From Mesostigma viride (lineage: Eukaryota; Streptophyta; Mesostigmatophyceae; Mesostigmatales; Mesostigmataceae): a DNA stretch of 64,000 nt. The DNA is taken from NCBI GenBank assembly GCA_009746045.1, contig RPFO01000645.1, positions 1,381,193-1,445,192 on the forward strand, written 5' to 3'. A program made the position numbers and the translations under genes. A model generated the notes under the pieces. That model was not told the origin of the DNA and made no database searches. It saw only the letters and a list, made by a program, of their open reading frames with translations. Below are positions 1-64,000 of the stretch, one piece after another (positions within the stretch are counted from its first letter, which is position 1; each line of letters opens with the position of its first letter).

Positions 1-1385
1 CCAGCTTAGTGTCTAGGATGTCAAAGAATGACTTCCAAAACCCTGACAGCCAAAGGGGGTCCTGATCAGTGATGATCACTCTAGGCATGCCGTGCAGACG
101 GTAGATCTCCTTCATAAACAAATCCACACACTGTGCAGCGGTGAGATGAGTATTGCAAGGAATCAGATGGCACATCCTGGACAGCCTGTCCATGACCACA
201 AGGATCCTGTCATTGCCACCATCTGACATGGGAAGACCACAGATAAAATCCATAGTCACACTGATCCAAGGGCGCAGGGGAATGGGCATAGCCATGGGAA
301 AGATGGGCGTGGCTTGGTTCCTGACCTTATTTCTCTGGCAGGAGTCACAGGAATCCACATAGGCCTTAACATCCTGATAAAGGCCAGGCCACCAAAACCT
401 CTGCTGCACCTCATGAAGTAGCTTAGCATAACCAGGATGACACGCAGTCACATCGTCATGGAAACAATGTAACACTGTGGGAATGGCCATCTCAGGCACA
501 TACACTTTTCTAGTCACCGTGTGCTCTGCATCATGAGTGTGAACATACAGAACGCCCTCCCAGTATTCTACAGGTCTATTGCCAAAGTTGCCCCTCTGGA
601 TAGCTGCAGTAGCCATGTCCTCCGTCTTGGTGAAGGCCTTGATGACGTCCAGCAGGGAAATATTTAAAGGATTAGGCAACACCAGGTCCTTGTCAGGTCC
701 CAGGGGCTGCATCTGCATCTCCTCTTCCTGCCCAGGGCTAGCCACCAACTGCTTGGATGAGACAGTAGTAGCTATAGGCCCTTTTGACCTTGCCATCACC
801 TGAGAGGCCAACACCTTGGACCGGCCTACCAACACAGGGTCCATGACCCACTTCCTGGGCCTACCTCTGCTGCGCCTAGCAGGGCCTCCCTCACCTGGCT
901 GCACTGTGGGAGTGGGCACCACACCTTCAGGACTTCTCCTAAGACTGTCAGACAGTGACTGGACACCCTCCTGGACGCCTGTCAACTCTGGGACAGAGCC
1001 CTGGTCGATGAGCATCACGGGACCACCGTTATTCCCTACAGGTGGTGTCAACAGTTGAGAAACCTTCTGGTTGTTGGCCTGAGCTCTAGTCAAGGCTCCA
1101 CACTCTACCACAGAAATCAGGGCAGCACAGATGTCCAAGTCCTCATGAAAACTTCCCATCAAATCCCTCCTCCTGGACAGGGCGTCAGGCACCACATTCT
1201 GCGTACCAGGAATGTACCTCACAGAGAAAGGTCCAAACCCCCCCAGGAACTCCATCCATCCAGCCATCCTCTTACTCATCCGGGTCTGTTCCAACACATG
1301 TACCAAGGGCCTGTGGTCAGTCATCAGGGTAATAGACTCGTTGCCCTGCCCATCCTGGCGCTGCTGGCCACAGAAAACTGAGCCC
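1..1385 (-). CDS. gypsy RNase H C-terminal part and integrase (partial, runs off the left edge)
   Basis: The minus strand is open from about 1385 to position 1, in a different frame from the RT ORF that ends at 1324. It starts with the TDHRPL box of gypsy RNase H and the YIPG..N..PDALSR signature. After a proline/arginine-rich linker follows an integrase zinc-binding module (H-x..-H with GYAKL, then CDSCQ) around 390-300. The catalytic core then shows the first Asp in VVMDRLS and the second in TDQDPLW near position 70. The catalytic Glu and C-terminal part lie outside the window. A one-base frame change in the GGGGG/TTTT tract near 1365-1385 separates it from the RT frame. Confidence 0.85.
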
Positions 1386-2862
1386 CCTTCAGTAGGTGTT
1401 CCCACTTGTGACAGGCCACCACCAACCCCAGCAGCTCCTGCTCATGAACAGGGTAGTTACGTTCTGCAGACGTCATACTCCTGGACATGTATTCCACTGG
1501 TTGAGGGCCCTTACCATGATCTTGCATTAGTACTGCACCAATAGCACCCTGTGAGGCATCAGACCTAACCTGGTATGGCAAGTCTGGGTTGGGGCCCACC
1601 AACAAGGGAGCAGTGGTAAGCTTCTGCTTCAACACATCAAAAGCTTGCTGGCATGCTGCAGTCCACTCAAAGGGAACATCCTTCTTGAGCAGGGCTAACA
1701 GGGGACCAGAGATGGCCGCCATGTCAGGGATGAACCGTCGGTACCAGCCCACCAGGCCCAGAAAGGATCTGACATCCTGAACTGACTTCAACACAGGCCA
1801 CTCCAAAACAGCAGAGACCTTGCTGGCCTCAGGAGTCATACCTGCAGCGCTCAGCTGGTAGCCCAGAAACTTCACCTCTTGGCCCCACTCCACCTTGGAC
1901 CTCTTCACCGACAGATGATACTGATGGATCACCTTAAGGACCTCCTCCACGTTCTCCAGATGCTCCCTGAAGGTACGAGAGTGTACCAGAATGTCGTCCA
2001 GGTAGACGACCACACAAGTCCTGAAGACCACCCTGGTAGTGTCACACAAGTGGGCAATGTCCTTGAACCTGGGGTTGCGAAGGTCAGGTGAGATCTGGGG
2101 CAGGGCATTTCCAGTCAGGTGGCCAAAGATGGCATTGACAAACATCTGCATAGTGGCAGGACTGTTAGAGGCACCCATGGGCATTACTGTCCACTGGAAC
2201 TGTCCCCATGGGGTAGAAAAGGCCGTCTTGGGGATGTCCTCAGTAGCCACCCTGATCTGCCAGAAAGCATGCCTGAGGTCAAACTTGGTAAAGAAGGCAG
2301 CTCCTGCAGTCCTCTCCAGCAACTCATCAATTCTGGGCAGAGGGTACCTGGACTTGACAGTCACCTTGTTCAGTCCCCTCAGGTCAATGCACAACCTCCA
2401 CCCCCCATCATGCTTGGGTACAAGCAAACACCCAGAACTGAAAGGGCTGTTAGCTGGGAGGATCAGACCAGCCTCCAACAGGCCAATAAGTATGGTCTTC
2501 AGCTCTGCCATCTCTGCAGGGCCCATCCTATACATAGGCACAAAAGGAGGACGAGCACCCTCTACCAACTTGATGACATGTGTGATGGGTCCCTCAGGAG
2601 GATACTGGGGCATCTTGTCCTCAAAGATGGCTCCATACCTGTCCAACAAGGCATCATGCTGTTGTTGTTGCTCAGTGGTGACAGTAGAGCTGACAGCATT
2701 GACAGAATGACCACTAGCAGACTCAGGTTCATTAGGCACCAAATGCAGGAAAAAGATGTGTTCCACTGGATAGGTGGCCAAATAAGACAGAGTATGCTTG
2801 GCAGACCACACATGCTTCAGTAGGGCAGCCCGTTTCTCCTCCAAAGTCGGCTCTTGATCCAC
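1324..2862 (-). CDS. gypsy reverse transcriptase and start of RNase H
   Basis: The 512-codon frame carries classical gypsy RT landmarks: CIDLRGLNKVT (about residue 158), FFTKFDLRHAFWQIR (about 190), MPMGASNSPATMQ and the catalytic YLDDIL at about 287-292. These are followed by FLGY, the RT connection domain and RNase H with VRSDASQGAIGAVL. About 35 extra residues lie between FVNAIFGHL and VVVYLDDIL, where gypsy RTs normally have only a few. The frame ends in RNase H; the rest continues in another frame. It is in the same frame as gag, whereas the intervening protease is in a different one. Confidence 0.92.
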   Translation of the reverse strand: MDQEPTLEEKRAALLKHVWSAKHTLSYLATYPVEHIFFLHLVPNEPESASGHSVNAVSSTVTTEQQQQHDALLDRYGAIFEDKMPQYPPEGPITHVIKLVEGARPPFVPMYRMGPAEMAELKTILIGLLEAGLILPANSPFSSGCLLVPKHDGGWRLCIDLRGLNKVTVKSRYPLPRIDELLERTAGAAFFTKFDLRHAFWQIRVATEDIPKTAFSTPWGQFQWTVMPMGASNSPATMQMFVNAIFGHLTGNALPQISPDLRNPRFKDIAHLCDTTRVVFRTCVVVYLDDILVHSRTFREHLENVEEVLKVIHQYHLSVKRSKVEWGQEVKFLGYQLSAAGMTPEASKVSAVLEWPVLKSVQDVRSFLGLVGWYRRFIPDMAAISGPLLALLKKDVPFEWTAACQQAFDVLKQKLTTAPLLVGPNPDLPYQVRSDASQGAIGAVLMQDHGKGPQPVEYMSRSMTSAERNYPVHEQELLGLVVACHKWEHLLKGAQFSVASSARMGRATSLLP

Positions 2863-3434
2863 CCTTTCGCACCTGCTTCCCCTCCCTTGCCATCATTGAC
2901 AGCTGTCTGTGAGGAACAGCACTCAGTGGCTGTTCTTCTCCCCCCTGGCAACACACAGGTAGCATCCCACACGGCCCCATCCTTGAACTGGACCACCCTG
3001 TCAGGCCAAGAAATAGCAGGATTGGTGTCAGACAACCATGGGATCCCCAAAATCACATCTGCTGCCGTGAGGGGAATGACATCTGCTGTCACTTCCAAAG
3101 TCTGGGATGAACAAACTTGGAAGATGAGCTGCACATAGCCAGGTGAGCAGCTTCTCCTGCCATCAGAATACTGCACCATGACAGGTGTGGGGTGGGCCAA
3201 CACAGGCAACTTCAACTCCTGCACCAAGGATGCAGCAATATAATTACTGCCAGCACCAGAATCAATCATAAACAAGCAAGCTGGTTGAGCCAAGGGAACT
3301 GGCACGTTGAGGAGCCTAGCCTGAAACTTGAGTAAGTGACCTGGTACAGGAGGACCCACAGGGACAGCAGGGTCAGAAGCACCCACAGTGTTCACTGGCC
3401 TAACGTCAACAGCAGGCAGGTCAGACCTGGCCAT
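2817..3434 (-). CDS. gypsy aspartic protease
   Basis: This 205-codon ORF contains the retropepsin active site FMIDSGAGSNYI at about residue 57 and the second conserved segment DVILGIPWL near residue 128. These are the flap and psi-loop landmarks of Ty3/gypsy proteases. It overlaps gag by 14 nt (+1 relative frame) and RT by 46 nt (back to the gag frame). Its ATG lies inside the gag stop region. It would process Gag and Pol in the virus-like particle. Whether it is expressed by two frameshifts or disabled by two indels cannot be decided from this copy alone. Confidence 0.85.
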   Translation of the reverse strand: MARSDLPAVDVRPVNTVGASDPAVPVGPPVPGHLLKFQARLLNVPVPLAQPACLFMIDSGAGSNYIAASLVQELKLPVLAHPTPVMVQYSDGRRSCSPGYVQLIFQVCSSQTLEVTADVIPLTAADVILGIPWLSDTNPAISWPDRVVQFKDGAVWDATCVLPGGRRTATECCSSQTAVNDGKGGEAGAKGWIKSRLWRRNGLPY

Positions 3435-5211
3435 GACAGAAGGATGACCTGGGGACCCAACTAGTTTTTTGACTCAGGTGGGTCTGGGAGTGCTCCACTG
3501 CCTGATGGTGGAAGCTGCTCAGGTGGTGCTGGAGGCTCATCCTCGTCCCCCCATCCTCCTCATCTGCCAGCAGCTGCATGAGAGCGTTCACCATCCTACG
3601 CTTATCCTGTCTGCTGAAGGGCCGAGCGCGGGACTGGAACCTCCCAGAGGGCTGGAAGTTGGGCTGGAACCCTGGCTGCATCCGGTGATCGCCAGCAGGA
3701 ACGCCAGGAGGAAGGTTGGGTGGCCTGGGAGATGGCAGGGCGCCAAAAGGTCCTCTCGTGGCAGGGGGAAACTGGTCCCGTCTAGGGCAGTCCCGTGCAA
3801 AGTGACCTGGCTGGTTGCAGATAAAACAGTTACCCTGGGTGGGATCCAAGGCATTGAGCTCCCCCAGGAGGTCATCCAGCTGGTTCAGGGACTTCTTGAT
3901 GGGTGGCACTGGCGTGGCCACAGGCTCCCACTTGACAGAAAAAGCAGGCACACGACAAAGGGTGAGCACATAAGACAACACCTTGTCCCATTGCCAGTCC
4001 ACGTAGTCGAACTGGGAGAAGTGCTTGTCCACATCCAGTCGCACGTGGGGAGCCATGCCATGCAGTAGTCTGTGAAGCGCCTCTGCGTCAGAGCATTGGG
4101 GAATCTTGGCTCTAAGGTTGGTGAATTGCTCCACGAACTGTGGCAGCGTCAAACCAGCCTGCGTACAGTTAGCCAGTGCGTCCCGATCCATGCGAAGCTG
4201 ATCCTGGGGTAACAGAAACCGGCGAAAGCCCAATAGGAGAGAGGGGAGGTCGGTACACGCACGTCCAGCCACAGAACGCAAAAACTCATCAAAACGGTCG
4301 CTGGCACTGTCGCTCATCCGCTGCCTAACCATTCTCTTCTGGATGTCCATCGTGAGACGTTCCTCTGCCTTGGGCCCGTAGTTGGCGAAGTGAATAGCGA
4401 AGACATCCTGAAACTTGGTGGAGAAATGGTCGAAGCTGCGATGGGTAAGGTTGGTCAGCGATAGCTTGTCTACCGACTCCACCTTGGGAAAAGGAACAGT
4501 ACGAGGATACAAAGACGTGAGCTCCATCACTGGGGCGTGTGGTGCATTCTGACTCTCCGGCAATGTCGCAGCCACCGAGAGCCGTGGAGGCTCATGCCCC
4601 TGTGCATCTGTCCCTTCATCAACAAAAGGAGCGTCAACCGCATATACCCTTCGTATACCCAGTGTTGGAGACGGTTGATCCACGAAAACAGACTCTCCAT
4701 CGCCCGCCTGCCCTTGCGACTCAAGTTGCTGCACACGCGCAATAGTCCTACCCACACTCTTCTCCAGCGCTTCCGCCACACTTCTAGCTCTCGCAGCTTC
4801 CTCACGTTCATGTTGTAATCGAATTTTCTCCGCTGTCAGCTCGTCAGCCGCTAGCCGAGTGCCGTCTCGCCCCGGCACCGTGTTGTAGCCAAAACGAATA
4901 GCCGAACCGTATTCGGGTGCTGGCGAACGCGTGTCCTCCACGTTGGAGAACCGTGGTCCACCTCTACCAGTGCCACGCAAGGAGGGCTCGCCTGGTTGCA
5001 CACCGAGGGGCAAGATGGAGAACTTTGGGCCGACCGACAGCGAATATCTGCGGGAAGCAGACATTAAGGTGGTATCTCCAAATAGTTGACGTCTGGGAGT
5101 AGATGATGAAACCCTTTCATCACCGGTCGTCCGTTGAGCTGCTAAAGATGTGGTTGCATCTTCAACTCTCTTACTTGATAACGGTGGTTGTGTCTCCGGG
5201 TTACTCATCAC
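3421..5211 (-). CDS. gypsy Gag capsid/nucleocapsid protein
   Basis: The ORF has 596 codons. The N-terminal third is hydrophilic, with an Arg/Glu/Ala-rich, coiled-coil-like stretch around residues 125-160. The middle (about 240-430) is a helical capsid-like domain of the retrotransposon Gag type. A CCHC zinc knuckle, CFICNQPGHFARDC, lies near residues 460-474 and is followed by a Pro/Arg-rich tail. The ATG at 5211 is about 220 nt downstream of the primer-binding site. Gag should form the virus-like particle and package RNA through the knuckle. Confidence 0.88.
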   Translation of the reverse strand: MMSNPETQPPLSSKRVEDATTSLAAQRTTGDERVSSSTPRRQLFGDTTLMSASRRYSLSVGPKFSILPLGVQPGEPSLRGTGRGGPRFSNVEDTRSPAPEYGSAIRFGYNTVPGRDGTRLAADELTAEKIRLQHEREEAARARSVAEALEKSVGRTIARVQQLESQGQAGDGESVFVDQPSPTLGIRRVYAVDAPFVDEGTDAQGHEPPRLSVAATLPESQNAPHAPVMELTSLYPRTVPFPKVESVDKLSLTNLTHRSFDHFSTKFQDVFAIHFANYGPKAEERLTMDIQKRMVRQRMSDSASDRFDEFLRSVAGRACTDLPSLLLGFRRFLLPQDQLRMDRDALANCTQAGLTLPQFVEQFTNLRAKIPQCSDAEALHRLLHGMAPHVRLDVDKHFSQFDYVDWQWDKVLSYVLTLCRVPAFSVKWEPVATPVPPIKKSLNQLDDLLGELNALDPTQGNCFICNQPGHFARDCPRRDQFPPATRGPFGALPSPRPPNLPPGVPAGDHRMQPGFQPNFQPSGRFQSRARPFSRQDKRRMVNALMQLLADEEDGGTRMSLQHHLSSFHHQAVEHSQTHLSQKTSWVPRSSFCHGQV

Positions 5212-5418
5212 TCCATGGGTCGCGCATGCCGGACTGGGGAAACGTTAGAGACTTGTAAGCTCAAAGCAGCTCTCAGAGCAAGACTGTCACATAAGGATGA
5301 GTCACACTCTAAAAACTGTCCGAACACACAGCATAACGTACCCTCTCTGGGTCGGGCAAGAATTCCATTGTTAACCGTGAACTAATACTATCAAGACAAC
5401 CAACACCGAGGTAGAAAC
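5212..5418 (-). other. gypsy 5' untranslated leader
   Basis: This is the non-coding stretch between the primer-binding site and the gag start codon on the minus strand. I see no other gene in it. Confidence 0.6.
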
Positions 5419-5430
5419 CTCCGATACCAA
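5419..5430 (-). promoter_or_regulatory. minus-strand primer-binding site (initiator tRNA-Met type)
   Basis: Immediately inside the LTR terminus GTTACA, the minus strand reads TTGGTATCGGAGG. This resembles the TGGTATCAGAGC primer site used with initiator tRNA-Met by many LTR elements. The position and the TGG start support the LTR boundary at 5431. Confidence 0.75.
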
Positions 5431-6133
5431 TGTAACGACTAAAAATGTTGTGTTTGCAACAGCCTCAGTTTCAACATTGATGTGAAAAGATCTTTATACC
5501 TGGGTTGTAGTCGCGACAGATAACTTCACGTCCAGAGAAGCAATGAAGATGGATCTTCAACAGTTAAGGGAATGAGTCCCCACCCTTGTTAGACACAACA
5601 GACAATGTTATATCCAAGTCGACTATCTGTTGAAGTTATAGTTGACTTTTAGCGAGGGTTGTTTGATTGATGAAACAAGGAATCCCTTGAATTACACCAT
5701 AGCTTAGCTTTCTTACACGCACACGTTCCCAGCCGCCACAAACTGGATAAAAGTCATCATGCACGCAGGGTCGGCTCAGCCCTAACTCGGAAGGACCAAT
5801 CAAAAGTGAGAACCACTCAAGATAAGATCTTAGCTTCCGAATCTTCAACACAACACAAAGCCAGCACATACGGAATCTCCATGACCTGGAACCAGATCCA
5901 CCAGGTACAACGGTATTAATGAGAATCTATGACTGACTGAACAAAACCATGCAAAGTACCCTACGTGGATCAGGCCACGACCAATGAGGGTAGAACAATA
6001 ATCTCTGCAGATCTCAGCAGGCTCAATATCCATCAGACGTCGAAGCCTCCTAACTTCCCAAATAATTGTCCTAAAGAACTCATAATCAGATCAATCAGTA
6101 GGAAAACTTTGGATGTAACATTTGGTTGTTACA
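5431..6133 (-). repeat. gypsy 5' LTR
   Basis: The 703-bp LTR is bounded by the short inverted repeat TGTAAC...GTTACA, with TG...CA ends on the coding strand. The inner edge abuts the primer-binding site and the outer edge abuts non-LTR retrotransposon sequence. It should hold the promoter and polyadenylation signals of the element. The partner LTR is outside the window, so age cannot be estimated. Confidence 0.8.
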
Positions 6134-7236
6134 CCAATGTACATCTTGGTCCACCACTTCGGTGCGCACTTCTTACGGGACCACGCCACCATGCCCTTTA
6201 CAGAAGGGTGTGTGGCAGGGCTGCGTGCTGTCGCCCTACCTGTTCATTATTGTGGTCGAATACGTAATGATTCAGGCGCGCAAGCGATTTGCCCGCATCG
6301 TGGGTAGGGAACCCGGGGTGCAGGTTGCTAACCACTTCTGGCATGGCGGAGCGGAAACGGAGATCGGCTGGCGGACATCATCTACGCAGACGATGTCCAC
6401 CACCCTCTTCGAGGACACTGGGCACGTGCAGACATGGCTTGACTGCCTGGCTATCGAGGCCCGTGCAGTGGGGGGTCAGCAATTAGAAGACAGAGGCCCT
6501 GGCGGTTAATTGGGCTCACCCACTCACCGCCACCCCTCTATCTCCTAGACGGCTCTCGAGTCCTGTATCGGGACCGCGTCAAGCTGCTGGGCAGCCTGCT
6601 TCCCAGCTGCGAGGTTGATGTAGACCATCGCATCTCCCTCGCCTGGCACGCTTTACGCCAGTACCGGGCCCTGTGGCGCAAGCCCCTGGGCAAGATCGAG
6701 AAACAGGACCTGTTTAAGGTCCTCGTCCTTCTGTTCTCACGTATGGGGCCGAGACGTGGACCCTCACCGCCGACCTGGCCCGCAAGCTGGACGGCGCGGT
6801 CACCAACATGCTGCGATCCATTTTCAGAGTAGGATATGCTGCTCATGTCCGCAATGAGGACTTGTACCAGGGCATGCCATATATCACCAGCACCATTAAG
6901 CAGCGGCGCCTGCAGCTAGTAGGACACCTAGCTCGCACCAACTCAGCAGGTAGACACCTCACGTGGCCCCCCCCGCGGGACTGCGACCAGCTCAGCCTGG
7001 CCGGCCGCCGGCACCTCGTGACGTGGGCCGGGCCCCGTGATGTTAGACGCCGCAAGGCCCGCACCTTCAAAGAACAGCTAGTAGAGGACATGGGGGGCCT
7101 AGGCCTCTCCGTGCTTTGGAAGAAGATGATGGACAAGGCCAAGTGGGCCCAGGTCATAGAGGACAACGAGCCCCCCCCTGCGGGGAAGCGCCCGCGTGTG
7201 CAAACCCGCGGGAGGCACGCCAGACAGCTCCCCTAG
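6134..7236 (+). pseudogene. non-LTR retrotransposon (LINE) pol relic, RT and C-terminal domain
   Basis: Several plus frames together give a LINE reverse transcriptase. GVWQGCVLSPYLF (RT motif 4) lies near 6205, and LADIIYADDV (catalytic YADD) lies in another frame near 6370. SRVLYRDRVKLLGSLLPS and the GAETWTLT box near 6755 follow. The C-terminal ORF 6808-7236 contains RRLQLVGHLAR and ends in a basic tail. At least two frame breaks show decay, and the 5' part was lost or displaced where the gypsy LTR abuts. The GAETWTLT/GHLAR combination is seen in RTE- and CR1-like LINEs; I do not assign a clade. The 3' end leads into (CATC)n. Confidence 0.85.
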
Positions 7237-7346
7237 GGTAGCGTGCTGCTGTTTAGATAGATGTTTGTAGAACTTTAGTGATGCTGTTTAGATAGATGTT
7301 GTAGGTAGCCGATGTAGATAGATTAGACCGGTAGGACTGTTTGCAC

Positions 7347-7407
7347 CCATCCATCCATCCATCCATCCATCCATCCATCCATCCATCCATCCATCCATCC
7401 ATCCATC
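7347..7407. repeat. (CATC)n microsatellite
   Basis: About 15 uninterrupted tetranucleotide units lie roughly 110 nt downstream of the LINE stop codon. This fits a simple-repeat LINE tail. The minus-strand LINE relic at 7951-8225 is likewise followed by GGATGGGTGG-type sequence near 7845. Confidence 0.9.
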
Positions 7408-7454
7408 GAGCTTAATTTTCCGCTGATCGAGGTTTCTCATCCATCGAGGTTAAT

Positions 7455-7485
7455 GCTTCCGTGACTCCCCGACGGGAGCACGAGT
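7455..7485 (+). repeat. dispersed hairpin repeat, copy 1
   Basis: A roughly 30-bp unit reads CCGTGACTCCCC, then GACGGGAGCAC, followed by TAATTAATT repeats. It is one of four related copies (8581, 10239 and 12187 are the others) with a GTGCTCC...GGGAGCAC stem. Confidence 0.7.
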
Positions 7486-7486
7486 C

Positions 7487-7529
7487 TAATTAATTAATTA
7501 ATTAATTAATTAATTAATTAATTAATTAA
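7487..7529. repeat. (TTAA)n microsatellite
   Basis: A pure TAAT repeat attached directly to the 3' side of hairpin repeat copy 1. Shorter TAAT tracts follow the other copies, so it may be a tail. Confidence 0.9.
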
Positions 7530-7574
7530 CATCTGCATATCAAGGAGACAACAAATTAATATACATCTTCATAT

Positions 7575-7660
7575 ATATTAACAAGATAACGGCAGGCTCG
7601 AGCTACCATGGTCCGGACTCTCCCGATTTCTGGCCTGCGCTGGTTGTCTCGATCCTTGAT
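7575..7660. repeat. dispersed 65-bp repeat, copy 1
   Basis: This stretch (ACGGCAGGCTCGAGCTACC ... GGCCTGCGCTGGTTGTCTC) recurs almost identically at 9582-9655 and inverted near 29595-29675. Its terminal core GGTTGTCTCCTTGATAT recurs many times between 34765 and 35100. No coding potential is seen. Confidence 0.75.
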
Positions 7661-7950
7661 ATATTAATACACAAAGAAGCCATGCGGATGAGCTACCTCA
7701 CGCATCATCCGCATGCGCTAGGGTGATTCAATGAAAGCACCAGCCACCAGGGAAACCCTTGGCTTTTGATGATGGATATTAAAGTTAAATTAAATTAAAT
7801 TATAACATGCCTCCGTTGGGAGATCATGTAGCACATATTCCTTGATGGATGGGTGGGGTGGAAGAAGCCGCGTTATCGAACTAACCTAACTCTAATCTAG
7901 CTAGTCTAGAAAAGTCCTAACTACCCTACTCATCAAAACGCCTCCTCCGC

Positions 7951-8225
7951 TAAGGGGGAGGTGGTTTGCCCACAGGGTCGGGCGTGTGAGCCTTGACAAT
8001 CCGCTTCCACCGCGTCTTGTTCTGCATGGCGGTCCAAAGAAGGGAGAGAGAGTGGATATGCGGTATTCAAACTGGGCTGGGACCAGCAGGTCATCCAGCA
8101 ACATCTGTACGTAGTTCGTGACATGTTTCCCTACCTTTTTGGCAATGCCCTTGGGGCCAGGCCAGGTCAGAATTAATGTGCCGCCCTGGCTGGCCAAGCC
8201 GCTGGGGGCCGGCCAGACCAAGGGC
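7951..8225 (-). pseudogene. second relic of the same LINE family (C-terminal end)
   Basis: On the minus strand one frame gives LILTWPGPKGIAKKVGKHV and a neighbouring frame gives NKTRWKRIVKAHTPDPVGKP followed by a stop. These align in order with HLVTWAGPRDVRRRKARTF and DKAKWAQVIEDNEPPPAGK of the LINE ending at 7236. The frame change and weak identity show an old fragment. Confidence 0.6.
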
Positions 8226-9580
8226 GATGATGGATATGCAGTTGGCTAACGTAATATTATTCATTTCCAACTGTGGATATAGCTGTCTCACTAAATGTAA
8301 TAACGTCCGATTTCTAGCGTGGCTGGTTGTCTCCTTAATATATTAATTAATTAATTAATTGATTACACACGTGCAGCTCCCGTTGTCTCCTTGATACATA
8401 ATAACGTCAACATTCATGAATCAGCCTGCATCTTGCTCTTGCACGACTATGCTGCCCTGTTGCGCTTATCCATGGTGGCCGGTGCCATACACACGCTAGA
8501 TGTGAAATAGTCAACTCCTGCACCTTGCTTGGAAGGCCAGTGGGATTTAGGCAGGCGCGCTGCATTAATTAATTAATTAAACTCGTGCTCCCGTTGGGGA
8601 GTCACGGAGCACCGAAGTGCTTTTAATCCCTGACTCCCTGTGTGTGCACAACAGGAAGAAAGGCCAGAGACCCCCTTTCTCCTTCATGCCACAAAGGCAT
8701 GCCACAGCTGCAATCGGACTCGGTAAACGATCCGACAAGATCTGTGGGTGCAATAAGACCCATGTGAGTGCTCATATCATAACAAGGGGCGTGGGCAAGT
8801 AATCTGAGCATAGCCCGATATTCACAGTCTCCTTTCCCACACAGCAAAATATGGTGTTGTTCTTTCTCAGTTACATCGTTTTTCCCGTCTTTGTTCTTAT
8901 CGTGTTGATTTCATCACGACTCTTGTTGAACTCTTGCAGCGTTTATTGGTCAAAGACTATGACCGAGCCATTATGCTCCGACAAGTCCGATGTTTTTTGC
9001 AACGTCACCCACATCTGTTCGGTGCTGCCCCTTGGCACAAGCTCTACAAACAGGTCGTGGACCGGCTGGATCGCATAGTATCTCCGCACATCTGAACCCT
9101 GTGATGCCAGATCTCCTTTGCGGCCGTTCCGAGCTTGGCACTGAATTCGTTGTCCACATCGTTGCGTCGCTGCCGCAACACGATGTTTTCTGGCATCCGC
9201 GGGCTTTTGGTTCCCGCCGCACATTTGAAAGTGCTGTCCTCCGGCTTTTTGCCTTTGCACCGTGTGCAGTTCTTGGACGTTTGGAATCATGGCATGGCTA
9301 ACGTGATGACTGACTAGCTAGACCTTTTCAGTGGTTTTCCATTTGCGGGTATTTCCTCGTAAATGGTGGGAGAGCGATCGCAGCAATGGTGCTCACCACT
9401 AGACACTCCCGGCCAGTTAGGCTAGAAACACACGCCCTGATCAAGCATGCTGTTTCCGGCCCCACCGTCTAGGTCATCTAGTCGCTCCACACGTAAGCCA
9501 GCCATAATTTCAATGCACAAGGATACACATTTCCATCACCATTCATCTTCATCATCCTGAACGACTCGAAAACGCGGAAA
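8226..9580. other. gene-free stretch with TAAT microsatellites
   Basis: I see no supportable exon here. The stretch holds short TTAA arrays near 8335-8360 and 8565-8580, a degenerate copy of the GGTTGTCTCCTT motif near 8325, and hairpin repeat copy 2 at 8581. ORFs around 8943-9301 overlap on both strands without recognisable motifs. Confidence 0.4.
8581..8630 (-). repeat. dispersed hairpin repeat, copy 2
   Basis: Inverted relative to copy 1. It includes the extended head GGGATTAAAAGCACTT shared with copy 3 and carries a TAAT tract on its outer side. Confidence 0.75.
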
Positions 9581-9581
9581 A

Positions 9582-9655
9582 GATAACGGCAGGCTCGAGC
9601 TACCATGGTCCGGATTCTCCCGATTTCTGGCCTGCGCTGGTTGTCTCTTTGATAG
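9582..9655. repeat. dispersed 65-bp repeat, copy 2
   Basis: Nearly identical to 7590-7655, with one clear C/T difference in the CCGGA(C/T)TCTCC segment. Confidence 0.8.
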
Positions 9656-9839
9656 CCAGGACGTAGCATGGCTGTACAAGGACTAAGGTAAGGCTATGGC
9701 TGGTTGTGTACCGTGTGTTAGCGGTGCACGTGACTAGGTATGGTGGCACAGCTAGGCAAACATTCTAGGCGCGCTGCATGTTGCTGCCCATGGCCAGACC
9801 AAGCACCTGTTAGCGAGCATTGGCTCAGAACTGCATATA

Positions 9840-12800
9840 CTATGACACTATGGGGGCATGCTTTTCCCAGTATGCTACGGAATCCCGATATGCGTCCTTG
9901 TTTATTGGCACGCCACTGCCACCTGCAGCGTCACACAACCGGGCAGCAATACGTCATTGAAGAGAAGACGTAGTTAGCCATTCAGATGGCACATTAAACT
10001 AGAACAGAACGTCAATGCAAGAGTCGCACTGGCCACCTTAGATAAAATGTTACATGCAAATGTTGCCTGTCTAGTGCTCCCATTTTCACTCGGACCCATT
10101 CCCAAACACTTAAGTACGACAACTATTCGTGGACGCATGGCGATCCAAATTATTGCAAGGTGGCATCTTCTAGTCCTATGGTATGCCTGTGGCATGAGGG
10201 AAGAAGGGGGTCACTGCCCCCTGCCCGCTATGCACACTCGGGATTAAAAGCACTCAAGTGCTCCGTGACTCCCCAACGGGAGCACGCGTCTAATAAATTG
10301 ATTAATGTCCTAGTAACATAGTAGTACCGAATAGCGCACGTGTAGCCTAGTTCTGCACGGACGGACCCAGACGACACCACTTTGCCTGCATATCACAACT
10401 TGCCACTTGGGGAACCAGTTACCAGATGCTTATCGTGCCAACCTCCACCCTGCGACAACGCACTCCTCAGAAGCACCTTACGAACAGCACAGAATGAATA
10501 TAAAAACAATCTTGAGGGGGAAACACGTGAGGTTGTGCACCCACCCCGTCATGAAAAAGAAGGGGCGCAACCTAAGGATTGCTGCAGACCATGCCAACGA
10601 ATAAACTTGCCGACCGTCACGCCCCGTGTGATCCTCCCCATGGGCCATGAAGATGCCGCTACTTCCAGTTTCACTTGACCCCACTGTCTAAATTGTCACA
10701 CCACTGCACTCTAACACTGGAACGGGAGGGTCGCGGAGGCTGCATGCATGGTACACGCGTTCAGGCCATCGGCCGCCCTGCACTGGCAGCAAACTGCGAA
10801 CGCAACCCCATGACATCGTGCCTACCCAGCATTGTATTCTCCACGCCCTACTGTCCCCCTTACACACAGGGATGGAGAAGAGTATATTGTATCATGTGGC
10901 AGGAGCGAGGCACTCACCCTCTTCCCTGCCTAGCGCGTTGCGCATCATAGTGATCGGCTGCATGGGCAGCTCAAAGTCTTCGTCCTGCGCCTGCACGCGG
11001 GTAGGCCAGGGCACAAGTAGAACAACCCACAACTCATACTGAGGGACAAAACAGCAAAATTTATCCAGGGAAGGTTTTGTTTTGTTACCGTTCCATCTGA
11101 AACTTGCTTTGGAACTGTCTGCAGGACCCACCATCACATTTGCTCCTGGCACCTCCCTGCCCTTGCGAGGCATGCATCTCGATTCATCATTGCCAAACTG
11201 CTTTGCGAGGTCTGGTATTGGGGTCAAGGTTGGCGGGTAGGTAAGCAACTGCACAGGGCATGCAGGCCGGGCCAGGGCAACCATTGCCTGGGCAGCTGCA
11301 TCAGGGGGCTGTCTCTTTCCAAGTGGCTCGCAACCCATTCAGCATATGAGCACGGGCTGCCTTATTTCTTGGGCAACAGATTCACCTCCGCACCTATCAA
11401 ATTGTCTATTACTTCATTCTTGGCAGTAAGGCAACGTGAACATTTAGCAGCAACTGCCTGCAGGTGCCATTGAAAATCCACAACTCCGTATGATACAGCA
11501 CCGTTCAGGGTTTAGGTTCAAGGTTTGGGATGGGGGTGGGCGACCCACCTTGATGGAGATGATCCCCCAAGGGACACCCTCAGGCAGCGGCATGCGCCCG
11601 CCCTCACCCATCGCCTCCCTCTCCTTCACCAGCTGCTCGCGTGAGTAGAGGATGATATCCAGCATCTGTCACCGTGCCCAATGCGCAGAGTGTGTGGGGA
11701 GGCCATACAGCCAACACCACCCACGGGAAGATGCGTCCACACGCCCATGCCGTGTACATGCACGTCAAAAGCTGCATAAGCGCTAGACTAAAGGCGTCAA
11801 AAGCTGTTGTCAATGGACGCCGTGGGTTCAGACACTTGAATGGCCGTGCTGTCCTAACACAGCAGCTTATTATTACGTGGGCAGGGAAGGAAAAGCTGGG
11901 CAGCCTCTGCCTTTCAGTCTGCGATGTACATCCTAGCACCCTCGGGGTTTGTACTTCGGTGCCTTTTATAGATGACCTGAACCTCGCGAAAAACAGGGCC
12001 AGGAAACGCATGCCCATGGCAGTCACCCTGGCAGCTCCCTGGCTCGCGTGTTGCATTCATTACTTGAACGCCTGCTTGAAATGGAGGAATCGAGAGCTGA
12101 AGCCCCACAACATGGAGCACCATGTGTGAACATGTAGACAAGCCATTATTGGTACAGCAAGTATCCCCCCAATGATTCATTAACTAGTTACGCCCTCACG
12201 TTGGGGAGTCGCGGAGCACAATAATGCAAGATTATTGGAGGCGCTTTCCATCCCTGATTGTTGCCCCGGCATGACACGAGTGTGGTGCACTGACCTCTTG
12301 GTCCTGATATCTCTGCCATGAACTAGCAAAAACATGGCTACATGCCCCCCCCCAGACCCACAGTTCATCAGCAAGGGCCACGCCCCCCCATGATGGTGGG
12401 GCGCCCCGCCCTCACCCAGGCAAAGAGACGCCGCCATCACGTGCCAAGTCAATGGGGAGCGGCTCTCACCTTGGCAGTGGGGGCTTCCACCTTGTCAGCA
12501 GGAAACCAGCGCTGCAGCACCGCCAGCTCCCCCTCCTTGCGTGCCTTGTAGCCCGACCGCATCAGGTGCTCGTTCTCAGGGGTGATTGCCAGGTGGCCCG
12601 CCCGCGCGCCCGGGAAGTTGGGCACAAATACTGGCAAAGCGGCACAGGGACCCAGCGGGTGGTTTGGGGTGCCACATTGCCCAGGCCACAGGAGCATGGA
12701 GGCACGGCCACTGTTTAATGAAATGTGGAGAGGGGCCTAACGGCTAGAAACACCAGCTGTGTTTGATTACAAGGGACCCGGGCGGGAAGTAGGGTATACA

Positions 12801-14965
12801 GTAGAGTAGAGGGGTGAGGGGGGAAGCCATGGGAATCGGGGACGTTCGTGACTACTTTCACGACTCCTGCAAATGCACCCCCCTCTAAGAGACGTGATTA
12901 GGTGACGTGTGCTAGTGTGGCACCCAGTTCCGCAAGGCCGCCGTGCATCCCAAGAAGAGGGCTAAGCTGAGAAGAGACGGGCGAGCGTCCACCTTACCGT
13001 GCTTACAGAAGTCCTGCCGTGTCCAGCCAACCGTGGTTTGCCACATGGCAACCGGCGGCAACACGACGCCCACGGCGTTGCATCGCCACCAAAGTCAAGC
13101 CACCAACAGGCACCCGGAATGGCCCACAAGGCCCCCGGCAAGGCACCGTGCACCCACCAAGGTGGCACAGGCCAACGGGAGAGAGCCATGGGGGAAGATG
13201 CCAAACAACACACAGCCGTGGGCACAGGGGGGAAAATGTCAAACAACAGGCGACCAGAGGCAAAGGCGGCCAGGTCAGCGGTTACCAGTTGGGGAGATAG
13301 GCAGAGGGCAGGTAGTTAGTAGTAGCGTGTGTGATGCTGGGGATGGAGTGTAGTGGCGAGGGGACTCGAGAGCTTTCCAAATGTATGATACATATACACA
13401 CTACAGGACGCTGGGTTCCACCGCCGATGATAGCATTACACTCAGGAAAGAAGGGGCGCGGGGCTTCAAGCCGGCAACACCAAAAAGGTTTGGCTTACAG
13501 TTCCTGGCCAGATCAATAATGGGCAAGTACGTGTGACCTCCTGACGTGGAGGGGACAAATGCATCACGGCATGGAAGGGACATGAGTCAGCACGGGGGAT
13601 ATAAGGAGGTTTTAAATATGGAGGTATTTTCTTAATTATCTTGCTGCTGGGAGGGTCGCTGGAGACACCCTTGCTCTACCCCCACCTTTCGTGTCCGCGC
13701 GGCGTATCCCACAAGAGGGTGTGAAGGGTTTCGTACCCTCGGCGTGCAGGATCGCAGGCAGCAGACATGGGTGGTGGTGGTCATCATCGACTGATGCCGA
13801 GCAGTCGATAAGGGGGGGCGGCCAGTTCCTTGCCTATTTGACATAACCGGTGCTATGTTCGACTAGCGTATGACCCCTGCATCTCGGCTGCACAAGGGCC
13901 CCACATGGGTGTCTTTGTAAATGAACGGGAAAACACACACACACACACACACACACCAAGACACCTGCGGCTACCACATGGGGGGGGATGCGCCCAAACG
14001 GACCATCATACCATTCCTCCCCGAGTCCAGTTCTACTTCCAAGCCCATGCATGTGCTGTCAACTAGGGATATTAGTAGCTAGTGATGTCCCAGCACATCG
14101 CGGCTGCAAGCGTTCAAGGACAAGAGGCCCCCCTTTCGCAACTCCCAGGGGAAATTGACAGCTGTGAACATTTTGGTCACAAGGTCCCCACGGTCACCCA
14201 GGCCAGCAGGTGTGCACAACCTATCTATACATAGCATAATCTTGCAGTGTCCACGTACCGCGTAGCCGTCAACAAGCTTGTTGCCGCTGGCCGCATAAAA
14301 CTCGTGGACCTTCTCGACAAAGTCAACCTTGTCATGGCTGGGCGAGGGGGGGGGGAGGGGGGGAGCGCAGCAAATCTCGACAATGCGGCTCAGGACGGGA
14401 GCTAGACGAGACAGAAACGGATGAACGACGGGCATGGGCCTGGAAGTGACATTAGGGCAGAATCTCACACAATCTAGCAGGGGGTGCCCCGTGAATGTTT
14501 GTCTTGTGAAGCCCTAGGTCACCAACATGCAGGCCCACGTGGCAGATATGCGTGTACCCACGGCATGCAAAAGGGAACCAGAACATGGACAGATTCATGC
14601 GGACGAAAGCAAAGACAGCCGGCTGTTGTTAGACCAACCAATGTCGGCCTCAAGGTCTTCACCAAAGAAACATTTGCTAATCTCAGTAGATGAAGGACAA
14701 ACGTTTCACCGTGAGAGCTTCTGGGCATGGCACATTCTCCTCACAGTTCTGCAGCATAGCCCCATCCTTCCTTTTAGAAGTGGAACTGTGGAATCCGAGC
14801 CCTCGTAGGGCTCGCCCTGGCACAGTCTAGTAGCAAAACTTTACGTAAGTCTCACCTCATCAAAGTGCCTGCGTAGTTTGGATCATCCCACTGCCGCACC
14901 GCGAATGGGTCCAGGAAAAACACGTCTCCTCGAATGAGGCCGGTATCCTGCTGTGCCGCTTGCAT
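9840..14965 (-). CDS. DUF3228 family protein, seven exons
   Basis: The exons on the minus strand are 14856-14965, 14259-14337, 12998-13013, 12470-12630, 11549-11665, 10918-10990 and 9840-9922. All have GT donors and AG acceptors, and their phases fit throughout to give 212 codons plus TAG. The translation carries the full set of DUF3228 landmarks in order: LDPFAVRQWDDPNYAGT, LVDGYADFCKHVFVPNF, ITPENEHL, LQRWFP, LDIILYSREQL, PWGIISIKAQ, PITMMRNALG, and GGSGVP with a closing SVAYWEKHA. The family occurs in plants, algae and bacteria; its biochemical role is unknown to me. The ATG at 14965 is the only in-frame Met before the conserved region. The frame is open upstream for about 140 nt with an Arg/Ser/Ala-rich, transit-peptide-like reading, so a 5' exon adding a targeting peptide is possible. 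Confidence 0.9.
10239..10290 (+). repeat. dispersed hairpin repeat, copy 3
   Basis: The copy reads GGATTAAAAGCACT, the GTGCTCC...GGGAGCAC hairpin, then CTAATAAATTGATTAAT. It lies inside the last intron of the DUF3228 gene (9923-10917). Confidence 0.75.
12187..12219 (-). repeat. dispersed hairpin repeat, copy 4
   Basis: A more diverged copy (CGCCCTCACGTTGGGGAGTC) lying within the intron between the 12470 and 11665 exons of the DUF3228 gene. Confidence 0.6.
12998..13013 (-). other. 16-nt micro-exon of the DUF3228 gene
   Basis: The micro-exon encodes DFCKH plus the first base of a Val codon. It lies between CACGGCAG and GTAAGG, so both splice sites are canonical. Without it, exon 2 (phase 0) cannot join exon 4, which needs one leading base. 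With it, the family signature DGYA-FCKH-FVPNF is complete. Confidence 0.85.
13930..13957. repeat. (CA)n microsatellite
   Basis: About 13 dinucleotide units inside the long intron of the DUF3228 gene. Confidence 0.9.
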
Positions 14966-16045
14966 CCTGGCGGGAGAAGGAGCCGAACGGGTGCCCACCG
15001 CGTAATGCCGAGAGCCTCTAGCAGATACCCGAAATTGCAGCCTTACTTCAGCCTGTTGTGTGCGTGACGAAGCGGGCAGCTGTCGAAGAACAGGCGCAGG
15101 AGACAAGGCGACGAAGGGCTTGCTGGACGCAATGCAGCTCCAATTAACGGTCCTGCGTTGAACAGAGGATGGCAGGTACCCAGTTGCCTTCAGCCACTAT
15201 CTCCTTGGCTTACAGCATCAAGATATGCATGCACAAAGAAGCAATACCCATGAGCAGCATCGCACCAGTAAAAAAAGATACACTCGGGGGGATATACTTC
15301 TGTACTAGTTTGATTGATAGACAACTACCCAGGCTTCCGAGACCTCTAAACCGGGACCTTCTCGACGACAACAAACTAACGCAGGACACAACCAGTATAC
15401 CTGAAGGCCGCGACCAAATGCATTGAGAAGTCTATCCCCGCAAATTTAGGTGCTGCTGTTAATTATTTGCACACAAAACCGACCAACCGTGCAAAAGTGA
15501 GCCGCTGATGGCACATGTTCATGGCACTCGCTACAGCTAAATGCTAATCGTGAATCCTGCCACATCCAATACAACTGTCAATCCGTAGACAGTGTTTTTA
15601 ACTTCTGAGTAAACTGGTGGCAAACTGTTTACTGTAGTGGATACCACTTACCAGCGGTACATAATCAACAACTCCCTCAAGTCTCTTCTGCGGTCTGCCG
15701 TGCGCAACAGCGCTATACTTGCCTACCCCTGGCCTACCCACTTTTATTAGGTACTCTTGTGGGTTTGTGACGGACTGCATACAGAATACAATCATAACTG
15801 CTCATAACTGGTCGCTGCGCTGAACAGTGAACACGACTGTGGGTCCTGGCTCTCAGAAGTATCCGTCATTCCCGCCACAAATCCCTCGCCACGTGTACAA
15901 TGGGACCCAGGATCATTTTAATAGGGGCTGGCAAGTGTCCAGCTACAGTACTGATTCACCGATACTAAATATATCCGGCCCTCGGCCACTACAGATTCTC
16001 TGCTGCCCATGTGCGGCGTGGGACACAACAACAACAACAACAACA
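14966..16045. other. upstream region of the DUF3228 gene, no gene called
   Basis: Short ORFs on both strands (for example 15169-15426 plus, 15598-15795 minus) show no motif I recognise. The promoter and any 5' exon of the DUF3228 gene should lie here, but nothing decisive is visible. A (CAA)n tract sits near 16028. Confidence 0.35.
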
Positions 16046-16143
16046 GTACAGTCATTACCGCGGTAAGTTGCGATCGCCGCCTAAAACTTGGCGTCGCAAC
16101 TTAAAGCGGTAGCGCAACCTTAAGGAACGCGGTAATGACTGTA
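16046..16143. repeat. short fold-back element
   Basis: About 98 bp are bounded by the perfect inverted repeat CAGTCATTACCGCG / CGCGGTAATGACTG. Internal complementary segments (AAGTTGCGATCGCC and GGCGTCGCAACTT) lie inside it. It should form a long hairpin and resembles a MITE. A decayed relative lies near 29350-29425. Confidence 0.7.
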
Positions 16144-16249
16144 GATAGAAACTAGAAAGGGCGAAGGCTTCACTTGACAACTGACAAACTTTTACAGTAC
16201 TGTAGAGGGAGGACAAGTTTTGCGGGCTTCGCCCGCGACATTCAGTGTT

Positions 16250-16475
16250 TTTTTTAGTGGCGATACACCGCCAAATGTGGCGGTGTGGCACTTTTTTTGG
16301 CAAAATGTGGCGGTGCCACCCACTTGGACAGGGCACCCAAGAAGCCACAATTTGGCCGTGCTGTTCTACTTTGTAGTTTCGTTTCGCCACAGGGTGGCCG
16401 TGCCTGAAGTTCACTCTAGTACAGGCTACGCCACAATTGGCGGTGTCAGCCGGTCTTCCGGCCGGCGTTCCGCCA
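16250..16475. repeat. cluster of CCACA..TGG(C/T)-type short palindromes
   Basis: Segments such as CGCCAAATGTGGCGGTG, GCCACAATTTGGCCGTG, CGCCACAGGGTGGCCGTG and CGCCACAATTGGCGGTG recur with varied spacers. The same vocabulary returns at 17078-17220. Confidence 0.6.
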
Positions 16476-16861
16476 CAAGCCTCCCTAGTACTAGAACTAC
16501 TATGAGTATTACTATGACTGACTGACTTACTGACTGCATAGTGCATGTACGTAGAGCCCGGCCAAGTGCCAAGTGGCAAGTGGCCCGCTGCCAGAGACCA
16601 GAGTGCACTGTGCAGACTGCAGCTTGTGTGCATTTTCTGGCTTCAGCTGGCTGGCGGCCTGGCGGCTGGCGCCTCAGTTCCAGTCACTCGCCAGCCATAC
16701 AGTACTGTACTGCATTGCATTGACTATGTGTTTCGACTTTCGGCACTTCAGTAATCGTTTTGTTAAGCAGTGGCTGTAGTGGTAATCGTTGTTGTTAATT
16801 TACCAAGTACGCCCGGCGCCGATGCCTGAGACGGAGACGCTCGCCCGCCTTGTGTACAGGC

Positions 16862-16935
16862 ATTCACGCCTTAAGTTGGGTTCGAGGTTTTTGGTCAACC
16901 CAACTTCAGGCGTGAACCCAACTTAAGGCGTGAAT
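16862..16935. repeat. perfect 22-bp hairpin
   Basis: The arms 16862-16883 and 16914-16935 are exact inverted copies, each beginning or ending at ATTCACGCC. The 30-nt loop contains a further partial copy of the arm (CAACCCAACTTCAGGCGTG). Confidence 0.85.
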
Positions 16936-17077
16936 GATTCTAATAAATTCTACTAGTTTGAACTTAAGATAATTAAACATACTGTTCTGAACTACTTTGA
17001 ACTTGGAATGCCAGTACGGCGCCGCGCCGCGCTGACCCCGCTGCCGGTAGGGTCATTTGCTGCACCAAAAAGCCAGC

Positions 17078-17220
17078 CCGCCACACGTGGCCGTGCCAAG
17101 CCCAATTTTAATTGGCTTAAAGCCACACATTGGCCGAGTAAACTGAAGTTTTCATAGTTCGAAACGCCACAAGTGGCCTAGCGCCACTAGTAACGAAAAC
17201 CTTAAAAAAAACACTGGCGA
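17078..17220. repeat. second cluster of CCACA..TGGC palindromes
   Basis: GCCACACGTGGCC, GCCACACATTGGCC and GCCACAAGTGGCC occur within 100 nt, matching the 16.3-kb cluster. No coding potential. Confidence 0.55.
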
Positions 17221-18461
17221 CATTAGAGCTTGTACTTTTTGTGGCCGGTCCCCGGCCAGGGAGCCCCGGCTAGGGAGATGTGAGTCACCACGTACCTCCG
17301 TCGAGTGCCAAGTGGCACTAGTCCCGCCAAGGAGCGCGCGCTAGCTTTAGAGTTTCGACCACAAGATTCATGGAGTTTGGCAAAAGGGTGAAGGAAAAAA
17401 ATCCGAAAAGCAATGGAAGGCCTACGAAGGTTCGAACCTGGTACGTCTAGCACATTTAATCGTATGGTTAGGTGTGCCTTGGCGCCTGAAGTCTACGTAA
17501 ACAATTTTGGTAGAAGTTGCACAATATGTAGATTGCTAAAAAGGGACAAACTGCGCAACCGCGCAGTGGACGGAGCTCGCGAACTACTTGCGGAGTTCAA
17601 GCTCCAGATTGACTGCTACCCCTGCACGGGAGCGCGATGCGCGCGGGGATGAGTGACCTCGCCAAACCCGCAGACAGCAGGGGGAAATCGCTTACAAGCG
17701 GTGGAGCAGAGGAAAATCCACGTGTGAGCTTCCCGCGCGTTTGTAACGGGATTTCGTTAATGGAAAGTTTGGTCCAACAGCCCAAAAGTTTGCGACGGTT
17801 ATATCTGGAGCTCGCGAACACAGGAAATCGCAGAGTTTTCTAGTAGGAGCCATCTGGGCATACGGACCTCTGCCAAATGGCTCATCTGGATGTAACGCAC
17901 AAAAACCCTCATAATATGGACGCCGTGGTTTGACCTTTTCGTGATTGGTCGCAACGAAATTTCGCGCAGCTCATTCGTCAAGCGGACTGTAAGTCGCGCC
18001 GCTGAGTGGCTGGAGCCGAAAGCCGTTCGAAAGAGTGTTAGCTAAAATTGTGCCAAGGCTGCGTTTTACAAGCTTTAGTATATATGTTGAGCTGTCAGCT
18101 GCCTGCTGCAGCGAGCATGCAAGGAATAAGGATTAAGGAATGGAACCTAGCACGACTGCCATCTCTAGCTTTCCTCCACGCCAAAAAGTAGTTAGCGGAT
18201 TCCCATATGCAAGCAGCGAGGCACAACATACGTGGATTATGTTACCAGCTTGTTTAGATGCCGGTAACTAAATGGCTACCTGCCAAATGGATAAGATAAT
18301 TTCAGGAGCTATACCACGGACAAGACCAGACAGGTTGTCGCGTTTAATGTTCCAGGATTAGTGAGATTTCTAAATGCCAACGGCGGTGATATCTGTTTTT
18401 GGCCAACATAACCCACCAGTCTGCGTTTATCCTTGCGGAACATTGGTCTTGTTGGTTTAGG
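17221..18461. other. upstream region of the IPK-like gene, no gene called
   Basis: About 1.2 kb without a recognisable ORF or RNA gene. It should contain the promoter and 5' untranslated region of the plus-strand gene starting at 18462. I see no confident core promoter element. Confidence 0.35.
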
Positions 18462-21400
18462 ATGGCTTCAACCATCGTACACGCTTTTTCTCCCCATAAG
18501 CCAGATACCCGCCGGGCGTTGATATCCTGGCATTTGGCTCTCGGTTTCTTAGCTCTTTTATCTTCTAGTTACCTGAGACAGGTAGGCGCACAAGAAGCTC
18601 AGGGTGACGAGCAAAACGATGGATGGATGTCCCTCTTGCACCACGACCCTATGTTCCTACCAAAAGTGGAGACAGAGCCAGCGGTGAAGCGTAACCAAGT
18701 TGCTCCTCTGAAGAAGGATTGGGGGGATGCTGTGCTTTGGGATGAAGTAGCAGAGGAGGAAATGAGGCGAAAGACCATGAAAGGCCAGTGGCAAGGCCTT
18801 TTTGGGCATTCGACGATGTCAGATACCGAAAAGTTGGGAATGATCCTTTTCTCTGGGAGCCCTCAGGAGTTGTTGAGTAAAGAGCTCAAACCGCCGGCAC
18901 CTGTGTGTGACGGTTCACTCGTCACTCTCTACGCATCCCCCTTGTACGGGCCTGGGCCGCAGGTGGGTGTCTCACTGTCGTGATTCTCGCAGATAAATTT
19001 CCTCTTTGCTCAAGTTCAGGCTCCACGGCAAGTTCATCAATGTGCAGCGGCATGGGATTATTAATGTAGGTTCAGAAGCACGTGTTTCCTCTCCAGTATT
19101 TGGCAGCCTGCATGGCCGCAAGCCCATGCGTTTGCAGATTGGAGGAAATATCTGCGCATGCGGTGCCATTCGGACATCTCTCTTACTATTTGCACCTCTC
19201 ATACTGTCTGTGTGTTAAACATGGGGATTCATGACATCAGCTGCCCAGCTGCCGCATTGGCTGGGCGATATGATCGATCTATGTGCCTGGATGCTTTTGA
19301 ACGGGCTGGGTATATGGTCCGCCAGCATGACACGGCTCTCGCCAGCGAGGATGCTTGCAATGACTAGGGCACCGCTGTTTGCTACGGCATTAGCCGTCGT
19401 CTATATTTATGCTGCGCCGTACCGTAGTGCCACTTTGAGAGGGTGCACTGCACATGCCTAAGTGTGTGTACATGCATGCGTATGTGTGCATGTGTGTGTG
19501 TGCGTGCGTGGGACATCACTGTGCGGGTGCCTCTGTTTTTATTGCCGGGACTGACATGTTCGCTGGTCGTGACGGTGGTTAGAAGACATCACATCTTGAA
19601 CACCACTTCTTGAAGACAAGAGCTCACCACACCATACCAGATTCTCTCTCCTATTGCCAGTATGGCTGGACGACGCTATCCCTGCAACCGCACGACTCAT
19701 GTCCCCCCCCAGTGTGCACCACCCTGGATTATAGCAGCTCGGTGATTAGAAGATACTGCAGTTGCACTAGTCATGCTCTCGGTTACTAGTCAAGCGCTTG
19801 CCAAGCATGCTTTGGCCCCTACGGCACGATGGTGACTGCATTAGCGCTAGAGGCGAACCTTCCTAGGTAGCACATAGACAAGATGGATTTAACAGTAATA
19901 ATGCCAGCAAGGTGAAAGGATTTTTTTTTTCTTTTGTATATTACACGCGAATGTTACATCGTGGCATACCCTGTCACGACCCCCTGTTGACACGCGCTGC
20001 CCCCGGCCCCCTCACTCATCGTCACCACCACCACCAACACCAACACCAACACCAACACCAACACCAACACCAACACCAACACCAACACCAACACCAACAC
20101 CAACACCAACACCAACACCAACACCAACACCAACACCAACACCAACACCAACACCAACACCAACACCAACACCAACACCAACACCAACACTAACACCAAT
20201 ACCAACACCAACACCAACAATGACTTCCATAACATCATCAAACACCGCCACCAACAACAATCCCACCACCACCAACAACAATGCTGCCAACAACACCAAC
20301 ATTGCCACCACCATCAACCACCACAACATCATCGCAACGATCATGGCCACGCAATAAACGTCACCAACAACAAACATCGCCATCAGGTGTCCCTGGGCTG
20401 CAGCAGTAAGGACCTGCGCAGCCACATGTGCTTTGACATTGGCTCCATCGCCGTCAAGCCGGGCGTCAGCGCGATCCTGTTCTCGGAGGCCAACTTCCGG
20501 GGCATCAGCGTGGTCATCACGGGCAACGTGGCAGACCAGCGTGACGAGCACGAGCTGTTCGAGGAGCCGGGTGGGTGGTCTTGTCCCTGTTTCATCGTGG
20601 TAGGGTTCACATTGGTTATCATGTTTGCTGGATGACAATGCTTCTGCTAAGGTACCGGTTCCGGTATTCCTCGTTAATTATCGCTGCCCCCCCCGGACAA
20701 CTGGTAAGCCCCCCCTGGACGACTGGTAAGCTATATTTCGACCGGCAACCCCCCCCGGGTGACCGGTATGCTGTATTCTGAGCAGCAACCCCCCCGGCCG
20801 TCTGGTAAGCTATAGGTTCTGGTCGGGATTCCGCCAGTTTCCCAGTCACGCAGGCTCGGCACGCACATATTTACCTCTACGTCCCCAGCATTTCAATACA
20901 TTTGCATTGCTGTTGATGGAAAAACCTTTACCGAACGAAAGTGCCGACCATTTCCCCAAGCACAACCCCGCTTCTTTGTCCTACAATTTCCAAGGCGGCG
21001 CAGCATTTTGTCTCACAACGACGCGGTGGTAGCAGCTGCTTACCTTACTGATCCATGTGAAAGGTGCCTGCTCCTCAGATGCAGTATCATGAAAGTAATC
21101 ATGGACGACGCCTCCACTGTCAAGTCCAGGTGATCGTGCCACAAAAACCATCGACCTGTATGCACGTTGGGCACTGAGCCTGTCTTAGCACGACCTTGTG
21201 CTGACTTTGGTCTTGTGTGGGGCCGGTCGGGTGCCCATGCTACTAGCGCCTGTTGGGTCGGGCGAAAATCCAAGATACTGTGAGATACTTAGGGTTCCGT
21301 ACTTATTACCAAAAATGAAAGTACCCCCAAAGACCAGCTGCAGCGCCCGCGTGGACTTGCCAGCAGCGCCCCGCTGCGCGTGCGCAATGGGCCCAGTGGA

Positions 21401-24400
21401 ATGAGCGTGGAAGGGATTGATATGGCTTCACTTTTATTGTTCGTGGCTGAAGAACGCAGCCACCGAACCGCAACCTCGACGTATTACAGTCTTCAGCGAA
21501 AAACTTTGTTTTACTGTCGAGCCAGCTGACTTTGTTTTGCTCATTTGCTTGCTGTCTAATACTGCACCAAGGAAGTGAAACGCGACAGAAACAAAGCACT
21601 CAACCTTGTTGCAGGGCATCGGGGTCAGATACATAAATACATTTCACACACAAAGTGATCGTGTTTTATCGTTGGCCGCCACTGCAAATGGTGGGCGGGC
21701 TTTGGGCGCACCTTCACACGTCATTCGAGAACAGGCAGAGGCATGTATTTTGAGGAGGATGACACTGGTAACGGATGAGGGAGGCTGTGAGGAGAGCGAT
21801 GCAGGTGGCTCAGCGCAAGCACTGCTCGAAAATAATGGCGATGACTTCTGGGCCTGGGTGGTACAACTCGGAATCGATTGACAGCCAAAAGCCGTAGTAA
21901 TGAAGCTGACCCTGTATTCTTTTTTTAGCATGTCTCTAACCTTTCCACTTTTGAGCTTCGCAGATCCTTTTGACTTAGAAGGCCACACCATGTAGCGGTG
22001 AGCCAAGGTGAGCTAGACTTTTTGAGTTAGATCTAGCACTCTGTTCATGGCGAAGCACCCAACCATGGGTGGACTTGCATGCTCTGTAATGCAGACTTCC
22101 CATCAGCATATTTCGTCATTCCTGACTCTTGTGAAGCTGAAAGGCCAATAGAAAAAGTTTTGTGTATAGCCTTTGGAGTTAAGTATAAATTATAGAACCT
22201 CATAAGGCATCCTATTTAGTTTTTGTTCTCCCCCCAAAAAACGCTGGCATCCGCCCCCCACCCCCCCACACACACCTTGCCCGCTTCGCGGCCTCGGCCG
22301 GACCCCCTACCGAAACTTACCAGAACCCACCCCACCCCTTAGCAGAAACACTGCTGGATGACGAGCACGAGCTGTTCGAGGAGAGCCAGGTGGAGGATGG
22401 GTGGGCCTGTGCTTTGGTTGTTAATCTATCATAGTTTTGTTGAATGACAAACACGAGTAGTTGGAAGAGCTGGGTGGGTGGGCCGTTTCTTTCAAGTCTA
22501 TTACAGTAGAAGGTTCATCTCTATAGTGTCTATTGCATAGTGCCTATTGCATTATGGACACGAGCTGTTCAAGATGCTGGTTGGGTGGTCTCGGTCTGTA
22601 CTGTCTCTTCGAAGTAAATAGGCTACCCATACCGTGTGGCCCTGTCCCTTGCTCTGTATTCTCCATCCCTACCGGGCGCGTTGCCCCATGGTTCAGCGGG
22701 GCTTCCATCGCACCGTTCGCTTACTTTGTTCTTTACAAGTTGTTGACCTGCCTGTGTCTCACTCACTGGTTCACCTGCTTTGCGCCGTGTCCGGGCGGCC
22801 ACATGCCTGCCTGCCTGCCTGCCTGATCATTGCCTGCATGACGATGTGACCCCCCCACACGTGTGCCTGGCCCTCCCCCCCAGGCTCCATCTTCCTCTGC
22901 AACGAGACGGTGGCCATGCCCCAGGGTTCCAAGGAGGTGGACGCGGCGTACTGGCAACGCACGTGCTCCAAGACGGGGCGCACCCAGATGTGTGTGGAGG
23001 ACCACCCGCTGGGCAAGGACTTGGCGGTGGCCGATGAGGTGGGTGGGTGACCACCCGCTGGGTAAGGTGTAGTAGTGGCCGATGAGATGTGTGTGTGACC
23101 TAACGCTGGGCATGGGAGTAGTGGTGGCTGATGGTGGTGGCTGATGAGGTGGGTGGGTGACCACCCGCTGGGCAAGGGTGCAGTGGAGGCCGATGAGGTG
23201 GGTGGGTGACCACCCACGCACACCACACCCACACCCATGCACCCACCCACATATGTCTCCTTGCACCCTTTTCCCCATTCTGGTGCGTCCATGTGCCTCT
23301 GCGACGGTTTTTGGTTCTCCTTTGCGTGCCTGGCCCAGATGGGCTGCGGCGTCTTGATCGCTAGCATCACCCACCACTCTAGTTTTTACCCCACAACTCA
23401 ATTCCACCGGCTTTGCGATCCTTGACTCTCCTTACCTGCCCCTTTTCTGATAAATGCCAGTCCCCTTCCCCCTGGGCGTGGCCGCCCCCCCCACGGCCCC
23501 GCCTCCACCCCCTCCCTTCTCTACCGCATGCATGGCCACTTGTGCGCACACCAGTTTGACGGCGGCCAGAATCTGGGGCTCTTCTTCAAGGAGTTTGACA
23601 CCAAGGGCCGGTTCACGCAGCACGAGGGCATGCGCGTGGTGGCCAAGCGCATCGATCCCGACCCAAAGCTGCACATGAAGACAGGCACGGAGGCCTGCTT
23701 CTATAAGACATTTGTCCGCGAGGCAGCGATGGGGTGCCACCCGGGGGGGAGTGCGATCACTCAGCTGGTCAAGGAGTTCTTCCCAGCCTATTATGGCATC
23801 CACAGCCCGCTTACGTATAGTGTGAGTGACACACATTAGCTCGTGTGTAAAGCCATTTCTCAAGTATATTACAACATTACCTCAATATAAAATATTACTT
23901 AAGTGCATTCCACATATTTGACTCGCTGCATGGGATGGGATGAAGTGGGCACGGCTTGAGACGATCTGCGCAGGCCTGGGGGCAGGGAGAGTCGGGTCAT
24001 GTTGGTACATGGTGGCTTGCAGGTGAGGACACGTGTAATAGGAGTTCAGACACGCTGCTCATGAACGTGAGTGGCGTGTGGGGAGGTAGTTGGTTTTTCA
24101 GCGGCTCTGTTGGCGTCCATGGCCATGGTGTAGCCACGCGTTGGTAAGTCACGTCTCCCTCGCTAGTCCATCCGTGCGTGCTATGGGGACAAGACTAGGG
24201 TGTATTAGGGTGTGCGGGTGGGCTAGTATCTGAGTACATGAGAATCATGTCTGGGGCTGTTTATATCAATGATTTGTGGGCCAGTGTGCGGCGGTGCTAG
24301 TTGTGTGAAGCTGCATCCCCTGGGCGCTGTGTGAGAGTTTCGGAAACCGGAAGGAGGAACGTCACCAGATACGTTTGAGGGCGAGCGATTCCCCGACAGC

Positions 24401-27400
24401 CACTCTTACCCCTGCAAAGGCCACTGCCTGCATTGGTGCTGTGGTGGCCATTGCTTTCTTTAATTTTTGCTGTCGGGTTCGAGGGCAAGTAGTGCCGGCC
24501 CTGCTTTTCTGCTTGTGCTCGTGAGCTGTGATTTGTGCACGCGAGCCAAAATCTCGGTGCAGCATCGCTCACTCACCCAATCCCTCACTCACCTGCCTGC
24601 CATGGGCGCTGCGGCCTCCATTGATGGGTCCCTTCTCTCTTCTTCCTGCATCCGCTTCATCTCGTCCACAGGCCAAGAGCAAGCACCCTGACAGATACGC
24701 CGCCGACACGGAGCATGTAAGCGTCCGCCTCACATGGTGACCTGTTGGGTGGCTGTTGGTAACGGTGGCGGCTGTCAGTCCCGGGGTCGTGATGCGCAAT
24801 GAGCTTGGCGTGGTGGCCTGTTGGGGTGGCTGTTGGTAATTAGATTGATGCTTAAAGGGTCAAACAACGTGCCCGAGGCGTGTGCATGCTCCGCAGTCGC
24901 ATCCGCTGCGGCATGTGGACACACGCATACCATGATGGGCCGCGGACACACTTCAGGTTGTATAGTACTTGCAAAACCAGCAACCGCCGTGGGCCGGGGC
25001 CCCCACCACTGCACCATTTGGCCCTGTGTTGATGTCCTCGTTTTCATGCCCTGGGGTCAAGTGTTTAAGGCCACCGAACATCCCATGCTAGTAATCCTGG
25101 CCGGTGATTCTTCGTTGCCTGCCCACAGATACGTATCTCCCGGCTCCGCTGCTCTATGTTCCCTCCTGCGCACAGCACTTGGCCATCCCACTTGTCCCAG
25201 TGCCTGAGGTCTCGGGTGTAGAATGCGGGCCGGGGAAGCGCCTGCTCTTTCACATATGTCAGCATCTACGGTTTAGAACATGGGCCACACTTCATTCGGT
25301 GCATCAACTCTCCGGGACCGTCATTGCACCCATGGGTCGGGCCGCCATGTCCCCACAGATGCCACGTTCGCGCATGCATGTGCTGCCGCTTTGTTTCTTC
25401 GGCGTGGTTCTCTCCCCACGTGCACTCACCATTGGCACGTCCTCCTTCCTGTGCTGGCCGCCACTGCCCCTTCTCCCCTTCCCCCTCTTCTCCCCTTTTC
25501 CCATCTTCCGCCTGCCCGTTTGTCCCGCCTGCCACTTTCTCCTTTTCCCCTGTACCCCTTTTCCCCTTTTCCCGCCACCATCGCCGATGGCGCCAGATCC
25601 TGATGGAGAACATATTCTACGGTCTGAGGCACCCGTCGGTGCTCATTATTGACCCCAGGTACAGCGACAGCACTACGGCTTGGATTCGGAAAAAGTTGCA
25701 GTACAAGTTACGGCTCACGCACACGGTTGGGCAGTAGGGGTCTGTAGGATGGCTCCGTAGAGGAACCTGTGGGCGCATGCACCCATTGCGGCTCATGGCG
25801 GACCCAGGGCACGACGACAGCATTGCGGTCGACGCATGCAGCTTGGGCAGAACCAGCATGGCTATCGCACACGGTAGGGGTAGGTGTCAGTGGAGGTCCG
25901 CCGTGATGGAACTGTGGGGGGGCGTGCTCCCATGCACGTATGCGCGCTCCCATGCACGCGTGCACGGCTGCCGTGCGGCTCCCCGCGTGTAGTATCTGTC
26001 CTGGCCACCCTTGGTGGTCGCTTGGTGTTCGCGCACTGTGCGGCCCAGCAGCTTGCCCCTTATGCTGGCATGCAATATCTTGTACCGGATGCTCGGGTCA
26101 GGGGGCAATCATCGGCCTGCTGTCACGGCGTGCGTGCACCTCTTTGCTGAAGGCTTGCTATAGCCGGTACATCCCAGCGAAAGCACGCAATTTACAAGTG
26201 TTGAGATACTATTAGTACGGTCTGTCGTGATCTATTGATTAGACATAAATAGCCAGCATGTGATCCCTACCTGGTATTGTGGCAAGCCCCCTGCCCCGCC
26301 ACGCTTGATGTTCTAGTTCACCCTGCAGATGTTCTAGCTCCCTGAGTTTCGCCCCCCCTGCTGTAGGGTGTCCTAGTCTGCCCGTTCCCTTTCCGTTGTC
26401 TACATGTGCCCTTTCCTCCCATCGATTGGCATTTCGCTCCTCATTACAACGCATCCGCTGATGTTGACGGCTCGCCTGGAGACGTGCGGACCCGCCTCAT
26501 CGTGAGCGGCCGCTTGTGCTTGCTCTCTGCTCGCTCTCATCTCCCACCTCCAGCGTGATGGGCTGCTACCGCTGCGGCCTGGAGATCAAGGGCTACAAGG
26601 TACGCGCCGCACGCGTGGACCTGCAGATGATGTGTCTTGTTTATTCTTGCGACATGCTTTCTATCCATGCCCTACTGGCTCCCTTATTAGTCGCGCTAAT
26701 GCCCTATTCATTGCGCTCTCTCTCACTGCAAGGCAGTGCTCTACTGGAGTGGTGTCGTTGCCTTTCGTGTGCAATGTTGGGGCCACGGTGAAAGATGAAG
26801 GGGATGTCAAGAAAGGCAGAGCCTACTGGGTCGCCTAGCCGCAATGAAGGGCACTTATTCAGGGCACCTATTCAGCTTGTGATGGCCACCCGAAAGCCCC
26901 ATGTATGCTATCCTTGGTTACTCCATGTGATCCTGTATGTGATCCTTGGTCACTGTATGTGATCCTTGGTCACTGTTTGTGATCCTTGGTCACTGTATGT
27001 GATCCTTGGTCACTGTTTGTGATCCTTGGTCACTGTATGTGATCCTTGGTCACTGTATGTGATCCTTGGTCACTGTATGTGATCCTTGGTCACTGTATGT
27101 GATCCTTGGTCACTGTATGTGATCCTTGGTCACTGTTTGTGATCCTTGGTCACAGGTCCTTGGTCACAATTGCCTGCCCTCGTCGGAGCTTGGCCTTGGA
27201 TTCCTCAAATGCCTCAGAGGTAGCCCAGCGGATATCTCCTGCAGTGTAGGCTGCCCTGGGCCACCACCGTGACTCTGCCTTCCTGCACGTATTTTTGGTG
27301 ACAGCCCTTCGCCAATTAAAGCTTCCACGATTTTGCTGATGCGCCTCTTCATACTCTGCCCCTTCATCACGGCCATCGCTTCTATCCACACTGATCTTAC

Positions 27401-28762
27401 ACTTGCTTGCTTTTTACCATGTCCCCCTTCAATTCTTCCATGTCTGCGCGGGCGGGGGTGGCCAGATCTGGGAGCCGGAAAAGCGCGCGTACAAGATCGT
27501 GACCGAGACGGAGATCCGTGCGCACCTGGCGAGTACCAATGAGGAGGAGGGCCACCGCCAGGTCATGATGCAGGCGTTTGGGAGCTTCCTGGGGGACCCC
27601 AGGATGCAGACGCTGGTAGGTAGCGCACGGTGCACGCTGGCACATGCACGTTCTTGCTCTCGCTAGCGACACACAGGGTTGCGGCCACACGTTGTCAGGA
27701 GGCAATGCTGGTTCCCGCTTGTGCTGACTTGTGTGCTGAGGGCTGCGCTGGCGGTCTGTGGTGCTTCCTCCGCCAGTGGGGATGGGCCGCGTTAGCCCTA
27801 AGATACATGAAAGCATCTGTGGGGATGGCCGGGGCCAAAGATGGCAACGCTGCTGACCACAGTCACCGGCCCTAGCTAGCACTTGGCCGCGTGTTTCTCT
27901 GGTGGTTGTTGGGTTGTTGGGGAGACGAGGAAACATGTGCCTTGAAGCATGTGTGTCTGCCGTGCACAGCACCGTCCCTGCCAGCTCTTCCTCTGCTCAG
28001 ATGCCCGCTTCTTAACCGCACCCACCACCATGCTCACCCTCCCTCCACCGCGTGTCGTCGTGTGCCCCTCCCTCCCCTGCCCCCGCACACCATGTTCGTT
28101 GGGGACGCGCTCTTCGGAAACATTCTCTTTGTGCGTCCCCAAACTCCCTCCCGCCCCCACCCCCGCAGCTGCTGGCGCCTTTTGTCCAGAAGCTCAACCG
28201 CCTGGGCCAGCTGCTGCAGGAGATGCACCTGTCCAACTGGGGCGCGGTGCTGCAGGGCGTGAACCTACTGCTCATCTACGGGCTCAACCCAGTCACCAAC
28301 AAGCTGCAGGTGCGCGTGCGCCTCGTCGGCTTCGGCCACGCAATCGAGGAGCTAGGCGCCCCGAAGCTGTACGCAGCGACCTACTACGAGACGTTCAACC
28401 TGGTCGCCGCCACGTCGCGGTTGCAGAAGCGCGACGCGATGACGCGGCAGGAGAACGCGCGGCACGCGGCGCAGCGGACGTACGACGAGCGCAACGGGCA
28501 CAAGTCGTGGATATTCACGCGCGCGGGGCTCGAGGAGGATCAGCTGGTCATGGTCCCGGCCAAGATCGCGTGCGGGCTGGAAGAGGTGGGCAAGCGCATG
28601 GGCGAGCTGATCTACACGGGCAGCATTGCGATGAGCTCCTGCCAGGCGCAGTGCACGCTGGACTTCTGCCTCCCGCGGGAGAAGCGCGCGGCGATGAGCG
28701 GGTACGAGGGGCTCAAGCGCTCGGACGGGCTCGGCGCTGCCAATGGGGGCAAGGCAACCTGA
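18462..28762 (+). CDS. predicted secreted crystallin-like / inositol polyphosphate kinase-like protein, about ten exons
   Basis: Proposed exons are 18462-18962, 19033-19065, 20387-20570, 22884-23038, 23555-23821, 24672-24716, 25597-25658, 26554-26599, 27466-27615 and 28169-28762. Their phases fit and total 678 codons. Exon 2 could instead begin at 19020, and exon 7 could end at 25700. The N terminus has a signal-peptide pattern (basic start, [13 protein letters not shown] core, VGA-Q site). Then come [10 protein letters not shown] and FSEANFRG, the latter an exact F-x4-F-x-G Greek-key signature of beta/gamma crystallins. Exons 5-10 read like the inositol polyphosphate kinase family: [42 protein letters not shown] and NLLLIY. 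However, the DxKxG substrate motif is replaced by IIDPR or similar, and the catalytic DFAH by GFGH. It may be a pseudokinase; about 150 C-terminal residues are of unknown type. Confidence 0.65.
20029..20218. repeat. (ACCAAC)n hexanucleotide array
   Basis: About 31 nearly perfect CACCAA units lie in intron 2 of the IPK-like gene, ending about 170 nt before the exon 3 acceptor at 20387. Trinucleotide CCA/ACA-rich sequence continues almost to the splice site. The long ORFs read through it on both strands are repeat artefacts. Confidence 0.95.
20690..20818. repeat. tandem repeats carrying donor-like CTGGTAAGC
   Basis: About four units of 25-40 bp each consist of a C-rich run, GG(A/C)C, then CTGGTAAGC or CCGGTATGC. 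They lie just inside intron 3 of the IPK-like gene. The repeated GGTAAG matches a 5' splice site. Confidence 0.65.
22355..22600. repeat. degenerate duplications of the exon 3 end and donor
   Basis: Segments at about 22362, 22449 and 22560 resemble the exon 3 end at 20541-20580 (GACGAGCACGAGCTGTTCGA, then GGTGGGTGG) with decreasing similarity. They lie in intron 3, upstream of the exon 4 acceptor at 22884. Confidence 0.7.
23001..23215. repeat. tandem duplications of the exon 4 end and splice donor
   Basis: The block GACCACCCGCTGGGCAAGG ... GGCCGATGAGGTGGGTGGG, which spans the end of exon 4 and its donor at 23039, is repeated about four times with changes. Later copies carry in-frame stops or indels, so the first donor is taken as the real one. 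Confidence 0.8.
26926..27155. repeat. 20-bp tandem repeat
   Basis: About 11 units of TGTATGTGATCCTTGGTCAC, with TGTTTGT variants, lie in the intron between 26599 and 27466 of the IPK-like gene. Confidence 0.95.
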
Positions 28763-30725
28763 ACGGGGGGCACCAGGCACTAGAGTGTCACCTGGGGCGA
28801 AGGCCACCTGAGTGGGCATGCTCGATTCAAGCGGTTCTTGTGGAGAAACTTTGTTTCGGGCTTCTGTCTAAACCTGAGAATCAGCGGTAGCCGGTGAGGC
28901 CTGCCAACTTGGCTGAGCATTGTAATGAGCATGGCACTCATGGCACTTGGCACACATGTTTTTAGAGATGTGGTTTGGCCGTGCAACTTGGGGTTTTGCT
29001 TGGAGCTTCTAACGAGGCGTGTGCTCCAGTGCTCGATGGTGACCTGTTTGACAGCATGCAGGCAGTGGGCCATGAGGCTTGGTGTCATGCATGTGTGCAT
29101 GGACGACAATGTTTGCATGGAGATTCGTCAAATTTCGAGGTTATATAATTTCATTTGAGACTTCCGTCAATCACTCACACGCCTACATTGAAAGAATCCG
29201 TACAAGGTACACACTTATGAATGCTTTATTTTTCATCCCTGATTGATGCATAGGAAAAAGGGCCCAGGGGCCAATGGACATATTCTCTCGTTGCATGCAG
29301 GCCTTGCCTGATTCAAGGTAGGCAACATATTCTCGCTTATCAATTTAAGTCATTCCCGTGGTAAGTTGTATACAATCGCCGCCCATGCAAATTTCGCGGC
29401 GTCGTAACATTACGCGGGAGTGTAGAAGATAGTCTAGCAGCCCTCATGATCCTCCTCTGACGAACTATACGTACTATACTCGCATGTGACAGCTCTCATG
29501 GTCACCAAGCGCGATTCCGCCGCCTGCATGCAGCATCAAGGCCGCCCAAATCAAGTACGGGATTCGTACCAGATTCCCGATGCGGCACGGCTGCTGGCTA
29601 CATACATCAAGGATCGACAATGTCCAGCGCAGGCCAGAAATCGGGAGAATCTGGACCATGGTAGCTCACATATATGGGCAATGCGCGGCGCCGGTCAGTC
29701 CCGTACGTACACCTGGGTGATAGCATCCTATATAGCCGGTGAAGTGGATTTGTGTGGCCGGGCACCTCCTTGTCCATTCACGGGTGCTCCTCTCGTGTCG
29801 CAAGAAGCTGCATGACCGGCCTCTCCTGGACGCTGCATGGACGCCGACCTGACCCCTGCTCAGCAGCAGCAGCGACGCGACCTGCATGTGGCCGGAGTAC
29901 AGGTCTCCACCACAAGCAAAAACCGAAGTTAAGCACAAGGTACGTGTTCTGGAGGGGCGGGGACCTGATCGTCAACAACCAGCTGTGGAAGCCCCGGCCC
30001 CACGGGCTAGCCTCGTTACACCCATCCATGCTTGGGTGATGCAACTGGGACATGCATCACCATCCCATAGGGCGTCCCCAACATCTACTGCTCCAATTTT
30101 GGTACTTTTGAAATTCCATGCCTGGAGCGCAAAGTTTGCAATATATGTGCCGTTTGTAGCTCTAGCTCTATAATAACCTGACCAACCCCGCATTCCTCAA
30201 AGTAGCACTTGTTGCCTATTCTCAAATGTTATGCGAATCACATGATTAGGATCTGCTTCACGATTGCTATTGCTCGAGATTCAATTAAGAATGATTGAGA
30301 TCAATAAATGATGAACCAAATAAACCAAATTAGGCCACTTGACAAGTTCATGATCCATTTACATTGTACAATTAAGCGATTAATTAATTCATAAATCATA
30401 CATTACATGGGATACCCCCGTCGACGAGCTAGTGGTACGTACAATGAAACATTTGAGTTTGTAACATGTCTCCATGGATATATACATGTATGCTGGACCT
30501 CGCGCATCTCAGCCCTCTAAGAAATGTTATTTGAACTCAGGTCTAGATCTAAATATATACATGATCTGGATAATATTATACACTTCCTTAAAAGAGCATG
30601 AATCGAGCTTTACAATTCAGGACAAGGAACTCGTTTGCAAATCACGGCTGAAAGGCAAGTGCTCACAACGAAGCACGTGCTCTCAAGGCTGTCCACCTCG
30701 TCCAACCAAGCCCGGGCGAGCTGGC
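28763..30725. other. intergenic stretch, no gene called
   Basis: This is the 3' flank of the IPK-like gene. It holds a decayed relative of the 16.0-kb fold-back element near 29350-29425 (CGTGGTAAGTTG ... CGCGGCGTCGTAAC) and a third copy of the 65-bp dispersed repeat, inverted, near 29595-29675. No exon is recognised. Confidence 0.4.
29595..29675. repeat. dispersed 65-bp repeat, copy 3 (inverted)
   Basis: The segment contains CCAGCGCAGGCCAGAAATCG ... ACCATGGTAGCT, the reverse complement of the copies at 7.6 and 9.6 kb with a few differences. Confidence 0.75.
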
Positions 30726-31170
30726 CTACTGAACAGGTCTCTTCTTGGCCAAGTTCGTGAGCCGTTTCTCGACGTCTGTCGGAATGGTCAAGATGGCCTG
30801 GCGATTGTTAGCTGGGTTGACAACAATGGTGTGTTCGAACCCCGCGTCCATGCACAGGTAGCAATTGACCAAGTTTGGCTGTTCAGGTTGGGCATCGGCG
30901 TCCATTTTGAACATCGTCGCCATACCCGGAAATCTGTCCCAGTAGCGCACCCCCACCACCCATTGTCCCTTACGGAACAACTCCCTATCGACCTTGCCGT
31001 TTCTGTCGGCCACTCGCCTCACGAAAGTAGCGGCCACCTGATAAGGCTCCTGCAAGACTTCCGCTAGCCAATATGGATGATCTGGATCGTGGGACTCATC
31101 ACCAGAGTAGGACTCGACGGCAAAAATGTCTCGCAGCTTCAGTCTCCTTCCCATCATCGTCCTCTCTGCC
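30726..31170 (-). CDS. putative C-terminal exon of the transposase
   Basis: On the minus strand an acceptor-like CTACAG near 31175 opens a frame reading RLKLRDIFAVESY, PYWLAEVLQEPYQV, GQWVVGVRYWDRFPG, and a C-terminal part containing VNCYLCM and ILTIPTDVEKR. It ends with a stop at 30726. This resembles the C-terminal small domain (V-x-Y...PG-x-V...C-M) that follows the DDE core in related large transposases. The upstream exon 37945-38748 ends at a good donor (GAG|GTAATTAAG), so this is a plausible next exon. The link across the 6-kb insert is inferred. Confidence 0.5.
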
Positions 31171-31219
31171 TGTAGTCTGTTCAGTCGCGTCCCTGCGTGC
31201 CCCACTACAATACGGTTCG

Positions 31220-32035
31220 TAGGAGACGCGAAATGAGTGAGAATGTTACCCGAGCGGTAACGAGGATTTGCACCGTTGATTTTAACATATGTTTCTTTTT
31301 TTGCGCCATTTGGCGAGCATCGACTGGAGCCTGAACCTAGCGGGGGGAATCGTGCGGGGGAATCTTGCGGGGGAATCTTGCGGGGAAAAATTCCGAACGT
31401 GATTTTAGCGAAGTCCTACTACACTTTGCTTGGTACACGGTACTACAGTTTCGTCACTGAAAATTTTCTGTAGTTGCGTTGGTTTTTCGTACGTTCCGCT
31501 GAAATTTTTGTGTTCAGTGCCCAGATCACAATTTGATCCGGGCGCAAAATGATTGGCTGTACGGTACGAACCAAAAACGAAATTTTAGTATCTAAGTTCC
31601 GCAGCGCTTGCTGAATTTGCCCCGGAAGCCCGGGGGCACTTTCCCCGCTGAAAAAGGTGTCCGCGGAAGCGTATTGTAGTGCCCCCTTGTCCGTTTGGGT
31701 TCCTTTGCACTGGCTCCCCCAGTTTGTGGAGCTTCATCCGAGCACCTCCCACATTCCAGCCGTCCATGTCGGTCCACTCCTTTCGACAATCCCACCACCT
31801 TTCCTCGGCGCACGCACCGCCACAATAGCAGGAATACTGGCGCAGCATTAAGCGCGTCACATTCGACTTGTCCATGCGCCACCAGTGCGCCTTCTTCACT
31901 CCTTTGATTTCGCCGCGCCCTGGGCTGTAAGGAAGCACCTGCGCGTCGAAGACAAGATTTGCACAAGGGAAAGTTGAAGTTACGAGACCATCGAGCTAGT
32001 TGTGTTTTATTAAGCACTCCTGATCGCCAGGACTC
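31220..32035. other. probable transposase intron sequence
   Basis: No recognisable product. The ORFs at 31585-32056 on the minus strand lack family motifs. A short GGGGGAATCTTGCGG repeat occurs near 31340-31385. Confidence 0.35.
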
Positions 32036-32078
32036 CATAGCAATACCCCACCACACTCATCGAAAATGGCTGTGTTTG
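32036..32078 (+). repeat. 43-bp inverted repeat, left arm
   Basis: The arm starts CATAGCAATACCCCACC and is an exact reverse complement of 37835-37877. Weak similarity continues inward on both sides (ACCGGTTC-containing). The pair may be the ends of an inserted element or a relic of an inversion; no clear target duplication flanks it. Confidence 0.85.
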
Positions 32079-32525
32079 AGGGTATATTTTTCGCGACCGG
32101 TTCAGTCCTTTTCGGTCCCCAAGTACCGTCGAACCACAGCGCGGTACCTAAAATTTCGTAACGGAAACTGAAAGAACCGAAACTGTAGGATGTTGTCATG
32201 GACCGTCTGAAGGAATTTTGTCGCCCGTACGAGGGATTTGACGCACCGTACGAGGAGTTGTCATGGACCGTATCCGTCACCGTACGATGGAACCGCGAGT
32301 TATAGTGACCACCTGCCTCCGTGTCAGGGCAGGCAGGGAAGGAAGAGGCTATGGCACTCGTTTTAATATTAATCGAAGGGGAAATTTCGCCAAACGTGCA
32401 ACGTGCGTGCTCACATACGACTTTCGGTGGGTACCTAAAAGGAGTAAAATACTTGCCTCATGGCTTGTTCAAAGCCGACAGGGCGTACTGTGGGTGTACT
32501 GTATTCCTAAGGTGCAGATACTTAG

Positions 32526-32953
32526 CAAAGGTTTTCACCTTTGCGGAGTGTCTGATCAGAATATACGCTTGGCTGATTTCGATAGTACCGGCTACGCCCC
32601 CTTCTAAAGAAGGATTCAGCCGTGTTCAGCCCGTCTCACGGTGCGAGACTGAACAAGTCTCGCGTGCAGACACGTGTGTAGTACTCCTACACACAGATCT
32701 CGAGTGATTTATCTAGTACCAAATCCGAAAGGCTTGCATCACTCCCCGGACAGGAGAACTTTTGCGGATGACTGTAGGTGTAAGTTGGCGATGCCATGGT
32801 AACCGGAGACGTCCGTCCTATAGTCAGCAAAATTGGTGCGAGAGGTCCCCAGTTCGATTCCGGTCGGATTCATTTGCAGATCGCGTTTTCCGCGTTTTCC
32901 GCGGCCCGGCACTGAACGCAAAGGTTTTCACCTTTGCGGAGTGTCTGATCAGA
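32526..32953 (+). mobile_element. SINE-like element, longer copy
   Basis: The 428-bp element is flanked by the 10-bp direct repeat AGATACTTAG (32516-32525 and 32954-32963). It contains a tRNA B-box-like AGTTCGATTCC near 32853. The same 33-bp sequence (AAAGGTTTTCACC ... GTCTGATCAG) appears at its start and its end. A shorter inverted copy is at 59172-59463. Short non-autonomous elements of this kind are mobilised by LINE machinery; the tRNA origin is my inference. Confidence 0.75.
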
Positions 32954-32963
32954 AGATACTTAG

Positions 32964-34655
32964 GAGGCGCTGGGAGGCGTGCAAAATTTGATGGCCCTTG
33001 CCTCGGACATGGTCAGATATGGACACTATTTAACAGGAAGGTGAGCGTTAACTGGAAGGTGAGCAAACTTATGGGAATATCGAAATTTGAAGCGGCAGGC
33101 ACTCTAAAATTTCATCAAGAATCGCAGCCTTGGTTGGTCATGACGATGATGCGCAGTTTAAGAAGCGTCAGAAAATGGGGCAGGCTTTCATTTGCACCTT
33201 TAGTGGTACGGATTGAGGCCAGCTGTAGGGCTCTCAGGTCGTTGTTAGTATTAGTGTAGGCTTGCAGACTGTATGGCTTCTGGTGCCCCGTGCGAAGGTG
33301 TCTATTCTTTATCGTGTACTCACGAATCCGAGGCTTCGAATATTTTACAACTGCAAAGCGTCACGACGGCCGCGGTTCCAGTGGTGCGTCAAGGTTTGGT
33401 TGTTATATACATAAAGAGGGCCGCTCGTGTAACCATTCGCCACGATAGTTTGTGGTTTACGTTGGCTGCTCAGGCAGTCTTCAGGATAGCTCGTATGAGC
33501 CAAGTTGATGCCGATTTATCAATGCAGCCTGACTGCAGCACATACCGGACCTGTGCAGTGAGAATTGCGGACATCATTGCTGCAGCTTTCTTTGTTTACT
33601 TGATGGTAGCAAAGCTGTGCAAACCTTCTGGAAGTCAGATATTGGCATGGTTGTGCAGCATTGTGGAAGCTCGATTTGTTCCCCAGTTTCTTGGCCCTTT
33701 TTTTCTATCAAAAAGTAGGTATAGCAATATGGTATGGCTAACCGGCATGCAGGGGTCAGGCAGAGTCGGTATGCTTTCACTGCATAGGGCAGCAACTTGC
33801 ACGATTCACAGCTGGCTCATACATTATTTGCCTATATATTGCATGCATGAGTATTTCTTTGCATGGTAAGTGTCTTCAACGTGCATGTGTGCGATGTTTT
33901 ATCGTGAGTCCAGCGATACTAGACTCCATGCGGCATGCGTGTATGATTGCTTCGTTGAACGACAGTAAAATCATGTTTCTTGTATGCAGGGCAGTGAGCC
34001 AGTGAGCCAACTGTGTATTCTATGCTTATTAGTGTCACAAACATGTCAGTGAGTGAGAAATGGTTGAAACAGCCCTGAAAACCATCAAATCTAGTGGTCA
34101 CTTACGATCGTGTACTACACCGTATTATACCGTATTATACTTTATACGGACCCTGTGCGTATAACCGCGTATTACGTATAATGGAACTCTGACCCCGATG
34201 GATGGATGGGTGGGGACACACAATCCTACTGGTCTAATCTATCTACGACATCAAGCCAACTCTAGTCTCAGCTCTCTACCCTAGCTCTCTTCATCTATTA
34301 TTTAGTTAGTTAGCTAGGTGGTATGAAATGATTGTGGAAATGTTAGGCCATTCGTGGTTGACTAGCAAAACGTCCAGGCCATTTGTAAAACCGTCATGGC
34401 ATTAGTGGTTGAGTAGCGGACAGCTAGCATTACCATGCATTGGTACAGCCGTTCATTCTCAATTCATATTGGCTTTCAAAATATGCCGTGTCATTGATAT
34501 TAAAATTAAAAAAATAAAATTGGAACATATCTCCGTTCATTGATGAAGTGAGACAACTATGTGTGGACATTCATTGATATTTATTCATTTATTTTTTATT
34601 CATGGACATTGGCTATTCCGATTTAATGATGTTATGGGTGGTAGCAGTATTAGTT
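32964..34655. other. no confident gene; one 198-codon ORF
   Basis: A plus-strand ORF at 33273-33869 reads without recognisable domains and has hydrophobic stretches (ADIIAAAFFVYLMVAK). I cannot support it as a gene. The rest is AT-rich non-coding sequence with short ATTTATT tracts near 34580. Confidence 0.3.
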
Positions 34656-34656
34656 A

Positions 34657-35070
34657 GCATCTTTGACACAGGAGTGTAACTCGCGACTCACACTAACTAC
34701 TACTTGGAATAATGTATATCAATTCAGATCAGTAATTGAGCTTAGCTTGCATGCAGGCCTTATATCAAGGAGACAACCAGATATATTATTCTTATCAAGG
34801 AGGCAACCAGCGCAGGCCAGAAATCATATCAAGGAGACAAATGGGTGGTAGCAGGATTAGTTAGCATCTTTGACACAGGAGTGCAACTCGCGACTCACGC
34901 TAATTACTACTTGGAATAATGTATATCAATTCAGATCAGTAATTGAGCTTAGATGGCATGCAGGCCTTATATCAAGGAGACAACCAGATATATTATTCTT
35001 ATCAAGGAGACAACCAGCGCAGGCCAGAAATCATATCAAGGAGACAACCAGCACACTATTATGATTATCA
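34657..35070. repeat. 207-bp tandem duplication with GGAGACAACCAG motifs
   Basis: 34663-34869 is repeated with few changes from 34870. Each unit contains several ATATCAAGGAGACAACCAG and GCGCAGGCCAGAAATC motifs, the same core as the 65-bp dispersed repeat. A last motif ends near 35100. Confidence 0.9.
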
Positions 35071-35109
35071 AGGAGACAACCAGCGCAGGCCAGAAATCGG
35101 GCGTATGCT

Positions 35110-36400
35110 CACATGATACGGCATTGGAATATCCCATGTCTCCATCACTTGCACTTCGTGCGCACCGAGCCACCCATGCAGTCGCCCACCCATGCAGCCA
35201 CCTGGCCACCCACCCACACAACTACTCACACACTCGCGTGCCCGTACACCTAGACACCCACCCGTCCACCCACCCAGTGACCCACCCAGCCAGCCAGCTG
35301 CGCCCGTGCTAACCCACCTTTTTATAACCACGCGTGCACCTAGGCACCCAACCACCTACCAACCCACTTGGACATCCACCCACCCACCAAGGCACCTGCG
35401 CAACCCACATACCAATCAGGTAATAAGGAGGCATTCACCCATCCAATGAGCCAACCACCCAATCACCCAACCACCTAAACACCCAGCCAGCTGGCCACAT
35501 ATGCACCCATGCGGCCGCCCACCCTTGACCCACCCACGCACCTACAAGTACCCACTCAACCACTCACTCCCCCCACACCCTTATACCCACTGACCCACCC
35601 ACACATGCATTTTCTCAGCCAGCCAGCCACCTATCTCACCCCCAACGTGCACAGCCCTTCACCCGCGATAGGTGAGACGGTCCCAACCATAAACCCATCC
35701 ACGCATCCATATCTGTGCGCGCACCTGTCCATCTACCCGTCCCTTCGCCCACCCACCCACACAGTCATCTACACATCCACCATCCACCAACCACCAATGG
35801 CCTACCCACCAACCCACCCACCCACACGCATCCCTAACCAACCAACCACCAACCCACCACCCTCAATACTGTGCATTGTTTCACTCACAAATCCAACAAC
35901 CCACCCACTTGGCAGTCCCCAAAGCCTATCAATCACCCAGCCACCTGGACATCTACCTATGACCGACCACCCTTGTACTCATCCACCCACCATGACCAGC
36001 CAGCCAGCCAGCCGCCCTCTCCAGCTGCCTGTGCTCCCAGCTACTCGGCCAGCCATTTACCAAGGCATCCACCTTTCAGCCAGCCACCTGCCATTGAACC
36101 CACCTACGCCTAGGCATCCCTTAAAGCATCTATAGCCTAAGCCTCCCACACAAGACTTCCTGGGCAACCAACCAACCAGTCACCCAGCAACACAACCACC
36201 TAACCACCTAACCACTCGACAACCCAATTACCGAACCACCTAACTACCGAACACCCAAACCAGCCAGGCATGAGCCCGCCCATTTGCCCTCGCATGCCCG
36301 CACCATCGCAACCCCCCATAAACGCCCCGCTCACCTAGCCAGCCACACGCCCAGCCAGCCACCTGCTCAACTCACGCATGAAGGCAATATCAGCCGTGCA
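35110..36400. repeat. CCCA/CCAN-rich low-complexity tract
   Basis: About 1.3 kb of degenerate CACCCACCCAGCCAGCCAC-type sequence with strong strand asymmetry. The Pro/Thr/His-rich ORFs at 35192-36135 are products of the composition, not genes. Confidence 0.85.
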
Positions 36401-37834
36401 TGGCCTCACCTTGCATCACTTGCATTGCCCGGCTAATTTGCATGAGGCAGCTTCCATCTCGTGGTAAGCAATTGCAAACGCATTTTCTTCATAGTAATGA
36501 ATGAGAAACAACGTCGCAAATGCTCTGCTTTCCCTCTTTGAAGCAGTATATAAATCAGAAAGACAACGGCAAATATCTGGACAAGGTGGCAATAACCACT
36601 GCATAATGCCCTTGAGAAAGTTTTATTAATCCAGCTCTCAACCCTTTGAGACGCTGCCTTGCCCCTTAGCAACGATTCTGGGACCTCTAGCTCGCTCACC
36701 TCGCTTAATCTGCGCTTCTTCATGGCTGCCGGGAGATGCGAAGCGTGAGCCCAGCGGGTCGTGGCGAGGTCGTCTGCCCAACCCATCACATCTCGAAACC
36801 GCATTGCCGACTAATAAAAAATGATGACCCCCTTTGCGTTTTGTATCTAGCGTCAAAGGAACAATAAACTCGCTTGGAAAACACTGTCGCAAAGAGCTTT
36901 CTACAGGCATTATAAGCAATTTTCGCAGCTTTTACCGCACTTACTGCACATCCGGAAGACCATTAGCGACCTTTGCGCGGAATCTTGGGCACGCCATAAG
37001 TCCTGCTGGCTTATTGCCGCAGGCTGGGCAGTACAGGAAGGTCGGGCATAGGCTAAAGAGCTAATTATCTGACGACAAAGACATGTATTGTACGAAGCAA
37101 GAAACAGACGGATTTCGCACCCCATATTTATTCAGGCGAATGCCGGAGAATAAAATGCGAAACTCAGAAAACGAAAACACTCACGTTTTCGGGAATATTG
37201 TAACGCATAATCTGAGCTATCGTGCCGGGATTTTCATCTCCTCTCGTAACCAGGACTTTTAGACACGTACCACCGAGAAATCTGGTTTTCGCGAAAAAAA
37301 TGGTGCGCTGCAAAAAAACAATTTGTACCGTTCAATTCCCTCGTCGCAATCACAGCTCATATCATTCCAAAATTATTCCATTGATTAACCGTGATGTAAG
37401 CTTCGTTTTGACACCTCGAGCGGCTGCAGTGACGCAAGTTTCAAAACGCTAGCTGATACTCGACCGCCATGGGTGTTTTCGTCGTTTTCGTCTCTGGTGT
37501 CGCGGGAAAAATCGAGATGACGACCTCCGAGTCTCGGTCACTGTAATGCCCAGCTCGTAACCGGCAGTGACCGTCGCGTGTCCGCCCCTGTAACCCCCGG
37601 TCTGTCAGTCAGTCAGCCCCGGTCGCGTTTCCGTTTCGATCCGTTGGTTTCCGGTTTTTTACCCTTTTTAACCGTTTTCCCCCCCGTTTTGATCCGGGGC
37701 AATTAAGTCCAGATCTGAAGTAGGTTCGAAGTAAGGTTTTAACTCGAAGCCAGGTGCGTCGATTGAAAAAACGGCCGAAATCGGACGAACAAAGTTAATA
37801 TATATTGATCGAACCGGTATTTTACGCGGGGGCC
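36401..37834. other. no gene recognised
   Basis: Overlapping ORFs at 36433-36919 on the minus strand and 36834-37064 on the plus strand show no family motif. The region continues to the right arm of the 43-bp inverted repeat. Confidence 0.35.
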
Positions 37835-37877
37835 CAAACACAGCCATTTTCGATGAGTGTGGTGGGGTATTGCTATG
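37835..37877 (-). repeat. 43-bp inverted repeat, right arm
   Basis: Exact reverse complement of 32036-32078. The outer base is followed by CCAAGAACG, which does not match the left flank GGACTC, so no target duplication is evident. Confidence 0.85.
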
Positions 37878-37944
37878 CCAAGAACGCCCTAGAAACGACG
37901 GCCGGCGTAACTATTCCCTGAACGAGGACTGTACACTTAATTAC

Positions 37945-38934
37945 CTCGGGGAACTCGAAGAAGTTACGCCTGGTCGTTGTGGTCCCGCCCACCGCCCCCG
38001 ACGCCAGATTCTCCACCAACTGGGCGGCCGTCTGTTTGTCCTGGTTCTCTTCCCTGATGTGCCACCTCCTCAACATGCACTTCACAGTCCCACCAGCTCC
38101 ATCCACCTCCCCCTTTCCGTGCTGCTCCCCAAAGTAATTCCACTCAAATGACTCCAGGTGCGGATCCTCCGTCAGCAGCCGGGCCATTTCCGCGATCACA
38201 TTCCTTGACTTGAACTGCATGGAGCAATTGTCCGACCACCCAATGAAGCGCTTCACCTCTACCCCTTCTGACCGTAGTGTCGCCAGGATTTTGAGGATAG
38301 CAAAACGGAGGGCCCGCCCGTCCCTTTTCATTCCGCCCTGTCCGATGAAGTGAAACTCCCTTCTCACGACCTTTCCCGACGCTGGATCCAAGTAGCGCAC
38401 GATCCAGGGCATAAGGACGAATGTGACTGGATGCCAATACTGTGCTTGGAGATTGTGATAGGTGTAAGACTGGTAGTTCTCGGCGTAATCTGTGTGGCAT
38501 ACAAGGTCCCCCACCCGCATCCTTGAGAGACATTCCTTGGAGGCGTCCGCTTGCCACCACGCGTTGAAGCAATGCTGGATGAAGTCCGGCCACTTGTCCA
38601 CAATCGCCTCCTTTAGCTCCGTTGGTGTGGACTTGACGTCGACTTGCGTCAATCGCTGCCCACCAGCCTTTGCGATCTCGTCACAGTCGTCCTGCATATG
38701 CGCAATGTGCACATACAGAAAAGACATCAACTTCGACCCACCAATGACCTGTAGGAAGAAAAAAGACAGGACCTCAGGAAAAATTGAAAAAGAAACGCCT
38801 TGGGGCGCAACCACTCCACTAAAAATTACCTCTGGCCCAAGAACCTCAGGAAACATTGCAAAAGAAACGCCTTGGGGCGCAACCACTCCACTAAAAATTA
38901 CCTCTGGCCCAAGAACCGCACCCGGCGGCACATC
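37945..38934 (-). CDS. transposase DDE-core exons
   Basis: The minus-strand exon 38748-37945 (268 codons, phase 0 at both ends) contains VGDLVCHTDYAENYQSY, FIGWSDNCSMQFKSRNVI and FGEQHGKGEVDGAGGTVK. The spacing of the acidic residues fits a DDE/D transposase core. I know this signature from large uncharacterised eukaryotic transposase-like proteins but cannot name the superfamily. A short exon, 38934-38902, precedes it and ends GPE|GTAATT; the 153-bp intron contains a 72-bp tandem duplication. The donor GAG|GTAATTAAG at 37945 leads to the putative C-terminal exon at 31 kb. The exon is split at 38934 by the copia-like insertion. Confidence 0.65.
38830..38914. repeat. 72-bp tandem duplication spanning a splice donor
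   Basis: The stretch at about 38771-38842 is repeated at 38843-38914 with two or three changes. Each copy includes TTGGGCCAGAGGTAATTTTT on the minus strand, giving two alternative donors in the same frame. Confidence 0.9.
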
Positions 38935-39407
38935 AGTTAGAATGCGGTGGGATATATTGCTTGAGAACACTGAAGGCTTGGAGCAATGAATTGCTTCGTT
39001 CATTAGAAAATAGGTTTACCCTTTATCAACGTTCCTCTCACCGGCTGCGCCGCCAGTGACCGTTGGGTGCAGACCGTTGGCCCGAGGCCGCACGATGACA
39101 GGTAGCTGCCTAGTCACTGCATCGTGCGATCACAAATCAATGCACGCTGCAGTACGGTCCCTATCTAGGATACTCTAGTACCGTCCAATGACAGGACACT
39201 ACGTATACTGGGTACTGACATCTGTCACGTACCTCAGTACCCAAAGTACCTATCTAGGGAAACGTATGCGACTCGACTAGCATCCCTATCTGCATAGCCC
39301 ACGTGGTATTTATATTCACATACCAACGTGGGTTTACAAGGCTTATTCATACGTTGTATTCACAATGCCTTTGAGACTTAGTCTACAGCAAAGCATGGAG
39401 ACTAACT
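38935..39407 (-). repeat. copia-like element 1, 3' LTR
   Basis: 473 bp bounded by AGTTAG...CTAACT, a 6-bp terminal inverted repeat. It does not have the usual TG...CA ends. I see no strong polypurine tract at its inner edge. Confidence 0.95.
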
Positions 39408-39781
39408 CCAGTATTGTTTTATTATTTATTTCTTAATGCAGGTCTGCACCCCCAACATTATTGTTATTGTTTTTAAGTTGATTAGGGGTACAAAAGAGAC
39501 ATGGCTGGTTGAGCCAGGTTGGTTACAGCTGGCTGTTCTGGCCAGGTGTTATATTGCACATTAAATAAGGTGTACACAGCTGGCTGGTTTGGCCAGGTAC
39601 TGAAGCACACATTAAGTAAATGGATACAAAGCTTGTGTCCTCAAGCTGCAAATGGATACAAATCTGACCTAGCCAGCACTCACACCCCACAACGAATGTG
39701 TTGAATTTTATGGCGCCCAGCAGCTATCGCTGTGGTAAGGGGGTGTGGTGGTTGTGTACTGTGCTATGGCCAGTCATTTAT

Positions 39782-42700
39782 TCAAACACTGACTCTGATA
39801 TCATAGGGGTTCATGTTCTGAAAGAGGAGCTGGTACTGTTGGCCAGCAGCATCCCGCAGCTTCGTGAGAGCGTCTGCTGGGTTGTCCTCATCATCCACAT
39901 GAGTCCAGCTGGAAAAATAGGTGGCCTCCTGTTTGAGGATCACCCAATCCAAGTCAGTGTGGACAGCAGCAGAGACAGATTTCTTGGTTAGAAAACTGAT
40001 CACAGATTGGCTGTCAGTATAGAGATGTGAGATGACATTGCATGTGCTGCCTGCCTGGGTTTGTAGCCAGGTGAGCATGTGCTGCAGGGAACGAGCATGC
40101 AATGCAGCAGACACCACAGCACGACATTCAGCTGAGTTGCTGCTGCCAGGTTTTCTGCGGTGTAGCCTGCTGTACCAGGAAGTGAGGGACATGTAATCTG
40201 ACCTGTTGGTGAGAAAAAACAGCCCTGATTCCCGTGCCCCCATCTGATTGATTGTTCTGCTCTCCATGGAGCTGTCCATGACACATTGGATGTGGATGTC
40301 TTCCATCAGATTCAGGCCATGGAGGATGAGGGGGGGACAGTCATTGACCAACTTCCTGATGTGACTGCATTTGATCTTGACTAGAACATCATGGGTGACC
40401 CTGCTGATGACAGCTAAGGGAGCCCCACAGATGGCTGACCACCACCCCAGTTTGCCCTGAACAGTGGCACACATATGTAAGGGGAGGTAGTTGTCCTGCA
40501 GCAGATCTAGACAATCTTGGATATATTCTGCAGGAGGGGAGAGAGAGCAGACCCACTGATCTGGCTGCCTATGCAGCTGCAACATGATGCCACAGAACTG
40601 GATGGGGGTTGTGCTCAATTCCACCTGTTTGCCAATCTCATATGATTCCTGGACCTGCTGAATAAAGGTTTCCACCTCAGCTCTAGGCCCACAAATGAGT
40701 TGGTCATCTCCATGCCACACAAAGAACAGCAGTCCAGAGGGGGTGGGTACAACAAAAAAGCATGGGTCCAGGTCATCATACGTGGCCTTGAGCTTTTTGA
40801 ATACTTCCTCTGCTGAGTCTCTGAAAATTTTTGGGGCACTGACAAGCCCTTCCACCCCAATGTTGATGATAAGGTGGGGCTCATCAATATAAGGTTTCCA
40901 CACAGCTGGGGTGTCTACCACGTACACCTTCCCTTTCCACACAGATTCAGCCTTTTCTGGGTCCCCCCTGAGGAAGGCCCTTTTAATATCAGTGGCTTTG
41001 CAGACATAGTCTTGGCCTGCATTGAGGTTGTGGAGGAAGAGGGAGAGCATGATCCTGAGTGAGGTTTGTTGCAGCCCAGGTGTGTATGTTTCCCCTTTTG
41101 GCAGTGTGGAGGTCCCCTTTAATTCTGTGACACATGGTCTGGCATGGAAGATTGGGGAGCCCACTTTTTGTGGTTTTTGTTTGAGAACAAATTTTAATCT
41201 GAGCTTTTTGGCTCCCTCTGGCACGTCCCATGAAGGGGTGACAGGCGGTTTGTATTGAGGGTTTTTGGGGTTGGGCAGGACCCATTCCTGCCTGGCTTGG
41301 TGGACAATGGCCATCAGCCACTTGGTAAACCCTTTTTGTGTTTTGCATTCTTGTATGACGTGGGAGATTTGGTGGGGTGAGTGCATGGCTATGTCCCACT
41401 TACCCAGCCCAAAGGCTGAGGGATGGAGGAACTGGCTGTGCACTAACTTGTCCAGATCAGGGATCTCCCCTGGTGCATACTGAGTGTTGACTGCCTTGAT
41501 GACAGCATCCATACCAGGGACAATACTGGAGAGAGGGATTTTAAAGTGGTCCAGAGGAACTGCACCCACCCCTGTGACACTGAGCTCATTAGCTGAGATA
41601 AGCACCCCAGGATAGGATACAAAAGGTTCCCCCAACAAGGTGTTACCAGAGTACCCCTCCACCACCTGGAAGGGTGTCTGAATACCAAGTATAGGGAGCA
41701 TCACTTGTCCCACTACATCCAGTGAGCTTTGGCCTGAGAAATCCTGCACCCGTGCCCAAAATGAAGGTGCAATCTCAAGACCAGGGATGGCTTGTGCACT
41801 GATCACACTGACCTGTGCCTGAGTGTCTATTGCCAGGGTCCAGGGGTCCTGACTAGTGCACACAGCTGAGACTTTTGCCAACCCTGCGGCCACAGCAGCT
41901 TGTTGCTTATGTGACCTGTGTAATGCTTGCAAGGCGACTGCCAATCTTGACCTCAGAGCGGGAGGGTTGGCAGACAATTTGGTGCCTTGGGGCTGAGCTA
42001 ATGCTTCCAACCCAGCTACCTCGTGCCTGGTTAAGCAATCCCCAGGTTGTGAAGTGGGCCTGGCTTCACTGAGGGTGGAAGGGTTCACAGAGGGTGCTGT
42101 GGTGCTGTCAACAGCAGTAATTGGTGGCTCAGAGCTACTGCTGGGCATGCTGGAGTTGCCAGATAGAAGTAGTGAGTCCATGCTTAAAGACTCTTCCCCA
42201 GGCACGTCTGCCATGGGAGAATAATACTTCTTAATTCTATGACAGCTCACCCTGTGACGCTTCCCATTGATATTGTGCTTGACCTCCACGGTCTTGCTGT
42301 TTTTGGTAAATCCACGGATGGTAACTGGACCTAGCCAAGTTCCAACCTTACCAAAGCTGTTTTCCTTGTAATAGAGAACTTGATCACCTTTTTGGAATAC
42401 TGGCCTGGAATGGGTTTTATCTTTTTCTGCCAGTTTTGCTGAGGTTTGTGCACGTGCAGTGTTGTACAGTGCTATCACCTCTGGGGGATATACACCTGCC
42501 TGCAGGCCTGCTGGGATTACTTCACCCCACGTGGCATGCAAGACAGGTCTCATGTTTAGGGTTGTGCACATTTCATGACACCAGAGTGCCCTGTCACAAT
42601 AGACCCCTGAAGTAGCATCCTTGGAAGGATTTTTGGCTAGTAGGGTTTTGACAGATCTGATGGTTCTTTCAATGACCCCCTGACCCTCATGATCTTCCAG

Positions 42701-43440
42701 CCCAGCAATCTCTATTGCTTCACACCCTTCCAGGTCAGTCAGACAAGAAAATTGTTGATCAAGCAAAATTCTGTCAACTGGGTAGAATCTGGGTAAAGCA
42801 ATCATGAGTGCAACACGTAGCTGCCCTGCAGACATGCCAGGTAGGGGTTCCATTACTGTGAACCTGGACCATGAGTCTTTTAGGATCAGGTAGGGTTGGA
42901 CATCTTTGTTGATGTGCATCACATCCCCCACTATCATGCCCCTATTGGTGGAAGGAGTTGCAGTATGCCATTTTTGAGGTTTGGGGCTATTGAACTGACA
43001 TTCTTGACAGTGTTGTCTAGCCAGTTTTACTGCATTCCTGAGTTGTTTTCCCATGCTACTACCCCCCAGCCGTCTGGCCAGTTCCTCAGCCACTGTTTCA
43101 TGACCCATGGCTAGGTGCAGCTGATGAGCAAGCTCCTTGATATCTATGGAGTTGTCAACAGTAGGGGTTAGTGCTTTTATGTAAGGTTCCAGAACAGGGT
43201 GTTGGGAGGACAGTAAGGTTGCTGCCTCAAAATCAATTATGCCCTGGTTGCCATCCCCAATGGTAATGAGATCATCATCCTCAGAGTACATAAGGTGAGT
43301 GAACTCACATTGATTTGGGTAGCGAGGCCTGTTGCAACGGCTGCCTGGAGGCCCCAGGGGATGACGTGCGTGCCAGCAGCCCGGGCAGAGATCCACCCCG
43401 TTGGCCAGGGAGTCGTTGTTGGGGCAGTTGTGCCGTGCGT
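39782..43440 (-). CDS. copia-like Pol: integrase, retropepsin-like, RT, RNase H (element 1)
   Basis: From the first Met at 43396 there are 1204 codons; the frame is open upstream to a CCHC knuckle, CLRCFQRGHARHNC, near 43450. Domains by residue are: integrase zinc module with HLAMGH and CQEC (about 90-133); integrase core with GDVMH, LLDQQF and EGQGVIERTIRSVK (about 155-250); a C-terminal module with GDQVLYYKE and GPVTIRGF (about 335-390); retropepsin-like LAIDTQAQVSVIS to LLGEPF (about 519-600); RT with TDIKRAFLRGD (about 802) and the polymerase box FVWHGDDQL (about 893); and RNase H with MDSSME, SAECRA and YTDSQS, ending near the HVDDEDNPADALTK box. No protease lies in the usual place before integrase. 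HGDD replaces the usual YVDD. Confidence 0.9.
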
Positions 43441-46091
43441 GCCCTCGTTGGAAGCACCTCAGGCACCTTATGGACCCCCCAGGGTTGCCAGGCTGGTTGT
43501 TGTTGTGTTGTTGTTGTTGTTGTTTCCCTGCTGGGACCGGTTCTGGCCCTGCTGGGACCTGTTGTTGTTGTTGTTTTGGCCCTGTTGGGACCTGTTGTTA
43601 TTGTTGCCCTGCTGGGACCTGTTGTTGTTGTTGTTGTTGTTGTTGCCATGCAGGGGCACACGGTGCCACGTGTTGCCACGCCCCTGAGAGCCACTGCCCC
43701 CTTGGTGGGAGGACTTGTGGGTCTTGGGTGCCCCCCCTGGCTGGCCTGCCCCTTGCGTTTGTGGCCTTGGACACCCTGGACCTTGGGGTCCTGGGCCTGG
43801 TTGTTGCCAGTACCCAGGGGGTCCACTGCCTCCTCGATATAGAGCATGGCAGCTCTGAAGTTGTCCCAGAGGGACTTGAGGCCTGTAAGCAGGGTAGCCA
43901 GGACAGAAGGTTGCAAATTAGCTTTTGTTAGCCAGGTGTGGATGAGATACCTTGGTTGGAGCTTGAGAAGCTCAAGGTCTTTCTCAATCATTACCCTGTA
44001 TGTTTTTGCATCCCCAGAGAGGTTATTCTTGTTCACCTTATATGCAGCAAGCCAGTTGAAACGTTCTACTGCTTCCATGTGGTTATTGGTAAGCACTAGC
44101 TGTTTCAGATCAGTGATAAAGGTAGGCCACTGTTCAATGGCTGCTTCAGGTGTCAGGGTACGTTCCTGATAGGTTTGAATCAATGCTCTGATTGCAGGAG
44201 ATGATTGATGGAATGTGGAGGAGGCCCTGAGAGCCTTAAACTGATGTCTAAGGTTAAGACCTTCCATCCCATACTCCAAAGCAAAAACAAATTGCTTAGC
44301 TTGTTCAACAGTGTGACCCTCAGGCAAGCCAGCAATATTGATTTTGGATTCCTTTTTATGAGGGTTAAACACACCTGTGAGAGGGGGGTTGGCCCTCAAG
44401 AAGCTGTCGGTTGCTTGTTGCAGGCGGGTGGGGTCCAGGTTGATGGTCCCCCGCTCATACCGCGACATCAGGGCGCGCAGGCCCTCGACAGTTTGCAGCT
44501 GGTTAGCTGTTAACTGCTGATCTTGCAACGAGGCCAGCTGGGCCTGGAGAATGGCGAGCTGTTCCAGGACATCCCCGCTCCTTGGGGGGGCCTCAGCAGG
44601 CCTGTTGGGTGCCTGTGGCACCTCTGCACCTCCCCCCAGGGCCTCCTGGGGTCCTGGCCACCCCCCCTGGTTTGGGAGGGGGCCCCAACCCACAGGGCGA
44701 ACCTGGGGTGGTGGGGGAGGGGGAGGGGGGGTCATGGTGGCCCTGGGGGAGCCCGGGGGTGTCCGGGTAACCCCACTGGGTCCAGCCCCATCGGTGGAGG
44801 GGCGGGCAGGGGTGTCTGCCTCTGCTCTCCTCCTGGCCTCCTCCCGCATGAGACGCTTCATCTCCTTGCGTACCTCATGCTCCCGGAGGGCTGCCTGAAA
44901 AGCAGCCTCATCCTCGGGTATGTCAGGGAGTGGTTCTCCCATGATCATAGCAGGCCGGACTGGACAGTCCGCCTCTTTGCCCTTCCTCGCGCCCAGGGCC
45001 AGCAGTCCCTCCTTGTACTGCAGGGGTTGGGGGGGAGAGGGTTTCTTGCTGGTGGTTTCCAGCGGGGGGGCTTCTTCAGCTACCACCCCATGTTTGGCCA
45101 AGATGGCCTCCGTGACCCTGGCTTGGGTGATGGAGGACATGGTTTTAAAGTGTGCTGACCGAGCAAGCTCGGCCAGGTCTTGACTGTCCGCATAGTGCAT
45201 GGGATAGTCAGCATTTTTTAAGAGGTCACGTAACCGCTGGGTGGCCTCGCGGTACGCGTCCGCCATCGCCTGGTGGGTAGCCAGGCGACGGGCGGCTTCC
45301 TCTTCATATTCTTGCCGCTTAGCGGCGAGCCGAAAAGCCGCCTCTCGGCGGACCTCTCGGTCCCGCTGCCGCTCTCGGCGTTCTTCATTTGCCACCAGCG
45401 CGGCCTGCTCGACCGCCAGGAGCGCTGGGGTAAGATTGATCTCAGTCTCCCCATCGGGGAGACTGGCAGTGTCGGATACCTCATCGTCGGACATTGGTTG
45501 TCCGGCGATGGGTTCCACAGGTTTTCGCACCACCCGTGCGAGTTTAATACTCTCCATGTCCTTCTTCTTGCGAAGAAGGGACGCAGAGGGTCGCCCAAAC
45601 GTTAGCTCAATGTGGTTATGTCCCTGGGCGAAAGGGACATTAAGGTTTGATGTGGCGGGACGAAAGGTAATCGTCCCGTCCGGTGCCACCGAGGCCGTCT
45701 GACGGGGCATACGCTCCCGAAGAGATGGCAACGTGGGGCCGGACTGTGGAGCCTCAGTGGGGTTTACCACCGAGGTCTCCGCAGCCATGGCCGCGCCAGC
45801 CGTGGTTGCGGCTGGGGCGGCCGCCGGAGTCGAGGGTAAGCCGGTCTCCCCGGGGGGAGCCGTCTCGGCCTCCGGCCTCGCAGGGGAGGGGGGTAGGTCG
45901 GTCGGCTTTGCAGCCGCCGTCCCCTCGTCCTGGCAACCATTGTGAGTCTTTTTGTTCTTTTTCTTTTTCTTGGAAATGGCCGCATCGCCAGCCGGCTTCT
46001 TGTTGTTGTCTCTGGGCATCCGCCGATCCTGCCCATCATCATCCTCGTTGTAGGAAAGCTTCTTAGCGACATTCTTGTTCGTGATAGCCAT
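43305..46091 (-). CDS. copia-like Gag (element 1)
   Basis: The ORF has 928 codons starting 19 nt inside the 5' LTR. The N-terminal half is Pro/Ala/Thr-rich with a charged Arg/Glu-rich coiled-coil-like block (about residues 225-290). The helical capsid-like part is about residues 520-790. The natural nucleocapsid linker, Asn/Gln-rich with RSQQG repeats, is encoded in another frame at 43468-43659, after a G7 run near 43729. The CCHC knuckle is in the pol frame. The last roughly 140 codons of this ORF are therefore probably out of frame. Confidence 0.8.
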   Translation of the reverse strand: MAITNKNVAKKLSYNEDDDGQDRRMPRDNNKKPAGDAAISKKKKKNKKTHNGCQDEGTAAAKPTDLPPSPARPEAETAPPGETGLPSTPAAAPAATTAGAAMAAETSVVNPTEAPQSGPTLPSLRERMPRQTASVAPDGTITFRPATSNLNVPFAQGHNHIELTFGRPSASLLRKKKDMESIKLARVVRKPVEPIAGQPMSDDEVSDTASLPDGETEINLTPALLAVEQAALVANEERRERQRDREVRREAAFRLAAKRQEYEEEAARRLATHQAMADAYREATQRLRDLLKNADYPMHYADSQDLAELARSAHFKTMSSITQARVTEAILAKHGVVAEEAPPLETTSKKPSPPQPLQYKEGLLALGARKGKEADCPVRPAMIMGEPLPDIPEDEAAFQAALREHEVRKEMKRLMREEARRRAEADTPARPSTDGAGPSGVTRTPPGSPRATMTPPPPPPPPQVRPVGWGPLPNQGGWPGPQEALGGGAEVPQAPNRPAEAPPRSGDVLEQLAILQAQLASLQDQQLTANQLQTVEGLRALMSRYERGTINLDPTRLQQATDSFLRANPPLTGVFNPHKKESKINIAGLPEGHTVEQAKQFVFALEYGMEGLNLRHQFKALRASSTFHQSSPAIRALIQTYQERTLTPEAAIEQWPTFITDLKQLVLTNNHMEAVERFNWLAAYKVNKNNLSGDAKTYRVMIEKDLELLKLQPRYLIHTWLTKANLQPSVLATLLTGLKSLWDNFRAAMLYIEEAVDPLGTGNNQAQDPKVQGVQGHKRKGQASQGGHPRPTSPPTKGAVALRGVATRGTVCPCMATTTTTTTTGPSRATITTGPNRAKTTTTTGPSRARTGPSRETTTTTTQQQPAWQPWGVHKVPEVLPTRARTAQLPQQRLPGQRGGSLPGLLARTSSPGASRQPLQQASLPKSM
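43495..43660. repeat. (GTT)n/(AAC)n compound microsatellite at the gag-pol junction
   Basis: Several AAC runs alternate with a CGGTCCCAGCAGGG-type spacer. Changes in unit number here and in the adjacent G7 run shift the reading frame between gag and pol. Confidence 0.9.
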
Positions 46092-46109
46092 GGTAGCAAA
46101 TAAAATTCA

Positions 46110-46582
46110 AGTTAGAATGCGGTGGGATATATTGCTTGAGAACACTGAAGGCTTGGAGCAATGAATTGCTTGGTTCATTAGAAAATAGGTTTACCCTTTA
46201 TCAACGTTCCTCTCACCGGCTGCGCCGCCAGTGACCGTTGGGTGCAGACCGTTGGCCCGAGGCCGCACGATGACAGGTAGCTGCCTAGTCACTGCATCGT
46301 GCGATCACAAATCAATGCACGCTGCAGTACGGTCCCTATCTAGGATACTCTAGTACCGTCCAATGACAGGACACTACGTATACTGGGTACTGACATCTGT
46401 CACGTACCTCAGTACCCAAAGTACCTATCTAGGGAAACGTATGCGACTCGACTAGCATCCCTATCTGCATAGCCCACGTGGTATTTATATTCACATACCA
46501 ACGTGGGTTTACAAGGCTTATTCATACGTTGTATTCACAATGCCTTTGAGACTTAGTCTACAGCAAAGCATGGAGACTAACT
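46110..46582 (-). repeat. copia-like element 1, 5' LTR
   Basis: 473 bp, 472 identical to the 3' LTR. On the coding strand it is followed at once by TGAATTTTATTTGCTACC and the gag ATG, so leader and primer site together occupy only 18 nt. The TGGTATC motif of initiator tRNA-Met priming is absent. Confidence 0.95.
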
Positions 46583-46587
46583 ACATC

Positions 46588-47116
46588 CTGCATCTCGTAT
46601 CTGGTCCATGAAATCAGGTGGTTGGAAGCCTCCTCCCGTTCGCATAACATGAAGTTCCGAATTCCACACTTGGGAGCCCGGCAAGTGCCCAACACACAAG
46701 CCTTACGCCGGATCGAGCAAACCCCCAACTCCTCGCCCAGGTCATGATCGGGCACCCCTTCCTCGTCGTCCAGCACCCTCCCATGCATGGGCAGATCCTC
46801 AAGTTCGCCCTGAAAAGGCTGAACCTGCGGCCGCGACGACCCCACAGACGACCTCGAACCTCCCCCCTCCCTCATCCCCTCCACCTCACAAGTAAACTTG
46901 TTCACCCACTCTGTCGTGTGAGTGGCTTTGAAAATGGAACATGTGGGCACGGAGGACCCCACGTCGAGCTGGCTACCATGATCGCACGCGTGGCATTCAG
47001 GTCCGCACTCGCATCTGGCATGAAAAGTTGCACGAAATTTGGCCAACCCCCCAACCATGGACTGCATGGTAGTGTGGTGCTGGCATGCGCACAAGTTCCG
47101 CATTTTCCACCGCCCC
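46588..47116 (-). CDS. transposase cysteine-rich exon
   Basis: The minus-strand frame from about 47110 contains KMRNLCACQHH, CECGPECHAC and later CSIRRKACVLGTCRAPKCGIRN, so it is rich in Cys/His pairs that could bind zinc. Its end at the copia target site continues in the same frame into the exon at 38934 once the element and one ACATC are removed. The upstream side is cut by the TTAA element at 47117. Confidence 0.55.
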
Positions 47117-48473
47117 TTAACCCATAGTCCGTAGAGCCATTTTTGGCACTTCCATACCCCCTAAAATGAAAAAAATCATAACTCCCAGACCGCTACTCCA
47201 AATACCCTCAACCAAGATGCCAGGAATATCTACACTTCAAGGGCTTTCAGAATATGCAATAATATCTTGAGTCCCGTAAGTGGGTTGCATGATATTCTCA
47301 GTCAAAGTTGGACAAAAGACGAACATTTTCATGCATCACACCATGGAACCCCCCCCTTTTTTTCAGGGGAGGGTTGTAAACACCAATGTCAAGGTTGGAT
47401 AATTTTATTAGGTAGTTCAGGCATCCCCATACCAGGGGGGCCACTCAGAATTGAGTTTTGCACATGGCACCACGCTCATATACGTGTGTGGGTTACGCGC
47501 GCGTAGACAGCCATCTATGACATGCAACACAGCAATGCATTATAACAAGCTACAAAAGACTGGCAAAAGTGCTGGAATGCAAACGGGTTGCCTACCTAAA
47601 CTAACGGGGTGGTATACTCTAAGGAAATGCCATAAACTGAGCACTCACAGGGCTGATACCACTCTTTACAGCAGGCATGGAAGCTTGCTAAGTGCTGCAC
47701 CAATAAACTCGTCCACTATAATGCATGGCAGGCGTATTCCGCGCCAAACAACATGCAAACACGTTGCCGTACCTGGCTCATTCACGTCCCGCCCGGATTC
47801 TGCTGGCCGGCACCCTCAGATCTCACACATACTAGTGCGCTAAAGGCATTATTAGGCCGACATAGCCGCATCATGCATGCATCCGCTATGGTTACTACGT
47901 TGATATTCCGTGCAAATATGACCTACAAACGCGTCCGCAATCCCAGCAAACCTTGCAGCAGATGTCCCGTACCAAACCTGGATGCTCGGGCTGGCGCAGA
48001 CTGCTCGGCCATACAGAGAAAATCGAAATATGGTGAGCTATAACTCATATGGCACTGACGACCAAGAAGGCAGTATTTTCCTACCTGTATTTTCCCAGTC
48101 CTACCAATCTGGCCATGCCTGACCTACGAAAAACACGCATCGTCATTCTGAGCGACATTCTGAACCGTCTCAGGCCGCGAGACGCAAAAATTTCCGTGAT
48201 AACGGCACGTTGGCAGCCATATCTCGATACGCGCGCGCGCGAGTGAAAATTTCCCGCCAAAGTCACGTGATACATTCTCAATTCACGTTGTAATAACCAG
48301 GCTATGGCGAATATACCTACCAAACCTATGCACCACCTTCGTCCCTAAGTGTCTCCGGACCCACCGGACACGTGTCCTCCGTCAGAAGTGGCGCGGCGCT
48401 ACCGGCGCGGCGCCGTTTCTGGCGGGAACCCAAACAGTATCGAATTCGATACTGTTTACGGACTATGGGTTAA
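47117..48473. mobile_element. TTAA-flanked non-autonomous element (piggyBac-like), family 2
   Basis: The 1357-bp interval begins TTAACCCATAGTCCGTA and ends with its exact reverse complement. TTAA at both ends is the target duplication typical of piggyBac transposons, leaving 13-bp terminal inverted repeats. No transposase is seen inside. It separates two coding parts of the large transposase. Confidence 0.8.
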
Positions 48474-49544
48474 TTGACGCATGCGGGCATATGCTTGCAA
48501 AAAGAAGTGTATCCCACATGAACTGTGCTCTTCTGATTCGTGCGAGGCATTGACATCCCCTCCTCCGTCTCCATAATCACCTGATTTCCCCCCCTCACGC
48601 CCTCCTCTCCCTCCCCCCCCCCCCTCCCTAATGTCCATCCGCCGCGGTGGCTTCAACTCCGGATGGCGGGAAATGAACACTTCGTAAATCTTCGACTTGG
48701 AGACAGTATAGTAGCGCGCACCCTCCGAAAACGCTAGTGTATGTTTGTAATCCTTTCTTGTCCATTCACAATGAACATCCTTCATGTTCGGAGACGCCCG
48801 CGTCAAGTTATCATCCCTCCAGCACGCTTGTATCAGGGCAATGACTTCCGTCGGAAGCTCGTCTTTCCTCCTCCTCCTCTCTGGCGCACTCATCAAAAGG
48901 TCGTCCTCCCCTTCTTCCATTCCATCCCTGTGACCCCGAACAGTTGCGACAAAGCGCCTGTCAATCCCGAACGCGCGCTCCACAATCCTGTCCGGGACGC
49001 CCTCCATTCCCTTCGTAACAAGTCCACACAAGGCCCACCTAAGCCCACGATCCTTCTCAGATGTTCCCAAGTCGGTAAAAGCCTTCTTGATGTTCTCCCG
49101 TAGAGATTCCCACCAACTTTCAGGAAGCCCGTCGTCACAGTTCTTCCTCTTCTTAATGCCGTTGCTCTCCGCCACCATGGCATTTAGTCTTGAAGCTGCG
49201 CAAGACAGAACCTCCGCGCTCATCTCTGGCGTCCTGTGGTTGTTTGCTTTCACGCGTTCCGCCATGATAGGAAAGATGTCATTGGCAATTTTGTACCCCT
49301 TGTTCTCGATGTACTTGTCGCTCCAGGGACCGCGAAGTGCAGGCTCCCGGTCGTCCTTGGACAAGGGACGCGAACCGTCGGAAACGGCCCCCCGCCCCGA
49401 TTGCGCCATCAGACTTTGGTCAGACGGCAGCTGATTTTTTTCGCCTCTTAATCCCGCGGCACCGAAAGCCCTGAGGATGAGTAATGATAAATAATCACCA
49501 TTAAAGACACGACGAAAACGATGGGCATCAAACAAGAACGACAA
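48474..49544 (-). CDS. transposase N-terminal region
   Basis: The minus-strand frame covers 357 codons up to the TTAA element. It is hydrophilic and contains YKIANDIFPIMAERVK, LPESWWESLRENIKKAF, TRKDYKHTLAFSEGARYY and VSKSKIYEVF. This arrangement recalls the N-terminal DNA-binding segment of large eukaryotic transposases that precedes a Cys-rich part and the DDE core. A run of Gly codons follows RRMDIREG, probably reading into an intron. The start codon is not certain. Confidence 0.5.
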
Positions 49545-50110
49545 GCGTCATTAATAACGCCGGCCGGCGCAACTGGATACATGTAAACCATACAAAAGTG
49601 ATTTTATGAAACCGATACAGTTTGTCATTAATAACGACGGCCGGCGTAACTCGGGGGCAATTAAAAACCATTAAGAAGCAACTCAGGATATGCAGGCAGA
49701 AATCCTTCAGGTGTAAAAAAGATGTACAAACACAAGTTTGGTAATCGGGCCTGATTGCGCAACTGCAAGATACCATTGGAAACGCCGGCCGGCGCAACTG
49801 GATGCATGTAAACCATACAAAAGTGATTTGCACAAAACCCCTACAGTTTGTCATGAATAACGACGGCCGGCGTAACTCGGTTGCATTTAAAAACCACAAA
49901 GAAGCAACTCAGGTAGTGAAGGCGGAAATCCCAGAGGTGATAAATTGTTTACCAACACAATGTTGATAAGCGTGCAAGCTTTTGCAAGTGCGCGCAAGAT
50001 ACCATTGGAAACGCCGGCCGGCGCAACTGGAACACCAAAACAAAAAACTTGATTTGCACGAAACCGATTCAGTTCGTCATGGATAACGACGGCCGGCGCA
50101 ACTTCATGGC
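49540..50110. repeat. 227-bp tandem repeat with GCCGGCCGGC palindromes
   Basis: About 2.5 units each contain AACG(C/A)CGGCCGGCG(C/T)AACT twice. The AACGCCGGCCGGCGCAACTGG form occurs at about 49558, 49784 and 50011; the ATAACGACGGCCGGCGTAACT form at about 49627, 49860 and 50087. A single copy also lies at 37893, just inside the right 43-bp inverted repeat. Confidence 0.85.
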
Positions 50111-50811
50111 ACTCACCACTTTCACCAAATGCCATGTCGCCATTATATTGAGGAAAGCGAAGTATGCCCACTTGAAGCTGTGGTCTGCAGAACATTGACA
50201 CAAAATATGCATGGTATTTCAAGCCATGAATGCAATGTGTCAGGCATCAATGTCTTTATTGTATCCAAATGTGGTTAGGACGGAGGTTTACATTGGTAGC
50301 TATTTTAAGACAATGGCGTATAACCAAACATTGCACACACTCAAGAGTGTACTTATGCTGAACTGGAAAGGAACATTAAACAGCAATAAGGTAGATATTT
50401 TTCTTTTACATTTTAATTTTTTATATACTAGTTCAGTATATAATATTATATTATATTATGTTATATAATATTATATTATATTATGTTATATGAAATAACA
50501 TTAAAATTAACATAAAATTGAAATTATATATTAATTATAGTATATTATATAATATTATTATATATTATATTCACGATGCTCTGTGTATTAATGAGATATG
50601 AGACACACCTACACCATCACATCGCCTTGATGTTTCCGTTTTATGGGTCCGGTCGGGCGTTGGTAGCTGGTCGACAACAATTCTGCATTTCCTAAAAAAA
50701 AATGCGACCGTGCCTACATTCGAAGGCGCGCTGTGGCTGACCTGAACTACCGGTGAACACCTCGGCGTCACTTGACCGGCCTAGGTTGACATTTCGGCAG
50801 TGTAACGCTGC
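50111..50811. other. AT-rich intergenic DNA
   Basis: A strongly AT-rich stretch of TATAATATTATA-type repeats occupies about 50430-50575. No gene is recognised. Confidence 0.6.
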
Positions 50812-52538
50812 TTAACACGTCGTCTGTAGCCACACCTATTTTTAGGACTGAGTTCAACTCAGTCCTAAATTTAGGACTGAGATTTGGGGTTTCGTAGAAA
50901 ATTTGCCCCGATCGGAAGGTTTGTCAAAAAAATTCCCTCAAAATTTATTCAAATACTACGTGAAAAGATCTTTCTTGGACATATTTTTGCGATTTTTTTG
51001 GATTTGGTATGAGCGGCTAAATGTACGGTCAAAGAACAGGTGGTAAGGGTACTTTTCCACGTGAAACGTGTGTTCCGGAAATGCACGACCTAGCCATGGC
51101 GGCTTGCGCCCATGCATGCAGTTTACGTTTTCCGACGATATAGCTGGCCAAACTCAGGAAATAGTTTTTATATACCATAGAGATGATACAAGTCAATTTT
51201 CAGCTCGCGGAAATGCGATTTACTAGGTGTCGGCACCGTTCTTGCTGGAAAAAGCTGCGATCAGGCAGGCCGACGGAATTGATTACTACAACTGCTTTCC
51301 GGCGCAAGTCAAAGGGTTTATAGGTTTCTTTCTACTTGTTATCATGCATGGTCATAGAATTGACTTAGTGGCAGTATAGATTTGATGATTTCGACCACTC
51401 TGTCACTTCATGGTGTGTGTGCCTCAAAGTTCCACTTTTGCGGGCACCGCCTGGGCCAAGGTAACGCCAGCCATGCAAGGTAAAGCCGGAATATCGTTGT
51501 CTCATCATTTCTTGATGTTCTTACATGAGTTTAAGCTTGCGAGGTGTTGCCAGTTTCGAGTCTTGATGCTCTTTCTTGACCGTTGCCTGCCCCTCTCCAA
51601 AACCCCCTTTTTAGATGATGTTGCCAGGCATTTGCCTTGCCCTGGTGTAGTTGTGCAGGTTTTTAGGCGCTGTATGGGTTTAAACACCTTCATAGATGTT
51701 AGTTGTTCTTTTGCTACGTTCATACTGCATAATTGTGTGGCCATGGGCCTCGTCAAGGGTGCTTTCAAGCTTATATGGGTGAGTGAAAGATCTTGGTGGT
51801 AAACCACTGTCATCATGTGCCAGCAAGTATGTTGGCCATGCCATGGCAAGGCAAAACAGTTTCATCCATGTCCATTCTTGTTAGAGACACTTGAAATATG
51901 CTTAACCTGCCCAATACATTGGTGGTTAACACACAAAAAAAAACCTTTTGTGGGTAGGTATCCAAACCCATTCCCTACGTGCTTGCATAGGCTCTCACAC
52001 ATTATAAGGTATAATATAACTGCAATATGATGATGCAAGCATGTTGTCCTATTATGCTGGAAGGGAAATGAGTTGATTGGCATGGTTGGTGGCCACGGTG
52101 GTGTGTAGTACGACCGCACTCCCATGCTAGCATTTTGTTACCAAGGCCCAGTCCTATTTATAGGACTGGCAGTGTTTTGCATGTTTCAGGCAGTGCCAGT
52201 GGCCGAATTGAGTCCAGTTTTTTTCCACAGTTCAAGAACTCTAATATCTACACGCCTATGATTTTTAATAGTGAATATGGATTTTATTGGATTTTACACA
52301 CTCGTGCTTCCACAGAAAATTCCAAAATCGCGAGTAAGGGTTGAGAGTCATGTATAATTTTACATGATTTGGTCAACATATGATTTTTTAAGCACATGCC
52401 CAAGCATTAGCATGATATTGAGTGCTATGATGCATATCAAATATATGGGGTACCCCCCTACCCTTACCGCCACATGATCTCAAAGATGGTATACTCAGTC
52501 CTATTTTTAGGACTGAGTTTCTACAGGGGACGTGTTAA
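50812..52538. mobile_element. TTAA-flanked non-autonomous element, family 1, copy A
   Basis: 1727 bp including TTAA at each end; the terminal inverted repeats are CACGTCGTCTGTAG and CACGTCCCCTGTAG. The interior is homologous throughout to 58104-60133. It contains four AGTCCT-N6-AGGACT hairpins (near 50835, 50861, 52150 and 52497), all with A/T-only spacers. ORFs inside (such as 51410-51802) lack motifs; I regard it as non-coding. Confidence 0.85.
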
Positions 52539-54120
52539 AGGATCATTGCGTAGTTCGCGCAATTTGGCTCTTTATATATGTTTTTGGAGACGACGAGCAA
52601 GCATCCGATTGGTCAGCCAATTCCTGTCCAGTCCTCGGACAGTGTCCAATCCGGTGCTTGGGATCCAGAAAACGTGCTCGAGCCTGGCCACTCTGTCGCG
52701 GGCGCCGCGCTAGTGGCGTCGCGCCCAAACCTGAGCAGGCCATAGGAAAGGGCGGGGGCGAATGCAAGAATTATTGTTATAACCTGACCTGTCCTGTGGA
52801 AGGTCCGGGGCGAATGCAAGAATTAATATACCTGCGTATGCAACCAACACGGCCGATCCACATACATAATCCGACTGAGCTGGACGGTACGGACCAAATT
52901 TCGGTGCAAATTGAGGCCCAAAAGCTATGTCGGCTGATTTAATGGCGGTGACTGCGTTTAGACGAAACGCGACAAATCTGGCACGCGGAAAGCAGAAAAA
53001 ATGCTCGATTGTTGGTGAAAATTAGTTACTGGTTCTAATTTATGGCGGGATGGTTGCGATCTATAATGTCGCGGGCTTTTTTTCTTTGCCATCGGCAGGG
53101 GGGTCCGGCCTGAATTTCTGTCGGGATGAATAAAGTATAATGGATGCCTGCCGGGTTGATTGTCGATTGTTGCCAGTTTTGATGGTCGTAAGGAAAGCTA
53201 GTTTAATGATGTTTCTAAAGCCGTAAAAATTCCCGCTGCTATCTTTACCTTTCCCGTCATTTTGCGGTAAGATAACATTAGCCCTGCGCGATGCGTACTG
53301 CCCAACCACTCCATGAAAGGGTGGACTTTCTTGTGCGCCTGGGCACGAATAAATGCCCGTTATGGTACGTTCTTGTGTTAAACGTCTTAAGCTAGCGTTT
53401 TCCTGCTTTCTTAGCTCGTTGAGCGTAAGCTTTTTGCCTTCTTTCCAGCCAGATGCAGCCAGAAAGTTGCGGGTCCTGGCGCTGCATCGCTGGATTCCTG
53501 GGTGTCTTTTAGCTAGTTAATTGTCTGTGACGTGGCTGGCTTTCTGCAGCGCGTGGCCCGCAACCTGTCGGGAAGGTGTAATGCTTTTATTTCCATGCTT
53601 CTCTGAAATTTCTTTTGCTTTATAGACAGTTGTGTTCGAGGAAATTCACGCGGTCTTCCTAAGCAGCGGCATCATTTTCCCCAGACACTGACGAGCTGGC
53701 ACCTGTCTCCTAAAGAGAGCGGCTCGTGCTTGTTAGAAAGGAGGCAGTGTGCATTTTGCGGGACACAATGCTTTGGTGGCACATGCGTCAGGTAGGCTGT
53801 TCCAATGGTCTCTTCACCTTTCCCACTGAGTAAATGTTAGCATTTGTCATGCTAACCAGAGCAGCTAGCCACAGGTTGGCTGGATAAAAAGTCAGCTTAT
53901 TTTCTCTTTATATACTGCGTGTGTGGTCCTCCACGTGTCCGGCTTGTTGGGCATTTTGGAAGAGGGTTTATAATGTGTTGTTGGGTGGAACAACTTGGTT
54001 GTTGGCACAAAATCACACATTATTAGCCTGAGATAGGCATGACATATGCTGCTCAGGCGTGTCGTCCTACCAGCCTTGTTGTTAAGGGTAGACTCACAAG
54101 GCTGGCTGTGCCGATGGAGG
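52539..54120. other. no gene recognised
   Basis: A short direct repeat (GGGGCGAATGCAAGAATTA) occurs near 52756 and 52809. Otherwise there is nothing I can support. Confidence 0.4.
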
Positions 54121-54128
54121 GGTGGGGC

Positions 54129-54635
54129 GTGCTAGCCCCCCCCACACCCACGCATGCATGCTAGCCCACCCCCACACCCACGCATGCATGCTAGCCCCGG
54201 CCCCGGCCCCCCCACACCCACGCATGCATGCTAGCCCCCCCCACACCCACGCATGCATGCTAGCCCACACTCACACCCACGCATGCATGCTAGCCCACCC
54301 CCACACCCACGCATGCATGCTAGCCCCCCCCACACCCACGCATGCATGCCAGCCCCCCCACACACCCACGCATGCATGACAGCCCCCCACACACCCACGC
54401 ATGCATGCTAGCCCCCCACACACACCCACGCATGCATGCCAGCCCCCATACACACCCACGCATGCATGCCAGCCCCCCCCACACTTACGCATGCATGCTA
54501 GCCCCCCACACACACCCACGCATGCATGCCAGCCCCCCCACACACCCACGCATGCAGGCTAGCCCACCCCCACACCCACGCATGCATGCCAGCCCACCCC
54601 CACACCCACGCGTGCATGCCAGCCCACCCCTAGCT
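54129..54635. repeat. minisatellite, about 28-bp unit containing GCATGCATGC
   Basis: About 17 units of CCCCCACACCCACGCATGCATGC(T/C)AG vary slightly in C-run length. ORFs on both strands are repeat artefacts. Confidence 0.95.
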
Positions 54636-54894
54636 TGAGCGTGCTTGTAAAGTTTTTGCATGGTTTATTAAAATGAGTGGAATATGTATTTATTGCATTA
54701 AATGTTAATTTTATCATGAATGAAAATGGTCAACATTGCCGAAGTGCCCCTAAATTGCTCAATATTGTGTGCTCAAGAATTCAACGAGGATTGTCATCAT
54801 GGAAACCCGCACAAATTCACGATTCCGGGCATGCATGTGAAAGTATCAAGAACAATTTTCAATTAAGAATGGTATCTCATTGTTCCATGAATCA

Positions 54895-55945
54895 ATATGA
54901 CTCCATGTACGTAGACAAGCCATGATGACCCCATGGGAGCCTGAATCCTCATCATTAAATACATAAATGCCACCCATGTACGTAGACGGGCCATGATGAC
55001 ACCAATGGAGCCTGAATCCTCATCATTAATTACATAAATGCCAACCATGTACATACACGGGCAATGATGACACCATGGGAGCCTGAATCCTCATCATTAA
55101 TTACATAAATGCCAACCATGTACGTAGGCCAGCCATGATGACACTATGGGAGCCTGAATCCTCATCATTAATTACATAAATGCCAACCATGTACGTAGAC
55201 AAGCCATGATGACACCATGGGAGCCTGAATCCTCATCATTTTTTTTATGAGACATCCATGTACGTAGGCCAGCCATGATGACACCATGGGAGCCTGAATC
55301 CTCATCATTTTTTTAATGAGACATCCATGTACGTAGGCCAGCCATGATGACACCATGGGAGCCTGAATCCTCATCAATTTTTTTTCTTTGACATCCATGT
55401 ACGTAGACGGGCCATGGAGACACCATGGGAGCCTGAATCCTCATCATTTACTATTCCTTGACATCCATGTACGTAGACGGGCCATGATGACACCATGGGA
55501 GCCTGAATCCTCATCATTTTTTTTTCTTTGACATCCATGTACATACGTAGGCCAGCCATGATGACACCAATGGAGCCTGAATCCTCATCATTAATTACAT
55601 ACATGCCATCCATGTACGTAGACAGGCCATGACATCTGACACCATGGGAGCCTGAATCCTCATCATTTACTATTCCTTGACATCCATGTACGTAGGCGGG
55701 CCATGATGACACCATGGGAGCCTGAATCCTCATCATTTTTTTTCTTTGACATCCATGTACATACGTAGGCCAGCCATGATGACACCAATGGAGCCTGAAT
55801 CCTCATCATTAATTACATGTACATGCCATCCATGTACGTAGACGGGCCATGATGACACCAATGGAGCCTGAATCCTCATCATTAATTACATAAATGCCAA
55901 CCATGTACATACACGGGCAATGATGACACCATGGGAGCCTGAATC
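54895..55945. repeat. about 70-bp satellite with two alternating linkers
   Basis: Around 15 units share a core (CCATGTACGTAGACGGGCC ... GGGAGCCTGAATCCTCATCA). They differ in linker: AATTACATAAATGCCAA-type or T-run followed by CTTTGACAT-type. Several units carry an extra CATA next to the ACGTA. Confidence 0.93.
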
Positions 55946-57817
55946 CTTGCTGAGCTTCGCTCATTTTATATATGACGCGTGGACGGGCTCAAAGGGGACC
56001 GACCTGCCGTAGGTAGCGTAAGACTAGCGCTTGTCACGAGGGTACTGCACCGGCCGGCCCTTTTTGTGCCTAGGCGGAGTGTGGTTCCGGAGTGCAGGCC
56101 TAGGTAGCTTCTAACGTACGTCACTAGACCTTGTTACCTGCGCCAGCCGCCAGGCGTGGCGCAACTGTGATTGGCAGTCAGTACACCTTGTACCTGCGCC
56201 AGCCGGCAGGCCTGCGTGGCGCAATGTGAATGATGGTCAGTACTTAGAGTGGTGTAGGGGACGTAGGGAGGCCTCTTTTCAGCTTCGCAACTTGATCCCA
56301 GCATTTGCTGGCAAGGTCGGCTGGCCGCTATGGCGGCTGCGCTGAATGTAAGACGATGCTATCAGTTAACGTTCTTATCACACGCAATGTGAAGGATATG
56401 GTTGCAATGCAGCAATGAGTGAATATGGTTGGAAACGGAGCTTTGTTAAAATTGGATAATGTTACAGCGCTCACACACTTGAGGCTTGTACACGCGTTTG
56501 CCAAGTCAAGGCACAACACGTGAGGCGGGCTCGCAAGAGATGCCCAATTGGCACTAGCCCTATTGTTTATATACTTGTGCACTGTGCTTGCTAGTCCTGA
56601 GCAGCCTACATAGAAGGCCTGCTCAGTAATAACACCCACGGTACAGTATTCACTACCTGTACAGCGCCTAGCTCCTATACAGTAGGTCTGCCATACAGGC
56701 ACAGTGACCACAGAGCACAGTCCACAGTGACTATTGCATCTGCACCTAGAAGCCAGGACTAAGCCTGCGGTACCAACAGACCACAGGTTAAGGTTCCTAT
56801 TTCCTGCGTACGACGTATTAATCCAATACCGTCGTAGGTACAGCACCTAATTCCTGTCGGCCCAGGAATTACTGTCGACCCCATATGTCGTCGGCAAATA
56901 TTCACGTCCGACTTAGAAGAACAGCCGGCTCGCGCTCGCGCGCGACCGGGAAGTCGGAACGCCATAACTTTCTTGATACTTGTCGGAATGAACTCGTTCC
57001 GGTGCCGCTGGAATCGCAGAGATATGCCGAATCAGGATCACGCCAATGCGCTTGGCGTTAACTCCAATCCTTTCTTTTCTTGAGCTGTAGCAGCTCACAC
57101 AAGTCTACATACAAACACACACAATGGGTACTGGACATCCTCCCCAGTGTCCAGACTACAAGTCACAACCCGCTGGGCATGACAGTCAGCTTGGATTCCT
57201 TATTATATGTACATAGCACCCATACTGGCTCAGGAGCACAAACAAATTACAATGAGTCCCTATCCCTTCACGGGAGGCTCGTTGTGTTACCCATGTACAA
57301 GAGGTTGGCCAACTGTGGCAGCCCATAGGTGTTCAGCTAAGAACTTGAGAAGTATGTACAACCTTCAGGACCTTAGGCGAAACCCCACAGATCACCCACA
57401 ACAGCTCATCAGAAAACATTGCTGACCCCCAGACGGGAGTCGGCGCCGGTCTGCTGCCCCTTATCGAACCAGACACAACATCTACGCGAAGCACATGCAA
57501 ACACAAGCTCCCATACTCGTTCCAACCGTGGAAAATCAGGGGACCTGTCGCCACCTCACCAGCATGGTGGATGGGTCAGCCAGTCCGTGAAACTCCGCCT
57601 TAAGACGGCACCAGGGAATCGAACCCCGCCCACAAACCACAGATCTGGGGAAACCTCAGACTGAGATGAAAACCCCAGATAGACATCTCTCCATCAGAGA
57701 CAATGTCAGACATTCCCACACCAGAGACATGTCTCACCCCTCAAGGTGTGCTCAGGATTATGTACAATCAAGCTCCCAGCCTGATATCCAGAGACTTAAG
57801 CACCCAGCTCTCAGCTT
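55946..57817 (-). other. 3' flank of copia-like element 2, probably including its 3' LTR
   Basis: The pol frame of element 2 stops at 57818, so its 3' LTR should lie in this interval on the minus strand. I could not define the ends because the 5' LTR is outside the window. A GCGCCAGCCG(C/G)CAGGC repeat occurs near 56140-56220. No other gene is recognised. Confidence 0.4.
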
Positions 57818-58103
57818 TTAGACAGATAGACCGACTTGACAGTCAGCATTCATGAGCTTCCTCAGTACATTGTACTGGGCTGGGGCCTTGTGTGGCAGCT
57901 TTGTCAATGCATCAGCAGGGTTCTCCTCGCCAGGGATATGCTTCAAGTCAACCAAACTGGCCAACTCCTTCAGCAACAAATAATCCAGGTCCCGGCTTCT
58001 GGCCAGCTGCTTGTGAACAAACTTGTGACCATACCCATGCTGTCTGTTAGCAACAACGTCTCCATCTGCAAGGTCCAAGGGGTAACTGAAGCCAGCTCCA
58101 GCA
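57818..58103 (-). pseudogene. copia-like element 2, displaced RNase H 3' end
   Basis: The minus strand carries LLLTDS in one frame just after the TTAA. It then reads RSRDLDYLLLKELASLV and HIPGEENPADALTKL in a second frame, ending with a stop at 57818. The HIPGEENPADALTK box corresponds to HVDDEDNPADALTK of element 1. One frame change lies between LLLTDS and the later part, so this copy is damaged apart from the insertion. Confidence 0.8.
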
Positions 58104-60133
58104 TTAACTCGTCGTCTGTCCCTGGTCCTCTACGGAGGACTGAGTTGAACTCAGTCCTCTCTAGAGGACCGAGTTTTTGGGTTTCGTAGAAAATTCGCCC
58201 CGGTCAGAATGTTTGACAAAAATTTTCTCTCAAAATTTATTCAAATACTACGTGAAAAGATCTTTCTTGGACATATTTTTGGGATTTTTTTGGATTTGGT
58301 ATGCGCGGCTAACTGTACGGTCTAAGTACAGGTGGTAAGGGTACTTTTCCACGTGAAACGCGAGTTCCGGAAATGCACGACCTAGCCATGGCGGCTCGCG
58401 CCCATGCATGCAGTTTACGTTTGCGGACGAGTTAGCCGTCCAAACTCAGTAAATAGATTTAACATGCCCTAAAGATGATATAAATCAATTTTTAGCTCGC
58501 GGGGATGCGATTTACCCGGTGTCGGCGCTGTTCTTGCTGGAAAAAACTGCGATAAGGCAGGTCGACGGAATTGATGACTGCGCTTGCTTTCCGGCGCAAT
58601 TTCAATGGCTGATAGGTTTCTTTCTACATTTTAACATGAATTGTATTAGAATATATTGAGTGACAGTATAGATTTGATGATCTCGACCATTCTGTCACGT
58701 CATGGTCTATGTGCCGCAAAGTGCCACTTTTGCGGGCACCGCCTGGGCCAAGGTAACGCCAGCCGTGCCAGGTAAAGCCGGATAATCGTTGCCTCTTCGT
58801 TCCTTGATGTTCGTACATGAGTTTAAGCTTGCGAGGCGTTGTCAGGTTCAAGTCTTGATGCTCTTTCTTGACCGTTGCCTGCCCCTCTCTAAAACCCCCT
58901 TTTCAGATGATGTTAGCAGGCATTTGCCTTAACCCAGTGTAGTTGTGCAGGGTTTTAGGAGCTGTGCAGGTTTAAACACCTTCATAGATGTTAGTTATTC
59001 TTTTGCTACGTTCATACTGCATGATTGTGTGGCCACGGGCTGCGTCAAGGGTGCATTCAAGCTTTTACGGGTGAGTGAAAAGTCTTGGTGACAAACCACT
59101 GCCATCATGTGCCAGCAACTATGTTGGCCACATCATGGCAAGGCAAAACAGTTATAGCCATATCTATTGTTCTGATCAGACACTCCGCAAAGGTGAAAAC
59201 CTTTGCGTTCAGTGCCGGGCCGCGGAAAACGCGGAAAACGCGATCTGCAAATGAATCCGACCGGAATCGAACTGGGGACCTCTCGCACCAATTTTGCTGA
59301 CTATAGGACGGACGTCTCCGGTTACCATGGCATCGCCAACTTACACCTACAGTCATCCGCAAAAGTTCTCCTGTCCGGGGAGTGATGCAAGCCTTTCGGA
59401 TTTGGTACTAGATAAATCACTCGAGATCTGTGTGTAGGAGTACTACACACGTGTCTGCACGCGATATCTATTGTTGTTTGAAACAATGGAAATATGCTTA
59501 ACCTACCCATTATATTGGTGGTTGGCACTTATAACATAACCCTTTGTTGGTAGGTATCCAAGCCCATTCCCTACATGCATGCATAGGCTCTCACTACATG
59601 ATAAGGTATGATATACCTGAAGTATGATGATGCAAGTGTGTTGTCCTGTAATGCTTGAAGGGAAATGAGTTGATTGGGATGGTTGGTGGCCACGGTGATG
59701 TAGTATGACCGCACTTACATGCTAGCAAAGTTAGCAAAAGCCCCATTCCTCTCCTGAGGACTGAGAGTTTTTTAATTGTTTCAGGCAGTTGCAGTGGCCA
59801 AATGGAGCCCAGTTTTTTGCCACGCTTCAAGAACTATGTTGTTTACGTGCCTATATTTTTTCTTCATGCACCAGGATTTGATTGAATTTTTCCCACTCGT
59901 TCTTATCCCGAAAAATGCAAATTCGCGAGGGGCGCCCAACGTCCGTGTAATTTTCAGGTGTTCGGGTCAAGTTTTCACATATGCAGTATTTTTGCCAACA
60001 AAATGATATCTAGTACACCCCAGATCCACATCAAAACATTTGGGATGGACCCCCCACCTAGTCGCTACACGCGGTTGAAAATTGTCAACTCAGTCCTCCT
60101 GTGAGGACTGAGTTGGGACAGACGACGAGTTAA
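58104..60133. mobile_element. TTAA-flanked non-autonomous element, family 1, copy B
   Basis: 2030 bp including TTAA at each end; the perfect 15-bp terminal inverted repeat is CTCGTCGTCTGTCCC. Its interior matches copy A. The four AGTCCT-N6-AGGACT-type hairpins lie near 58125, 58153, 59746 and 60092, with spacers such as CTCTAG and CCTGTG. Most of the extra length relative to copy A comes from the SINE-like insertion at 59172. It interrupts the RNase H of copia-like element 2. Confidence 0.9.
59172..59463 (-). mobile_element. SINE-like element, 5'-truncated copy
   Basis: 292 bp, the reverse complement of the 3' part of 32526-32953. It is flanked by the 12-bp direct repeat ATATCTATTGTT (59160-59171 and 59464-59475). 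Loss of the 5' end with an intact 3' end (GTCTGATCAG) fits target-primed reverse transcription. Confidence 0.88.
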
Positions 60134-63100
60134 CTCCTTTATGTACAGGCTGGACTGGATCCCCTCACATATGGCCCTGCATTCTGCCACATCTGAACTG
60201 ATACAGACCCTCTTCTGCAGTCTGCTGTACCAGCTGAACAAACTTGCCCTGCTCTGATAAAAAGCAAACAGAGCAGCAGATCTCCCCCTGACCTTGGTAA
60301 CCTGGCGAGCATCCATGGAACTGTCAACAAAGATCTCCAAGGTGATAGGCTGGGCAAAGTCAATCCCAGACAAAATCAGATCAGGGGTACTCTCCACCAA
60401 CCGGGCTATGACTCGAGGCTTCTCATCCTCAAGCACCTCATCAGGCATTCTGCTATGGACCATCAAAGACGGACCACAGATGCTGGCAAACCAGGCCCAC
60501 ATGCCTCTCAACTCAGGTCCTGCAGCCTGGGTGATCTTCTCTGGCAAGGCCTTCACAATGGTCTGTTTATAATCTCCTCCAGCCTGAAGCCTGATACTCC
60601 ACTCCCCGTCCCTCCTGAACAGGGTAGCCTGCATTCCACAGAACACTACAGGCTTGTTGGGCTCCTGCCACAGCTCCTTGCCCAGTGAAAACTTGCCACT
60701 GATGACAGGAATAAACTTCTTCAGCCAGGTCGTGGGGGCTAGCAAATGCAGATCATCTCCATGCAAACTAGCATACACTGGCAGACCCTCCCATTGGGCC
60801 AGCAGCAAACAGGGATCAACTGAAGACACTCTCAAGCCACACTCACTGATCAGAGCTTCCTGCAGCGTGAGTCTCCAGATGATTGGGCTCGACCTGAGTC
60901 CTTCCAGGCCCTTCAGAATAACCAGGAATTGTTGATGCAGCTCCAGCTTCCAGATGGCAGGCACCTCAACACAGTAAGGCTCATCCTGCTTCCACACCCT
61001 CCTGGCCACTTCTGGATCAGATTTTAAAAATGCCCTCTTGAAGTCCAGCAGCACTGATGACATAGCTGCTCCCCTGTTCAGCAACCCCACGTAGAGACAT
61101 AGCAAAATTCTCCATGTGTCGTGTAGCATCCCTGGCGTGTATAGCTCCTCTCCTGGCAGACTCCCCGTGCCGTGATACTCATTCAGGACAGGCCTGACAT
61201 GGGGCACTGATACCTCATCCACAACCTTCCTCTTCAGCACAAATCTCAAAGCAAGCTTCCTTGATGCTGGGGGACGTCTGTCTGTTGGTGCAGCACACTC
61301 AAACTGCAACCACTCCTCCAATGCCTTGGAGAAGGCGAGCTTCCAAGCCTCAAACAAAGTAGGCGAGCTCATCTCTTGGACCAGCTGGTCATATGTCAAA
61401 GGAGAGTGTGCAGCAAGGCTCCTGTGAGTTATGCCAATACTGCTGGGGTGCAACACAGCTGGAATCACCAAACTGGCCGCTGGGGGCACCTCCCCTTCAT
61501 CCCATTTTACACCCTTGACCGGCTTGGCCCTGCACCTGACTGGAAATGTTGTCCTGAAATTTTCTAGGGGAATCATCCCCCAGCCATCTCTTCTCAGAGC
61601 TGTAGCTCTGATAGAAATCCCAGGATTGCCCAGAAAATTCTGACCCAAAATCACAGGGCCATCATAGTCCTCTAGGACAAGGAAGGTCACATCCACACCC
61701 ATGACAGGGGCAGTAACCTCTCCCAACACCCTTAGATGCGTCCTACCACTGAAATCAGACACCCAGGGGCAACTTGGTTCTCCGACCAGCAGTTCTCCTG
61801 TATGCTGAGGTCCCATGACAGAAACCTGTGCATTGGTATCTATCTCCATGGCAGCTACCTCAGGTTCATCCAACTGGACAAGCTTGGACACCTTAGGCTC
61901 CTTCTTGGCTCTTTGCAAAGCCTGTACAATATCTGATAGACGCACACCCCTAGGCCTGGTGTCGGGCCGTTCCGGAGGTGCAGCCTGTCCGCCTGCTTGC
62001 CCAACCACCGTATGTGAAGGTACCCCAGGGGCCGGGCCAGGGTCACCCTGAGGGCTCGATACAGCTGTAGCACCCTGATCAGGAAGCTCCACGTCACCCC
62101 CGCCTTGTACACCAGCGGGCACCTGGAAGAGGTCTCCTTGATTACCTCCCCGGGGACGGATCTTTGACCAGGACAGACGGTGCACTGCTTGGGAGCCATC
62201 AATGGCCACCCAGCACTTATGGCCAGCGGCTTCTACTCGGGTCACCACCCCATCATGCCAGCTGCCACGTTTCCCTGGAAAGCTTGGTTCCTTCCACACA
62301 ACAACCTGTTGTCCAACGTTAGGTTCTAGGACACTCCAGCCCTTGTCTTTCTGCCTCAGCTTGAGGAACTTGGCCTCTAGCTTCTCCTTCCATGCCTGCT
62401 CAGCATCAGCTGGCAGCATCCTGGTATGCAGCATAAGAGGATTGATGGCAATGTCACCAAAGAACATGGGAGTCCTCAGGTTCAGCCTGTCCTCCACAGA
62501 ACGTAGCCATGCAGATGTCACAATGGCAGATGACGTCCTTGGAATCCTCTCCACCAGCAGCACAGTCTTGATCTCTTGGATGGCTCTCTCCACCACCCCT
62601 TGCTGGCCGTGGCTCTCCCTGGGTGTAATCAGCAACTCTGGAAACTCTGGCAGGTTCTCACAGCACTCAAACTGAATGTCACACTGCAACAACTCCAACC
62701 CAGGGTACCTGCTCCTTGTCAACTTCAGAGCAGCAATCAATGTAGGCTTCTCCATGTCAGGCAGGATCTCTAGGGTCTTGTACTTGGTATATCTGTCCAC
62801 TGCCACCAGCAGCTTCAAACCCCTGATTCTCTGAATATCTACCTGCACATGGCCTGGCTGCAAAATAGGAGTCCTGGCATGAGACTGCTTGGGCTTTCTA
62901 GCAACTAGCCTGCACTTGCAAGCTTGAGCAACCTGTTGGCAGATGGAGTACAACTCACTTCCTCCCAGCCGTCTAGCAACTTGCAAAGACTGAGCTGCAT
63001 GGCCAAACATGGTATGCAACCTTGAGGCAATGTCATACAAGAGAGAAAACCTTTTATTGTCATTATTAGCACTCAAGGTATGTACAGATCCCTTATGTAC

Positions 63101-63436
63101 AGGAGGCACCAGGGTCGTGCCTGTCAGACTGTCTCCAGCCCTATCCTCATCCTGACCATCCTGTGCCAGTCCTGCACGGTCAGAATGCTTCTGAGATCCA
63201 CCTGGGTCCACATCACCAGGTCCTACCTCAGGCTCAGCACCGCCATGGCGGGCACGTTGGCGAGTAACCACTGCAGCTACAGCTGGCATACTCTCTGTGG
63301 TAACCAAGCTTGCCCCATCGTGTCCAATAGGCTCTTTCACTAGAGCATGGGGCTGCCCCTCACTGCTGTCACTAGCAGCTTCATTACACACCCCTGGGGG
63401 CACCCTCCAGGGTTCAGGGATGTGTGCAGGCTCAAG
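60134..63436 (-). CDS. copia-like Pol: integrase, retropepsin-like, RT, partial RNase H (element 2)
   Basis: The frame is open from the gag TGA at 63437 and is the same frame as gag. Counting from the GTG at 63403, the domains are: integrase zinc module with HTMFGH and ACKC (about 130-165); integrase core with VQVDIQ, LLQCDIQF and GVVERAIQEIK (about 188-280); C-terminal module with GQQVVVWKE (about 364); retropepsin-like AMEIDTNAQVSVMG to VILGQNFLGNPG (about 518-595); RT with LLDFKRAFLKSD and the box YASLHGDDLHLL (about 900); and RNase H with FVDSSMD and DVAECRAI. It is broken at the TTAA insertion after YIKEL. The Asp-to-Glu integrase triad is intact. Confidence 0.9.
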
Positions 63437-64000
63437 TCAATGATCAGCAGCCTTGCCCTTGCCCTTGTCCTGGGATGGACCAGCCTTGTCCTTGCTGCCA
63501 CCCTGAGCTGGCTTGCTCTGACCTTCCTGCCTCAGGTACGAGGGACACTCATTCCTGAAGTGACCCTTCCCCTGGCAGAAATAACATTCCACCTGACTGA
63601 TGTCCCGTGAGGTCCCACTGCTGGGCCCAGCCTTGGGAGGACCACCCACCCTCTTGAAGTCAAACTGGGACTGTGGATGTCCCGACTTCGGCGGGGTCCC
63701 CCGTCCAGCCCTTCTGTCACGCCCCCTCCTGGACCTTCCTCGACCCCTTGAAGAGGTCTCAGGCCCTCTCGAGGGCGCTGGGCCCCCGTGGCCCGATCCC
63801 CTCATGGACTTAACCGTGGGTTCAGTGGCCTCCTCATCACCCTGACGAGGGCGCTTACCACCCACGTACTTGCCGCTGAAACACTCATACAACTGGTCCG
63901 TCATGGCTGCCCAGCCATGGACCTGTCGCATGTGGATGGTCACATTATCCATGGTGACCGGATCCAGCTGCAGCGACTTGAGAAAGTCGCCCATGGCCAT
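63437..64000 (-). CDS. copia-like Gag, C-terminal part (element 2)
   Basis: The reading frame runs in from the right edge (at least 187 codons), so the start is not known and the Met at 64000 may be internal. It contains LQLDPVTMDNVTIHMRQ, a basic Arg/Gly/Ser-rich linker and a CCHC zinc knuckle, CYFCQGKGHFRNEC. The Lys/Gly-rich tail ends in TGA. Pol follows in the same frame, so suppression of this single TGA would give Gag-Pol. Confidence 0.85.
   Translation of the reverse strand: MAMGDFLKSLQLDPVTMDNVTIHMRQVHGWAAMTDQLYECFSGKYVGGKRPRQGDEEATEPTVKSMRGSGHGGPAPSRGPETSSRGRGRSRRGRDRRAGRGTPPKSGHPQSQFDFKRVGGPPKAGPSSGTSRDISQVECYFCQGKGHFRNECPSYLRQEGQSKPAQGGSKDKAGPSQDKGKGKAADH

Follow-up and report, generated by a model that had tools for sequence, protein, structure and literature searches.

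The order of domains is a main criterion for sorting LTR retroelements. In Ty1/copia elements that order is GAG-PROT-INT-RT-RH, as given in the accessible text of PMC6317226. Two elements in the window analyzed here, a stretch of 64,000 nucleotides from Mesostigma viride, appear to be copia-like and to carry a retropepsin-like domain behind the integrase (IN) and ahead of the reverse transcriptase (RT). The locus raises the question of whether this order belongs to a genuine group of elements, and whether the middle domain, as we call it, is their protease (PR).

Domain order in two elements

Element A is a complete LTR retrotransposon of 7648 bp on the minus strand (38935-46582). The 5′ LTR (46110-46582) and the 3′ LTR (38935-39407), each 473 bp with the ends AGTTAG...CTAACT, are identical, and the flanking bases carry a 5-bp target-site duplication, ACATC (38930-38934 on the left and 46583-46587 on the right); A is thus a young insertion. 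The gag ORF (43305-46091, 928 amino acids) has no Pfam match and is in a different frame from pol. The pol ORF encodes 1271 amino acids from stop to stop (39782-43597; the original prediction had given 39782-43396). It contains a CCHC zinc knuckle (residues 45-58, 43424-43465), an integrase with a zinc module, a D225/D280/E310 core and a C-terminal module (42230-43135), the retropepsin-like domain (residues about 575-685, 41543-41875), an RT core with the motif WHGDD (residues about 797-971, 40685-41209), and RNase H (RH; about residues 1105-1263, 39809-40285), all on the minus strand. A 380 amino acid ORF without a Pfam match (37873-39015) extends into the 3′ LTR.

Element B, also on the minus strand, is interrupted and its 5′ end lies outside the window (56364-64000). 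Its 3′ LTR (56364-56449) aligns over 86 of 87 bp, with 95% identity, to the LTR of another copy, L021, and the two copies are 99.97% identical across 3871 bases. The 87-bp LTRs of L021 are mutually identical, with no matching target duplication in the flanks around them; the LTR ends of B are TTAACA...TTAACTC. The gag frame contains a CCHC zinc knuckle (63545-63586), and an in-frame TGA followed by CTT (TGA at 63437-63439) separates it from a pol ORF of 1123 amino acids (60065-63436). This ORF encodes an integrase (D200/D253/E283, 62153-63034), the retropepsin-like domain (61541-61885) and an RT core with the motif LHGDD (60734-61261). Its end at 60065 is not natural: a 2.0-kb insertion (58111-60129), flanked by a 7-bp duplication of B sequence, splits the RNase H and shortens the ORF, and other B copies encode a Pol of 1196 amino acids.

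Several other repeats occur in the window. A copy of the insertion in B, 79-87% similar, is found at 50812-52334. Nested in the same insertion is one member of an identical inverted pair of 295 bp (59170-59464 and 32660-32954), a short young repeat. There are tandem repeat arrays at 54106-54660 and 54903-55947, whose units measure about 30 and 70 bases.

The Pols of A and B are colinear across integrase, middle domain, RT and RNase H, with 319 of 1077 positions identical (30%, BLASTP E=1e-122). From the N-terminus to the C-terminus, both have the integrase zinc module, the D,D,E core, the C-terminal module, an I-D-T-x-A-Q-V-S-V motif, RT, and RNase H. The integrases share an H-H-C-C module and three acidic residues, the last two of which are spaced by 29 residues. 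In both elements the middle domain is confirmed to lie where it had been placed, after the integrase C-terminal module and before RT. Its I-D-T-[QN]-A-Q-V-S-V motif falls at residue 591 in A (D591, codon 41825-41827) and residue 533 in B (D533, codon 61838-61840), and reads DTQA and DTNA, respectively, not D(T/S)GA.

Recurrence and relationships in the genome

Further families were taken from 17 stretches adjoining the window or near copies of A in the genome of 440 Mb. In family C (L026/L027, motif DTMA) the integrase, protease-like domain and RT share one frame of 966 amino acids, with RNase H in another. Family D (L029 plus L020, and L036; DTNS) has integrase and protease-like domain in one ORF and RT-RH in a second ORF past an insertion, and in family F (L033, DTQA) frameshifts separate the knuckle and integrase from the protease-like domain, RT and RNase H. 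Family E (L031, DTNA) is a fragment with integrase and then the motif. The order IN-PR-RT-RH was found in five families (A, B, C, D, and F), which are 30-70% identical over the domains compared. Because the families that share it are diverged, the order is not that of one rearranged copy, as had been argued from two families, and its recurrence in three further families of the same genome exceeds chance.

Identities for IN, PR and RT are 51, 68, and 70% between A and F, 50, 50, and 66% between B and D, 42, 47, and 46% between A and C, and 30, 34, and 43% between B and C, so A-F and B-D are the closest pairs by all three domains. In some pairs the conservation of the protease-like domain is about equal to that of RT; in others it is lower. 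For 7 of 10 pairs its dN/dS (NG86) falls in the range 0.13-0.37, with dS near saturation; for the remaining 3, dS is not estimable. The conservation of the middle domain across families indicates selection.

A genome search found A at no fewer than 37 places (98-100% identical) and B at a minimum of 41, and no stop interrupts any of these matches. The open frame of B is 1196 amino acids long in 36 of these, 1145 in 4, and 1123 in the window copy. The first 20 of the 37 A places were read, and in every one the pol frame encodes both DTQA and the CCHC knuckle; among the 18 with a readable 3′ LTR end, L008 and L009 have a common flank and the others differ. The peptide pattern D[IF]KRAFL, an RT motif of the group, occurs with any codons at 3,259 places in the genome (reversed-pattern control, 0), a count that may include places outside the lineage. 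Restricted to CGN codons for the arginine, which are absent from the motif in A and B, the pattern occurs at 178 places (control, 0). The pattern I-D-T-x-A-Q-V-[ST] with alanine encoded by GCC, GCG or GCT has 73 places genome-wide (reversed-pattern control, 0), leaving out families with a GCA alanine, A and B included. No relatives were found in prokaryote genome contigs, IMG/VR, phages, or plasmids, collections that contain hardly any eukaryote DNA and are silent on the spread among eukaryotes.

The same genome encodes a canonical copia element (L030, 888-5428) with Retrotran_gag_2, Pol_BBD (75-151, E=6.6e-14), gag_pre-integrs (176-222, weak), rve (257-356, E=7.5e-9), SH3_retrovirus (417-484), and RVT_2 (747-987, E=9.6e-51) in this order. 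It has the same type of RT-RH as the new families and differs from them in its order, Gag-PR-IN-RT-RH, and in its Pol_BBD-type protease, which has DSAA in place of DSGA. Positions 1-5211 of the window and the end of L025 hold a Ty3/gypsy element whose domains follow the usual order, Gag, PR, RT, RH, and IN. An RT-RH profile of the five families matched the canonical copia RT-RH (97%, E=3.4e-11, 395 columns), with none of 100 shuffles as good, and gave no signal against the RT-RH of the gypsy element in the window (38 of 100 shuffles equally good). By these profiles the RT-RH is clearly copia-type; the Pfam RVT_2 match of A (E=1.2e-4) falls short of the cut-off. The integrase profile of families A-D had no match to the canonical copia integrase (26 of 100 shuffles as good) and a weak one to the gypsy integrase of the window (E=0.0018, 0 of 100 shuffles), over 74 columns in the zinc-core part. 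With one template of each kind compared, this hints at a mosaic origin, in which a copia-type RT-RH would be combined with a gypsy-like integrase. In a FastTree tree of 7 RT sequences (C as RT without RNase H), the canonical copia and gypsy elements group together (0.997), and A, B, C, D, and F stand apart.

The new families resemble Ty1/copia in their copia-type RT-RH, the integrase before RT, the CCHC knuckle, the LTRs, and the 5-bp target duplication of A. They differ in the position of the retropepsin-like domain, after and not before the integrase, in its active-site motif, DT[QNM][AS], and in an integrase profile that does not match the canonical copia integrase of the genome. Copia LTR ends are usually TG...CA, whereas those of A are AG...CT and those of B are also not TG...CA. 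Likeness to Ty3/gypsy is found in the weak match of the integrase zinc core and in a [LI][LI]G..F motif of the protease-like domain that appears gypsy-like by eye; in contrast, the RT-RH has no gypsy signal, the integrase precedes RT and does not follow RNase H, and the order PR-RT-RH-IN was not found. Troyka has likewise been proposed, from structure and phylogeny, as a separate LTR retroelement lineage, with an RT near Gypsy and not Copia (PMC12440569, accessible text).

The original prediction of an undescribed copia lineage stands as regards the copia-type RT-RH and the separation from the canonical copia of the genome; its term "undescribed" reaches as far as the open-access literature. 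There we found no description of an order with the protease between integrase and RT (including the accessible text of PMC3248453, PMC2836005, PMC6317226, PMC2774666, PMC8515867, PMC12440569, and PMC2194720), and no order strings such as IN-PR-RT. The copia-like group with a protease-like domain between integrase and RT seems to be an undescribed lineage. The relocation of the domain is well supported, as are its conservation and the copia type of the RT.

Identity of the middle domain

In all six families the active-site motif of the middle domain reads DTQA, DTNA, DTNS or DTMA: the D and T are kept, and the glycine of D(T/S)G is missing. At the 73 genomic places above, the variable residue is Gln in 45, Asn in 27, Thr in 1, and Gly in 0. 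In the five aligned families DT[QNM][AS].VS and the downstream [LI][LI]G..F are invariant or nearly so, the latter being a hydrophobic-hydrophobic-Gly motif near the C-terminus (LLGEPF, ILGQNF and relatives, with LIGNPF in C).

A profile search for a retropepsin had been proposed as a refutation test, and at the sensitivity of Pfam its outcome formally goes against a retropepsin: no protease model reached the cut-off for the middle domain, with nothing for A and no protease for C, and the lone protease match was that of B to gag-asp_proteas, at E=0.25 and 12.4 bits where the cut-off is 28.2. The profile of the domain matched neither the gypsy protease (32 of 300 column shuffles score equally well) nor the canonical copia protease (107 of 300) significantly. 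In a non-significant profile alignment of 86 columns with two gypsy proteases, the IDT and the later LG motif are in register. Sequence searches of the PDB gave no relevant match and one chance match. AlphaFold models, from an alignment of A and B only, had a pLDDT of 33, then 42 for a trimmed version. With the latter model, the best 50 of 366 Foldseek matches in the PDB (E up to 10) were all HIV-1 protease (E 0.13-0.47, TM 0.20-0.23), a protein heavily represented in that database. In BFVD the top of 259 matches was a herpesvirus membrane protein, and among the best 50 HIV proteins ranked 5, 8, 9, 11, and 19.

Upstream of the integrase, we found no protease in families A-D by Pfam and a motif scan of Gag and linker. 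As the original prediction had noted for D(T/S)GA in A and B, the stretch from the knuckle to the integrase zinc module has no D[TS][GAQNM][ASTC] string in A, B or C; it has one in D. The only such strings in Gag and linker of A-D are SDTASLPDG (A gag) and GDSGSESEQ (D linker), both in acidic low-complexity surroundings, and the same scan recovers DSAA in the copia control. Pfam identified zinc knuckles and no protease in the Gags of B and D, only weak matches to other families in the Gag of C, and no protease in the linkers of B and D.

We read the middle domain as a relocated, atypical retropepsin. The conserved motif pair, the register in non-significant profile alignments, and the fold-search ranking of a low-confidence model make this the likeliest reading, and a working enzyme the likeliest prediction. 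It is unlikely that the domain folds as a retropepsin yet has no catalytic activity and is kept for dimerization or binding, with Gag-Pol cut by a host protease or by none. Such a loss of function would fit the replacement of the glycine by Gln, Asn, Met or, in one genomic match, Thr wherever the site was seen, as well as the lack of another protease in Gag or linkers of A-D; against it, the Asp and Thr are kept across the families compared while other positions vary. The canonical copia of the genome, with DSAA, also lacks the glycine, so this absence extends beyond the new lineage and is no reliable sign of a dead enzyme.

We regard it as improbable that the domain is beta-rich but unrelated to retropepsins, with a DT.A..S motif that came to look like theirs by convergence. 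The elements would then be left without any protease. In addition, the 86-column alignment places the two landmark motifs in register with those of the gypsy protease, and the second model has HIV-1 proteases as all of the best 50 of its 366 matches in the PDB; the lack of a significant sequence or profile match to any retropepsin, and the low confidence of the structure models, speak for convergence. Hardly any credence can be given to A and B being rearranged, chimeric or misassembled copies whose order is not ancestral. Plant surveys do treat unexpected orders as mispredictions (PMC6317226, accessible text), but here at least 37 A and at least 41 B places are near-identical and have no stop inside the match, A copies have differing flanks, the diverged families C, D, and F share the order, and A-F and B-D are the closest pairs in IN, PR, and RT alike. 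We consider it probable that the elements form an expanded copia-type lineage in which Gag is followed by integrase, the retropepsin-like domain, RT, and RNase H, and in which the retropepsin-like domain substitutes for the protease usually found ahead of integrase.

Expression and maturation of Gag-Pol

In families B (L021, L022, L027, L031 and the window copy), C (one copy), and D (L029 and L036), a single TGA, in frame and with C as the next base, separates the knuckle from Pol; it is found at 63437-63439 in the window and at L027:5630-5632, L027:1244-1246, and L036:7390-7392 in other copies. Gag and Pol are open on either side of it in copies of B and C, both in L027, and of D in L036; the Gag frame of B in L021 is broken. 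Stop-codon readthrough is a likely role for this TGA. No consistent signal of RNA structure was found 3′ of it (6, 98, and 148 of 200 shuffles folded equally well for B, C, and D, respectively), and neither an Rfam scan nor a tRNA scan yielded a match in the window. We take Tca2 of Candida albicans to be of copia type. Like families B, C, and D, it has a UGA that separates gag and pol, with a potential pseudoknot at the junction (PMC2194720, accessible text).

Element A has no TGA between knuckle and Pol, and its gag-pol frame relation varies. A programmed +1 frameshift was rejected as a conserved trait of A: scored by one gag marker peptide, pol is offset from gag by +1 in 13 of 20 copies and by +2 in 3, and shares its frame in 4. 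These near-identical copies (L001-L020) differ in frame because of a CAA-rich repeat between gag and pol.

The B, C, and D families would make Pol by readthrough of one UGA past the Gag zinc knuckle. If the middle domain is the aspartic protease of the element, it would dimerize in Gag-Pol within the particle and excise itself, freeing Gag and integrase on its N-terminal side and RT-RH on its C-terminal side. The integrase would remain joined to Gag until the N-terminal cut of the protease. More tentatively, and with rather more doubt than belief, the families might represent a superfamily-level branch of LTR retroelements with thousands of copies, combining a copia-type RT-RH with an integrase and retropepsin of gypsy-like descent, the order IN-PR-RT-RH, a glycine-free active site, and UGA readthrough.

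Surveys throw out unexpected domain orders as mispredictions, according to the accessible text of PMC6317226. The many intact copies with another order found here mean that such filters can hide real groups. Since the protease would have the integrase, joined to Gag, on its N-terminal side, the lineage would allow the constraint that polyprotein order places on particle maturation to be tested.
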